Below, piece by piece: positions 1-64,000 of a DNA stretch of 64,000 nucleotides. Below the pieces are notes generated by a model that was not told the DNA's origin, ran no database searches, and saw nothing but the letters and a program-made list of their open reading frames with translations. Source of the stretch: Pomacea canaliculata (Eukaryota; Mollusca; Gastropoda; Architaenioglossa; Ampullariidae); assembly GCF_003073045.1 (NCBI RefSeq), contig NC_037598.1, forward strand, positions 10,037,543 through 10,101,542, given 5' to 3'. Each line of letters opens with the position of its first letter. Position 1 is the stretch's first letter. Position numbers and translations under genes: made by a program.

Positions 1-1396
1 AAGAGGTAGAGGCAGCTGTGTCTGAATTGAGCAGTAGAGCTTCGGAGAGTCCAGGGAATGAACTCTTTGTCATCGCTGACGAAGCTGGTCCAACAGGGTA
101 CGTCGTATGGTATGGTATTAAGAATATGTGTTCTGTTGATCACAAGGTAAACTGTCTTTTAAAAAAGTCATATGGAACTAGTGGTTGACCATTTAGCATA
201 CTTGGGTATTGCGGAGGGTTCTTTGTCCATGGGAATTACATGCACTATCTTTGTAACGACCATAATCCACGCATTGAAAAATAATTTTACAAACAATTAA
301 TGTTTCGCACAATTAGTCATTTGTTCTACCTGAAATATTTCTATATCTTTGTCCTAGTCTTGTATTAATCTCCATGTTGGATATTTAATAAATAAGGTTT
401 ATCTTCTTTATTTTCTAGACACGTGTTCGGATCATTCTGCGAAAATCTGCACGCGAGAGTACCGAAATTGCACCTGTGGGCTGCCAACTGTTTGAAAAAC
501 ATTGCGCCTACAAAGTGGTCGACCAAAGTCTTGACAAAGCTCCTACGATCTCCACCAACTGTTCAGAGAGAGATAGAAGAGGCGGAAGAGTTTAACGAGG
601 GGGAAGTGGATAAATACGACGACCAGCATTCGTTTCCTCATCACACTGACGGAGTAAAGGTCCAGACGTTTTTTCACAGCGAAGAACATGATGAAGAATT
701 TCTGCAAGACTGTTTACAGTGCGGGAAAATATTGGCCGAGTTTCTTACGGAAGACCTTCGAGTGGGCAAAAGTGAGTGAAACGTCTTTTACTGAACTTAA
801 ATGGCTTGATTAGTGTACATCTTTGTCCAATGCATATAAACTCTACACACTGTGTGATAAGGGTTTGTAGTGGGATGAATTATTCTCTTGTCTGCTGCTT
901 TAAAAAAATAAAACAAACAAGGAAGGAAACAAAGAAAGAAACTTGATATATAAGTCACCCACAGATATGTGTTTATTTCTGTTCGTCCACAGACGCGCCA
1001 TCGAGGAAGAAAGATCAGATGACATCGAAGTCGCGCAAAATCGAAGAGCGTCAGATTCAATACAAAGATGTCGTGGTGCTGTACGGTGACGATCCTCCTC
1101 TCGGCCTGCTGAAGGGCATGAACGACAATGGCATTCCCGTGAAGAAAATGGAATCTGAAAGTGATGAGGACGCCGTGGCCTGCCGCGCCGACAAGGACAC
1201 CGACCCCGACAGCGACGTGGTGTGGGCGCTCGATGGCGATAGGACCTACAGCCTGGAGTGGCGCGTGGTCATCTGCGTGGGCGGTCACGAGGCCCGCGAT
1301 GAGGATGGCCGGCCGGCTGGACTTGCCATGCACGACAGGCTCCACCGAGCTTCGCGATGTACGTCACAGCTCGCCTTCCTCGTCCCCTCACCTTAA
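1..1396 (+). CDS. SF1 helicase-like protein, C-terminal part (gene enters from the left edge)
   Basis: Three exons: 1-97, 419-771 and 993-1396 (stop TAA at 1394-1396), with GT-AG introns and matching phases. Exon 1 reads ...NELFVIADEAGPTG, a Walker B/helicase motif II (ADEA). Exon 2 has an LRSPPTVQREI block like the segment that opens the second RecA domain of UvrD/Upf1-like helicases. Exon 3 has a C-terminal RecA-like stretch (KDVVVLYGDD, then GIPVKK), a motif V-like SLEWRVVICVGG and a motif VI-like HRASRCTSQLAFLV just before the stop. A good-looking donor (GTACGT at 1359) sits inside motif VI; I read through it because the motif continues. The N-terminal half with Walker A lies outside the window. 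The exact family (TRANK1-like, Schlafen-like or other immune-type P-loop protein) cannot be settled. Function, probably nucleic-acid-dependent ATPase, is inference. Confidence 0.65.
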
Positions 1397-1643
1397 GCCT
1401 CGTCTTGATGAACGTGGACGCCAATTTTTCTCCGTTGGTCCAGGGTCATCCACCTGCTGCTCAAGAGCTGGTGGTCTTTGCTGCCAAACTTGTCTACTTC
1501 TGTACACCAGGAAAGTATGACGACCATTCAAAACATTTCCGTGACTCTCCGGAGACTAACACGGGGCCAGTTCCCACTAGAATCTTTTGATATTTGTAAA
1601 CATTGGTGTGTGGTTTTAATTAAGCTTTTTTTTTAAAAAAGTA

Positions 1644-1649
1644 AATAAA
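1644..1649 (+). terminator. candidate poly(A) signal of the helicase-like gene
   Basis: AATAAA about 250 bases after the stop codon and the first good signal downstream of it. Placed by motif only; no transcript evidence. Confidence 0.4.
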
Positions 1650-2060
1650 GACCCATTTACTTCCCATGCGTTGCTTCTTGTGAACAGCAATCGTAGTTGA
1701 GAGTAGTTTCCTAATCTTTCAGCTCTGTCATCACAGCCTCGCGAGTACCTGTAACACTGACCGGACCTACTCATGTCTGGAACCTGCAATGTACCTCCCC
1801 AGTCCTGGCAAACGAACACGAAGGAAATCCTGAATGAGAACGATCACGGACAATTGTTAAAGTCGATGAAAACGATTGTCCTTCTCTGGTAAAGCTGATA
1901 CCAGCCATTAGGACTCCAGTCTTAACTTTGTTGATATATAGGGCTTGCAGGAAATTGTAAATATCGAAATAGAATATTTTAAACCAGCAACAGACGTAGG
2001 AACGTTCCCTTGTTGAGAGCTCCCGTTAAGTTGTAAACTACAGCAAACACTCTCAATCAA

Positions 2061-2140
2061 CCACAGCCACACACTCAAACACACAGCCACACACGCACTT
2101 AAACACACAAACACACAGCCACACACTCACTCAAACACTC
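2061..2140. repeat. imperfect CA/CAGCCACACACT microsatellite
   Basis: Repeated units of the type ACACAGCCACACACTCAAAC, plainly visible by eye. On the minus strand it yields a low-complexity cysteine- and valine-rich open frame, which is not a gene. Confidence 0.7.
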
Positions 2141-2869
2141 AGAGACGACTGAGAGTCACACTGCTACGGAAAAGAAACAAGGGTTTCTACCGTTGCTATT
2201 GTACTGGGTAGAAGGAACTTGGCATTTATATAACCACTCTTCTACTGGACAAGTGATATTTTACACAATGGACAACTCATGAGAATGGGAACTTTTATTA
2301 CTAACAGCAATCACTGTTGGTACGTGTGTGCGTGCTCACCGTACCTGACCGCGAAACGGGTGAGGGAAGGATAGAGGACACGAATCATTATTTACAAGTG
2401 CAGTTCCTTTCAAAAAAATTGTCATGAGAATAGTTTAAAAGTAATCATGTTGTTTTAAAATTACTCGAAACATTTCATTAAACTAACCGCAAAGGACTAT
2501 AAAAAGTAAATCAGAGAAGCAAAAGCATATAAAAACTCAAATAATACTTCACGTAAAGATAAACACAGCCACGCACTACAGAATGTGCGTAAAATAATTT
2601 GATTAAGTCCAATGAAAACATGATTAGTTATGTCTTCTAGCCAAGAAAATACTTTACCTATGGATGTAATTTGACAATCAAATTTCTTAAAGGGTTCTGG
2701 TCATAGCGAAACTAATACGAACACAAAATCTTCAGGATTTTTAAAAAAAAATAATCACAATTTCGTTTAGTATAGAAATCTGGGATTCTATTGAAAACAC
2801 AAGCTTAATGAGTGATTATTGTACACGAGTTTTTTTTCAACAAGTAAATTAGTTCATTATGTTTGTTCA

Positions 2870-3278
2870 TCAACGTGAGGTCACGCCCTCAGGAGGATTA
2901 GAAGGGAGCGCTCCCCCTGTAGGATAAACAGGGTCCGTGTAGGGAGGAGGGCCGAGTGGCTGCACGACGGGTGGCTGTACACCTTGTGGGATTCCGTATG
3001 CTCCCACCCCGTAGCCATAGTAAGCACCATGCATTCCTCCAGCTTGCCACGTCATCATGGCGTGCTCTCCTTGTGCTAGGAGCATACGTAAACGTGTGCA
3101 TGAGATAAGAAAATAAGCAACAAAAGAAAATTAAAAACAAATTTTTAAAATATCAAAACCAAAGAAAAAAAATTATAGATGTGCAAAGGTTCACAATGCT
3201 TTACATAAACACATGCTCATACCATTTTAACACAACTTAACAAACAAACAAGCAAAAAAATAAGTAGAAACAAAAAGA

Positions 3279-3320
<42 letters not shown>

Positions 3321-6004
3321 AATAAGAGAAAAGCTAGAAAGAAAAACGGATACACAGAAATAAAGAAAGGGTTTTAGTGTGAAGACAAGGTGTGACAAGG
3401 CGTGGTAGGATTTCTTTGACACCTCCTTTGTTACGTGTAAAAAAAAGAAAGAAGCTGAAAAAAAAAAATAATAATAATAATAATAAGAAGAAGAAGAATG
3501 AATGAGATATACAATGAAAGAGCAGGAGTGGGATTTACCTGACTGCACGTAGGCGACGTTTGTGGTGTGCAGCGGTGGCGCCGGGCTGATCACCCTCCCC
3601 GGGTAGCCACTCTGCTTCATGCAGCAGCAATAGCCACCAATGAGGAATGAAACGGCAACGATGACAGCAGTGACGATGGTAACAATGAGCCATGGGCTGT
3701 CGACAAACCCAGAATGAGCAAAGTGTTGAACCATGAGAAGATGTGTCAACGCTGACATAATATTTGGGTTCGTGGTGTCAACAACAATAGAAGTCTTAGA
3801 CACCTACACTTAAAAATAGTGATAGTAAAATTTTAAGTTTCAGGGTGAATGAATTAGGTAAAACCTCGTATGACATTTAAGACTTCTTGGAGACACAATA
3901 TATTCTGTATCTTTTACAAAAAGTTGTCTGTAATGACTGCAATTAAAAGGCTTTTTTTAAAAATGTTTTGTTCATCGCAAATTTTTTTTCACTCCTTGGA
4001 GACTGCAAAATTTCTATATTATGCTGTATAGGAGTCAAAAGTTAGCTTTAAAGAAAGTTCTGATTCGTTTCTGATGACGATCTTGTAAACGCTGTATAGT
4101 AAATGTTTGCTTTGTTCTCGAGGGCAACAGACAACACTGGTGTTTAGTTGACTGACGCTGTTGTTTGAACTTTGTGTCATGCGAACCTGGGATGGATTGC
4201 ACTACTGTAAGGATCTCCTTTCTAAATATTTAAAAAGGTCATAAAATTTAGGAGGGAACGCCCTCCAGGATTTTTTATGTAAGAAAATAAAAATACGGAT
4301 GTTGATGCCCTCCGCCCAAACACCTGACATGAGGAGGGTTTCTTAATTGTCAGTTCGATTATTTTTAGATTACACCTTATTATAAAAAAAGGAATTTAAA
4401 TTTATATGAGTAATGTAAACCACTAATTTCAAGTAGTCATAAAGTGATCTCAGCTGTTTTATTTTCTTCCGACAATTTAGAAACATTGGCATCATGGCCT
4501 GCTAGACGAATCCATTGAACAATATTGTAAAGATCTTCAGTTGTCAATTTTTGTGTTTGAGTGTTGCAAGACAACCATAAATGTGGAATATATTTAATGA
4601 AATGAGATATTTTTTTCAATGATCTTCTCGATCGTTTCCTTCCCTTTTCATTATTATTTGCTTTTTAGTGATTTAGGAATTTCTCCTTGTTCTACATGTC
4701 CCCAACAGAAATGAATAAGCTTTTTCCTGTTGGGATGCTTTTTTTTTTCGAGAATGATCGTATGCTTTCATGTGCGTGTTTGCGTGTGTTTGTTGTCGTC
4801 TGCACGTCTCCCAGAGGACGACTTACGGAAATCCACAGCACACGCCGTTGCAGCAGCCGTAAGTACAGTACACGATGGAAAAATAGGAAGATGAGAAGCA
4901 GTATTCACCAGCTGTCACCTCACCTATAACACGAAACATTGAACAGAACAAGCAGCAAATAATATATAGATCTTCATCAATGTGAAGAAGAGACCTGATG
5001 GATTGCAAAAATTACATTTTTCGTGCTTGATACGACAGTACAATAACCTGACCGGCGGCTCCTGCTTCTGTTTCTTCTTCTCCTACTATCAGGACACCGA
5101 TGTCTAAAATATTGTGTTTGATATGTGTTGCAAAACGTACGGGAACTCACTTGTCAATGTTCTTGACATTGTGGGACAACTGGAGATTGCTAATTGCTCT
5201 TGTAGTGTCCTTTCCCTATTAATTTATTGCCGACGCTACCACCACTACAAAACTCACACAGTTTCTACTGATAACACTTTCTTGCCATTACTGCTACTAC
5301 AGTCGGACCTCGATAAGTCGAACTCAAAGGGACCCGAAAAAAATTCGACTTAAAAATAGGGAAAATAATGGAGTAAAGTTGCAGGTATTTGGCCGGGTAC
5401 TAAAAATTAATTCGATATAGGGAGGTTTTCGACTTAGGGAAGGTCGACTTATCGAGGTCCGACTGTACCTGCTTCGACTACATCTGGGTGTTGATGGTGA
5501 TTCTGCATCTGTCGCCGTGATGGAGTTAGTGCTACTGTTGTTGATGTGCTGATGCTGCTAAAACCCATTATAGATGATTGTTCCCATTGATCATGTAGCT
5601 CATTGTTCGACATACCCGACTATTAATATGTCCTCAAATAAAGGTCCCAGACACAAGCCCAAGGTCCAGACTTGCGGTCTAACAGACTCAACGCAGAAGC
5701 AGCAAAAGGATTATTACCAGACATAATAGCAGACATATTAATTAACAATTTGAACTATAATCATACTTCCAGCAGAGCACAGCAAAACATTTTGAGAGGA
5801 GCTACCATGGTATACGAACACCATCGCACCTATATAAGAGAAAAGGCGCGTGGACAAGAGAAGAGAGAACACAGGCGCTAATTACACCCTGACAGAAACA
5901 CACACACACAGAAGTAGAATTTTGCACCGCCAAAACACAATAACAAAACGCTTACCGACGAAAACTGCGGCCAGGATCGCCACCACACACTCCAAACTAG
6001 CCAT
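2870..6004 (-). CDS. Shisa/CYYR1-like (STMC6) single-pass membrane protein with a PPxY tail
   Basis: Four coding exons, high to low: 6004-5956, 4923-4827, 3696-3539, 3069-2870 (49, 97, 158, 200 nt; 504 nt, 167 aa). Exon 1 is a signal peptide (MASLECVVAILAAVFVG) ending at a GTAAG donor. Exon 2 carries a compact cysteine domain with spacing C-x9-C-x3-CC-x3-CC, six cysteines as in the STMC6 superfamily (Shisa, CYYR1, WBP1, VOPP1). Exon 3 begins with a hydrophobic helix (WLIVTIVTAVIVAVSFLIGG) followed by the juxtamembrane cysteines YCCCMK. Exon 4 is a Gly/Tyr/Pro-rich cytosolic tail with GPPPYTDP, a PPxY motif that binds WW domains of NEDD4-type ligases. Family members act in trafficking and receptor regulation; the exact role here is unknown. 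All phases close exactly. Intron 1 holds a small DNA transposon and intron 3 holds triplet repeats. Confidence 0.8.
3281..3320. repeat. (CAA)n microsatellite
   Basis: About 13 CAA units in intron 3 of the STMC6 gene. Shorter AAT and AAG triplet runs follow at about 3465-3500. On the minus strand these give a leucine-rich open frame that is not coding. Confidence 0.85.
5300..5465. mobile_element. Tigger/pogo-like MITE (166 bp)
   Basis: The element starts CAGTCGGACCTCGATAAGTC and ends with its reverse complement, a near-perfect terminal inverted repeat of about 22 bp. It is flanked on both sides by TA (5298-5299 and 5466-5467), the target duplication of Tc1/mariner/pogo elements. It encodes no protein, so it is a non-autonomous element moved by a transposase encoded elsewhere. 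The interior is AT-rich and repeats parts of the terminal sequence. Inserted in intron 1 of the STMC6 gene. Confidence 0.85.
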
Positions 6005-9000
6005 TTTGTCAAGGCGGAATTCACAGACTAATGGCAGGTGAAAAGGTTACGCATATCCGGGTAGACTTCAAAATAATAATAAAAAGGGTCGCCAACCAGC
6101 CCATCGACGACAGTTCAGCTCATGGTGTTAAACGATGTGGCACATGCCTGTAAAACCTGACTGGGCATTCGTGCCAGGTTCGTGGAAGTGTCACAGGCGG
6201 GAAGAGTTCACAGTTTTATGTAAATCCCTGTCAAGAAGATTCTGTTGCAACGACTATAATAGTTTATGACCTGTCAAAAACTGTTTCGGGCGTCACTTCA
6301 TAAACAGAATAACTTGAAATGTCACTTATAGTGTGATGGATGATGTCGGTTGTTTTGAGGAGTGGGGTGGGGCACTCATGCCTCCTATTTCATCGATAGG
6401 TTACATGGAGCTGGGCAAAATAATCAAATAATCCATTTTATCAGATTCAAAACGTTTCATCAGGCAGGGCAAGGGACCGAATCTTGCTTTGTACACTGTA
6501 TGTACATGTGTACTCTCCACCCAGGCACCATCAAAAGCAAATTAGCTATCAGCAGCCTAAGTTTAAAATGTTAGGTCAACTTTGAAAATGCTTGTTCATT
6601 TGCTTATGCATGCAGCGTTTTTTATATATATATATAAAACGCTCTTTTTTTTTTTGATAGCAAACATCATTTTCCTGTCTTTTCGGTCTCCTACCTAAAG
6701 AATTAACTTCCCAAACTCATTACTATTGATAGCTATACCTGCATAAAAAACAAGTGCACTCTTAATACCAAAGGATAAAGCACACAACATATTTGTATCT
6801 CCTTTCCAAAAAAATATGGTCACCAAAGGATCATTTAACACTATTTAAATTTATGTATTGTGAAGAACATAAAAAATGCTAATGTTACTCAGCCCACAAC
6901 ACAAGCTTGTGTACACACACACACTTTCTCTCTTACACACACATATATTCTCTCTATTAAAAAGAAATCTCTTTTTATGGACACTTTTTATGAATATTAA
7001 AACTGTCTACTCCTCTTTCATATTGACAGGCAATAAACTTTATGGTCCAGGATAACAATGTCATTAACGCCTTGCACACAATCTGAAATTTCTTGAAGAA
7101 ACTACTTTTGACTGCACAGCAGCTGCAGAACACATAAACCCACTTGATCACCACTTAAAGACACTTGCACTCGCCCCTTTAAAAAATCTGCATCCATTAC
7201 AATTAAAGTTAAATCGCAGTCCATGCATTCTTTTTCTATTCTTGCTCACAACCTATTCAGTCCTCTACAAAAGTGCATTTTGTCCCCTTACAGAGAAGTA
7301 CAGTTTAGTGTGTTAGCATTAAATACAATCAGCAGTTTCTGAAAAAAGATGCTACCAGAAAATTTGCATTCATCTAACTGAAAATTCAGCTTTGACATAA
7401 GTCAGTTTGGTAGTTGTGTAATGTAAACATCTATAAAATAAACATTTTTCAGTTATTATAAGGACCACCACCTGGAAAAGCCCATAGTACTTAAAGTGTT
7501 AAGAGTTGACAAGAAATCAAAACCTCAAACAAGGTGTTCTGTGACTGTCAACACTTGTAACCTTTAAATAGATAATATTTATACTACTTTAAGTACCTGA
7601 AACCTCATTAAAAACGTGTACACTAAATTCCAAAAAGGAAGAGAATAAAAAGGAGACTGTAGCATCAGTATATTCAAAAATTACAAGAAAAAGGCAGACC
7701 CCATGGTGTATGGGTTCATGCTATAGTTGTCGAAAGTATTAATATCTTGGTATAAACAAAACTGACTCTGCCCCTCTCTTAAAATTTGAAGTCACACAGT
7801 TTTCCTTTAATTCACTGCATTCCCAGACATAGCAAGGGAAGTGATATTTTTATGTAAACAATACAAAATTTACATCAATTTCTAAAGTCTATAAAAGTGC
7901 AATATTTTTTTTTCAAATCATTAAGTTGTGCCAGAACAAAATGTCTAAAATCTGAGCGAAAACCTCTGAATGTGAGACACAAGCTACAGACATCACAGTG
8001 CGAGGAAAGAGGTAAACATCACAAATCTCTCTGGCTATGGCTAATTGACATAGCTAGATCTTGGCTCTCACTGTGACAGCATAAGCATTGCAGTGTACTT
8101 GATCGTAAGATTCTTTATTTCTTTTTGTGTTTGGTTCATTCATTTGAAAGAAATCTTACACCTGGGTGGATCTTTAAGCTTCTGTACTCCAAGGGGTAGG
8201 GGTAGCACCTCCCCTAATCATGCAACACTCTATACCTCTAGGACCCATGCAGATACAATCTCATGGCAAGGTACCTGTGCTATGGATGCATCTGTAACTA
8301 TGGAGCAGATGCCAACATAACAATTTAGCTACCCGAAAGTCAGTTAGTGGTCAATGATAGTGCTGTAAAGTTATTGTTCAGATTTTAAGACCCCCCAGCC
8401 TTTATTTTTAGTCTTTTACACGATGAACATGAATTTTAGTGCACTGAAAACATAAAAAGGTGAACCCCAGCTCAATTTTTTTTCCAGAGCCATAATCCAA
8501 AGTGTTTATTTAACAAAGTAATTCTTGCAAACATTCATCATCATGATCATCATCATTTATGCAACTGGTGAAAGAATTTAATATGACATGGAATATACTT
8601 ATGACTAGAGAAATGAATATATTATCTGATTTTTATTAACTAGTAGTCATTCCCATTATTTACTCAAATTGTTTTCTTTGCTATATGCACATTTGTGCAT
8701 ATGCACACAAACATACAGCCATACAAAATACCACTTCACAAGATCCAATTACCACTCATGAATGAAATATGTTGTTATGTAGCTTTTTGGGTTGAAACAA
8801 AAATTGGATAAATATTTTGTGCAATGACAGGTCCACTTATTACTATATGTTCAAGATAACCATAGATCTAACTGAAAAATATATAAAATGTTCCGGCTTA
8901 AATTTAATCAAGGATCAGAATAACTTCTTCACAAAAAATAAAATTAAAACAAAACCCAAAACAAATAACAATAAAAAAAATGCAATCCTGTAGCAACTGA

Positions 9001-10498
9001 TTACAAAGCCCAAAGAATAAATTTTTAATCAGAATGCAGCTCAGATATAAAGGTGAATAATAACTGTACATATATCTCAGCATTTGACTTAATACTATTT
9101 TATTAATATACCATGTTCTACACAAATAAAATCAGCATTTGCTATGTGTCATTAAATATATATCTTACTTGATCAGTGACTATAGTCTCTTCAGTTTGTT
9201 GCATAGAAATGAAGCACTGCAAAAACAAAGTGCTGCATAAAAGTATTAATACCATCCTAATCATGTGCAGAGCCCAAATAATAATACTTACGACATGTGT
9301 TAGACAGGCAGGGTCTTGTAACTCAAGAAAACTTACAAATGATTATGCAGCTGTTCTCAACAAATTCCATGTGATTAAAAAACAAAACCAACCCCAAAGA
9401 GGAATATCCAATCAGGCATATAAATAACACCCTTCAAGTGAGAGGCCTACCATATTAACATTAATGCAGGTGTCTATATTTGTCTCCAAAGAACTGTTAC
9501 TACTGAAAATTTATTTGGAATCTGTAGCAACAGCAAAACGCCTGAAACTTCTAAACTTTATTTTCAAAACTGGCACTATGCATTTACCCCACACGATAAA
9601 ATACATTTTCCTTTTATAGGGTGCATCTGGATTCAGCTTGATTTCAGCATTCATTTTTTTTCATAATGCATTAAATTAATATGGCATTATTTTTCTGCAA
9701 GTAGTCAAACATTACACACCATGGAAGAACTGCTCTAAAGCACCAGCATGGTTAATGACTAAGCTAGTGGGTTGACAGAGCTGAGCAAACAATCTTTTAT
9801 ACTTTTTTTCTCTGAAGGATTTTTGAGGAGCATAATCTAATAGGAATGGCACCTTAAGAAGGATCTCAGATAAATTAACTCAATAGAGAAAAGAGATGTA
9901 CAATGGTAAGATTCTTGAACAGAATCTGGCTATTTCTCAGGGATTGTAAAACTAACCTGATGATCTTACTGCTAGAATTCAGCTATTTTTCAGTGATTGT
10001 TTTTGAGACCAGCATCCATTATTATTATGTTTTATGTGTTTTTCTTTTTAGTAAAGAGCTTTAAGGCCACCTTTGATGGTGGGGAAAAGTGCTATATAAA
10101 TAAACATATTATTATTCAAGCAAACAAACAAGCAAAAATTCAAATGCTTATAATATGGATGTGATTATTTTCAAAATCTGTACTATTAGCTAATAAAATT
10201 TATTCGATGGCATATAGCTTTTATTTTCCATGACATAAAAATACAATCAATTGAAATGAAGGCAACAGAACTGACAGAAACATAAAAAACTACTTCAAAC
10301 ATGGATGGAAAATCATCCATAATTAAACATTATTAAGTCTATTTGTTTATACAATAAAACATATTTCACATTCTCCAGTTCACAAATTTATGCCAGAAAG
10401 ATTAAGTATAACATGGATCTCTCTTGCAAGGAGGACTACTTTGTCCAGGTTTTCCTTAATAAAATTCATAATATTTTACTAAAACAACACTATAGCTA
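6005..10498. other. long AT-rich intergenic stretch between two minus-strand genes
   Basis: The upper part should be the 3' UTR of MON1; a minus-strand AATAAA (TTTATT on the plus strand at 10220-10225) lies about 275 bases past the MON1 stop. The lower end holds the promoter and 5' UTR of the STMC6 gene. No open frame looks like protein. It contains a short AT palindrome at 6615-6641, CA-rich patches near 6910-6950 and a SINE-type tail at 10010-10120. Confidence 0.45.
10010..10120 (+). mobile_element. SINE 3' tail (ATT-ending type)
   Basis: The stretch TAAAGAGCTTTAAGGCCACC, then GGGGAAAAGTGCTATATAAA, followed by repeated ATT, is the conserved 3' body and tail common in invertebrate SINEs and their partner LINEs. 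The 5' head is not recognisable. A diverged relative lies at 51340-51425. Confidence 0.55.
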
Positions 10499-13400
10499 TC
10501 AGAAAGTTGGAGAATTAAGAATGAACAGTCTGTCTTCTTCTCGTTTGATCCATCTTAGAAGCTTGTTCACAGCATGAATAGCTCCAGTCTTGGTCACTAG
10601 AGGCCCAAACACAGCATACAGCTCAAAGCCTTGTGTTACCTGTACAAATCAAAAATTTGTTTTAACTATAAAATTCATGCACAACAATTTTATTTTTAAA
10701 TGAAACCTTTCTTTTCACGCTTTAATTTTTATAAGGAAAAAATTGAAAACTCGTATGAAAGAAGACATGGTTGGATTGTGCATAGGCAATTGCATGTATT
10801 CTTATATGTGCATGCTCTTGCATGAGCGTGTGTGCATACATGCATGTGTGCGTTCCTCTGTGTGAGTTAGTCTCTGTGTGTGTGTGGTTGTGTGCATATG
10901 TGTTCCTGTTTAATTTAGCTGAAAACAAAAATGTGTCCTGTGCAGCAAATAAGGACAGGAATTAGTAAAAAGTTGATTTTGCACATCATGGTTTCCCTTT
11001 TTGCATCCTACCCTGATTACAAAACTTTTCATGCGTGCAGACATTTTTAATTTTACCATCTATGATGAGTGACATTTAAAGAATTTCTGCTTGCACTACA
11101 ATTTCTAGGCAAAAAATGTCCCTTTTATCCAAATACAAACTTCATTTATCTCCTTCTCCTCACTTACCCAGCCAAGAAGAGTTTCATACTGCCCAACATG
11201 AAAAAGGATTTTCAGCGGCCGCCCTGAAGTATGAATTCTATGGTGCAGATACTGATACATGCCAAAGAGTCGTTCGTCTTCCCCTGGAAGACAGTATGGA
11301 GCTTCCAGCTCAGGACTGGTGTACTGAGCTGTGCTGCGTGCTTTGTACAGAAAGTGCCGAAGATCGGTGATACCACATTGCTGTGTGCTGTAGCTTTTTC
11401 TCCTTAGGGAGCTGTCGATGGCCTCAAGGGCATTGTATCGTGTTAGCCGCTAAACATGAATAACAGAAGAAAACAAATGAAACTACCTATTACTTTACAA
11501 CTCTGATGGATAATAAACTGCTCTTGCAATTTTATACCCATGTTTTTAAAAAAAAACAAAAAAAAAAAACCAGTAATGAATCCATTATTTTTACTTTACT
11601 TAACCAGATAAAACCATCAATAACAATAGCAGTAAAGGTATGAAGTTAAATACAAATTAAAACTGGAAAAATGCACTAACTTGAGAAACACTTCTATTTT
11701 AATCTGAATGCAATGAAAGAAAAGCGTACTATTGGAAATTTAAAAAAGAGGGGACAAAAAAAAAAAACAAAAAACCTGTGAGCAAGAAAATTAATATTCC
11801 TGAAATGCTTAAAAGATTTGCATCACTTGCAAGATATAGCTGCACAATTTTTAGGATGTCAGCAAAACTCACTGTTTTGATCTTGTCTTTGCACTCAGAT
11901 AATGTAAAGAAGGAGTCACGGTCCACTGACAAAAGAAGCAAACACACTTGACAGTCACTGTCCAGATAAGACACGTGTGCTTGCAAGTAGCCGCTGAAGC
12001 ACAATGGCAGAAAAGGTTACAAAAGCATGAACGCATGAATACACTGTCATATTTTTCTGTTACAAATGAATGAGTTGGAGTGTTTCAAATATGCTGGGCT
12101 GTTACAAGGAAGGCTGACATTATAGGCATTAGATTACTGCTAAGTCATTTGTCTATATCGAATCGCTCCTCTACATTAAAACACTACAGAACTTGATCAT
12201 ATGGGCCCTGCATGCAGCTTTCAGCATCATGTGAGCTATAGTTGCGCTAATGCTAAAGTGGTCAAAATTGTACAGTAAATTGCAAGCATCCAGTGAGTTA
12301 ACCTAACTAGGATTTGCAAGAAAAGCAAGAAAAAACAACATAAAATAAAGTAACAGTTACAGATAAAGCATAAAATTATTTTTGATGAAAAAAGAAAATG
12401 CATTGTAGCATTACCTGGCATCAAACTTTGGAAGACAAATTGGAGTCCAGGACTCAGCCTCTTTAAATGACTCGGAGGCGTTGACAAGGTTGATAATGAG
12501 GTGGAGGTCCATGGAATGGAGATAATATTTCTTCATACGTACAAGTGTCACCAACTGATTTTTAGCAATTATAAGAGCAAACACCAAATCCTGACAAACA
12601 AAATTAAAAGCCAAAAAAGTGTCAAGCACAACAGGGAAGACATTAAGCATACAGAAACACAAAAACGAAGCTAATCTGAAAATTATTGGACCACTCTATA
12701 CTACTTTATCTGATACACTTAGTTTGCTCTGATACTTTTTGAATTTTATCCTATCAACACTGATACCATCATTATGTAGTCATTATCATGCTTCCCATTA
12801 TAAAGGTCCATTTCTTCTGATTCAAACTTACTATGAAAATTATTAAAATGCTTTATAAGTATTAAGATAATGAACACATTTATACATATTTTAGCTGTCT
12901 AGCATGAATCAGGTTATATGTCTACATGTGTCTTCACAAAAAAATAGGTACTGTGAAAGGCACATTGAAAAATGAAGACTTATTTATATGAATGTATTTG
13001 TTGATACCCCCTGTGTATATCATACAAGTAATAGAAAGACATGGAAAGAACGGAATTTTCTCAAAATAACAATTTAGGACATTTACAGACATCTTTTAAA
13101 AAGAACACTCTTATCTTAGCTATCTTATTTTGCTGGTCTGAAGATATTAATTCCTCCTAAGCGATCAACAAGCCAGAAGACAAAGTGGAACACAGGGTTA
13201 ATCCCCTGAGCAATCATTTCTAGAAAGGAGGCATTGCATATTATATTTCTTTTGATGCATAAACTAAGCTTTTTTTATGCCAAGGGGACAGTCAGTTTGC
13301 ATCTCTTTTTATGCTGTTAAATAGGACAATTTTTTCATGCTAAGCATTTTGATTTTTTTCTCTAATTCTTCAAACTTTTGTGTACATTAAAAATTTTTTA

Positions 13401-16400
13401 AAGATATTTAATTCAGCTTAAAACCCAACCATCAAAATGCAACAGTAAAGCCTGGTGGCAAACAGCACAGATAGGCCATGCTAGATACTAAAAGATTTCA
13501 TCAAATTTGGGGATTGGTATTTTATGTCGAGCTAGTAACTAAGGCTATATCACAGCAAAGCAGCCAGCCCTGTAAACAGATGCCATATGCAGAACATAGA
13601 CAGCATGCCCAAGATGAGATCTGAACCCAGGCCAGCCAATTCTCACTGAACTGGTGACAGGTGCTAATGGTTGTGCCACCGGACGACCCTCATCAAATTT
13701 GAAGACTATACAAGAAATCATGAAAAGAACAGTGACTCACCTTAACTTTGGCATTTTGCACAATGGTCTGGGCAATAATATCCCTGACCTGGTTGTCAAG
13801 GGGCAGACACCGGACGGCTGACAACAAAAGACCAGGTTCTGAGTCCATAAGGTTCAGAAGGTTATCAAAAAATTTTTCGGCACCAGTAAGCAGGCGTCGC
13901 AAGTCATAGTTTCTTCTCTGCTTGAAGATTTTTGATAACTGACTGTGAGTCAGAACACTTATAACCTGTAATAAGGATTTTAAGGCTGTTACTTCAGAAG
14001 GATTCTCTGTAGCCAGATAGTTGAATCATCTTACATGCTTCCAGAACAAAGACAGTACAAGAAGTATGGGCTCTACCTTTCCCATGGTGCATTCTAGAAA
14101 TGGTGAACCACTTACAGTTCTATAACTATAGCCTCTATAGCTGCTAGGATCCTTACAAATGATTACCTTACAAAGACTTTACAGATGATTTAACAATATA
14201 TAATCATTAAAATTACTATAATTAACACTTACAGTATCACACACTCCTACTAGTAGTAGACTTTACCCAACTGTCTATACTAGATAATTACTATATGGCT
14301 CCTAAATTATAAAACAGATGTAGAATAAACCTTAAATTTAAACATATTCAGAAAACTTTTACTATTATATTAATTAAGCCCTAAAGTATTCTAATTTTCC
14401 AATCCTTTTCAAAATATATACAGATGTACTGATTGTTTTGTGTGTGTGAATACTGATATATAATGTATGCAAACATTGTATGTACTGTATGATGTATAAA
14501 GACCTGCTTCCTATTTTGCCCTGGTATTCCTACCTGATTGTAAACATACATAAGCTGAAGTAGCATCTGCTGAGTTGAATCCGTTCCTCTTGTGACACCC
14601 ACAAGAATCAAATGGTCGCGGACCAAAAACACAAATTTATGCTTTCCTGCTACAATGCTTCTCAGGCTGTCTTTAGAGTCTTGCACAAAAGATACCAATG
14701 CCTGCATCACTCCCATAATAGTCACAAGCTTGTCCTCATGTCCATGCCTGATGGTCAGAATAATAAAAAAAAAAAAAAAATAGCATAATGCTCCCTTGGA
14801 GAAACTTATCAGACAGTTGATGTGCTCAGCATTGACAGAAAAAGTCACAGATGGATGTCACATGCCTGCTCAGGCGTGAGATAGTATATCTCTCAACGCC
14901 CACATAGCAGAATCAAGGAACTGATTTATCAAGGAAAACAAAAGCCATTAGATAATTTACACTAATTTATGCTCTTTTGATCTAGTATATTACTTGTTTT
15001 TTAACAAGAAATAGAGAGCATTTCTGTCCAACATGAAAACACTTTTTTCCATAAAAATAAACTAGGTTGGGGAAAGGTTGATTTCATAGTGGGAAGCTTC
15101 AAATTTATATCTACATATATATAAAGAATTAGTCACCAAAGCCAGACATTAGTTATGTTAAACAGCTAGTATTGCTCAGCAATACTCATATCAACTGACT
15201 GGTTTCCCTTATAGATTTAATGATAGGTTGAAAGACAATATCACCTCCAACCCCCTTCAAAATTTTAAACTGAACCTTAATGCTGCATTATTCATTAGCA
15301 AAGTATAACGATGAGTCTTAAAAAACTATATATATATAGATGAAAATCAAGCAATAGAATATAACAATCAAGCAATGTAAAAATTCCAATACCTTGAATA
15401 AACTGGTTTTCCAGATTCACTGAGAATGAAAACATGTTTTTTTTGGTTTTTCCAATTTGGACTGTTCACATCCTCTTCATCTTCTACTTCAGCATCTAAG
15501 CATTCTTCTTGCTCACCAACTGATATAGAGTTACTGTTTACCTGAGTCTGAAAAAAAAAAAAAAAAAGACGATTATGAGGTAAGCTCTTAGTAGAAACTT
15601 TGGACAACTCATTCTGTCTCAAAGCATATGACAGATATTTATGTATTTACATTCTAAATGTAATGTTTCATGTTTGACTGGTGGTATTACATTATCATGC
15701 TCATATCTGTGGAAAGACTTGCCAACTGGTACATCTCTCAATCTCTACAAATCAAAGGCTAAACTGTAAATATCTTTATGTAACTGTAGATGTGACACAG
15801 TGTTTAGTGCTGACAGCTTTTGTTCAATTCAAGTTTTCAAGTAGTTTATTCAAGGGGCCATTGCCCTTTTTGAAGGGGAGCAACAACAAAATAATACAAT
15901 ATTACATGCATCAATACATGGTTATAGGAGTAGAATTACGAAAAAACATGCATTCATAATTGCTTATTTGTCTTCTTTGTAGATTTTCTAAACTGGAAAG
16001 CATGGAAGAGATACAATGCCAGATTTTTAATAACTTTTTCATTTGATGAGGCTAGTAGAAAACTCATTTTAAATTTATTTGGGCTAGTAAACCATTTTTT
16101 TTTTAATGTATCTTATTCTAAAATGGTGTAGGGCTTTGCAACATAAAACAAAATGAACTTCATCTTCCTCATTTAATTTACATAATGGACATAAAAGGTC
16201 AAGTGTAGTATATCTTCTGTATCTAAAATAATGAACTGCAATGTTAGATACACCTATCCGAAATTTAGCAAGAATTGTCAACAGGTAGTAATATAGGTCT
16301 ATTTGTAAATATTTTTTGACAGCTCCTGAAATCCCATAAGTAGAATAAAAGGAAAATCTCTCACTACTATTGATGTGGTCTTCCCACTCTTGTCATCTAC

Positions 16401-17775
16401 ACAAAACTTGTAGTTCTTCAAATTTGCTTATAAACATTCTTTCACATTTTACCCCTTGATTTAACCACACAAAACCAAACCCCAATGAAAATAATTTTCT
16501 TTTAATATTAGATACCCAGATTGATTTACCTTTTATATCTAAATCAAATAACATTCTGTAGATTTTGCGGGGCAGTCTATCATCATTCATTCTAACTAGT
16601 TTCAACCAATATTGAACATATTTATTAACTGAGTTTACTGTAATTGGGTGTCTATGTAGTTGCCATACATTAAATCATTTGGAGTTCGGCCATCTAGCCC
16701 TAGGAAGAGTTTTAAGGCAAAAAGGTGGACTTCTTCACAATAATGAGATGCCTTGTCTAATCCCCATAGTTCTGCACCATATTGTAATATAGGTTGAACT
16801 TGGGCATCAAAAAGTTTCAAAAATACATCTACACTTGTGTTATTATGCAATCTAACAGTTTTCATTATTAAAAGTAAGCCCTTTTTTCCTGTTTGCCAAG
16901 TCCTGACGTGCAACTGAGAAGCTAAGCTTAGAAGAGAACAGCAATCCAAGATACTTGCATACATTGACAACAGGCATTACAATATTGTTATAAGTCCAAC
17001 CTTCTCTTGCTCCTTGAAACCCACCTTTGCGAAAGACTACAATATTACTTTTATCTAGATTTACATTTAAGTCCAGGGTAGACGCAGCTATACTTAAGTT
17101 ATTCAACTGGTTTTGCAACCCAATCACTGTTTCGGCTATCAAGACAACGTCATCTGACAGCTTTTGTTCTGAGCTTGAGTGATGGTTAGAGCAGGTTTTG
17201 TATTATTTACCAAATCGCTATCTGTTAGCAAATATTTCACGTGTGTTAAAGTTAAAGACTTTCTGCTCACTTATCAAATAGGAGCAAATAACACAAAAAC
17301 GGTCACACAATACTGCTCCCTTTTATTAATGCGGCAGTTTTACCCAGCTTAGTAATTTAGGTAGGAACTCAAATGAATAGCAGTGCTGATCCACACCTAT
17401 ACATGTTAGCATATTGTCATCTCAATCCTTGCTAGCAAAAAGCTGTAAAAATCTACCACATGCAGCTCTGAATACCTCTGCACTGTCTTCGAGTGATTCT
17501 TCACCAGCTGAAATATCTGGAGTGTCTTGATCAACAGTGTTTGGTGTTTCACTACGTGAGTCATACGAAGTTTGACGAACGATGCTATGAATAGTTCCTT
17601 TATGTAGTGTCTGATGATCTGCTTCTGTCAAATCATCGTAAATCAATTCTTCTATAGAATCACTGGGGAAGAAAGGTGCATCGTCGCTCTTTCCAGGTGC
17701 TTCTGCTTCATTAAAATCTCCTTGGTCTGAGTCTGTTGTTGCCACTACCTGCTCCGCCTCTCCAAGCGCAGCCAT
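10499..17775 (-). CDS. MON1: MON1 vacuolar fusion protein (Rab7 GEF subunit)
   Basis: Eight coding exons, high to low: 17775-17476, 15547-15393, 14747-14534, 13965-13741, 12590-12415, 11993-11873, 11449-11168, 10639-10499 (1614 nt, 537 aa). MON1 pairs with CCZ1 to activate Rab7 on late endosomes and autophagosomes. The acidic, low-complexity first exon is followed by the core: KKHVFILSESGKPVYSR, TIMGVMQALVSFVQDS, NYDLRRLLTGAEKFFDNLL, the roadblock/longin-like repeat QAHVSYLDSDCQVCLLLLSV, CGITDLRHFLYKARST and the C-terminal RWIKREEDRLFIL. These match animal MON1 over its whole length, and length is normal for the family. The start ATG at 17775 is the first in-frame Met with phase-0 continuity; an upstream in-frame Met (in NIMLTLLS) is possible. 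Intron 1 (about 1.9 kb) contains a LINE fragment and intron 4 side holds no genes. Confidence 0.95.
13510..13690 (-). mobile_element. tRNA-derived SINE with target-site duplication
   Basis: Read on the minus strand it starts at the tRNA-like head: GGTCGTCCGGTGGCACAACC, a Pol III A box (TGGCACAACCATTAGC) and a B box (GGGTTCAGATCTC). It is bounded by an 11-bp direct repeat, CATCAAATTTG, at 13499-13509 and 13691-13701. The same family occurs at 52478-52652 and as a 3' fragment at 32996-33080. It lies in MON1 intron 4, antisense to nothing: same strand as the gene. Confidence 0.85.
15980..17165 (-). mobile_element. LINE fragment, reverse-transcriptase C-terminal half (MON1 intron 1)
   Basis: Minus-strand frames read in order ETVIGLQNQLNNLSIA, LDLNVNLDKSNIVVFRKGG, VCKYLGLLFSSKL, FDAQVQPILQYGAELWGL, then DLLCPLCKLNEEDEVHFVLC. 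This is the thumb and C-terminal region of an I/Jockey-type non-LTR reverse transcriptase, with the usual trailing cysteine/histidine motif. The palm with the catalytic YADD box is missing, so it is truncated at the 5' end. It is broken by several frame changes and cannot be active. The fragment at the right edge of the window (63070-64000) belongs to the same family. Confidence 0.8.
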
Positions 17776-18934
17776 ATTTGAGGCGATAGACTCAAATGAG
17801 GTTTCCTTCGACAAGAGTGTAAGCATTATATTTAGGTGATCTCCCTTTAGTCGTCTGCTTTTGTCGGGACGTATTCTAAACAACCGAGGTATTGAACAAT
17901 TTCCACTTGTACTTGTTGATTGTACCAAACCTGTTCATTTCTAAACTAGTAAAGTAATGCTTAAATAATCAGTTAAATTTGTACCTGGAATCATTGATGT
18001 TTTTAAATGCTAATGTTATCACACGTTCTAAGATATTTATGGGAGAGGGTATATTACGCAGTTCCCCTTGCAACAGCCTGTATGCATAGAAAGGGCGATC
18101 AGCCGAGATGAGGACTTCTGTTCAAACGGTTGCAAACGACGCGATTTGAAGAAAATGACTTATTGGCCAGTAAGTAATAAAAATAGTTATAAAATTTTAT
18201 TTTTAACTCGGCATATATTGAACGTACAACGTAATATGAATTTCTGTGTGCACACAATCGTGTAAAGGCAGATCAGTGTTATGCAAGTTATAATAGCAAT
18301 TTACAGATGATATGTAACTTAAAAAAGGATTGACGGTAAATGTGTTTCATTGTCGATGTATTCAGATAGCTTCATATCGTGATCTCTTAGTTTTATCTTG
18401 TCTGCATGATGTGCAAAGGTAACGACAAGCGGAGCGAGCGATATGAAGACGAGCTGAACGAGAAGATTGCAAACCTTGGAATACTGACTTTATTTGTAGA
18501 AGAAAGTTCAACCATTCACATTTTGAATTTAAAACGATTGTATCAGTCGATCTCCTATAATATATATAGCGGTTGATTGAATCAGCAGCAAAGAAAAGAA
18601 AATGGACTAAGATATTACAGCCTTATAATCGCCACACATTCCGACTCATCTTTGCACATGTTTCTCAACGTGTGACGGATGCTTTTCGATCACAAGGAAA
18701 GCGAAAGTGAAAAACAACCCCATCTAGTCATATTTGGCTGGTCGGCGCCATAATTAGGGAGCTTACTCTGTGTTAACGTACTTTGCGGAATATATAGACA
18801 ACGGGAATTTTTTTTTCTCCGTTTGGTGCTAGGGAACATGGCGGTATACCGGTAGTGTGACCTACTAGATCTAGCTTCCTTAATAGTCGCCTCTTATGGA
18901 GACTAATGCCAGAAATCTTAAAAAGTTGTGAATA
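17776..18934. promoter_or_regulatory. divergent MON1 / PPM1 promoter region
   Basis: Head-to-head interval of about 1.16 kb between the start codons. On the PPM1 side a YY1-type site (AACATGGCGGT, 18836-18846) overlaps an upstream ORF of five codons plus stop (ATG at 18838 to TAG at 18855). A TATATAGA string lies at about 18791. No coding exon is recognised; part is 5' UTR of each gene. Confidence 0.45.
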
Positions 18935-21900
18935 ATGCTATCCTTGTTTCGGAACAAGTTTCACAGTTTTAGAGGAGACGCAAACCAGGATTCTCGACGC
19001 AGAAGAGCGATGTCTGCTGGTTCAGATCCCCGCACCCGTCCTCTGCGCTTAGCGTACAGGCGGCCAGAATTTTTACAGCAAACACCGGCCGAACTGAGAG
19101 CATCAACAGACACTTCAGTGCGTCCTATAGTCGAACCCAAACATGTAAACGCCCTGCCTTTGAAAGCTGGATATGCCGAGTAAGTTTATCATAAAACTAT
19201 GTGCTAAGTCATTGTGATAACTTGAGAGCTGACAGTGTTTACATAAAAAAGCGCGAACTTAATATATAAAACAAAGTTATAAATATAATACACACATAGA
19301 CTTCACTGGTACATGTTAAGAGTGACTTATTAACTGTAAAAAAAATTTTTTATAATCGAAATGATCATGTACAAAATGACTTGAATCACTAGAGGATAGA
19401 AATAGGCGCTGTTTGGAGCATAAAAAGCTGAGTGGGCGGGGTAAAGACGCCAATCACTATATATACGCTCATGAACTTTAATTTTTGCCGTAATAATATG
19501 TACAACTGAAAGATTATGTAGAAAGTGATTTTAAACTGGCGTCAACACAAGCAGACATTCTGGAAACACAACATTTCTAATAGTTTCAGTGCTAGAAATA
19601 ACCACATTTTTGTTACACTCATATGTCATAGCAGGACTATTAGAAGTATTACATTGTTTCTTATCATTTGACCAGATTTGTAGAAGGATGCTAAACTCAT
19701 TGGATGCAGGAAATTGACTATGTAGTTCTGTTATTGCATTAACCTGGAGTGACTAAAGGCTGCATGACAATAATAGCTGTACACAGGGCTCACTGTTCTA
19801 TAAAAGCTTAAAGCAAAGGTGTTGCATTACATGATCCAATGAGCAGTTTTATTAATCCCAATAGCAGTTATATCTTGGAAAAGCAGTTCTCAGTTACAAA
19901 ACAAGAACAAAACAAAAATTAGTGCTAGCAACAAGATAAGGCTAGTGGAACTGCAAAACACATGCTCACAAGCTAGATTAAAAAAAAACCCAACTGCAGT
20001 CTTACATCTAAAAAAGCTAAAACCATTCATAAAACTCGCTCCCAACCCCCTCCCCTTACATGCAACTGACATGTCATCTACTGTTGAGCAGCTTAACTGC
20101 TGAGGGTACAAATGATTTCAAGTGTCTATTATGTACACAGATAAAGCATGTTTATCTTAATTCAATAAAACAAATTCTTCCCCCTGGATATATTCGACTA
20201 TCAACAAAATTATAGCATTTTTATAATGAGCTAATGAGAGTATTAATACAATGATTTTAGCTGATATTTTGCTTGTTAGAAATTAAAGTTTGGCTTCTAC
20301 ATTACTAAAAATAATATGCAGCACATTCTGATTAATTCTTATTAGTACTAAGCAGCTTAATTGATTGCAAAACCACATTATAGTAAACCTTATACTATAT
20401 ACTATACACACCTGAGTATTGTCAGCAATGCTGATAATAAAAATGATAGATACAGAAATAAAAGTCCTGTTTGAAATAATACATAAGAAACATTAGTGTA
20501 AGTAATAGATTTAGTTTCACTGTTATCTGACTTTTTAAAATGCAATCTTTTTTACTCATCTTTCGTGTTCTCAATGTAAACAAATTATTTTCTTTACCAT
20601 ATATTTTCCATTTATTCTTCTTTCATACACTTAGTATTCTTCTACCTTGCACCAAGAAATATGATATTTTTAAACTCTTTATCTCTTATCTGTGATACAT
20701 CATTTTTATGGGATTTAATGAGTTATATCTTTAGTACTAATCATTTGAAAGCAAATAAATTTAGTTGCAGTACAACAATCTGATGTGCATGTGAACTGAG
20801 AACCGAGAGTGATTCATTGTGCATGAGATTAATGGCCTCCTTAGATTATAAGGATATAATTAGAAGAAGTCTATGAATGTTAAACTTTCTTAAAAAATTA
20901 ATCCTTGTTGCAGATGTACGAATGCTGGAAAATCTGATTTTAACGAAGACCAGGCAGCTGCAGGGGAAATAATTCTTACCTCAAAGCCAGTTTCTGGCCA
21001 GGAAAATCAGCCAGATGCAAGTATTAGGGTATCAGACTTACCATATTAATTACCATTAATGGTTTAACTTAGACATTTTATAAAATGGTCTAATAGTTTT
21101 CATGCAGTTTTTCTTTAAAAACTGAACATTACATGTCGATAAACATTAGTTTGGACACACACAATATTAATATTATTTCTTTCATATACATCCACATTTG
21201 TTCCTAAATATTTACATGCCAACACGCACGTACACATACATTTATGCACACACATGCGCAGTGTCTCACCAACTAAACCATTAAACACTGATTTTTTTAA
21301 AAAGAAAGTTACTTTGTAGGAAAGAGGCCAACTTATAGATATTTTCTGGAATTTGCATGGCTTATAGATAAAAGCTTGATATAATTGTTTTAAGATAATT
21401 CAGTCAGTTTGCATTAAGTTATCTAAAGTGGTTTTAACATTTTCAGTATCAGCAAACAACAGACCAAGTTGACATAATTATCTAGAAAAAATGTGTCAAG
21501 AACATAATATGCTGAATGTCCCAAAGTGTTAAGGTATTGTTTTGCTCAGTTTGCATACCCACTAAAAGATTCTCCTCTGGAAAAATTGCTTTAAATGTCT
21601 ATTGATTTGTTGAGGGTGTTTGCCCTCAGTGTCATCGCGTACACATGAAAGTGCATCTATGTCTTCTTATTCTTTTTCATGCCAGTTTATTTCAAGAAAT
21701 CATCATCAAACAATTTGTTTTTTCAGTCTTCAAGCTTACGTGTGGTTTATTATGGATTGTTTGATGGGCATGCGGGAACTGGTGCAGCACTTATGGCAGC
21801 AAATCAGCTGATCATCCATCTGCAGGTCTCAGTTCATTTGTTTTAGCTCTTGTCTGAATATCTGAGTAACTCAATAAACTTTAAAAGACTTTTTTTTTTT

Positions 21901-24900
21901 TTCAAAATCACCAGGAGTTCTTTGTGAAGGACATAGAGTAAAGATTAACATGTGTGAACCACTCTTTGAAATCTTAGTTGTAAGGAGTAACATAGGAATG
22001 GCTTGCATTCATTCATTGACTGGTACTGTCAGAGGGGGGGCACATGGATAGAGGCAGCATCTGACGAGGCCTGAGACTCAAGTCATGGGCAATAGAGATC
22101 AGGTCCTGTACAGGACAACCAGTCCACTCCTTCATGTTTGTAAGCCAGTTCTTCCTCTGGCCATTGAGGCATCAACTGCCTGCCAAGGATCTTGAAAGAC
22201 AGTCTTTGACAACATATTATACTGGTTCACATGGCCGGCCAGAGCAGACTTATGCTGCTTGACTGTTTGACTGTTGCAAGTAAAGGTTCCTAGTGTCCTA
22301 CAAGTGTGGCAAGCTTGCTTTGTACAGTCATTGTTTTGTGTTCTCTGTACAAGATCCAGACCAGCCTCTCAGGCACTTGTTCTTGAATGCCTGACTTCTC
22401 TCCTTATTGGCAAGCAGGGTCCATATTTCACATCCATAAAGCAGGGTTGGTACTAAGAAGAACTTGATACATATATACATAATACAGTATGCATACTGTT
22501 TATTAGATATTTACAGGATATAGAGGAGGCTCATCTTTCCAGCATCATCAATTAAGAAAAAGAAAACACTATGAAGAAAAAGAAAGCAGATGTTATTCTG
22601 TAGAATGACTTTTATGGGTTTATTGTGTCTACTCTTGGAACACTGAAATCGTAGAAGAGAGCCCACAATTTAAATATGTCTTTTTGTATTCAGGAAAAGC
22701 TTGTGGAGATTAAGGATGACGTCTTCCATTATGCACGAGGAGGAAAGATTCCGATCCTTATGCCATCAACTGTTACAGTTGACAGTCTTGTTACAGGTGC
22801 TTTGGAAGCTGCATTCTTCGCTATGGTGAGAAGTGTTTTGTTAAAAAATATCTTTTAACCACCTGCCCAAATGCAAAAGTTTTTTTTTTAATCTATATGT
22901 TTAATTCATTAAAAGATGCTATTTCTCCAAATCTGAGTAAATATTTCAGTTCTGTTTCCTACATTTAAGACTTTAAACATTTTTGTATGCTGTACAAATT
23001 CACATTGTTTCCACTAAATTACAAACAAAATTACACATAAGCATGCAGGCACATTACCATGATTTTTGACAAACTCTTCAATAGATTTTATAATAACCCT
23101 GTTGGTACATATACAATAGTACTTTTTGGGAAGTCTTTACAAACAGACCAGTCTAAACATGCTGTGTATTTTGCAGTCAGCACATACATTACACATACTT
23201 TTTCCTTTAGGATCAGCAGATTGAAAGAGAAAGCAAACTGTTCAACATTTCAGGAGGCTGCACAGCACTTCTTGCTCTGTTCTTTTTGGGGAAACTTTAT
23301 GTTGCAAATGCTGGTGATTGCAGGTAAGACATGCTCCTGTAACTGTCATATTTCTTAGCTTCCTGTGAATACATGTAATTTTAATATTGCTTAAGACTTA
23401 GTAGATATTACTAATTCACAGGAAATACTTTTTTACCTTTGAAACTAGTTCTCTTAGTCTATCCCTTCTTTGTGTTGTAATTTTCAAAGCTCTGACAAGC
23501 GTCACTTGTGTTCTTGATATTTCTCCCACTAAATTTAGTTTTAGTTTGCTTTTTTTCTTTGCATGTACCATTTTTATTGCTTCATGGATATTAACAATAA
23601 TTTTAAAGTCATTTCAGTAAGATGGCTTACTAAGTCCTTGAGTACTTTCCTTTAAACATTTGCTTATAAAGGTGATTTGACTAAATCCAGCTTTAAATTG
23701 TTTACCTAGAGCTGTAATATACTTTGGAGATCAAGTAAAGCCAGTGTCAACAGAATTCACACCTGAGCAGGAAGCTCAAAGGATTCAATACTTGGTAATA
23801 AAAATTAAGCACAAGCAGTTATTTTTGTTTTGATTTGATTCGGGGTAAAAGCTTTATTTCTTAGCTACTTAGCTACTTGGTAAGTGATTTATTGAAGTTC
23901 ACAGCAACGTTTAAAGGACATTGACAGATATTTGCTTTTTAAAAAAAACTCTTCTGCAGTTTGAGGTGGAGTATTGTCTCAAACTACCTCAGGAGACCTA
24001 GCAATCCACAGGTCCCTTTTGCTTATTTACTTATTGTTTATAACTGTATACGAGCTCTCGATTATTGCTTTTGTGATTTCCCCAGAATAATCTGACATCT
24101 GCTTTCCATTGTACTTCAGGGGTTTTTGCGTCCAGATCTGCTAGGTAAAAATTACACTTACAACTGCTTTGCCAGACATCTAAGTCGCAAAGACATTGGG
24201 AAAAAGGTTCTGTGTCGTGGACCTATGAATAATGGCTGGTATGTTAAGAGCATCACAAGCACTACCTTTTTTCACTAAAGCATTGTCCATAGTTTCAAAA
24301 TGAAAGACTTAGTGGAACCATTGAGATAATTGAGATATGTTTTGCAAGACTTTAGGACAAACAGATCAATCATACAAATGGAAACTTTCATTGTGATCAA
24401 ACAGCAGCTAGTTATCAAAGGGGGTGACAGTATTTTGAAATATGTGAAGAATAACACCGCAGTTATCATCTGACATCATTTTAAATGATTTAACTTTGTA
24501 TTTTTATTAACTTGTAACTTTACTTATGGCATTGTTCTATGCAACCTATTTAACTGTAGGCTTTCACATTAATTTTATTTATGGTACTGTCACTATATTT
24601 TTTGTCTTTTGAAAATTTTTTAGGCATTTTAAAGAAATAACAGAAGATGATGTTAAACCTCAACTTATCACAGGCGAGGGAAAACGGGTAAGCTGTGGAC
24701 ACTTTGCTTCTTTGTCAGACTAGTCTTTTCTCATTGTATTTAAGTCTTCTGTAAGCAATACCAGCAGCATTTTCATGCCACTTGTGTGACATCAGAATAT
24801 CTGCAACTAACACAGGCATGCAAAGTCAAGCAAAAAAAATTCTTAAATGATGGTGGATAGGATCCTAACTTATAGCAACTTGTAAACATTATCTTGAAAA

Positions 24901-26648
24901 AAATAGAAATTTTTTAATGGATTTTGTATAATCCATCTGTGTTTTATGCACCTTGCAAGTAAATATAGTCATAGAATAAATATACTGGACTTAACATTTT
25001 CCTTGGTTATAACTGTAATAACTTTATTCGAAGTGGTATCAAAAGTAACAATGGATGAAAAGCTGTACAGTTTGTTTTTAAACGAGTTATGCTCTATTAA
25101 ATAAGCAACATTTGCTTGGTCATTTGCATGCCAATATTCATGCTTTATGAGCAGCATTTTTGTTTTTTTAATTATTTTTTAGGCACGTCTCATGGGTACC
25201 ATTGGTGTGAGCAGAGGCTTTGGCGATCACAGTCTTCTTGCACATGGTGATGAGACTAGAATCAAGCCTTTTTTATCATGCATTCCAGAGGTCAGAGCAT
25301 TACACTGTACAACATTTGGAAATATACCTTTACTCTGAATTCAAGAACATCTTTATTAATGGTTATTACAAAAGTAGCATCCTTACAAAAATGTTCACCT
25401 TTTATATGACTCATGACTTGAAGAAAGCTTTAAAAGGATGATTTTTATTCAAAGAATAGATTTAATTTCATTCTTTAAGTGTCTGATGAAAAAGAATAGG
25501 AGAGCTGTAGTGCTTAGGCTGTTGGATTTTTCTTTGCTTGCCTTGAGTATCATTAATATGATTTGCAGGTACAAGTCTTTGACCTAGGAGAACATCAGCT
25601 GACAGAAGATGATGTGTTAGTCATGGGCTCTGATGGATTGTGGGATATGACCACAAGCGAAAAGATTGGAAGCCTTGTGAAGAAGACTCTGGCCACTCGC
25701 TCTTTGAGTGAGCTGGATGACCGAATGTGAGTGTACTTCTATGACTAGCATAAATTAAGTCCTTGAAACTTATTTAATGCTGACAGTTGAACTATACCAC
25801 TATACCCAGCAGAAAAGAAAAGATATATAATAGAGATGAAAGAGAAATCAAAATGAAAATCCTATTAGGCTAGAACCAATGCTTCACATGGAAGTTTTAA
25901 TGGAAAGACATGGATCACTGTAAAGTCCATGGTAGCTACAGGACTGGATTAGTCAAACCTACAGATTTTACTAAAGTGGATTAATTATAATTAACTTAAT
26001 GGTTTTTTTTTGTGCGCTTCTACGTGCGTGAGATGAACAGGCATTGGTGCAAAACTATGAAAATCATTGGTAGAATTATTTTTACAATCTTTTAACCCAG
26101 TTCGTATGTGCATCAGCTTACACAGAGGGGCATATGACAGTTTCAGAAAGGAGGGGATAAGTTGCCTGTTTTTTTTTTTTTTTTAATGAAAAATTTTTAT
26201 TATTGATTGCTTGTCTGTTATTCTTGCCAGTTACAATGTTCTTTATTTTCCATGAACTTATAACACTGACCTTGCTGAATTGTGCACATGGGTTGGAGGA
26301 TAGATGCTTACCCTATAATCTAGCCATCCTTGTTAACATTAACATGCAGGGAATAATATACATTGATGACATTAAAATAATGTTACAGCAGGTTGTGATC
26401 CACCTACTCCTACTTTGCTGATCAGTTGTTTTGTTTACCTGGTGGTCAGATATACAAGAGTGGCCAGGGCTGTGATACAGCATTCTAGAGGAGAGAGCGT
26501 ATCTGGTGGCTGGCTACAAGACTGCGGTCGTGAAGCTTCCTTTGATGACATCAGTGCCTTTGTGATCCCTTTAAATGAGACCTACCAGGTTTCACAGCTT
26601 AAGTTTCAGGGAAGCCAAGAGTTAAAGGAAGCAGTTGAAAATGAATAG
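18935..26648 (+). CDS. PPM1M: PPM1H/J/M-type metal-dependent Ser/Thr protein phosphatase
   Basis: Eleven exons: 18935-19179, 20914-21028, 21727-21825, 22694-22825, 23211-23323, 23710-23794, 24120-24238, 24624-24687, 25183-25290, 25569-25726, 26450-26648 (1437 nt, 478 aa); every phase closes. Family hallmarks: RPEFL near residue 50, KAGYAE then NAGKSDFNEDQ (about 85-95), the metal site GLFDGHAG (about 130-137), GGCTALLALFFLGKLYVANAGD, MGTIGVSRGFGDH, MGSDGLWD (about 379-386) and the late metal site FDDISAFVIPL. These Asp residues bind Mn/Mg in PP2C enzymes, so the enzyme looks active. The insert between GLFDGHAG and the GGCTA block is shorter than I recall for human PPM1H. It could be the ortholog of PPM1M or of the pre-duplication ancestor of H/J/M; the symbol rests partly on its position next to WDR82 and GLYCTK. 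Confidence 0.92.
19434..19465 (+). promoter_or_regulatory. promoter-like cluster inside PPM1 intron 1
   Basis: A GC box (GGGCGGGG, 19434-19441), a CCAAT motif (19450-19454) and TATATATA (19458-19465) lie within 32 bases in promoter order on the plus strand. Motif clustering only; could be chance or the relic of a mobile element. Confidence 0.3.
22015..22470 (-). mobile_element. RTE-like LINE 3' fragment (PPM1 intron 3)
   Basis: Minus-strand frames give CEIWTLLANKERSQAFKNKC, followed after a frame change by a W-G-H-x-x-R-x-D-x-L-like region, then a stretch resembling the RTE C-terminus (VDWLSCTGPDLYC, LESQASSDAAS). It is a 5'-truncated, decayed copy of a non-LTR element whose coding strand is opposite to the host gene. 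Confidence 0.65.
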
Positions 26649-28177
26649 TAATTTTGTTTTTGTGCATTATCACAAAGTGTTTGGTCATAACGCTTGAGAC
26701 TGCTCAACTACAGTGGTGTATTAACTACACGTGTGCATTATGAATGAAGTTTGTGTCTGGATGGCATAGCAGCTGTCACAACACCACTGCCCTCTGTTGA
26801 TGATTTCTTGAAGCTTTCATGATTGATTCTCATCAAAGCAGAAATGTATCTCTATCAGCTAAGAATGAATTTTTCCCTCTGTATGATCATTTTGGCATTT
26901 GTCTTATTTGTGCCTTATTTATTCCTATAGTTGTAACTGTTTAATTAGTTAAAAAAAATCACAGCATATTCTTTTCACTCTCAAGAGCTTTTATATTCTC
27001 CTTATGAGTCAAGTATTTTTGATGGGAGTGAAAAAGGCTTTGATGAATACTCATTAGTTGACTGTGTGGTCAATTTGTTGTTTGATTGATTCAGATAAAA
27101 ACTGTGTCAGTACAATTTAGACTACAGCATTTGGTCTGAATTAATTCAAGTGTCGTTATTCCTTCAAGTCAGTAATATTCTTGTTAGATATTGAGCAAGA
27201 ATTTTTAGTATAGATTTTATGCACACCTGGTTCTGAAGTAAACCAAGAGTATTCAGATTACAGAATAATCTCATGGCTATAAAGTGGAAAGAAAGTATAA
27301 TTTATTTATCAAAAGTGCTCAAACAAAAGTGCATTCTGCCAGAGAAGGGTTTAATCCTGGCATCTCATATCAATGGTGGAAAGCCAATAACAATCTGACT
27401 CTCCTTCAATCAGCAGCACTGTCTGTCATGACCTGCAGATCTGTCCTACTAGAGAAAGGCAGCATATTTTACTGGTCTAATTGCTAATAAGGTGTTGGGA
27501 CTTTCTGCTGTGCTGTCAGATCCTAATAGTATGGTGCCATCCACACCGATAGTAAGCCACAGATCCTGTTCATTCACTATTAATTTGAAACAGGTCTGTC
27601 AGACAGATCAATGGTGTTAACATTAGAGATCAGAGCTAGTCACCTTGATTTCTTTGCTTTCCTAGAATCATATTGTAGTTGTAAGCTCAGTACTTATGCT
27701 GCAAAAATCTTGTCGATGTTATAGTGGTATTTTACTGTTTCCACTTACACAGTTGAACTTGGATCTTTCCCAATGAGAAATAGATTCAAAATGAAGTTGA
27801 CATTCCATTGTACTGCATAATTTCCCTTAAATGTGTTCAGCATACCTTTTTGTGAACACACACTTTGTTCACAACAGTGCAATTTCCCTTCCCCTTTCTG
27901 TGTGTATGTGTGTGTGCATAAATGCACACATTATGTGGACATTTATTTCCAAGTGCTTGTGCAAATTGCTTTTGTTCCATGCATAAATACCATGAAGTAC
28001 TTGCCTGTTGGAAAATGAGGGTTTTTCCCCTTTTGCAACACGCCTTATAAATGTTATTTTATTTAATATTTTTGTATCAATTCATTCGTCATGTTTTATA
28101 GACTGTACAATTTTTCTTGGGACCAGGTGTAACATTCATCATAAAAGGTAGTAATTATGAAGCTTTAAATGATAGAT

Positions 28178-28183
28178 AATAAA
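28178..28183 (+). terminator. candidate poly(A) signal of PPM1
   Basis: AATAAA about 1.5 kb after the PPM1 stop. Other AT-rich variants lie nearer, so the true 3' end is uncertain. Confidence 0.25.
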
Positions 28184-29534
28184 TTTTAAAGGCTCAAAAT
28201 TTTCAGATTAATGGATATGGAAAAAATGTGCACAACTATGTGTATATATACAGTATATTATGGGTTTTTTATAAATAACTAGTATAATAACTGTTACTAT
28301 GCTGTATCTTTTGTGAGTATAAATTTAAAAAAATTATTTCACATATTTTCTTTTTAAGAATTTCTCCAATCAGACTCTCCCAACATGAGAGTTTAAAATT
28401 CTGCATAACAAAATATATTTGAGCATGTGATTGCTTGTATGGGTGTGTGCACGTGAAAGACATTAAAAGGCCATGGGTCAGATTAAACCACATTCTTATT
28501 ACGATCTCAGGATGGGTGAGGTGGCTGTGTATTAGGGTTTAAAGGGGTTTCACAGATTATATGATGTATATGATCAAGCATTTATAATCCATTCACCACT
28601 TTCAAACTTTTGTTTTGAGGCTTATGAATATTCTCCTCCTGTAATTTTGTTTATATGCATTACTTTTATTTATGCGTGCTTACTTTTTTATGTTACTTTT
28701 CTGTTATGTTGAGCTTATTGCATGCAGGAAAATGCATTGCACAAGTGCTTTATTGCTGTTGTTCGTGTATGTAAAAAAAGAGAGAAAGAGGGAGTAAAAG
28801 GAGAGGTGCTCACTCTTCAATACAAATTCCTTTCTTACATTAACATCTTTATTCAAATACTACATTTTTGTATGATTGCTGAATTGCGAATCTAGTGAAG
28901 CTGCATAAATATTTTTGTACGATTACTCTGGAATCTGTTACTGTTTGTTATCTTACTTATTATTTCACATCATTCATTGCTGTGGTGGAATCTGGAAGAC
29001 TTCGAGCAATATTTGTTGAAAAGTTTTCTCCTCTGCTCCTATCATTTGAGGCAGCATAGTAAAACTTTGTGTGCTTGCAATTTTTTCAGATTTGTTTTCA
29101 TCTGGAAACAATGTCAAAGATAGCCGTTGTAAATATGGTTATTAATGTCCTCTACTATTCACAAAGTCAAAATAGTTATACAGATCATGGTAACAGTCTG
29201 GTAGTCACAATCGATAATACTAAAAAGGACTTTTAGAACTTAAATGTGAACAGAATAGCTTACATCAAATATGAACCACCTGAAAATTGATTACAATGCA
29301 ATTAATAACTTATTACAATGTTTTAGACCTGAAATACATACTGTATGTTACTGTCCTTTATTTTTGTTAATGAACCCTTGGCATATTTACAGTATTTTTT
29401 GTCTTTCTCAAGATTGTTATTTCAGTATTCAAATAATGTATCTAAACAGCAGTCTGATGAAACTCTAGTCTGTGATATAAATAAATCAAGATTGTTTCAC
29501 TCATGGTGCAAGGCATTTTTCTTTTGTTATTCCA

Positions 29535-29780
29535 CCTGAGGGGAAGTGGAAAACTGAGTGGTTATAGTACTGGTGTCTGAAATAGGAGGTGCACCAGTTT
29601 GATACCCATGTAGCACACCAAACATTCCCCTGGCAACTCTGCTGTCGGGAACGGGTACCTGATTCTACCTAGGGTTGGGGAAGATAAGACATTGAGGGAA
29701 GAAGAGATGAGTACCACTCTTATATAAAGCTGGGTTTCAGAAAAGTGATGTCCCTCCCCAAGGTTAGGGGACCACCTTTA
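29535..29780 (+). mobile_element. tRNA-derived SINE, second family
   Basis: The head has an A box-like CTGAGTGGTTATAGTACTGG and a B box-like GGTGCACCAGTTTGATACC, spaced as in a tRNA. The body continues through CTGTCGGGAACGGGTACC to about 29780. It differs from the family at 13510 and 52478. Ends are approximate and no clear target duplication was found. Confidence 0.6.
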
Positions 29781-32471
29781 ACTATTCCACAATATTTGGG
29801 TTTTAAATATGTTTCTTGGTGTTTGCTTTGATTGAATGTTTCTTTGCAGTCACAAAAATGCATAATATGTCAGCACTTCTCTGTACAAGAGTTGTATAAT
29901 TATTAAAAAAGATAATCTGTTACTTTCATACCAAGATGGTAGAGTGCCCTCTCTTTGTGATCACTTGCTCCCGGTCATGCCATTCCTTGTATTTATCAAA
30001 ATTCTTGCTTTACTGCTGTTGTGGTGCCAAGTCAAAAATGTCTCAATTGGAAGATTATCTTATGTTAACACATAATGAAATGTTGAAAATTTGTTGAACC
30101 CTTCTTGTTAATATTCATATTTGTGGTATTGATGCATTAGTTATAGTTTAAAATATCATTAAACTTTATAATGATCAGATTATTTTATATTATCAAATTA
30201 ACTTGAATGAACTCGTTAAGACAGATTCCTCCTACTAAAGATAGTCTTAGTGTGCAGGTTCCCTGACTCCTCCCCTGCTTGAAATTCACTTTAAAAAGAC
30301 CTGATTATATTTTTAGGTGTGTTGTTCCAAAATATATCTATTTACTGTAAGCAGTGTAAGGCATCCGTGGCTGCTTCGTCCCCTATGGTTAGCTGTCACT
30401 AATGCACTGGCTCATACATGCATGCCACACTGGAAAAGAAGACACCTACTTCAACAAGTCCTGATCCTACGTATAATTAATAGATTGTGCTGTTCCTCAA
30501 CAATTACACACCCTTCATACAGCACAACTTATCCAATGGACAATTCCACAGATTGATGCACACAATCTTCTTGGGTCAGTTACACTACTCTAACTCATTC
30601 TCTGTGCAAGTCTTTCTTTCCTGTATGGTCATATTTTGTTTTTTTTTTCCTCTCCTCTGTGCTAAAAATAATGAAATGCAGTAGCAAAGACTGAAAAAGA
30701 CACTGACACATCATCAAGAATGAAATCTTGCATGCAAGCCTCGGGCTAAAATCCTGACCTTGTATGCTGCACCATATAGATGTTTTCTCAATTCTGTTTA
30801 CCCCTCCTCACTCCCCATTTTGATTTACTTCCAACACATCAGTCATTATCATCATCACTCATCCGTCAAGTGGTTACAGCTGATCACCAGTTAATCTGGC
30901 CCAGTGGTGTATTAGCCATCTGTGCCTGTGATAAAAGTCATATAAGCTGCTTTGTGCTTCTCAATAATGTTTCTGGTTGCTGCCTCTATTTTGCTGGTGG
31001 CTCATTGCCTTGTTATGCATGTCCTACTACAACTAGTCCCACCTTAAGGTTTCGACAAACCATGAATGGCCTTATCTTTCAGACTCCATGAGTGTGATCA
31101 CAAAATTCTAGGTAAGCTAGGTTCTCAAAACACTTGACATCAGGGTGTGATGATTCTGTGTGTTGCCGTGGTCACAACAGACACAAGGTGATACAAATGC
31201 AGATGCTAGCAGGAAAAGCCTCCATCACTGGAGGGCTGCATTTGAAATTAGAGTTTATTTGCATCTTATCATTTACAGCAGCATAAATTTCAGTGAAGCA
31301 GTTTATGGAAAAAGGTTTCAGAAAGGCACTGATTGTCTACCCAGCAAATGACACCCAGACCCATCAAAACCCAAATTAATATTTACACACACACACTTCA
31401 AAAACCTATAAAAAGTCTACAAAATATATTTCTGTGTCTTTAATCACAATGAAATAGTCAAAAATGAACAATGCTTTACAGCCTCACATCATCTTCTTAT
31501 GATGAAATGCATAAATTATTAAAATTTAAAAAAAGGACTTTGGTCAAAACCATTAAAAAAAATTTTCATCATGGCTTTCTGCACACATGAATAAACAAGT
31601 CACCTTTTAGGAGTTGGGTGGTATGCTGTAAATGCATATTGAAAATGCTTTAAGTGAAAATGAAAACTGTACCAAGAAAACTGATTTTAAAAAATTCTGT
31701 ACATTTCTTAAAATGGTAACAAAATTTAGAAATAACTTTTATTTGATGATGATATTAAATGAAATCTGATGATAAAACTCTAACCAGTTCTTGGTTTGAA
31801 AGTTATTTAAACCAAAATTTTGGGGGTTTTTCCCCTCAAAATGTCTATACATTACAGCCTTACACACAAAACTCAAAACAGCATGCACCCAAACAATCCA
31901 TTCGCCTCATAATCTTTCAATCACATCATATAATCACAATGGTATTCGATGGCATCATGCTGAATGAGCAAATGAGATGGTTGCTCACATTTTATTTACA
32001 ATTTATGTATAGTTTAGTCTGCACCTGGCCTCTCAGGATGCATTCTTCACCATGTTTACTTGGTAAAGTCTGCATCCATATCTCACATCTTATGTTTAAA
32101 TACCAAACATTTTACATAAGTTTAGTGTCAAAGAACCCACAGAAACTAAAAGATCTCTTCACAAAGCTAAATATTTAATAATTTGATGTGTATGTTCTTT
32201 GGAACTTACATTTTCTGCTGACTTCCTAGAATACAATTCTAGTTATACGGTGTTTGGGTGAGAGAGAAAAAAAATAGAATGAGAAGATTTGGACAAAGAA
32301 AGAAAAAGACTGGGGAAGAAAAAGTATACTCTAGAACCAGCATCTCACTGAACCATATTTGCCAGTGCATTATCTCTGGCTCCTTCAGAATTACAAGGGT
32401 TGCTGATGGATGCATTCCAGGAGCTGGAACTTGTGAGTTTGTGCCATGCTTGTGACCAATGCATTCCAATC

Positions 32472-35400
32472 TCAGTCATCCACACAGGGAAGCCAGAATG
32501 CCTATAAGAGAAAGTTGAAAAATAAAATTGTGAATCCTTGAATATTTTACAGATATTTTAGAGGTAGAGTCAAGAAAAGAATGGAAAAAATGAGATCATG
32601 TTCACATGCATACACACACATTAATGACCGCATTGTTTTATGCAGTGCCTTACCCAACCAAAGATACACTCACAGTGCTTTACAAAAACAACACATAATT
32701 CATAACCATACTTTTAGGCACGCACTCATTAATTCCTGGCACAGACAAAGTAATTTTAAATTCATACAGCAAGAGGAAGGAAAAGTACTTACCATATTTG
32801 TACATGCTGAAGCCATCATCATATATTTGGGATTAAACTGTAGGTTCTGAATGGGTCCAGGGTGATCACTCTGCAGTATAGCAATCTTGGCACCTGTTTC
32901 TGTGCTCCAGCAGTGAACTTTGCCATCTGTCGATCCTGAAATTGTAGGTCAAAATTACATCACAAAGGGTGATTGGTCAAAAGCGGGGATGGAATTGGTG
33001 TTTTACCACGAGCCAGCAACTAAGGATATATCATGGCAAACCAGTCAGCCCTGTAAACCTCAGACCAAACACACCATCTCCATCTCAAATTTCAGTTGTT
33101 GCCATCAGGCATCCTCCTTCGGAGGTTCCCATGTATGTGGGAGAAGGTGTAGGCATGTGTGTATGTTGAATGTCTTGGCATGTTTGCCCATTATGTTGTG
33201 TGCATAATATATAAGCTCATATTATGTGGTTGGTTTTGTGAGCAAAAGAAAAATTTGTCTTGGACTTCCTTAGACAGACAATAAGGTTTAATTTGATTCG
33301 AAACAAATCAATCAGGGTCAGGATGAACACTGGGTCTCGTATAAACTGATCAAAACAACAAAATTAAACTTAACATTGTAGATCGATAACAAAAGACAAG
33401 TAAAATATTATAGCACCTGTAAAACAAAAAGAATGCCCCAATCCTTCAGGCATATATGAAAATAGCAGCTGTTGAAAGCAATTGCATAGATATTGCTCTG
33501 ACATTGCTGAAAGTAAGCTACGCTTACAGTTATTTCCTAATTTTTAGTGCATGGCTGATAGCAGTTGTAGTATACACAATGACACTGCCATTCTATGGAG
33601 CACTCTGTAGGAGAAAGAATTTTTAAGTACTTTTTTTTCAGAAGCCAAGGAACATCCAAAGTGCAGGCATGTTTAATAATAAAAGCAGCATTTCAACCTT
33701 TTTTTCCACAGCTGCCAATGTCATGTATATCAATTACCTAACATTCAGAAGCCTATCCTCAAATTATAACAATTTATAATCATAACTTAAATGAGATGGA
33801 ACTACAACTCTTTCATGAGAAAAGAGCTACAAATTCAAAAGATGAATAAACACCAGAAATGAGTGCAGTATGTTGCTTTATAGTCATATAGCAGTGATAT
33901 AAATTACACCTAGATACAGCTTAAAAAAATCCCGGTGATTTAATGCTTCTTTACTATCGAAGAAGGTCTGTTCAAAGATTGTTCCAGAATTAGTCAGATA
34001 TAACTTTCCCCAAAGATTTGGCTAAAGCATTAGTAATTCAGTTTGAGTCTGCTTTCATAATGTTCAGATTTCTCAAAGTAATTTTCGAGAGCATTTTATA
34101 TATCTTTAATTGGTTCAAGGATATAAAAAGTCTTCTGTTATGAAAACTATTACTTGATGTATGCTTGAGGATGATGTGAAGACTGTCCAATGAAAGCCTA
34201 TTACATCCACAGCAAACAGCTATAGCAAGTGGTAGAACATTTGAGTAGAATAGTCCAACACTCCTGATCAAGACTTTGATTACAGACACAAAATCCATAG
34301 TTTGCAAACAGCTGCATTTTAGACATTGATTTATAGAGTATATATATTTTGCCAATATCTATTAATATCTAAACCCTAAACCATTTAGTATGGTCTTCAT
34401 GGTTTAAACACGTAATTTTGCTAACATTCTACAGAATGAAAGATACAGTGCCGCATAAAGATGAATGTTAGTATTTAAATGCAAAACCTCTCACCTCCAA
34501 ACACAAACTGTGAATCAGGCGTGAAAGATGCTTCAAGTGGAATACCTCTATGATTCTGAAAACCCTGTTAACAGTTTGAACCAAATATTTACATGCAATT
34601 TATGTCATTAACATGTTAGCTTGTGTGTGTGTGTGTTTTCCATGCTCAGTTCAAAAGATCAGACAGCATGATTTTCACCTATAAAATGCATGCCAATATT
34701 TGTTGCCCAAAACACTGAGCAGCAAGAAGTCAACCTTTGTTTCTGGCAAAAAGTTGACATTTTCAAGTTTTATTTCTATATAGAGCCAGTTAAACTCATT
34801 AATACCAGTTTCTGCATGTTAATAAGTATTTTTGTAATAAATTTGTAAATATTTTGTAATAAATGGGGACTTACAGTCAATATGGATAAAACAAAAATAA
34901 TAGCTTTAAAAATGGTGGATTTATTAAAGATTGTGAAAAATGGTACTATGCTGGAAAGAAGATTACTGTAGAACCCAGCTATAAATATTTAGGCGCTACA
35001 TTCACGTCTACACTTAAATGGGTCCAATGTACTGAAAGTTTATCTGGAAAGGCATTAAAAGCCTTTGCAGGAGTCAAGAAAATGTATTTTAGACTAAAGA
35101 ACCTTCCAACAGACATAATCTTTAAAATATTTGACACAGGTACCCAAGACAATGTTACAACATGTTATGTTTACTAGATAAGGCAGGCAGATCCAATGTG
35201 TGGGAATGGCCGCCAGTTGGTAATCTCCCCTTATTCATCACCACTATAAAAGAAAGATTCAAGGATTGTTCTCTCCAAAAATGGCATGATTCAGTATCTT
35301 CTTCAGATTACTGCGATTACCATCCAGATGACATATATAAACCAGATATTATGATGTGAACACAGACGGGTCCTGCGTTTGCTGAGAATTGTTTACCCAG

Positions 35401-38346
35401 TTTCTGCATGTAATAAGTATTTTTTTATATTTTATATCTCTATCAAAGAATTTGCTCTCTGATCATATGTGTATAGTATGAAAAGCTTGTGCGAAAATGT
35501 TTCTTTTTACCTGAGCATTCCTCCACTATTTGATATTTGATAAAACAACAACAAAGGAAAAAGAAGTCCATCTAATGTTACACTTTTTTATGGTGTTGAC
35601 TTTGCTTGCTGTCACATTCAACATTTATAAAAAGTCACACTGCTCAATGTAATTAGTGTAAGAGCGGTAATGGGCTGGCTTAATGCACAGTCCTACACTA
35701 TTGCTAGTTTAATTTTTCTTTTTTTAAAGGCTGATTCGACAATTATAATATAGAATGAATATACAATACGGTACCACAAATGTCTGCAGAGGAGTCCCGT
35801 GAAAAGCATCAATTAGACGAATAACTGAGCCATTAGTAGATATCAGAATAAGCTTGCCATCTGGGCTGAACTTCAGTCCTGTCCAATCACATTCTTTATC
35901 TTGTGGCAGTTTGAATGTTGCAAATGGACCCTGATGGGCAAGGAAAGACATTTAACAAACCTTAGAAATTTTCACAGAACATCCATACTTTCGCCTTAGT
36001 TTTGAAAAATGTGTTAAGAGCAATGAGCTTATATTTACTCTTTTTAACAAAAGGAATATGCAGTGTTTCAGCAATCATACAACCACAAAATAGATTATCA
36101 ATGGGAAACATTTGATGTACTAATTATGCCATACTGTAAGGCTGATCTAAATAAAATGAGACCTATAGGTAATACCTTATCAAAAGACCTGAGATCATAA
36201 AGCTTGACACTTTCTGAGTTGACACCAGCACCAAATATTAGTCCCTCCGGGTCAAATGCTGCAACTGGTCTTCCTGTCAGATGCATCAGACCCTGGCAAG
36301 CACAAAGTACATATCTTAAAATAAATATGTAACATCAACAGTTCAAAGATATTTCTTCATTTGTTCAAAAGATAATTAAACAGATGAATATGTATCACTT
36401 CATGGAGTGATCAAATGTCACTTCCTGGGATTGTCAAAGCAGATGAGATATAAGTGACATTTTTAATATGTGTGTGTGTGTCTTTCTCTCTCACACACAC
36501 ACACATAAACCCTGCTAGATCTCAAAGTTGAAAACCTACAACTTAGTCACCTGACAATTTTGTGAGCGCAGATCCCACAATCGAATTGTTTTATCCATAG
36601 ATCCTGAGATGAAAGTGTCGTCCGTTGGAGACATGCATAATGTGACAACTCTGTACCACACAAAAATGGATTGTAATATTTATATCACTTTGCATATTAC
36701 ATGTAAAACTTGTTACATTGAAACATCTTTCATTTCTTATAAATAAGCCAGACTCCTAACTCCCTCCTCTTTAAACTCTAAGCAGAAGTGCATGTATGTA
36801 TTATATATGTGCATGTGTGTGTATATATATATCTATTTGCACATACCAACTATTTATACATTTGGGAGAAGATGAAAAGCCAAAAGAACTCTCTAAAAAA
36901 CATTTTTAACATATAATTAAGCTAACTTTTATACAGTTTGGAAGAAATTATATGCTTCTACTATCCAAACAAATAAGAATGCCAGGAAAATAAGAAGAAT
37001 GAGCTAAAGCATTTACTTACTTCTTTGTATGGCCAGGAAAGTATCTAATGTATTTGTTGTCATGGAGAGATAAGTATCTGATTGTATCTGGAAGTTGACC
37101 ATTAAAGATCATTAAAGATTCTGCTTCAAGAATGTTTAATATTAGTAAATGGCAAAAGGTTAAAACTGAAATTAAACGACTGATTGTAAACCATTAAGAT
37201 ATCTCAACCTGCACATGTAAAACTAGGTCCTCTATTTAAAAATAAATCAGCAAACACAGAAATAATAAATATAAAGCGCAATATCTCAGCCAAAGCTAAA
37301 AAATCTCAATCAAAATATTTACCAGATAAATAGCCTACTAATGCTAGTTTGCTGTTAGTAACCTGATTAATAATAATAAAAAAAGGTATAGGCTTTCTTT
37401 TGTAACCAAGATAATTACTATTGTCATCAAATGATTAATGACAAATTATTCTATCAAACAGAAACGTTTTTGTTTTACCATCAACTTTTGTTGAGCAGTG
37501 AAGAGCAGTATTGACAGCATGTGTATAACGAATCAAGTCCACACCATATTTTTTGCTGTTTAGAGTTCGCTTTGGCCTTAGGTAGAAAGACAAATAATAA
37601 ACATTATTTAAAAAATTTTGCATTTCTTCTTTTTAACAAGTCCTATCTTTAGGAAATCTTTAATCACTACTTTGCTATGAAGATAAAATTGGAAGTTAAA
37701 TACATTTTCAAAGATAAAATGATCTAAATTTATCTATATTTACATGAAAACCGAGTAATCAAGGTTTGTACATATACATCCTTGTGTGTGTGTGTGAGAG
37801 GGATAAATAAAACTGTTGGTATGCAACATTCTTCCCTTTAACGCATTTATCTATAAAACAAACACAAGGCATAATATTGAAACATATTTTGGTGGATTTA
37901 TGGTGCATTTCTCAAAATAGGTTCAAAGCCTTGTACTGAAATAAATTTAAAAAGCAAGGTAAAACACATAACTATACGACTATTGACTCAAACATAACTC
38001 ACATAAATAGAGACAACAGATCTACAGAAACACACTAACGCAGTATCATGAACAAAATCTCGCGTCCCTTGCAGTCAAATTAAGATTTTACTTTTTAAAT
38101 TTAGAGAACATACCTATTATTATAATCAACTTGATAGGTGGCTATCACACCTAAGCTAATTGATTTTTATTGATAGAATACTCACGTTCCGCTCAAACAA
38201 TCATAAATGACAATAGAATCATCGTCACTGCTTGATATCAAAGTGTCCCCGTTTGCTGAAAAGTCAATACTACTAACTCTGTCCGCATTTTCTCTAAATA
38301 TCTTAGCAACCCGAAACCCTCTAACAGTCTCGTCAGTCAGCTTCAT
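32472..38346 (-). CDS. WDR82: WDR82, WD-repeat subunit of SET1/COMPASS and PNUTS-PP1
   Basis: Nine coding exons, high to low: 38346-38186, 37576-37479, 37087-37021, 36650-36551, 36292-36176, 35930-35775, 34564-34495, 32935-32793, 32501-32472 (942 nt, 313 aa, which is the length I recall for human WDR82). The protein begins [20 protein letters not shown] and ends [11 protein letters not shown]. Recognisable blocks: [85 protein letters not shown] and [13 protein letters not shown]. Seven WD repeats form a propeller that recruits SET1 H3K4 methyltransferases to initiating Pol II and acts in transcription termination. The last exon codes for only nine residues. Introns contain a LINE fragment, a SINE fragment and a (TG)n/(CA)n palindrome. 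No let-7-like hairpin was seen, although human WDR82 hosts let-7g. Confidence 0.97.
32996..33080 (-). mobile_element. SINE 3' fragment
   Basis: The plus strand GTGTTTTACCACGAGCCAGC, then AACTAAGGATATATCATGGC and AGTCAGCCCTGTAAAC, is the inverted 3' half of the SINE family found at 13510-13690 and 52478-52652. The tRNA-like head is absent. In the WDR82 intron before exon 8. Confidence 0.6.
34834..35396 (+). mobile_element. LINE reverse-transcriptase fragment flanked by direct repeats
   Basis: Plus-strand frames read [37 protein letters not shown], then [27 protein letters not shown] and [11 protein letters not shown]. This is the C-terminal half of an I/Jockey-like reverse transcriptase, broken by several frame changes. 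The near-identical sequence CCAGTTTCTGCATG(T)TAATAAG, extending into ATTTTT, occurs at 34805-34833 and again at 35397-35424, so the insert is bounded by a roughly 28-bp direct repeat. The element lacks both its 5' end and its 3' end. In a WDR82 intron, opposite to the gene. Confidence 0.7.
36469..36505. repeat. (TG)n-(CT)n-(CA)n inverted microsatellite
   Basis: TG repeats (36469-36480), a CT-rich loop and CA repeats (about 36492-36505) form a perfect potential hairpin in a WDR82 intron. Confidence 0.75.
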
Positions 38347-38672
38347 GTCTGTGTGAAATTTGTGTTTGGTTTATTGTTAACACCACGCTTTTGGTTTCGA
38401 CAGCCACGTTATAGCTCCGCACTCAATTTTGAGTGCGAATCCGTCAGAGAACTCGACGTTTATTTTAAACATATGGGTATCTATCTAATTTGTATTCGGT
38501 AAGTAGAATTTTTTTAAAAGTTATTTTATACTAAGAAAAAAAATCTTCTGCTGTAGTTACTAAATGACCTTAAGACCGATGACCTCGGGTCAAAGTTCCA
38601 GTGTAGCCGTACTTTCGAAAAGTGTTATTGAAGTGAACAAAAACAATAACTGACTAAGCGTCTATAATAATA
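38347..38672. promoter_or_regulatory. bidirectional WDR82 / GLYCTK promoter
   Basis: Only 326 bp separates the WDR82 start (minus) from the proposed GLYCTK start (plus). The two genes therefore must share promoter sequence. No TATA box stands out. The spacing is typical of bidirectional housekeeping promoters. Confidence 0.6.
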
Positions 38673-41600
38673 ATGTTGTAAGTATTTTTCGATTCGATCT
38701 TTGGTACTTTTTATAGGTTTTTGTTTTAGGCTTCTCATTATTTTAAGTATCAGCATCGCTTTTAGAGAAATCTATAAATCGATAGCTGTCTTCACATGTC
38801 AGTGCGATCGCAAAGGACGAAAAGTGAGCGCATAACTGCGTGTGCTTGTGTGTGTGATCTGCAACAAATGTTGGTCACATCAATAATAACATACGCTTGT
38901 TATTAACACTTACTCCGTACCCGCGAGTGTTTAAATTCTACTTGGCTTCGTCGGAAGAATATCTCATGCTGATGATGTCGTTGTATACGTCCATGGTTGT
39001 ATCCTATGCATTTGCACCCCATAACCCACCATTCTTCTCTCTCTCTCGGAAAAATTATTAACTGTTAATATTATTTATTTAGATTTTGTGCATGTCACTG
39101 AGGGTATGAGCTACATGACTAACACCGGAGAATGTCACCGCTGGGATGGCTTAATACATTCCTCTGACCCTGCGACTTTGTTTCAGAGCGAAAAGCTTGA
39201 GAAATGCTGCTGTACAAGCCAGTGACCTGGCACAACAGCTGTATCAGAAAAATCCAAAAATTACCTCTAAGGTCAGATCTTTTGATATAGCATCAAAGGT
39301 CTTGCGCCAAAAGTGGCAGATTTGTCACTCTTATTGTTGTGCACAGGGTTTGCACACTGCTCAGCAAACGATTTCTAAGAGACAGTTTTTTACGACGGTA
39401 TGCAGCGGTGTTGCTCACAGCAATAGCAGACGAAACCATATGTTTGAGTTGCCGTTGGAATCACTTCATGCAAAAGACATTTACAATGTGGCTGTCAGTG
39501 CCGTGGAACCCCAACATATGATTCGGAAAGCAGTGCAGTATGATGCAGACAAAGCCATCTTGACTGTACAGGAGAAGAAATATGAACTGAATCATAATGT
39601 GTATGTGGTTGGCTTTGGCAAGGCTGTTCTAGGCATGGGTAGGGCAGTGGAAGATATATTAGGTGAACACATTGTGAAAGGCATACTCAGCATCCCCACA
39701 GGACAAAGAGATATTTTGAGACAGGAGAAAAAATGGTGAGTTATTTATGTTTTAGATTGTTTTGTTGGAGTGCATTATTGATTGTCTGTCTTACATATTA
39801 TCTAATAATAATCATGGTCATTAGGGTATTGAGTGATGTATCCTAGCCAAAGTTACGCAGAGTGCAATTTGGAAAGAAAGCAAAATAGATTAAAGTACAT
39901 TATTATAAATATCATTTAATATGATAGAAAGATTAGGCTTGCACTATTGTAATCTTTCACTTGCTATTGGTTGTTTGACATCCCTAATATGGAGTGGTAC
40001 TTAATAAATGAAAGGCAAAGAGGGACTAACAAAACGTTTGTGCTTCAAAGTCATTGGTTTTCTTTAATGGTATTCAATGTAATGAATAGTTTTTGCAGAA
40101 TCTGTTTTAAATGATTTATGTGAAACAGGGATCTCCTACTACAACCAAATACAAAAATCCTGGTGTTTGAAGGAGGCAAGAACAATTTGCCAGATGAAGA
40201 TTCCTTTAAAGCTTCAAGAGCTATTGAAGAACTTGTTCGTGGAAGAAAAAATACAGACCTGATAATTGTTCTCGTTTCTGGTAGGAATTCATGCACTCTC
40301 TCTCTCACACACTCTCTCTCACTCAATCCACTGACAATTTCAAGTTACAAGGTTAAAAGAGAAGGGGCAGAATATGTGGTCCCTTGATAAGAACATGCAT
40401 AAAATTTACTAAGCATAGTGACCCACTTATAGATGTTATCTGTTGAGCATTTCTATTAACATAGAAATAAAGTCTTTAAAGTTTGTAATGGGGCAGATAA
40501 ATTAAAGGGTGCATGGTAACTGTTTTATGTTTATTCTACGTGTGTGCATGGGCATTATTCAAACCCACAGTGCCAGTAAACAGTGTGGTTTTTTTTTTTT
40601 TTTACTAGTAAGATTTTATATTAAGATTTAGAAAAGTGCAGACATCTTACTCATGAGATGTCTGCTTCTTAGTATACTTTTTTCCAAAGTTTTCCTTTAT
40701 TTAAAAGAAGCGTGTAATGGTGATTGAATCCTTACCCTAATGCCTTCAGGTGGTGGTTCCTTCTTGATACCTTCTCCACGGCCCCCTATTTCACTGGAGG
40801 ATTTGATAGTCATGACAAAAGAGCTAGAAAATAATGGTGCATCTGCCAAAGATATCAACATTGTGAGGAAAAATGTTGAGTTTTTGAAAAGTGGGGGTCT
40901 TGTAACAGCTGCTCGCCCTGCAAAGGTGAAATTAAAAGTGTTTGCTGAAAACAAATTTTTACTTTGATGCAAAGCTTAAGTTACTTCACATACCTTTAGG
41001 TGCATGACAAAAGATATACATGTATAATATTTCTGTAAAATTATCATCATCTGTAGAAGTAAGGTGTGTAGAGTTTAAAAAAAAATTCTCTTATACAAAT
41101 TAACTTTTATGGGATTTGATGTGGCTAGATTTGATAATCATATATAAATTTGTAGTTCTTGGTTGCAGATTCTAATATTTTTCTTTCTGTTTCATAGCTT
41201 GTGTCTTTCATCATCTCTGATATCATTGGTGATCCTCTGGGAATGATTTCCTCTGGTCCCACTGTTTATGATCAAGTTACAAGCCACCAGTGTTTTGAGA
41301 TATTTAACAGGCTGAATGTAATCAGCAAGATACCACAAACAATCCTTGCGCACCTGCAGCAGCAGGTTACCAATGAGATAACCAAAGCCATGCTGATGAA
41401 AAGAAAACCATTGTCAAGCTCTTCAATCAGCACAAAAGATCTAGAAGACCCTCAAGTATCAGATGCTGCCCGGATTCAAAATGTTATTGTGGGCAGTAAC
41501 AGAATTGCCTGTCAGGCTGCTGAGAGGCATGCTCAGCATCTGGGCTACCTGCCATTTATCCTTTCTACAGAACTCGAAGGAGAAGCAAGGAGGATAGGTG

Positions 41601-42175
41601 CCATGTTTGGAAAGTTAGGAATCTATACATTAATGTGCTTCAACCGCAGGCTGTGGAATCGTGCTTATTCCCCCTTTGTCCATCTGGAGTTGGAAATTGT
41701 CAAGGAAGGCATAAATAAGTCTCAGTTAAATGCGATTGCAAACCTTGTAGAGCGAGCTCAGAATCTTGGGAAGAGCATCGTCATAATAGCAGGAGGAGAG
41801 TCGGTTGTCAATGTCGTCGGCACAGGAAAGGGAGGACAAAATCAGGAGTTGGCGCTGGCTGCAGCTATAGAGCTGCACAAATCCTACAACCTCATAGACC
41901 CACGCTCACAGGCTGACATCACATTGCTGAGTTCTGACACAGATGGCGAGGATGGACCCTGGTGCCAAGCAGCAGGTGCTGTCATTGATCAGAACTTTGT
42001 GAGGAATGCAGAAGCAGAAGGTGCATCTTGTTTGGATTCTTTAGAAAACAATGACTCTAACACTTTGCTGAGCATGGTGAATGGTGGTGCACACCTCGTT
42101 GTGACACACATGACTGGAACAAAGGTCATGGACATTCAGGTTTTGATCGTGTGCAATCCTGCTCATACAAAGTGA
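38673..42175 (+). CDS. GLYCTK: D-glycerate 2-kinase, copy 1 (intron-poor, putative mitochondrial leader)
   Basis: Proposed exons: 38673-38677, 39187-39735, 40129-40280, 40750-40925, 41198-42175 (1860 nt, 619 aa). GLYCTK phosphorylates D-glycerate to 2-phosphoglycerate in serine and fructose catabolism. Signatures: [11 protein letters not shown] (about 143-153, with the family-conserved Lys), VFEGGKNNLPD, VSGGGSFLIPSP, LKSGGLVTAARPAK, FIISDIIGDPLGMISSGPTV, VIVGSNRIACQAA, IIAGGESVVN and DTDGEDGP. The 5-nt first exon (ATGTT then GTAAGT) is inferred from phase and gives an Arg/Ala/Ser/Gln-rich leader (MLAKSLRNAAVQASDLAQQL) that suits mitochondrial import. The family motif GGRNQE reads GGQNQE (Gln codon 41837-41839). 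The last exon of 978 nt matches five separate exons of copy 2. Longer than human GLYCTK (about 523 aa), mainly at the N-terminus. Confidence 0.9.
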
Positions 42176-42866
42176 CAGTTTTTTAATTTCATTGTTTGTG
42201 ACATGTACAAGCTGTCTTTTATTGAACACTGAAAAAATAATTATTTTAGAACATAAACTGATACTTTAAAAAAATTGAGAAAATTACAAAGTTGCTGTTT
42301 GAGTAGTTGGATACAGTAAATTGTAAAAAAAAATGGATAAAATATTAGATTCTTATAGCATTAAATTCTAGTTGTGACCTTCCAATCATTTTATGGGACT
42401 TAATTAATAGCTTATTCTGAACACGTGCTTATGACGATGTACTAGAAGAATTTTGTGTTTATTCATATATTTTATATACTAACAATGTTTATTCATATTA
42501 CTGTATACACTATCAACATCTGATAATTCATTTTCATGTTACTTTATATACTGACACCATTTTACAGTATTTATTGACATTAAATTACATACTAACAGAA
42601 TCTCACAATGTTTATTGATATTAATTCATATACAATATATATAACTTCAGATAGGAACATAGTCAAAGCCTCAGTTCATCTGTACTGAATGAGTTAAAGA
42701 ATTTCACAGTGCATATTGAAATTACAGTACTATGACAATGACTTTAAACGAATATACTCAAAGAATCTTGCAACAGTTTTTATGTGATATTAGTCTGTGA
42801 AGTGTTGTGCATGTTTGTATACTTCAAGAACTAAATGGTTCTGAAACTGACAACTATGTGCATCAC

Positions 42867-42872
42867 AATAAA
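42867..42872 (+). terminator. candidate poly(A) signal of GLYCTK copy 1
   Basis: AATAAA about 690 bases past the stop; another AATAAA lies at 43618-43623. Motif evidence only. Confidence 0.3.
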
Positions 42873-43371
42873 TTAAAGACTTTGCTGTATTGTCTTGAGT
42901 GTAATAACAGAAATGAGTAAGATGTTTTTTCATACAATGTACTGCCATTGTCATGTGTATGATGACAACAATAACAATTGATTGAGATTATGCACATGCT
43001 CACATACTTGTTCTAGCAGTTAATGTTGTGCTTGTTTTTATAAAATGTTGGTATACAGTTGTTAAAATGTTAATGGATTGTAAATTTTTCCGTAAGATTT
43101 TTTTGTGTAAACTGTGATTTAAAGAGTTTATTTTGACTTCCACACATTGCACAAAACTAATGACTTCCGTATATAGAATCAAAATATTGACATATCTATT
43201 TTTAAATTGATATATATATATATATATATACAGCTATTTATATATTTTTCATTATTTACAAATGTTAGAGATATTTTAAGGCAATCAAAGTATGTGTGTG
43301 TACACTAATGAATGCTGTATGTGTCATAAGATATAGGCTTAGACCATATCTCTAGAAATGCCAAAGATATT

Positions 43372-43530
43372 GACTAGTGTGAGATATATTTGGTTTTGTG
43401 GCCCTCGTTGCTTAGCAAACAGAATCAATACTATTTTGGATATCATAGCCCTGACTAGTGTGATATATATTTGGTTTTGTGGCCTCGTTGCATAGCAAAC
43501 GGAATCAATACTATTTTGGATATCATAGCA
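43372..43530. repeat. two tandem copies of an 81-bp unit
   Basis: GACTAGTGTGAGATATATTT begins at 43372 and its copy GACTAGTGTGATATATATTT at 43453; both run through TTGGTTTTGTGGCC to ACTATTTTGGATATCATAGC with few differences. A recent local duplication. Confidence 0.9.
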
Positions 43531-44371
43531 CTTTGAAATGATAAATCTTTTATTCTATTGTCAATAGTGTTTTTTAGTTTTGCTTGGAGTGATATTCTTG
43601 ACTAAGATAACTGGATCAATAAAAGTTTCTTTTCTAGATTTTATGTTGTCAAGTTTGCTGAAATGTGCATGTGCAGTAGAACACAAAAGATGAATGCCAT
43701 CAATGGACTATGATTATAAGAATGTAAGTTATCTAGTGTAAATATCCGCAATGTATGCAACTGAGAACACATTGCAAGACTGTTCTTTCAACCTACCCGG
43801 GGGTCCACGGTGTCCCTTGAAACAAGGGGTCTTTGGGACAAAGAGTTGGTAGGGAGGAGGGTTAGTAGTGACATAAAACGAACAGTAATACTGGCCCATG
43901 AAATCAGTTGTCTCCCCTCTCACACGTCGGGATTACAACTGATGCTGGTTGTTGACTTTTTGACTTGGTCAGTCTGTAGCTGTTTGTGTTTCCTCTCTTT
44001 CACGTTTCTTCTGTCATTCCGGCTTGTAACTGTCAATCATCAGTCAGTGGTCTAATCTCAATAATCGTTCTTGTTTGCAGCCGGTGCTGTCTTCAAGCTC
44101 CGAAGACCAGCGTTCAGCGCTTTCTCAATCAAACCACAGGGTCAGCTGATGTCACAAAGTGCAGCAGGTCAGATTTATACAGACCTTTCTCACACCTGTC
44201 TACACCCAGTCGTGTGTTGCGACTCAACCTATCAACGAAGCAATCTGTCTGCATTGCCCATCGTCAACCCCCCCACAACCGAAGTTATCTCACCCCGCAG
44301 AACGGATTTGTCCCTTCTTAACGCAGCGTCTTCCACAAGTGAGCGTTCAGTCCGGGTTCAGCTGGTCAAGG

Positions 44372-47300
44372 ATGGCGTCGACTTCCACCAGCACCACGAA
44401 ACCAGAGGCCAGCGACCTTAGAAGTCGCGACCTGCAGACGCGGGTTCAGTTGCGAGAAGTATTTCTGACGGCCGTCAGGTCTGGAATGCCCCAGCAGATG
44501 CTGGAAAAGGTAATGATTGATTCAGTCATTATTGTGTTCTTCAATTAATTATTTTGCGCTTGACCATATGAGCCTTACATTTTCTGGAAAAGGGAAGAAT
44601 GTATACAGAATGCGCATATTTTCTACTCAGATCAAGCAGATACTGCACTGCAACTATCACAGAAAATATATGTATATATTTTTGACCAATGTGGCATGAG
44701 GAACAAGTGTGACCACGAAACACATCATACATTTTTGTTTCTTTTGCAATACCTGACAGGTGCTGAAGTACGACCCCAGCACACGTACTCTGACAGTGGA
44801 GGGTCGCGAGTACCAAGTGAACCGGAACGTCTTCGTCGTCGGCTTCGGCAAAGCTGTGCTGGGTATGGCGCGGGTGATGGACGAAGTCCTGGGAGACCAC
44901 ATTATCAGGGGCATCGTCAGCATTCCCACCGGCTCCAGAGCTGACTTGGTGGCCAACGGACACAGGTAATAGTGGATCCATCATTTGCTGTACCATTGGC
45001 ATATCACGGAAGACAGCGAGTTAACGCGCGCGTGTGTGGGTACAAATATGAATATGTAATTTTTTTGTGTGTGTGACAGAGAGAGAGAGAGTCGCCGCAG
45101 AACTTAAGATTTAGTCATACTGCGACATCGGTTTTATACATTCCTTTCTTTTCTTTTTTTTGTCCACCGTACTTTTGTTATTCATATCCGATGCAGGTTA
45201 GAATTCGCGCCGGCAGGTTGTGTGTGTAAAGAAGAGAAAGAGACTCATATTTTTGTTCCAAACAGTTCCAAGATTGTTCAGATGAAGGGGTAATCGAGTA
45301 TTTGTGACATATTCGAGATCAAACGTGCTATAATAAATTATTGAAGTCACTACCCCTTTCTGTTCTCCCGCTTGCACCATCTGCAATTTGATGCAAGTTG
45401 ACGAGAGTTGAGTTTTGTCCTTGTCCCACAGCGACATGCTGCTGTCGCCAAACAGCAAGATCAGGGTGCGGGAAGGTGCCAACCACAATTTACCAGACGA
45501 GCTAGCATTCCAGGCAGCTAGGGACATTCATCAGCTGGTGTCCAACCTCACTGAGAAGGACATTGTCTTCGTCCTCATCTCAGGTACGTCAGCCACTAGA
45601 GAGAGGAGGAAGAGAAAGAGAAAAATAGAGATAACTGAACTTCGGTGAGAGTTGAGCCTGCTTTAATCGCACCCATCTCTGTTTTAAAGCCGTCATCCAA
45701 AGCCCGATTTACCCAGATCACATGTTAATTTTCGCATGCAACAAGAGCTTGTCTTGTCTTTTTATTTGAAATCTGAATCTGTGAAAAATATTTATTCAAA
45801 CTTCACGTGAGCTAGGTTTAGGGGAATTTAATGAAAGCAAGTAAATCTCTCGCCCAGGTGGCGGTTCTGCATTGTTACCATACCCGGTCGAGCCTCTGAC
45901 CCTGGATGACCTGCTGCAGATCACCCGCGTGCTGTTCAGTCACGGCGCGTCCATCTCTGACGTCAACACTGTGCGCGTGCATCTCGAGCTCCTGAAGGGA
46001 GGGGGCCTTGCCAGGGAGGCTAAGCCGGCGCAAGTGAGATCTTCTGAACCTGCTTCTTTAGCATTCGAATCTATAGTATCTATAGTATCTATAGTATAGA
46101 ATCTACTAAATCTTTTTTTCACGAAGATACGTTTATTGGTGATTGCTATGTTTCTTTCAGGTTGTATCATTCATCATCTCTGACGTCATTGGCGACTCCC
46201 TGGAGATGATTGCGTCAGGCCCGACGGTGCGCCAGGTGAGGAGCCCGCACCGCTGTTTGGAGATCATCGACAGACTCAACGCGCGAGAGGCCCTCCCCAA
46301 GGTGGTTGTGGAAGTGCTGGAGGCTAAGAAGAGCCAGATCGTGGCGCAGGCAGGCCTGTCCTGGAATACTAGGAGCGAGACATCAAGTGCAGGTCAGCTA
46401 CAGCCTCGGCGCGCACTCAAGCACGCTCACATTCTCTCTCTCTCTCTCTCTCAGACACACACTCTGGCATGCCTGCGCGTTCATTCTGTTTGTCTCTCTA
46501 TCTCCCACTCTCCTGGAAAGCTAACTACATCTGTGGAAAACGACAATTTTAGTTTTAGATGGATTGACATTGTGTATACTTATACCTCTAACTGCAGGAA
46601 CGTGCTTGAGTGAGTGGAGGAATAAAAAGATTCTCTCTGTAAAAGAACTAGTATACGAAAAAAAAAAAAGAGTGCAATAAATCCTGGAAGAAAGGTGAAT
46701 AGATATATAGGTTGATGTTTATGATAGTGGTGGGGTACAAAAATGGATTGAACGCATGGAACATCCGTTTGGTACTTTCTTTTGACATTTCCGCCAGGGG
46801 GAATCATTGAAGACGACAGGTCAGAGTGGGACAGAGTTCAGAACGTCCTGGTGGGCACAAACGCTATCGCTTGTCAAGCAGCTGCACAGCGCGCTCAAGA
46901 GTTAGGGTTCGTACCCTGCATCCTCTCCACTGAGCTCAGTGGGGAGGCGAAGGAGGTAATTTACCTGTTTTTAGGGTTCATCATCAACTTATTGCAACGT
47001 GCGTATAATTTTGATTGCGAAAGGGAGCTGTGAGATTTACTTTGTGTACAGCAAGAGAGAAGAAAGAATTACGAGCACGAAGTTATGATTTTGCCATCCA
47101 CTAAAAGATAGAGCAGATATAAGTAAATCATGGTCATGTGCGTCTTTGCTTTGTATAAACCACTACAAAATGTAATTAAACGTGTAAGATGATGTATTTT
47201 AACTCGCTCAGGTAGGCCTGCTGTTTGCCAAGCTGGCCCAATACATCGTGGCTTGCTTCTGCCTCCGGCTTTCCCAAACCGCCAACTCCGAGGTAGTGCA

Positions 47301-48523
47301 GTTAGAGATGGAAATCATCAGACTGGGTATTTCCAAGAACAAGCTGAACGAGGCTAGTCCTTATATTTATTACATTAATTATATTAATTAATCGTCACAT
47401 TATTATATTTTCAATTTCACAGTTTCTTGAACATATCTACTTTAATGACCAGACGCTTTGTTGTCTCCAAATGAACGAGAAGGGGAGAAAGGGAAACAAC
47501 TGTTAATGCCGTGTCAAACCTTGCAGGTAGCAGACAGTGTGAGGGTCGCTAGTAACCACTCCAAGCCGCTGTGCGTGGTGGCCGGAGGAGAGACGACAGT
47601 CAACCTCCGAGGCAAGGGCAAAGGGGGTCGCAACCAAGAGATGGCGCTGTCAGCAGGCTTGCAGCTGCAGCAGTGCTTCCAGACTTTCAAGAGCCGCCGA
47701 GAGCTGACAGAGGTTTTATTTCTCAGCGCAGGTGTGCCTTTTACTTTCACTTGGCCATTTAAAACTTGATTCATTGACGTTGGTAGCTGTTTTGGAGAAA
47801 AGGAGGAGTTGGAAGAGAATGACGGATGAGGATGTTGTTGCTGTTGTTGACTATGACGGCGAATGATGATTTTGACAAAAATGATGAAGAGGTGGGGATG
47901 AATGGATAAAGACATTGTTAGACGGGATATTGATAAAACCAGAGCCATAGACTGTAAGTAGAGATGGTCTTAACTGGTTAGAGACGGAGAGCGAAAGTAG
48001 TGTTCACACGCATTCAAAACACACGCGCGCGCACGTTTTGTTAGAATTTTTTTTTTCAATAAAATTTCTTTTGAAAAAAAACTGTCTATTGGGCAAACCA
48101 ACTGCTGCGCATGCGTAAAAGTAAAGGGATCATTTCCGTTCACATTGGCATTCCTAATCATCTCCGGACTCCCTAGAGGCAAAAGAAGTACAGAATACCA
48201 ACCCTGTTTATATCTTCCCTGTTTCTGCTCATACGTCACATGTATTGTTAATGTTACTCATCAAGGCTTTCATTCCTTCTCCAGGAACAGACGGACAGGA
48301 CGGACCCACGAACGCCGCTGGGGCGCTGGTAGACGAGAACTTCATGCTGGACGCCGTCAGCCAGGGCCTCGATCCCGTCGCAAGCCTGCAGAACAACGAC
48401 TCGCACACACTGTGGTCTCGCTTCGCTGGCGGTCGCGACCTGCTGGTCACAGGGCTCACCGGCACCAACGTCATGGACATACAGCTGCTCTTGGTGCAGA
48501 ATAATCAAGCGACGGGCTTTTGA
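44372..48523 (+). CDS. GLYCTK: D-glycerate 2-kinase, copy 2 (intron-rich)
   Basis: Nine exons: 44372-44509, 44760-44965, 45432-45583, 45858-46033, 46161-46392, 46798-46955, 47212-47352, 47527-47731, 48285-48523 (1647 nt, 548 aa). It has the same fold markers as copy 1: [97 protein letters not shown] (Arg codon 47629-47631), [11 protein letters not shown] and GTNVMDIQ. Exons 3 and 4 have exactly the same lengths as in copy 1 (152 and 176 nt). Intron 7 appears to use a GC-AG donor. The start is the first in-frame ATG; the N-terminus ([14 protein letters not shown]) does not resemble a mitochondrial leader, although an upstream coding exon cannot be excluded. Exons are visibly more GC-rich than in copy 1. 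Confidence 0.93.
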
Positions 48524-48925
48524 TCTAACCCCACCGGTTGCATAGTTCACTCTTCCCTCCCACCCACCCCCCCAACCACCACTTTCAGTTTTTTTTCTTT
48601 AATACTTCTAGAGAAAGAGAGCCTAAGTGAAAAGTGTACCTTACCCATGCCTAGCCACTTTCACCTTTCTTCCCGATGACCCACATACAGATCTCGATTT
48701 TCTTTATATTTTGCTTTTACTAAGACATATCTCTGTGTATTTTAAAACATTTCAACTTCCGTTAATTTGATCCACATTTCACTAACCTAAACAGAACAAT
48801 TTTTCTGTTTAGCTTAAAGAGCAAGGCTGTATATGCAGGTAAAGGGTCACTTCACACTCTGACCTCTGGGGTCTTAATGTATAGAAACGAGATTTGACCG
48901 TTCACGAAATCCAGGCCAAGACAGC

Positions 48926-48936
48926 AAGATGGCGGC
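48926..48936 (+). promoter_or_regulatory. YY1 consensus element (AAGATGGCGGC)
   Basis: Exact match to the motif that in animals usually sits just downstream of a transcription start on the sense strand. It lies about 400 bp past the GLYCTK copy 2 stop, with no gene recognised after it. Confidence 0.4.
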
Positions 48937-50049
48937 AGTCCATTGATTATGTTTTTTAAGCAACAGACGCTGATGCGAAGAGGCTAGTCATAGTTTCTGA
49001 ATAAGGAGGAAACAGTTTAAAGCATAAGAGAAAGTGATATCATGTTTACTTACAAGGGTACTGGTCATGTGTAATCAGAATCATACTTTTGTATGTGTCT
49101 TTTAATTTTATTTAAATTTTACATTTTTTATACCCCACGGTTTTAAGCACAATAATCAAAATGATCTCTTTAACATGTGTAAAAATGCTGGCTTCGTCTG
49201 TACTTCTTAGCAAAAGAGCTGCTAGCGTTTTCGTGAGTTTCTGCGTTAGCATGAAGATATGACTGGGACCTTCATTATCTTTGTTAGTGCATACATCAAT
49301 CTGTAGTTATCTCTTTTAAGCTTCGTATCCAACAGGCGATTTATATTTGCATACCAAATTGCGCTGAAGCAAGGGCTTAAGTCATATTAAAACAAAATTT
49401 CCAGAATCTTTTAATATTTCAGTTTTAATATCTGCAAAGGATTAGACACACATGCACATCATTTGTGCACACAATAATTCTCATGTTGTTGCAAGCACTT
49501 TTTAAATTTTATTTTTATTTTTTTGAACCGTGCTATTGATTTCTACGGTTACAAAGAACCATCTAAAGAGTGTTAACACCTTGATTTTTCTCGGGTAGCC
49601 ATATCATTGGTGGAACCCAAAAGTCAGGATTTTACAATTAGTAGCATAATTCTACCACAAAAACTCATGTGTGACCGACATATTTGCGAATGCATCTGAG
49701 GAACACTTTGACGACATTCCTTAGCGTGAAACCAACGGAACCAGTTGCTATGGGACCGGAAGAAAAACATGACGGTAAACAATATCTGCCGGCGCCAGTT
49801 CTGTGTGTGTTTCGCGCGCGTGTGCGTTCTCTGTAGCCTCAACTCCCTAGTGTGAGGTTACCCTTTCCGCTGACCCCACACCCATCCCAGATGTTCCTGA
49901 ATCTTCTCTCCATTGCGAAGACGTCAGAAGTGTTTCCTGGGCGAAAAGATCCTCGCGGGACAGCGGAAGGTAAGACAGACACGACATGCAAGACATTCCA
50001 ATCAAGTCCAACAAGTTGGTCGCCACTTGCGTGTGAACGCACCCCTCAC

Positions 50050-50270
50050 CCTCCTCTGAGTGAAGTACCGTCTTCCAAGTGGTCATTTCCTACCGAGTAC
50101 ACGACATCTGAAATACTGATACGCACCGCCAGCTCGCTGACCTCTGTGTGGCTCCGTTGGGGTGAGGGTTGTTCATACGTCACGCTTTTTATTCCTCCCA
50201 CTACCATCACTGACAAAATTATCGCAAAGATATAAACCAGCTTTCCAATTTGATAAGTTTTCACTTTCAT
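50050..50270 (-). CDS. possible first coding exon of an unknown type II membrane protein
   Basis: From an ATG at 50270 the minus strand reads MKVKTYQIGKLVYIFAIILS, continues as a hydrophobic VMVVGGI helix, then a polar stem, and ends at a good donor (GAGG then GTGAGG, exon end 50050, phase 2). A short basic N-terminus, one membrane helix and a polar stem fit a Golgi type II enzyme such as a glycosyl- or sulfotransferase, but no catalytic exon was found downstream (lower coordinates). It may be a stray exon, a pseudogene fragment or chance. Confidence 0.25.
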
Positions 50271-51339
50271 CACCACTCACATGTTTGAAGTATCGACAGT
50301 GCCTCATTGATCCTCGACAGGATCTCATCCGGAGATGACAGACGTTGATGCATTGGATGACATTTGTGTGAGAGGGTATAGGTGTGCGTGCGTGTTTAAT
50401 GTCGTTTTATGGGTGTGCATGTTTATATATATACACACCATGTTATGTTCACATGTATAAATTATTCTGTGAGCAAAAGAAAGATTGATTGAAGCTTTAG
50501 TAATTGTAAGAGCGCGCCAGCCGATGATTTCGCGTAAGGATGGCGAAGAAATGAGAGATAATGGACTTTATTTTGAAAAAAATATATTTGGGTGCTGTTG
50601 AGAGACGCCGACGACCTGATTTATGAATAAAATTTCAAATACCAAGCTTGTAAAATGTAACTGATTTCGGTGTTTGTATGTCTGTGCGGATTTTGCTGTT
50701 GTTGAGGGAAGCACTAATCTCTCTAATACAGATTCCGCTTTCTTAATGAAAAGATAATTCAGAAAAACGGGCTTTTATCTTTTAATCTCTGCGTAATTAT
50801 CAGCACAACACGTGCTAAACGTTTCTTTTCAACTTTCTTTCTTTTTTTAAAACGTGATGGTCGGGAAAATGGGTGAAAAAAAAGCAGACTCAGATTTACA
50901 CGAGGAAAGTTTATAGAAAGTGCTAGAGTAAGTACACTACCTAGGTCCGAAGTGTCTACCACGGAGAACAATTTCTTTCACTCTGCTCAACATCAGGACT
51001 AATGCCATTGTTACTCATCTAGCTGTTATGAAACTGTTTCAGTACAAGTACACTGTTTGCAGCTTTGTCGTCGGGGTCATCATACTTTCCCCTTACCACT
51101 ACTGTTACGATTTGTATTTATATATATAGTGTACAGTTGACAAATCGACAGAGAGCAAGCTGACGATGCACTTTGTGAAAATGCTGATTTTTTTTTTTTT
51201 TTTTTTTGAAATTCCGTTATATCATGGATTTTTAAAAATATGTTTACACATCCAAATACCAGGACAGATGATCAACTTGTTTCTAAATCAGTCACGATCG
51301 ACTTTCTTTGTCACTGTCTGTCACATGACTTAACATCTT

Positions 51340-51425
51340 GTTGTATTAACGGTATTGTAAAGCGCACTGTCCTCGCCATCAATGAGTAGGAAAAGTGTGG
51401 AATATAAGTGTATTATTATTATTAT
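51340..51425 (+). mobile_element. SINE 3' tail (ATT-ending type)
   Basis: TATTGTAAAGCGCACTGTCC, then GGAAAAGTGTGGAATATAAG, ending in (ATT)n. It is related in structure to the tail at 10010-10120. The head is not recognised. Confidence 0.55.
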
Positions 51426-52477
51426 TGCGCACTGTTGATGCAGTTGTTGTCAATAACGCATGTGTGGCTGTGGTTAATTGCTGCACTCATTAGCATGAAG
51501 TGCGTTCGTTGTTACCACACACATTCTCCGACTACCGAGCTGTCGAGGTTGTAGTAGGCGCCGCTCGTCTCGAGCATGTCAACCCGACCGGATGGGTCTC
51601 CAAACCACGACACATTCGCCTGTGGTCCTTCTTAGCAACAGCCAAGTCCTTCAGGACTAACTTTCGACAAAAACTATCTCCAGGAAACAGGACTGTAATG
51701 CCCAGACAAACCGGAAGTTTTCTCCGGGCTAAACTGAAGTGAGACTGTCGACTTTCGAATACCGCCTTTGCTGGAGCCCTTGAATCGCTAATTTCTAAGA
51801 TGCTAAGATGCTCGTGACCTTTTTTGTCCTCTTTCGCAAAGCATTCTTAGGCTGACATCTTGTACATCTAGCTTTGGGTTTTGCTTTTTTTTTTCTCTCT
51901 TATGTAACGATTATTATGATGGATGAGTTCTCTCTCTTTCTCTCCCCGTGTGTGTGTGTGTGCTGAAATTCCAAAATTTCTGTAATTTACTTGAACAAGA
52001 AATTAAGCGATTCCTCCCTTTTCTGTCTTCTGAACCCTAGCCTGACATTAATAAGTTAATTAGCTTGTTGTTGACCTTTGTGTCACGTAAAATATTCATG
52101 GCAATTATATTCTGTCAAACAAAGACAATGGTGGGAGAATTAGAGTCACTGAGATTGGAGGCTGCGTGGAAACATTATTTTAAACAGCCCTGATAGAAAA
52201 TCGGAATCCTTTCTAGTTCCGCTTCGCATTTCTTTATGGATCAATAGTCAAAATTCGGTTAATAGTGCTGTTGCCTGATTTCTGGATACAAGGTTTTCCT
52301 ACTGAGAAAACTTTAGTCAAAGGAGTGGGTCAAATCAGACTGTTTTGTGCTTCTTTTTCTCACGGTACTTATTTTTTATCTGGAATAAAAGTGTTCGTAA
52401 AACACTTAAAATGCATTGCACCTATCTTTCACCACACGATTTATTGGGAACTCCCTTCTACACCTCTTCCTCCGTTG

Positions 52478-52652
52478 GGCGGTCCGATGGCACAACGGTT
52501 AGCGCCTGTCACCAATACAGTGAAGATTGGCAGTCCTGGGTTCAGCTCTCGTCTCCTCCACGCTGCTTTTTTCTCTGCATGTGGCATCTGTCTACAGGGC
52601 TGGCTGCCGTGATATAGCTTTAGTTGCTGGCTCGGCGTTAAACACCTGTTCC
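52478..52652 (+). mobile_element. tRNA-derived SINE (family of 13510-13690)
   Basis: Head with A box (TGGCACAACGGTTAGCGCC) and B box (GGGTTCAGCTCTC), and the same 3' end as the other copies (CTGGCTGCCGTGATATAGC, then TTGCTGGCTCGGCGTTAAAC). Flanked by CTTCCTCCGTTG (52466-52477) and CTTCTTCCGTTG (52653-52664), a 12-bp target duplication with one mismatch. Confidence 0.85.
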
Positions 52653-53382
52653 CTTCTTCCGTTGACCTTTGACATCTCATGTTACCCATTACATACCACG
52701 TGGTTAAGAATATGGCGGTTCAGCACGTATTTATTGTCATTATTCCCTCCTGTCCTTCCATCATTTCCTACTTGTTTGCTTCCTGATGAAAAAATTTACT
52801 TTAAAATTTTCAAATAATTCGTTAATTTGCATTCGCGTTCATTTTTTGGTAGTCTAAAAAGTCCAGTAAGTTTTAATGAGATATGATGGGCACCGGAAAT
52901 AACATTTTACAGAATTCGGTGCCGTGGCCCGAGAGCAGTATGTGCGCCGGTAGATAGCGCCATCAGCGAGGTTCCCCAGCAAGTGCATGGACGGACAGTC
53001 TTCCAGATGCAGCATGATGATAAGAGGCAGAAGCGACAGACAAAAATATAGCCCGTAACCTTTGAACCTCAAGGGTTTGACGCCTTTGTCCTGATTGGTC
53101 GGTTCTAGAGTATACTGCTGATCTTTACGATAGAAACGGATAAAGTGTAATTTCCACATCCCCTACAAAGCTTTTTTTCCCCTCAATTTGGAAAGGAATA
53201 ACCGGTCTTAATTTCTCTGTCTTTTGTTCTCCTAATAACGCATTTTGTGCGTCTGTGGCTGACAAACAATCGTCGGTATAAATGAAGGAGGTGTGAAGCA
53301 GCAGAGCTGGAAAAGGAAGAGACCTTTAGCGAGAGTGCAAAAGACCTTGCAAGCACTTGAACTTCGACAGAAGGCGGTTGGC

Positions 53383-54548
53383 ATGGACGTTGCTGTGAAG
53401 TTTTGGCGTCTGTCGCCGCTGCTGCTGCTGTTGCTGGCTTTGAGTGAATTTTCCGTGGTTTCAGCTGTGAGCACTGGTAAGCTGCCATTTCGTGTCTCTG
53501 TAACATTTCGATCTTACTTGAAATTAAACAGATGCATTGAAGTTTTCTAATTTTTTTAAATCTGCATGTTTGATCTGTTGTTTAATTCTTGTACAGAGAC
53601 AGAAATTCCGGATATATACCCAGATTTGGCTATCCATGCTTAGAAACTGGCAGATGAAAGACTGGTGACTCGACTATCTCTGCTTACAAAAAATATTCTT
53701 AGCGTCAATTCCTACAATAACCATAAAATCCTTGTTTTGTGGGTTAATTTTTAATAACTTGCAAGGAACGATTCGTTGGGGCAGAAGCTAGGTAATATGT
53801 GTAAGTATATGTATATATGTGTGAGTTACGGTATGTGCAGATTGCAGCAGCACTGTCATGGACCTGGTTGTGGTAGCTGACTCCTCAACCAGCATCAAGC
53901 GAGCCAATTACAAATTAATGAAGGAGTTTCTGGCAAAAGTTGTGTCCGGCCTTCCCACAGATGACCTCCATGTCCGTATGGCAATAGTGCGCTTTTCGAA
54001 TGAAGTCGACATCATCCTCAATCTGACTCAGTCTGAGACGAACGACAACTTGACAAAAATACTGACCAGCATGGCTTTTGTAGGAGGTATGAGGATTTCA
54101 ATGTTTAGGTTTGAGGGAGAGAGAGAGAATGTTCTTTTGTATACGAACTATGACCACAAGGCGATGAAGCAATTAAAAAAAATGTATGCTTGTTTAAAGT
54201 CACCTATGACAAGCAGAATGCTATCTCTCCCCTGCGCAGGTGGCACCAACACCTATACAGCACTGCAGACGGTCAGAGAACAGATACTCATTCCAGCTAA
54301 TGGCCGCAGACCGGAAGTGCCTGCAGTGGTGCTGGTGGTCACAGACGGCGAGTCATGGAACGTCAATCGCACAAAATCAGAAGCTTCTCTACTGAAGAAT
54401 CTGGACGTCAACATCCTGGCTCTGGGCATAGGGAGCAATGTTTCTTTGAACGAGCTCAATGGCATCTCCAGTGGCTTTGTGCAGAACATCAGCGATTTCG
54501 ACAGCCTCGATGGCATTGTGGATAGCCTCAGGGGCCAACTGTGCAAAA
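53383..54548 (+). CDS. secreted VWA-domain protein (first VWA unit; 3' end not found)
   Basis: Exons 53383-53476, 53841-54086 and 54240-54548. Exon 1 is a signal peptide (MDVAVKFWRLSPLLLLLLAL). Exons 2-3 form one von Willebrand factor A domain, most like those of matrilins and collagen VI. The metal-ion-dependent adhesion site is intact: VVVADSSTSI (DxSxS), GGTNTYTAL (Thr) and VVTDGES (Asp). The domain ends GQLCK at a phase-1 donor (GTGAGT at 54549), so the coding sequence must continue. Nothing convincing follows before the next signal-peptide exon. The open phase fits the acceptor at 56855, so this unit and the next could be one gene with two VWA domains. Extracellular adhesion or matrix binding is the family role; the ligand is unknown. 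Confidence 0.8.
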
Positions 54549-56472
54549 GTGAGTCAAAGAAAATACACAAATGGAGATGCGTTAGTGTGTGTGTATGCGT
54601 GTCGGTTTGTCCATTTGTTAATCAGTTCGACAATCTGGGACTGCTTTGGTCTCACCGTGTACTGTCTGGTGCTATCTTGTGTCATCCGGTATAGTTCGGA
54701 AATGGGTCTGACGAGGGCTTCAGTTATTTTTGTGTAGTGGCGTTTCCCTCGTCTCGGTTCGACTAAATACTTTAAGGTTGAGGACATATTCTATGATATG
54801 TCAGATGTAAACGAGATGCTTTAGGGGAAAGAGAGGAGCGCGCTGTGACGATTCAGTTTATCTACGTGACTACAGTTGACATCCGTCTGGTGTAATAGAT
54901 GGACAGATATCACAGAAGACTAGCGGGCGCACGCACAGACCCACGCACACACATAAAAGCACGCATTTTATTCAGCTTCTCGTGTCAGTTGAGATAGTTA
55001 CGTTTCAAAGGAGGAATCGGATCGCTACGCTACAAAGCCGCTAAAAACTTTCAAGAAAACAAACAAACAAACAAACAAAAACACCCCAATGGATTGTCCA
55101 AGTCATATACTCGCACCAAATATCTTTAAGAGATATTGCATTGTATATATAAAACTCTTATTGGGAGTAGCATGCACATTGTCACAGCTTTGGGTCAAAA
55201 GTAAATGACAAATTTGCTTTTTAGTTAACGGAATCGAATTTTATCTGTCACGCCCCACTGCATACTGACATTCCCTATGCTGACTGATCAAGGGGAGACC
55301 ACCTATTCACGTCCGTGGGTAGACAACTCCGGGAACAGCTTTACTAACATGTGGGTAGAGCCCTCTCTCGAATTTAGAAAGAAAAGATCTGCTGCAGAAT
55401 ACAAACATGGACTAAGGCAAGCAGGCAAACAAGAATTAAAACATTCGCCAAGCCTGATAAATAACGGAAACTTAAAGGACTAGTAGGGTGCAGATTTTTA
55501 TTCTGATCACTGAATAAATCTCATTGCAAGATACTGTTTCCCAAATCAGGGTGAATACAGGCGTCTCGGCATATACGACATCACCCTGTACAGAAAGAGG
55601 TAAAATTGTGACGTCACGTTTGTACACAGATACACCATAATTATGTGTCCCGCTGAGACTTTCAAACATATCCATGTCCTTGTACCCAGTATATCTAATC
55701 CTTACCTCTTTGTCCTTTAAAATGTTGTTTTTGTATAAACGATTTATAAAATATGATGATCTATATTTTTTTCGTTCTTTTCCTCTTCTACAAATACACT
55801 TATCTCGCGGTGCACAGGCACGCGATGTCTGTATCCATGGACGGTTACTCTTGTGAACCGCTGCTGTATGCAAACAGAAAAAAACAAACACCAAAAACGG
55901 AACATAATTTTGCTTCTTGTTTGGCTAACTCAGTAATGAAAGAAAAATCAACTAAGATTTTCTCTCATTACAGTTTTCTCTCGCTTTAAAATGTATTAAA
56001 GATGATCATAAACCTTCAAGAATTCAATGAATATTGACTTCCTTCAATCACAACAAAATACCAAAACCTCAGTGATTCATAATATGAGTAATCAATAAAC
56101 ATAATATTCTCAAGTATTTTGATCAAACAATGTTGTGTAAAATAAAGAAAAGTATTGGAGACATTTTTCAACTGGCTTAACGATTATAAATGCAAATATT
56201 ACCAATATTGAACTTGCTGATAGGGAGCTCAATATTTTGTAGTAATCTCGTAAAGTGAAAAGTTACCGCCCAATGTTTCCGCTGCTTAGTGACTGCAGGA
56301 TGTCACCCACGACCAGTGCGCACAGAGAGAAAGGAAGTCCGTGAGTTTTGCACACGCATATCTATATTTAATAGAAACATCAGTAGTCAGGCGCCTGCAG
56401 GCTATTTAAGTCCCGGGAGTGAAAAGTGGACGCCAGACCAGTCAGTGTGTTGCTTATCTCGCGGCACGGAAA
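54549..56472. other. stretch between the two VWA units
   Basis: No coding exon recognised. Contains an (AAAC)n run near 55060-55079, CA-rich patches near 54930 and, at its right end, a promoter-like segment. It is either intergenic or a long intron, depending on whether the VWA units are one gene. Confidence 0.4.
56402..56472 (+). promoter_or_regulatory. candidate TATA promoter of the second VWA unit
   Basis: CTATTTAA at 56402-56409 lies about 70 bp upstream of the ATG at 56473, followed by a short GC-rich leader. This spacing fits a TATA box with a transcription start near 56435. Confidence 0.4.
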
Positions 56473-59400
56473 ATGTTTTTCATTGTGTTGATGTTGACTT
56501 CGTTGTTGACCTATAAACCGGTCGCCGGAGAAACAAGTGAGTTAAAGACTAGCAAACACAGATTAATTTAATTTAAAAATATGATTTTTGTTCCAGGAAT
56601 CAAACATTGCATGCAGCATGTCTGTGGCTTATTTGGAAAGCTGTTCTTTTTTTCTTGCTGGCTAGGGATTTTGCTAGCCACGGAGCGGATGACGGGAACT
56701 GATCTTGACACAGTATGAATGTGAGAAAAAGTCACTGGAGCCAACTGTGTAGGAGTTGGTGCCTGAAGTGGAGACGGGGCCACCACGATTAGAGCAGTTT
56801 TCGTATAATTTATTGGCGGTTCCTTGATATCATGATACAAATTTATTTTTTCAGCCGCGGTGGAAAGCATCAGTGTCAGAACTACCTTGACCTCTGAAAG
56901 TGGATCGTCACCAGCGTTGGACACTGCAGTAACTTTCCCGATCGCTGATGATACATCGTCATCTGGACTGGACCCTACACCAGGACCCACGATCGCTGAT
57001 GATACATCTTCACCTGCGCTGGACCCTACACCAGCCCCTACGATCGCCGATGATACATCTTCACCTGCACTGGACCCTACACCAGCCCCCACGATCGCCG
57101 ATGATACATCTTCACCTGCGCTGGACCCTACACCAGGCCCCACGATCGCCGATGATACATCTTCACCTGCGCTGGACCCTACACCAGGCCCCACGATCGC
57201 TGATGATACATCTTCACCTGCGCTGGACTCTACACCAGGACCCACGACCTCTGATAAAACCTCGTCAACCGTGTTGGACTCTACACCTGGCCCTATCACA
57301 GATGATACATCGTCACCTGGACTGGAATCTACACCTGGCCCCACGATCGTTGATGACACATCGTCACCTGCGTTGGACTCTACATTAAATTTCATACCTG
57401 TAACTCCTCATTCTGCTGGCTTAAGCACCTCTGACCTCCGAAGTAAGCATTTACAGATCTTGAAGGCAGACGTCCTTCTTTCTTAAGTTATTTTTTCCTT
57501 TCTTTCTTTTTGCTCTTATTTCTTCTCTTTTTTTTATTTCTATAGTTTTCTTTATTGGCCCTTTATTTTTTCTCCTATTTTCCCTTTCTTTACCTTGTTT
57601 TGATTCACTCTTACTTATCTCTCTTCCATTCTCCCTATTATTCATGTAATCCTTCTATTGATTTCTTTGTTGTACCTAATCATTTTCTTTCCTTGTTCAC
57701 CTCTCTTTATTTTGATTGCTTTAAATTATTTTTTTTCTTTAGTTCCTTTTGTTTCTCCCTTAATTTACTTATTGCTCTATTTTCGTTTCTAAGTCCATTG
57801 AGTTCTGTACAGCAAACAGCCTTTTTCTTTTCTTCATTCCTTGTTTCCTTTCTGTACCCTATTACTCCCGATTCATTTTTTTCTTTCGTTTATTTTTTTT
57901 CCCTGTTTTGAACTTTTCTTTCTTGTTTCAGAACATTTTATAGTTACTTAAGTTCCTGTTGTATTTAATATCTCACACACACACTTATGCGTATACAAAT
58001 GTTTGTATTTATTTCTTTAAAAAATGCTTTTCAATAATCTAATGCTTACTTCACGGATATGTGCTGGCTACGACAGCGGTCACCAAGAAATATACTAAGC
58101 CCCCTCGATGCATACATGGTCGGTAGTTTCAATTACTTGACAACACGTAGGCTGAGTGTAGCGGTGAGCACAGGGCTTGACCTCTGCGCAGCACATGCGT
58201 CACGCCAAGTGGCCGGCACTCGAGCGCCGCGTGCTGGGCGTCCAGTTGCAGCAGCCATCTGTTATCTCGAGGAAGCAAAGCGTATCCGTGGCTGGATCTG
58301 TCACAGCCAGACCTCAGCCATCGCACTCGACCCTGTGGCCCCTAAAGGAGCAGCGCAGCAATATGGGTGCTAGCGAGACAAGTGTTCACTTATCGGAATA
58401 TAAACATGTAAACAGTCAAGGATACGTTGCCCACACGCCACTTTCTGTCTCAAACATCAGATACAAAGATTTATAAGTGCCTATCATCAACCCTTTCGTA
58501 TCTCTTTCTGTTGTACATCTTCTCGCCGAACGGTACACATTATCTAAGTAGGTGTTTAAAGAGCTTAATTACTCAGATCATTCACAGTTAAATAAACGAT
58601 TATATAATTATATTGCTATCTAGCTAAGCGTCACTTGAAAATATAAGTTTGAAGGATTTACAGTAATCCCCAATGTGTTATTGCCAGTCCTGCTGGAGCA
58701 CCACAGAAGGCTATCATGTTGCTGGCGCACCTTAGTTCTGTGGTCTTAGCTTTGTACCGGAAGTCCTGCAGGATGTCATCTGCTTACATGATAACGTGTC
58801 ACAGTCACTCGCGTTCCCACAAACGCCTGGACATTTGTGTTCTTTTCTACTCAAAAACCTCTAGGCTTGTATATATTTAATAATTTTAACCAATTAAAAA
58901 ACACAAAAAATGTTAAAAGATAATTCCCTAGTAAACATACATTAATTAACCCTATCTACTACCTAAGATATATTATTATTACTTATTAAGGATCTCTAAT
59001 TCTAAACACAGTCCTGAGAGAAAGTTCTTTTCTTGAAGTTTAATTAGTTAACAGTTAATTTAAATTGTATCCCCCACTTTCTTGTTCCACTATCTAATAA
59101 AGAATCCCGATTAGTCATTGACAAAGACATTCATCTGTGTATCAGGGTGCTTCGAGCAGCGGGTGGACCTTGTTTTCGTGGTAGATGCCTCCTACAGTGT
59201 GAAAGAGGAGAACTTCGAACGGGCCAAGTCTTTCATCAACAAAATTGTAAGTGGCCTTCCCATTGGCCAGACTGCCGTGCGTGTGGCACTAGTCCGATTT
59301 GACAGAGATGTCTCAATTATCAACCATTTCTTGGACAACCTGCAAGCTGTCACAGACTCAGTGTGGAACATGACATACCCGGATGCTGCTGGTACGAACA

Positions 59401-61235
59401 CCGGTGGAGCACTGAAGGAAGTCAGAGAAAAAGTAATGTACTACTCATTTGCATGTTTGCTATTTTGTGTGATAAATACACAAGAGATAGAAAAGCTTTC
59501 TTAATTAAAGATATTAGAAAAGGGACACGAAGATGTTCCTTACAATTCCTTGTTATTCCAAGGGGCATATAATTGATACTATTTCTAGCAAATTTGTTTT
59601 CACAAAACATTTATTTTTGCATTCCTCCATTTTATTTAAATATTAACGTATAATTTAAATAATTATTTCCATGCATTTGTGTGTGAAAAGATTTAGTAAT
59701 CAATAACTCTGGAAACGACGACTTTTGAAATTTACATTTCATCCTTAACTGAGTGATGTATAAAAATTGTCTCCAGGTTTTTGATGTTCGCAAGGAAGAC
59801 GGCGTGAAGGACATAGTGATCACTATCACCGATGGGGAGAGTGATCAAGTCGATGTGACAGAAGAACAAGCAAGTCTTTTGCGTGACCAAGGGGCACAAC
59901 TTGTCTGGCTGTACATCTACAAAGGAGGGGGGCCGCTAGAGGATGAGAAAAATTTTATGGAGGAACAGGGAGACTCAGTGATCGTGGTCGACCACTTTGA
60001 TAAACTCACAGACGATATTGTTTCAAAGGATGCTTGTGGCTTCTTGTCCAGGTAAAAAAAAAATCAAAAACATTCTTTTTAGTTTTGATGTTCTTTATTT
60101 TTAGTTTTTAGGAGCTAAAACATGTGGTAGAGCTTTTGGATACCCTGAAACACCTTAGGCTTAAGTAATTATTTTTATAGAGGTCTTCTTGGGTACTGTT
60201 CCCTTCTTATTATCTCTCACAAGCCCTGCTTACTTCACCTTTAAAACTCTGTCTTTCTTTCTTTATTCTTACTGTTGTTTGCGTCTTGCACTTAATTGTT
60301 TTTATTATTACAAATTTTTATCATTATTAATTTATTATTACTGTAAAGTTCACATCTAATGTATTCTCAATTTCTTGTCTTGTGCTTAGACCAGACTACA
60401 CCTTCTACAACAACTTCTACCGTACTCACAACGGACATTCAGACTACGAATCCGTCTACAGCAGTCGCTTCAACTGAGGACGACAGTACGACAACAGCTT
60501 CTGTGGACTTCCTGGTCTCGACAACCAGAACAGTCAGTCACAGTGACAGAGCAGCCTTCCATAACAACAGAATCGTCAGTCGTTTCGAGCAGCTGGTCTG
60601 CATCCGCAATAGCAGAATCTCCAACCTCCGACATTTGGTTTCCTGACGCGGAAATGACGTCAGAGGCCAATCTCATAACGTCGCCAACAGAAAAGTTTGA
60701 CCTCCCTGTCACCCACGATGCTGCTGATCTCACGGTCTTGACGTTGTCGACCGTCTTACGTGGGCAGTGGACGACGGCTGTTGCGGATGCCACCCATTCT
60801 ACCACGGAACAAACAAACGAGTCATTGACAGAAGAGCAGGACGACGAGTCTGGTCTCGTTCAAACGTGGACACCGCCCTCGTCTCCGGCAGCTGTGCGCA
60901 TGACTACTTACAGCACCGAGCTGACAACAACATCGCAGACGGCACAGCAGCAGTCGACTACGACAGAAGAGAAAACATCGCCGTCTGCCACGACTCAGGC
61001 TGGCTCCACGTTAGGAGGATTCACATCAGCGACAGAGGAGTCCAGCGAGGGTTTGCGGGAAGGTTCGTTAGTGTCGAACGGGGATAAACCATGGCACCAA
61101 GACTGGCCCTTCATTGTTGGCGTCACAGCTGGCGTTGTTGGCATTGCTGCTTTGAGCACTGGCTTCTTGATTTTTCTCCTTCGACGCAGACGACAAGGAC
61201 ACCATGACATTACCCCAGCATCGGCAGCATCGTGA
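56473..61235 (+). CDS. VWA-domain membrane protein with repeat array and mucin-like stalk
   Basis: Exons: 56473-56536 (signal peptide MFFIVLMLTSLLTYKPVAGE), 56855-57442 (acidic Thr/Ser/Pro-rich repeat array), 59146-59432 and 59777-60051 (one VWA domain), and a last exon from about 60390 to the stop at 61235. The MIDAS is intact: VVDASYSVKEE, AGTNTGGAL and TITDGES. The last exon codes for a Thr/Ser-rich stalk, then a transmembrane helix (WPFIVGVTAGVVGIAALS, through TGFLIFLL) with a short basic tail LRRRRQGHHD. Fit is imperfect in the last exon: the T/S-rich frame at about 60389-60525 differs from both the frame expected after exon 4 and the frame of the transmembrane segment. An acceptor at 60395 keeps one frame open to the stop but makes the first 45 residues Gln/Leu/Arg-rich. 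Product is likely a cell-surface adhesion or matrix receptor. Confidence 0.75.
56941..57393 (+). repeat. nine 51-bp (17-aa) coding tandem repeats
   Basis: Units follow the consensus IADDTSSPALDPTPGPT; the first starts at 56941 and the second at 56992, period 51 bp. The seventh unit is 16 residues and the last three are the most diverged; the middle units are nearly identical in DNA. All three plus frames and one minus frame stay open through it. Confidence 0.95.
57485..57935 (+). other. long pyrimidine-rich tract in an intron
   Basis: About 450 bp dominated by T and C on the plus strand, with runs such as CCTTTCTTTCTTTTTGCTC. It yields a Phe-rich open frame that is not a gene. Lies in the intron between the repeat exon and the VWA exon. 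Confidence 0.6.
58050..58380. other. unexplained GC-rich island in an intron
   Basis: Clearly more GC-rich than its AT-rich surroundings, with several CpG-containing sites (CGAGCGCCGCGTG). Frames are open on both strands; a minus frame reads GRGLAVTDPATDTLCFLEIT. I recognise no family. Could be a fragment of a foreign element or an enhancer. Confidence 0.4.
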
Positions 61236-62160
61236 AGAGGACAACGATAATTCTGTGTACATAATCAATATGGCCTTCAAGTCGAAACACGAAGAAAAAC
61301 ATGTTAAATTCCGGTTTTTAAAACTCTCTCTCCAGATGTACTTCTTGCAAAGATATGTAAACACTACAAGAGATGCTCTAAGAAAGATCACCTCACTGAC
61401 TGTTTGACATTTTATCAAGATAGCCGTCTTTATTCAGAATGGATGTCAATGACTGGAATATCTGTGAGTGCAAGTGCGCGTCTTTTTGAAACTGAGCAAA
61501 CAACAGACAATACTTGATAGCTTATTTTTGTATCTTGGGCTGTTGTACAAATGTGGTCGATCTGACTTTTTTTTGTAAATACCTTTAATTGTATCTTCAG
61601 ATGTTGTTTATGCTGTGTTTGCTTTTGATGCGGATATCATATCATGCACGTACACTCGACATTTGGAGGTTTCTACTTCGGAAGAACTGGATAGAGAGCT
61701 CTCAGTGTACACACGGTGTAAAGATACTGTAATGTACTGTTACATCCACCATTGCAGCTTATGTCGGTATTTGTAATGTCCAGGCTCGAGTATTGTACCT
61801 CTCTGGTTGTTGATCTCCTTGACCACCTGCTCGACGAGCTCTAGAGAACTTAGAAGGATGCTGCTTGGATTGTATTCCGGAAGCAGAAGGCTGATCATGT
61901 CAATGTACTTCTGAATTCTATGAAAACATGAGAATGTATAGTTTGTTCAACTGATAAAAGGTTGACAAGTTACCGATTATTTTGCAGAAAAGTTTTTGGT
62001 CGATACATCGAGAAAGAACATTTTCGAAATCGGATGTGTATATTGTTTTATAGTAAATGTAAATGTTACTGAAATCTTGCGCAAGAATGTATAATATGGA
62101 ATATAAAATAGGATTTCTTTCCCTTTAGTTAGCACTTGTTTCACATTATTATGTGTAGGA

Positions 62161-62166
62161 AATAAA
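62161..62166 (+). terminator. candidate poly(A) signal of the VWA membrane protein
   Basis: AATAAA about 930 bp after the stop codon at 61235, in an otherwise gene-free AT-rich stretch (61236-63069). Motif only. Confidence 0.35.
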
Positions 62167-63069
62167 CCGAGTATGAATTAGAAGTCATGTTATATTTACA
62201 TAAAACTTAACATTTTATAATAATACATTTTAGCTAATTATATATTGACAAAATACACTCTTTGCCACATATTAAAATCATGAACTGAAGCACTAAAGGA
62301 AAAGTATGGAGAATTTTCTATAATGATATCGCAGATTGACAAATAACTAACAAAATACAAAAAGAAAAGAAAACAACAATAAAAAATAATCATGAAAATT
62401 GTTGAATGTTGATAATCCAGCAAAAGGAAAAAAACACACACATGTGTGTGTGTATATATATATAAAGGAAAAGAGAGATTTAAATTGACTCTGACTTCTT
62501 TATTCAGTATAGGCTTGAGCCCGCCACTGAAGGGAGGTATGCCATTGTCATGTGCAACATATAAATTTTTTTTTTTTTATCTCACAATGAGAACTAGAAC
62601 TAGACTGAAGTACATGGCTGAGTGAAAGGAGATACATAATTTTGACAGCATACAAAGGTCAGACATGTTTCCACCAAACAATGAGGGTTTTTTTGAGTAT
62701 TATGTCTAGCTGTTCTTGCTCACAAGTGGACACAAAGAGCTACATTTTGCAGCCTCAAAAAAGAAATAATCTAGTGTAAGCATGACTGGAGGCATAGAAA
62801 CAGTAGACATAATGGAAAAACAGGTAGAATCCATGGCTGATTGCTCTTTAGTGTGGAAAACTCAGTGCTGGATGCAGCATGAGCAAGCAGATAAACACTG
62901 TTCTTTAACAAAGACCAACTCTACATTTTTTCTTGGTCAGTTGGCATACAGCTTAACAAATCATCGTCAAACAACATTTTTCCAACATCAAGAATATAAA
63001 AGTCCAAACTATTTGATTTGTGGTATTCTTAGCAGACAGAGCCAATATACAATTCACAGCACTGATGCA

Positions 63070-64000
63070 TTAACAAAGGGAACATACCACATTCTCCATA
63101 TGTGAGTTAGGTGTCCTTGTTGTGACTCCTAAAAATCTTTTCATTGAGAAGGTGTGAACCTTCTCAATGCTATCATTACTGGTGCACAGACCCCATATTT
63201 CAAAGCCATATAAAAGGATCTGAACATCAAAAGGTTTGAAGAACAGATTTGCTGAAGTATCACCAAAGTACTGTAACATTTTAAGAATGCTTATAACTCC
63301 CCTCTTTGCATTTTCAGCTATATCTTGTAATGCATGAGTAAAAATACACATTGTGGAGAAAACTATACCCAACTATTTGGATACATTCACAACTTTTAAA
63401 GAAGAATTAACAAAGAACCATTTTCCCTACAAGATATGAAACAGTTCAAAGAATCAATTAAGATGTTTGATTTATCTGGGTGACAGCAAGGTTTAGATCT
63501 AGAGCTGAGCACTGGTAAAGAATGTTCAACTGGTTCTGCAGTCCAACGACTGTATCTGATACAAGAGCAACATCGTCAGCAATAAGTACTGCCTGTATGT
63601 GGTTAGCTGGATACCCTGTATTTCCCATACTCGTTTATGATTTTTGTTAGATCGTTTATAAACAAGATAAACAATACAGGACTACAAATCTCACCTCGTT
63701 TAAGACCACGGAGCATTCGATGTAACCAGAAAGCTTTGCCCCAGCTCTCACTCTAGCCTTTACATTATTGTACATTTGAATTGCTAAAAACATTTTTCCT
63801 TTTAATCCATTTTTTAGTACACTCCATAATGTGTTTCATGAAACCATATCAAACGCTTGACGAAAGTCATGGAAAGAACCATACAGATTGTTATGATTAT
63901 GTAGCTGTTTGTGAATCAATGCAATGAGAACACGGAGAGAAAGAAATACGCACTTCCGAACATTCATATTGGAACTGGAATTAAAAAATAAGAAGACAGG
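63070..64000 (-). mobile_element. LINE reverse-transcriptase fragment (runs off the right edge)
   Basis: Minus-strand frames read, from the edge inward, NLYGSFHDFRQAFDMVS, LIADDVALVSDTVVGLQNQL (catalytic YADD-type box as IADD), LDLNLAV, LLYGFEIWGL and MKRFLGVTTRTPNSHMENV. This is the palm and thumb of an I/Jockey-type non-LTR reverse transcriptase with several frame changes and stops, so it is dead. VGLQNQLN and the trailing GRTPN/TRTPN block show it is the same family as 15980-17165. Its 3' limit below 63070 is not clear; unassigned sequence continues to about 62480. Confidence 0.8.

Follow-up and report, generated by a model that had tools for sequence, protein, structure and literature searches.

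Differences in intron content between paralogous genes have been documented in several animal gene families. The intron differences between hemocyanin paralogues of molluscs were interpreted as independent, lineage-specific gains (accessible text of PMC7931591), while the intron-poor nAChR genes of molluscs were reported to have arisen via retroposition and tandem duplication (accessible text of PMC6896357). For the alpha-amylase genes of animals, the presence of an intron was observed to go with AG/G at the site (PMC3096672, in the portion available). It is seldom possible to catch a precise intron gain in an animal.

The window (the whole stretch of 64,000 nucleotides of Pomacea canaliculata analysed here) contains two tandem copies of GLYCTK, copy 1 at 38673-42175 and copy 2 at 44372-48523, whereas the human GLYCTK locus is described with one gene. 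Both copies are full-length class II glycerate kinases (DUF4147 plus MOFRL), 46% identical to each other (253 of 546 aligned residues), and both spliced products match the two profiles nearly end to end. Against the curated cut-offs for membership of this class (23 bits for DUF4147 and 28.3 bits for MOFRL), copy 2 scores 237.9 and 117.9 bits and copy 1 scores 220.6 and 91.2 bits, respectively. The pair thus shares with animal GLYCTK, a class II (MOFRL) glycerate 2-kinase, the same two domains over the whole length, the solved structural relatives being 1x3l and 2b8n. Searches of the snail's own genome with PF13660, PF05161, and the last exon of copy 1, in which only the best candidates were scored, matched the tandem pair alone and revealed no third copy or retrocopy. 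No RNA family scored above its gathering score in the window, and reverse-transcriptase-like reading frames were noticed in it by eye. A literature search found no paper combining "glycerate kinase" with "Pomacea canaliculata".

Exon Structure of the Two Copies

The features of copy 1 are as follows.

38673..38677, + strand: putative first coding exon (ATGTT, 5 nt), predicted only, with donor gtaagt
39187..39735, + strand: exon 2, encoding the basic N-terminal extension and the beginning of DUF4147; unbroken at the place of copy 2 intron 1
40129..40280, + strand: exon 3, 152 nt
40750..40925, + strand: exon 4, 176 nt
41198..42175, + strand: last exon, 978 nt including the stop, counterpart of five copy 2 exons

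Joining the ATGTT exon to the acceptor at 39186 yields an open frame beginning MLAKSLRN, and the 5' intron that follows ATGTT is without a counterpart in copy 2, the features of which are listed below.

44372..44509, + strand: first coding exon (MASTSTST...)
44510..44759, + strand: intron 1, 250 nt, phase 0, no counterpart in copy 1; sole genome match is itself
44760..44965, + strand: exon 2
45432..45583, + strand: exon 3, 152 nt
45858..46033, + strand: exon 4, 176 nt
46161..46392, + strand: exon 5, 232 nt
46393..46797, + strand: intron 5, 405 nt, phase 1, no counterpart in copy 1; CT-rich simple repeat inside
46798..46955, + strand: exon 6, 158 nt
46956..47211, + strand: intron 6, 256 nt, phase 0, no counterpart in copy 1; sole match is itself
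47212..47352, + strand: exon 7, 141 nt
47353..47526, + strand: intron 7, 174 nt, phase 0, GC-AG, no counterpart in copy 1; sole match is itself
47527..47731, + strand: exon 8, 205 nt
47732..48284, + strand: intron 8, 553 nt, phase 1, no counterpart in copy 1; sole match is itself
48285..48523, + strand: exon 9, 239 nt including the stop

Base-by-base exon chains bore out the original prediction that copy 2 carries eight introns and that copy 1 lacks the counterparts of introns 1, 5, 6, 7, and 8. The 978-nt last exon of copy 1 corresponds to five copy 2 exons (232 + 158 + 141 + 205 + 239 = 975 nt including the stop), the exons of 152 and 176 nt are equal in both copies, and the three introns common to both coincide in alignment column and in phase (2, 1, and 0). 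Intron 5 lies in a linker of low conservation where the alignment has small gaps, so that the corresponding point in copy 1 is known only to within a few codons. It is very improbable that these models are wrong, with some copy 2 introns unspliced as modelled or an intron hidden in the last exon of copy 1. The exon chains are predictions from the sequence, and intron 7 of copy 2 requires a GC-AG pair (GAG|gctagt), the remaining seven introns being GT-AG; a T in third position of a GC donor is unusual. Against such an error, the joined products align across both Pfam domains, retaining any one of copy 2's eight introns, extra or shared, would bring in an in-frame stop, and the last exon of copy 1 stays open for 325 codons that align with copy 2 throughout.

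All five extra introns of copy 2 sit in an AG|G context, which is found at none of the five matching places in copy 1. Since AG/G accompanies intron presence (accessible text of PMC3096672), its occurrence in copy 2 is by itself no proof of gain, and the pattern does not discriminate between gain and old loss.

Genomic Neighbourhood, Age, and Function

Copy 1 stands head-to-head with a gene on the opposite strand.

32700..38345, - strand: WDR82-like WD40 gene, approximate exons by eye

We take this neighbour to be WDR82-like; S. pombe C824.04 ranks second among its PDB relatives (E 6.5e-43). The human gene order is given as PPM1M, WDR82, GLYCTK, DNAH1 in the accessible text of PMC4143676, and that of PMC12189700 places GLYCTK and WDR82 of sheep in one interval. 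Given that human GLYCTK adjoins WDR82, as the WDR82-like gene adjoins copy 1, copy 1 seems to have remained at the ancestral site; this neighbour, together with the three shared introns, indicates that copy 1 is no retrocopy.

The duplication is old, judging from the divergence of the copies, with dS saturated and dN at 0.49 over 521 core codons. In protein trees including a provisional human sequence, which was used in the rate tests also, the two snail copies came out as sisters in three runs (support 97/92, 97/94, and 96/95), and the rival pairings of this provisional human protein with one snail copy were rejected only at p-AU 0.032 (copy 1 with human) and 0.045. Residues shared by two of the three proteins and absent from five prokaryotes number 55 for copies 1 and 2, 33 for copy 2 and the provisional human protein, and 16 for copy 1 and that protein. 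Against the provisional human sequence, copy 1 has 74 unique changes and copy 2 has 39 (p 0.0013). Against the five prokaryotes, the counts for copy 1 and copy 2 are 45/44, 40/37, 34/33, 44/30, and 45/32, and each copy matches 61 of the 82 columns invariant among these prokaryotes. Faster evolution of copy 1 is hence a lead only, because the prokaryote comparisons, unlike that with the provisional human sequence, yield no p below 0.13.

The presumed active-site residues of TM1585 are Lys47, Asp189, Glu312, Arg325, Asp351, and Asn407 (PMC1079889). Aligned to TM1585, copy 2 keeps all six (K77, D232, E423, R436, D472, and N531), and it is probably the working glycerate 2-kinase. Copy 1 keeps four and departs from animal GLYCTK and class II glycerate 2-kinase at the other two, as well as in its long N-terminal extension.

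41837..41839, + strand: copy 1 Gln508 (CAA), aligned with TM1585 Arg325
42122..42124, + strand: copy 1 Lys603 (AAG), aligned with TM1585 Asn407

With Gln and Lys replacing the active-site Arg and Asn, copy 1 is probably less active or altered in its activity. The Arg is also missing from the solved Pyrococcus relative 1x3l (GGPNQE), so that the changes in copy 1 weaken a claim of same activity rather than one of common descent. The extension is basic, with 13 K+R against 3 D+E in the first 90 residues, and may possibly be a mitochondrial leader.

Gain or Loss of the Five Introns

The accessible text of PMC12137673 describes human GLYCTK1 with four coding exons (2-5) encoding 523 aa, together with a variant lacking exon 4 that runs out of frame into a stop at the front of exon 5 (234 aa). 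Exon number and order are similar in human, mouse, and rat according to the portion of PMC10816255 available; the corresponding portions of PMC9960278, PMC10784340, and PMC13150450 give no exon positions. Four coding exons imply three coding introns, so that at most three of the eight copy 2 introns could be present in human, and the 234-aa variant places two introns before residue 234, leaving at most one near introns 5-8. Human, as a single outgroup whose intron positions are deduced from exon counts and variant length rather than read directly, therefore fits the absence expected of introns gained in copy 2, and its exon data lend no support to an ancestral presence of the missing introns. 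The original prediction had preferred loss from copy 1 via a partial cDNA and offered gain in copy 2 as the alternative; on the literature for human alone, it is the alternative that is favoured. Other homologue searches returned five loci in genome contigs, all prokaryotic, and one prokaryotic-looking fragment in viral contigs, while the 322 plasmid records obtained with the last exon of copy 1 were all below 60% identity and uninformative on introns.

The 3' bias of the missing introns, initially regarded as a mark of partial-cDNA loss, proved not to be diagnostic. Four of the five extra introns lie within the last 975 of 1647 coding nt, a spread compatible with uniform gain (P = 0.32), and the chance that five extra introns among eight include the last four is 4/56 = 0.07. 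Introns 5-8 are missing contiguously in copy 1, a contiguity broken by intron 1, the absence of which a single 3' cDNA tract does not explain.

We consider it rather probable that copy 2 acquired the five introns following an old tandem duplication, with copy 1 at the ancestral locus. An ancestral animal GLYCTK with three coding introns would have stood next to WDR82 and would have been duplicated in tandem long ago, on the lineage leading to the snail. Copy 1 would have remained in place with its three introns retained, and copy 2, the downstream duplicate, would later have gained spliceosomal introns 1, 5, 6, 7, and 8 singly, always at an AG|G site and with the protein unchanged. That the copy 2 gains postdate the duplication is what we infer. 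Should the five introns instead have been gained on the stem before duplication, copy 1 would have lost introns 5-8 at once through a partial cDNA and intron 1 separately. We regard this order as unlikely, notwithstanding the contiguity of the missing 3' introns, the reverse-transcriptase-like frames of the window, the intron-poor molluscan retrogenes reported in tandem arrays (accessible text of PMC6896357), and the human data, which are compatible with it: at least two losses would have to be added to the five gains, the 3' bias does not reach significance, and intron 1 is gone while introns 2-4 and the 5' intron stay. Furthermore, amino-acid identity between the copies is 0.463 over the last exon, similar to the other segments (0.449-0.492), with no step at the last-exon border.

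Less likely still is that all eight introns are bilaterian-ancestral and that the same five were lost independently in copy 1 and in the vertebrate lineage. Animals often lose introns, and a cDNA-mediated loss may take several 3' introns together (accessible text of PMC3443670 and PMC3096672); in a plain tally that scores a cDNA tract once, parallel loss in human and copy 1 needs about four events and is no more costly than five gains. However, an identical five would have to vanish twice and an identical three to stay, a coincidence that speaks against parallel loss, and human has at most three coding introns in the available description. A duplication predating the vertebrate split, with human and copy 1 descending from one paralogue with losses (or the copy 2 paralogue having gained) and the other paralogue lost in vertebrates, would suit the saturated dS, the dN of 0.49, and the WDR82 neighbourhood common to copy 1 and the human gene; yet it is quite improbable given the grouping of the snail copies against the provisional human sequence (97/92), the p-AU of 0.032 for copy 1 with human, and the shared residues (55 against 33 and 16).

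As to how gains in copy 2 would have come about, an introner or transposon origin was rejected after own-genome searches with all five extra introns found no intron family. Introns 1, 6, 7, and 8 matched only themselves in a search that skips simple repeats and very common words, and the six other matches of intron 5 span 31-51 bases of its CT-rich part only. Tandem duplication of an exon segment and double-strand-break repair were likewise discarded. Repeats between intron ends did not exceed chance across all 12 introns (lowest p 0.054), blastn of the introns against both coding sequences gave short chance words only, and comparison among introns yielded only a GA/CT simple repeat common to introns 2 and 5 of copy 2 and, within intron 1, a short self-inverted match. 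The mechanism of gain in copy 2 is no longer legible.

Comparison with Known Systems

A broader proposition, which we hold only tentatively and think rather doubtful, is that copy 2 gained at least five introns de novo after duplication while copy 1 acquired no intron, gave up part of the catalytic centre, and obtained a putative mitochondrial leader, the pair having diverged oppositely in structure and function. If true, the locus would offer a natural experiment on whether introns are gained by the copy keeping the old function. The altered active site of copy 1 also offers a testable case of a glycerate-kinase paralogue with possibly lost or changed activity. Being adjoining paralogues with five differences and three shared introns as controls, the pair would allow a clean count of gain versus loss once molluscan relatives are added.

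The alpha-amylase genes likewise combine intron sets differing between paralogues, AG/G sites, and an untraceable mechanism, although that study (accessible text of PMC3096672) sampled another gene widely and ours compares two copies. The nAChR genes are likewise tandem paralogues of unequal intron content, but are mostly intronless retrogenes in the available account (PMC6896357), whereas GLYCTK copy 1 keeps three shared introns and its ancestral neighbour. Also comparable are the molluscan hemocyanin genes, P. canaliculata included, where gastropod paralogues of the same species also differ in intron number and position (accessible text of PMC7931591); there, dozens of introns are distributed over a very large repeated gene, whereas here five separate a small enzyme gene with a single pair of domains from its adjoining intron-poor sister.

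The tandem gene pair

Copy 1, the intron-poor GLYCTK-like gene (38673-42175), and copy 2, its counterpart with eight introns (44372-48523), are arranged head to tail, both on the + strand, and reconstruction from the sequence yielded the same exon chains for both as the original prediction. DUF4147 and MOFRL are present in both spliced products (Pfam profiles), a predicted domain pair that is that of class II glycerate kinases, and a structure-relative search with copy 2 as the only query returned the solved relatives 1x3l and 2b8n. Searches of the own genome (440,159,624 bases, 24 contigs) with both Pfam families and the last exon of copy 1 found the tandem pair only, with no third locus. Given that 253 of 546 residues are identical (46%), that dN is 0.49 and that synonymous sites are saturated, the pair is judged not to be recent. 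Third-position GC is 0.72 in copy 2 and 0.42 in copy 1, the window overall having 0.38 GC; between the genes, at 43371-43529, a segment of about 80 bases is present twice in tandem, the two units being 94% alike.

The six presumed active-site residues of TM1585 (Lys47, Asp189, Glu312, Arg325, Asp351, and Asn407, as named in the portion consulted of PMC1079889) were transferred via the 2b8n/1x3l structural-relative alignment, in which chain numbers are 12 higher. All six are conserved in copy 2 and four in copy 1, where the other two are replaced as follows:

41837-41839, +, copy 1 Gln508 in place of TM1585 Arg325
42122-42124, +, copy 1 Lys603 in place of TM1585 Asn407

These changes do not prove inactivity of copy 1, because the Pyrococcus relative 1x3l also has no arginine at the Arg325 place. 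The first 90 residues of copy 1 contain 13 Lys/Arg and 3 Asp/Glu (copy 2, first 27: 4 and 3), from which a possible mitochondrial leader is inferred for copy 1 and none for copy 2.

Intron positions and the human outgroup

Three copy 1 introns share their alignment columns and phases with copy 2 introns 2, 3, and 4 (phases 2, 1, and 0), and copy 1 exons are unbroken at the sites of the extra copy 2 introns 1, 5, 6, 7, and 8 (phases 0, 1, 0, 0, and 1). Retention of any copy 2 intron introduces an in-frame stop. Copy 1 has an additional intron near the start codon, behind a predicted 5-nt first coding exon. As modelled, copy 2 intron 7 (47353-47526) is GC-AG, with an unusual third donor base.

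Scans of the genome_contigs and viral_contigs collections for animal outgroup loci returned prokaryotic relatives only; one viral-collection contig opens (positions 3-329) on the terminal part of a MOFRL-like frame, which shows 47% identity to copy 2 in the region that matches. In the part of PMC10816255 consulted, exon number and order are called similar in human, mouse, and rat, and the paper notes that one human transcript, as reconstructed there, does not have the exon count given by Ensembl. According to an excerpt of PMC12137673, human GLYCTK1 has 523 residues from four coding exons (2-5), hence three coding introns, and a variant without exon 4 runs out of frame and stops at the front of exon 5 after 234 residues, which places both introns before exon 4 within the first 234 residues. 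In an alignment with a provisional human protein sequence, copy 2 intron 5 falls near residue 297, with introns 6-8 beyond, so that the human gene, as the excerpt describes it, could match introns 5-8 at most once, at the exon 4/5 border; the outgroup comparison suggested by the original prediction was thereby made for human, through the literature. In that provisional sequence, introns 2, 3, and 4 presumably fall at about residues 126, 177, and 236. These estimated places are compatible with the exon arithmetic, since 176 nt cannot be divided evenly by three.

Chromosomal neighbourhood

~32700-38345, -, WD40 gene, head-to-head with copy 1, start codons about 330 bases apart

The match of this gene, a rough join of pieces, to S. 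pombe C824.04 (E 6.5e-43) ranks second behind the repeat protein 2ymu. We take C824.04 to belong to the WDR82 family and the gene to be WDR82; so read, its pairing with copy 1 matches the human WDR82-GLYCTK neighbourhood. Human gene order is PPM1M, WDR82, GLYCTK, and DNAH1 in the part of PMC4143676 consulted. Because of this parallel, copy 1 seems to occupy the ancestral place and copy 2 to be the downstream duplicate. By eye, LINE-type reverse transcriptase-like open frames were noted at 16084-17202 (-), 34890-35177 (+, inside an intron of the WDR82-like gene), and 63070-63372 (-), as were von Willebrand A-like open frames at 53825-60055 (+), which flank a repetitive Thr/Pro/Asp-rich frame (56836-57486).

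Gain or loss

In a tree of both copies, five prokaryotic relatives, and the provisional human protein, the copies were sisters with support of 97/92 (97/94 when the mixture model was left out; 96/95 with two Acidobacteria removed), and the two alternative pairings gave p-AU of 0.032 and 0.045. Since one sequence is provisional and the test lies near its limit, the putative sisterhood is a lead. Read on this tree, the gain scheme takes five events, all of them in copy 2, and no loss. The main rival, that copy 1 lost introns gained before the duplication, costs at least two events more. Were the introns ancestral, the same five would have been lost twice; the cost is about that of five gains if each cDNA-mediated loss is a single event, but the coincidence of identical lost sets then needs explaining.

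From the human exon count, place, and tree, we consider it rather probable that the five extra introns were gained in copy 2. This was the alternative in the original prediction, which favoured loss from copy 1 through a partial cDNA; that preference is not upheld here, nor is the 3' bias taken as its sign. Of the 1647 coding bases, the final 975 contain four of the five extra introns (P = 0.32 under uniform gain), the chance of the last four being among five extra of eight introns is 0.07, and identity between the copies is 0.463 in the last copy 1 exon and 0.449-0.492 in the other segments, without a shift at the border. The 3' pattern, therefore, does not call for cDNA.

As to how introns were gained, own-genome searches revealed no relatives of extra introns 1, 6, 7, and 8, which are unique, and intron 5 matched six other places over 31-51 bases in its CT-rich part only. 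Among 12 introns, no repeats between intron ends exceeded chance (lowest p 0.054), and intron-exon resemblance was confined to short words. All five extra introns stand in an AG|G context, the expectation of proto-splice models. AG/G sites go with old introns too, according to the part of PMC3096672 consulted. The pair is old enough for any mark left by the gains to have been lost.

Comparison with known paralogues

Paralogues with unequal introns are already known, and the glycerate-kinase pair joins them. In the portions of the sources consulted, gastropod hemocyanins, Pomacea included, differ in introns between paralogues, interpreted there as independent gains (PMC7931591); intron-poor molluscan nAChR genes are interpreted as retroposition (PMC6896357); and amylase paralogues likewise have unequal introns (PMC3096672). 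Among such cases the present pair is a tidy one, because the three introns common to both copies provide internal controls.
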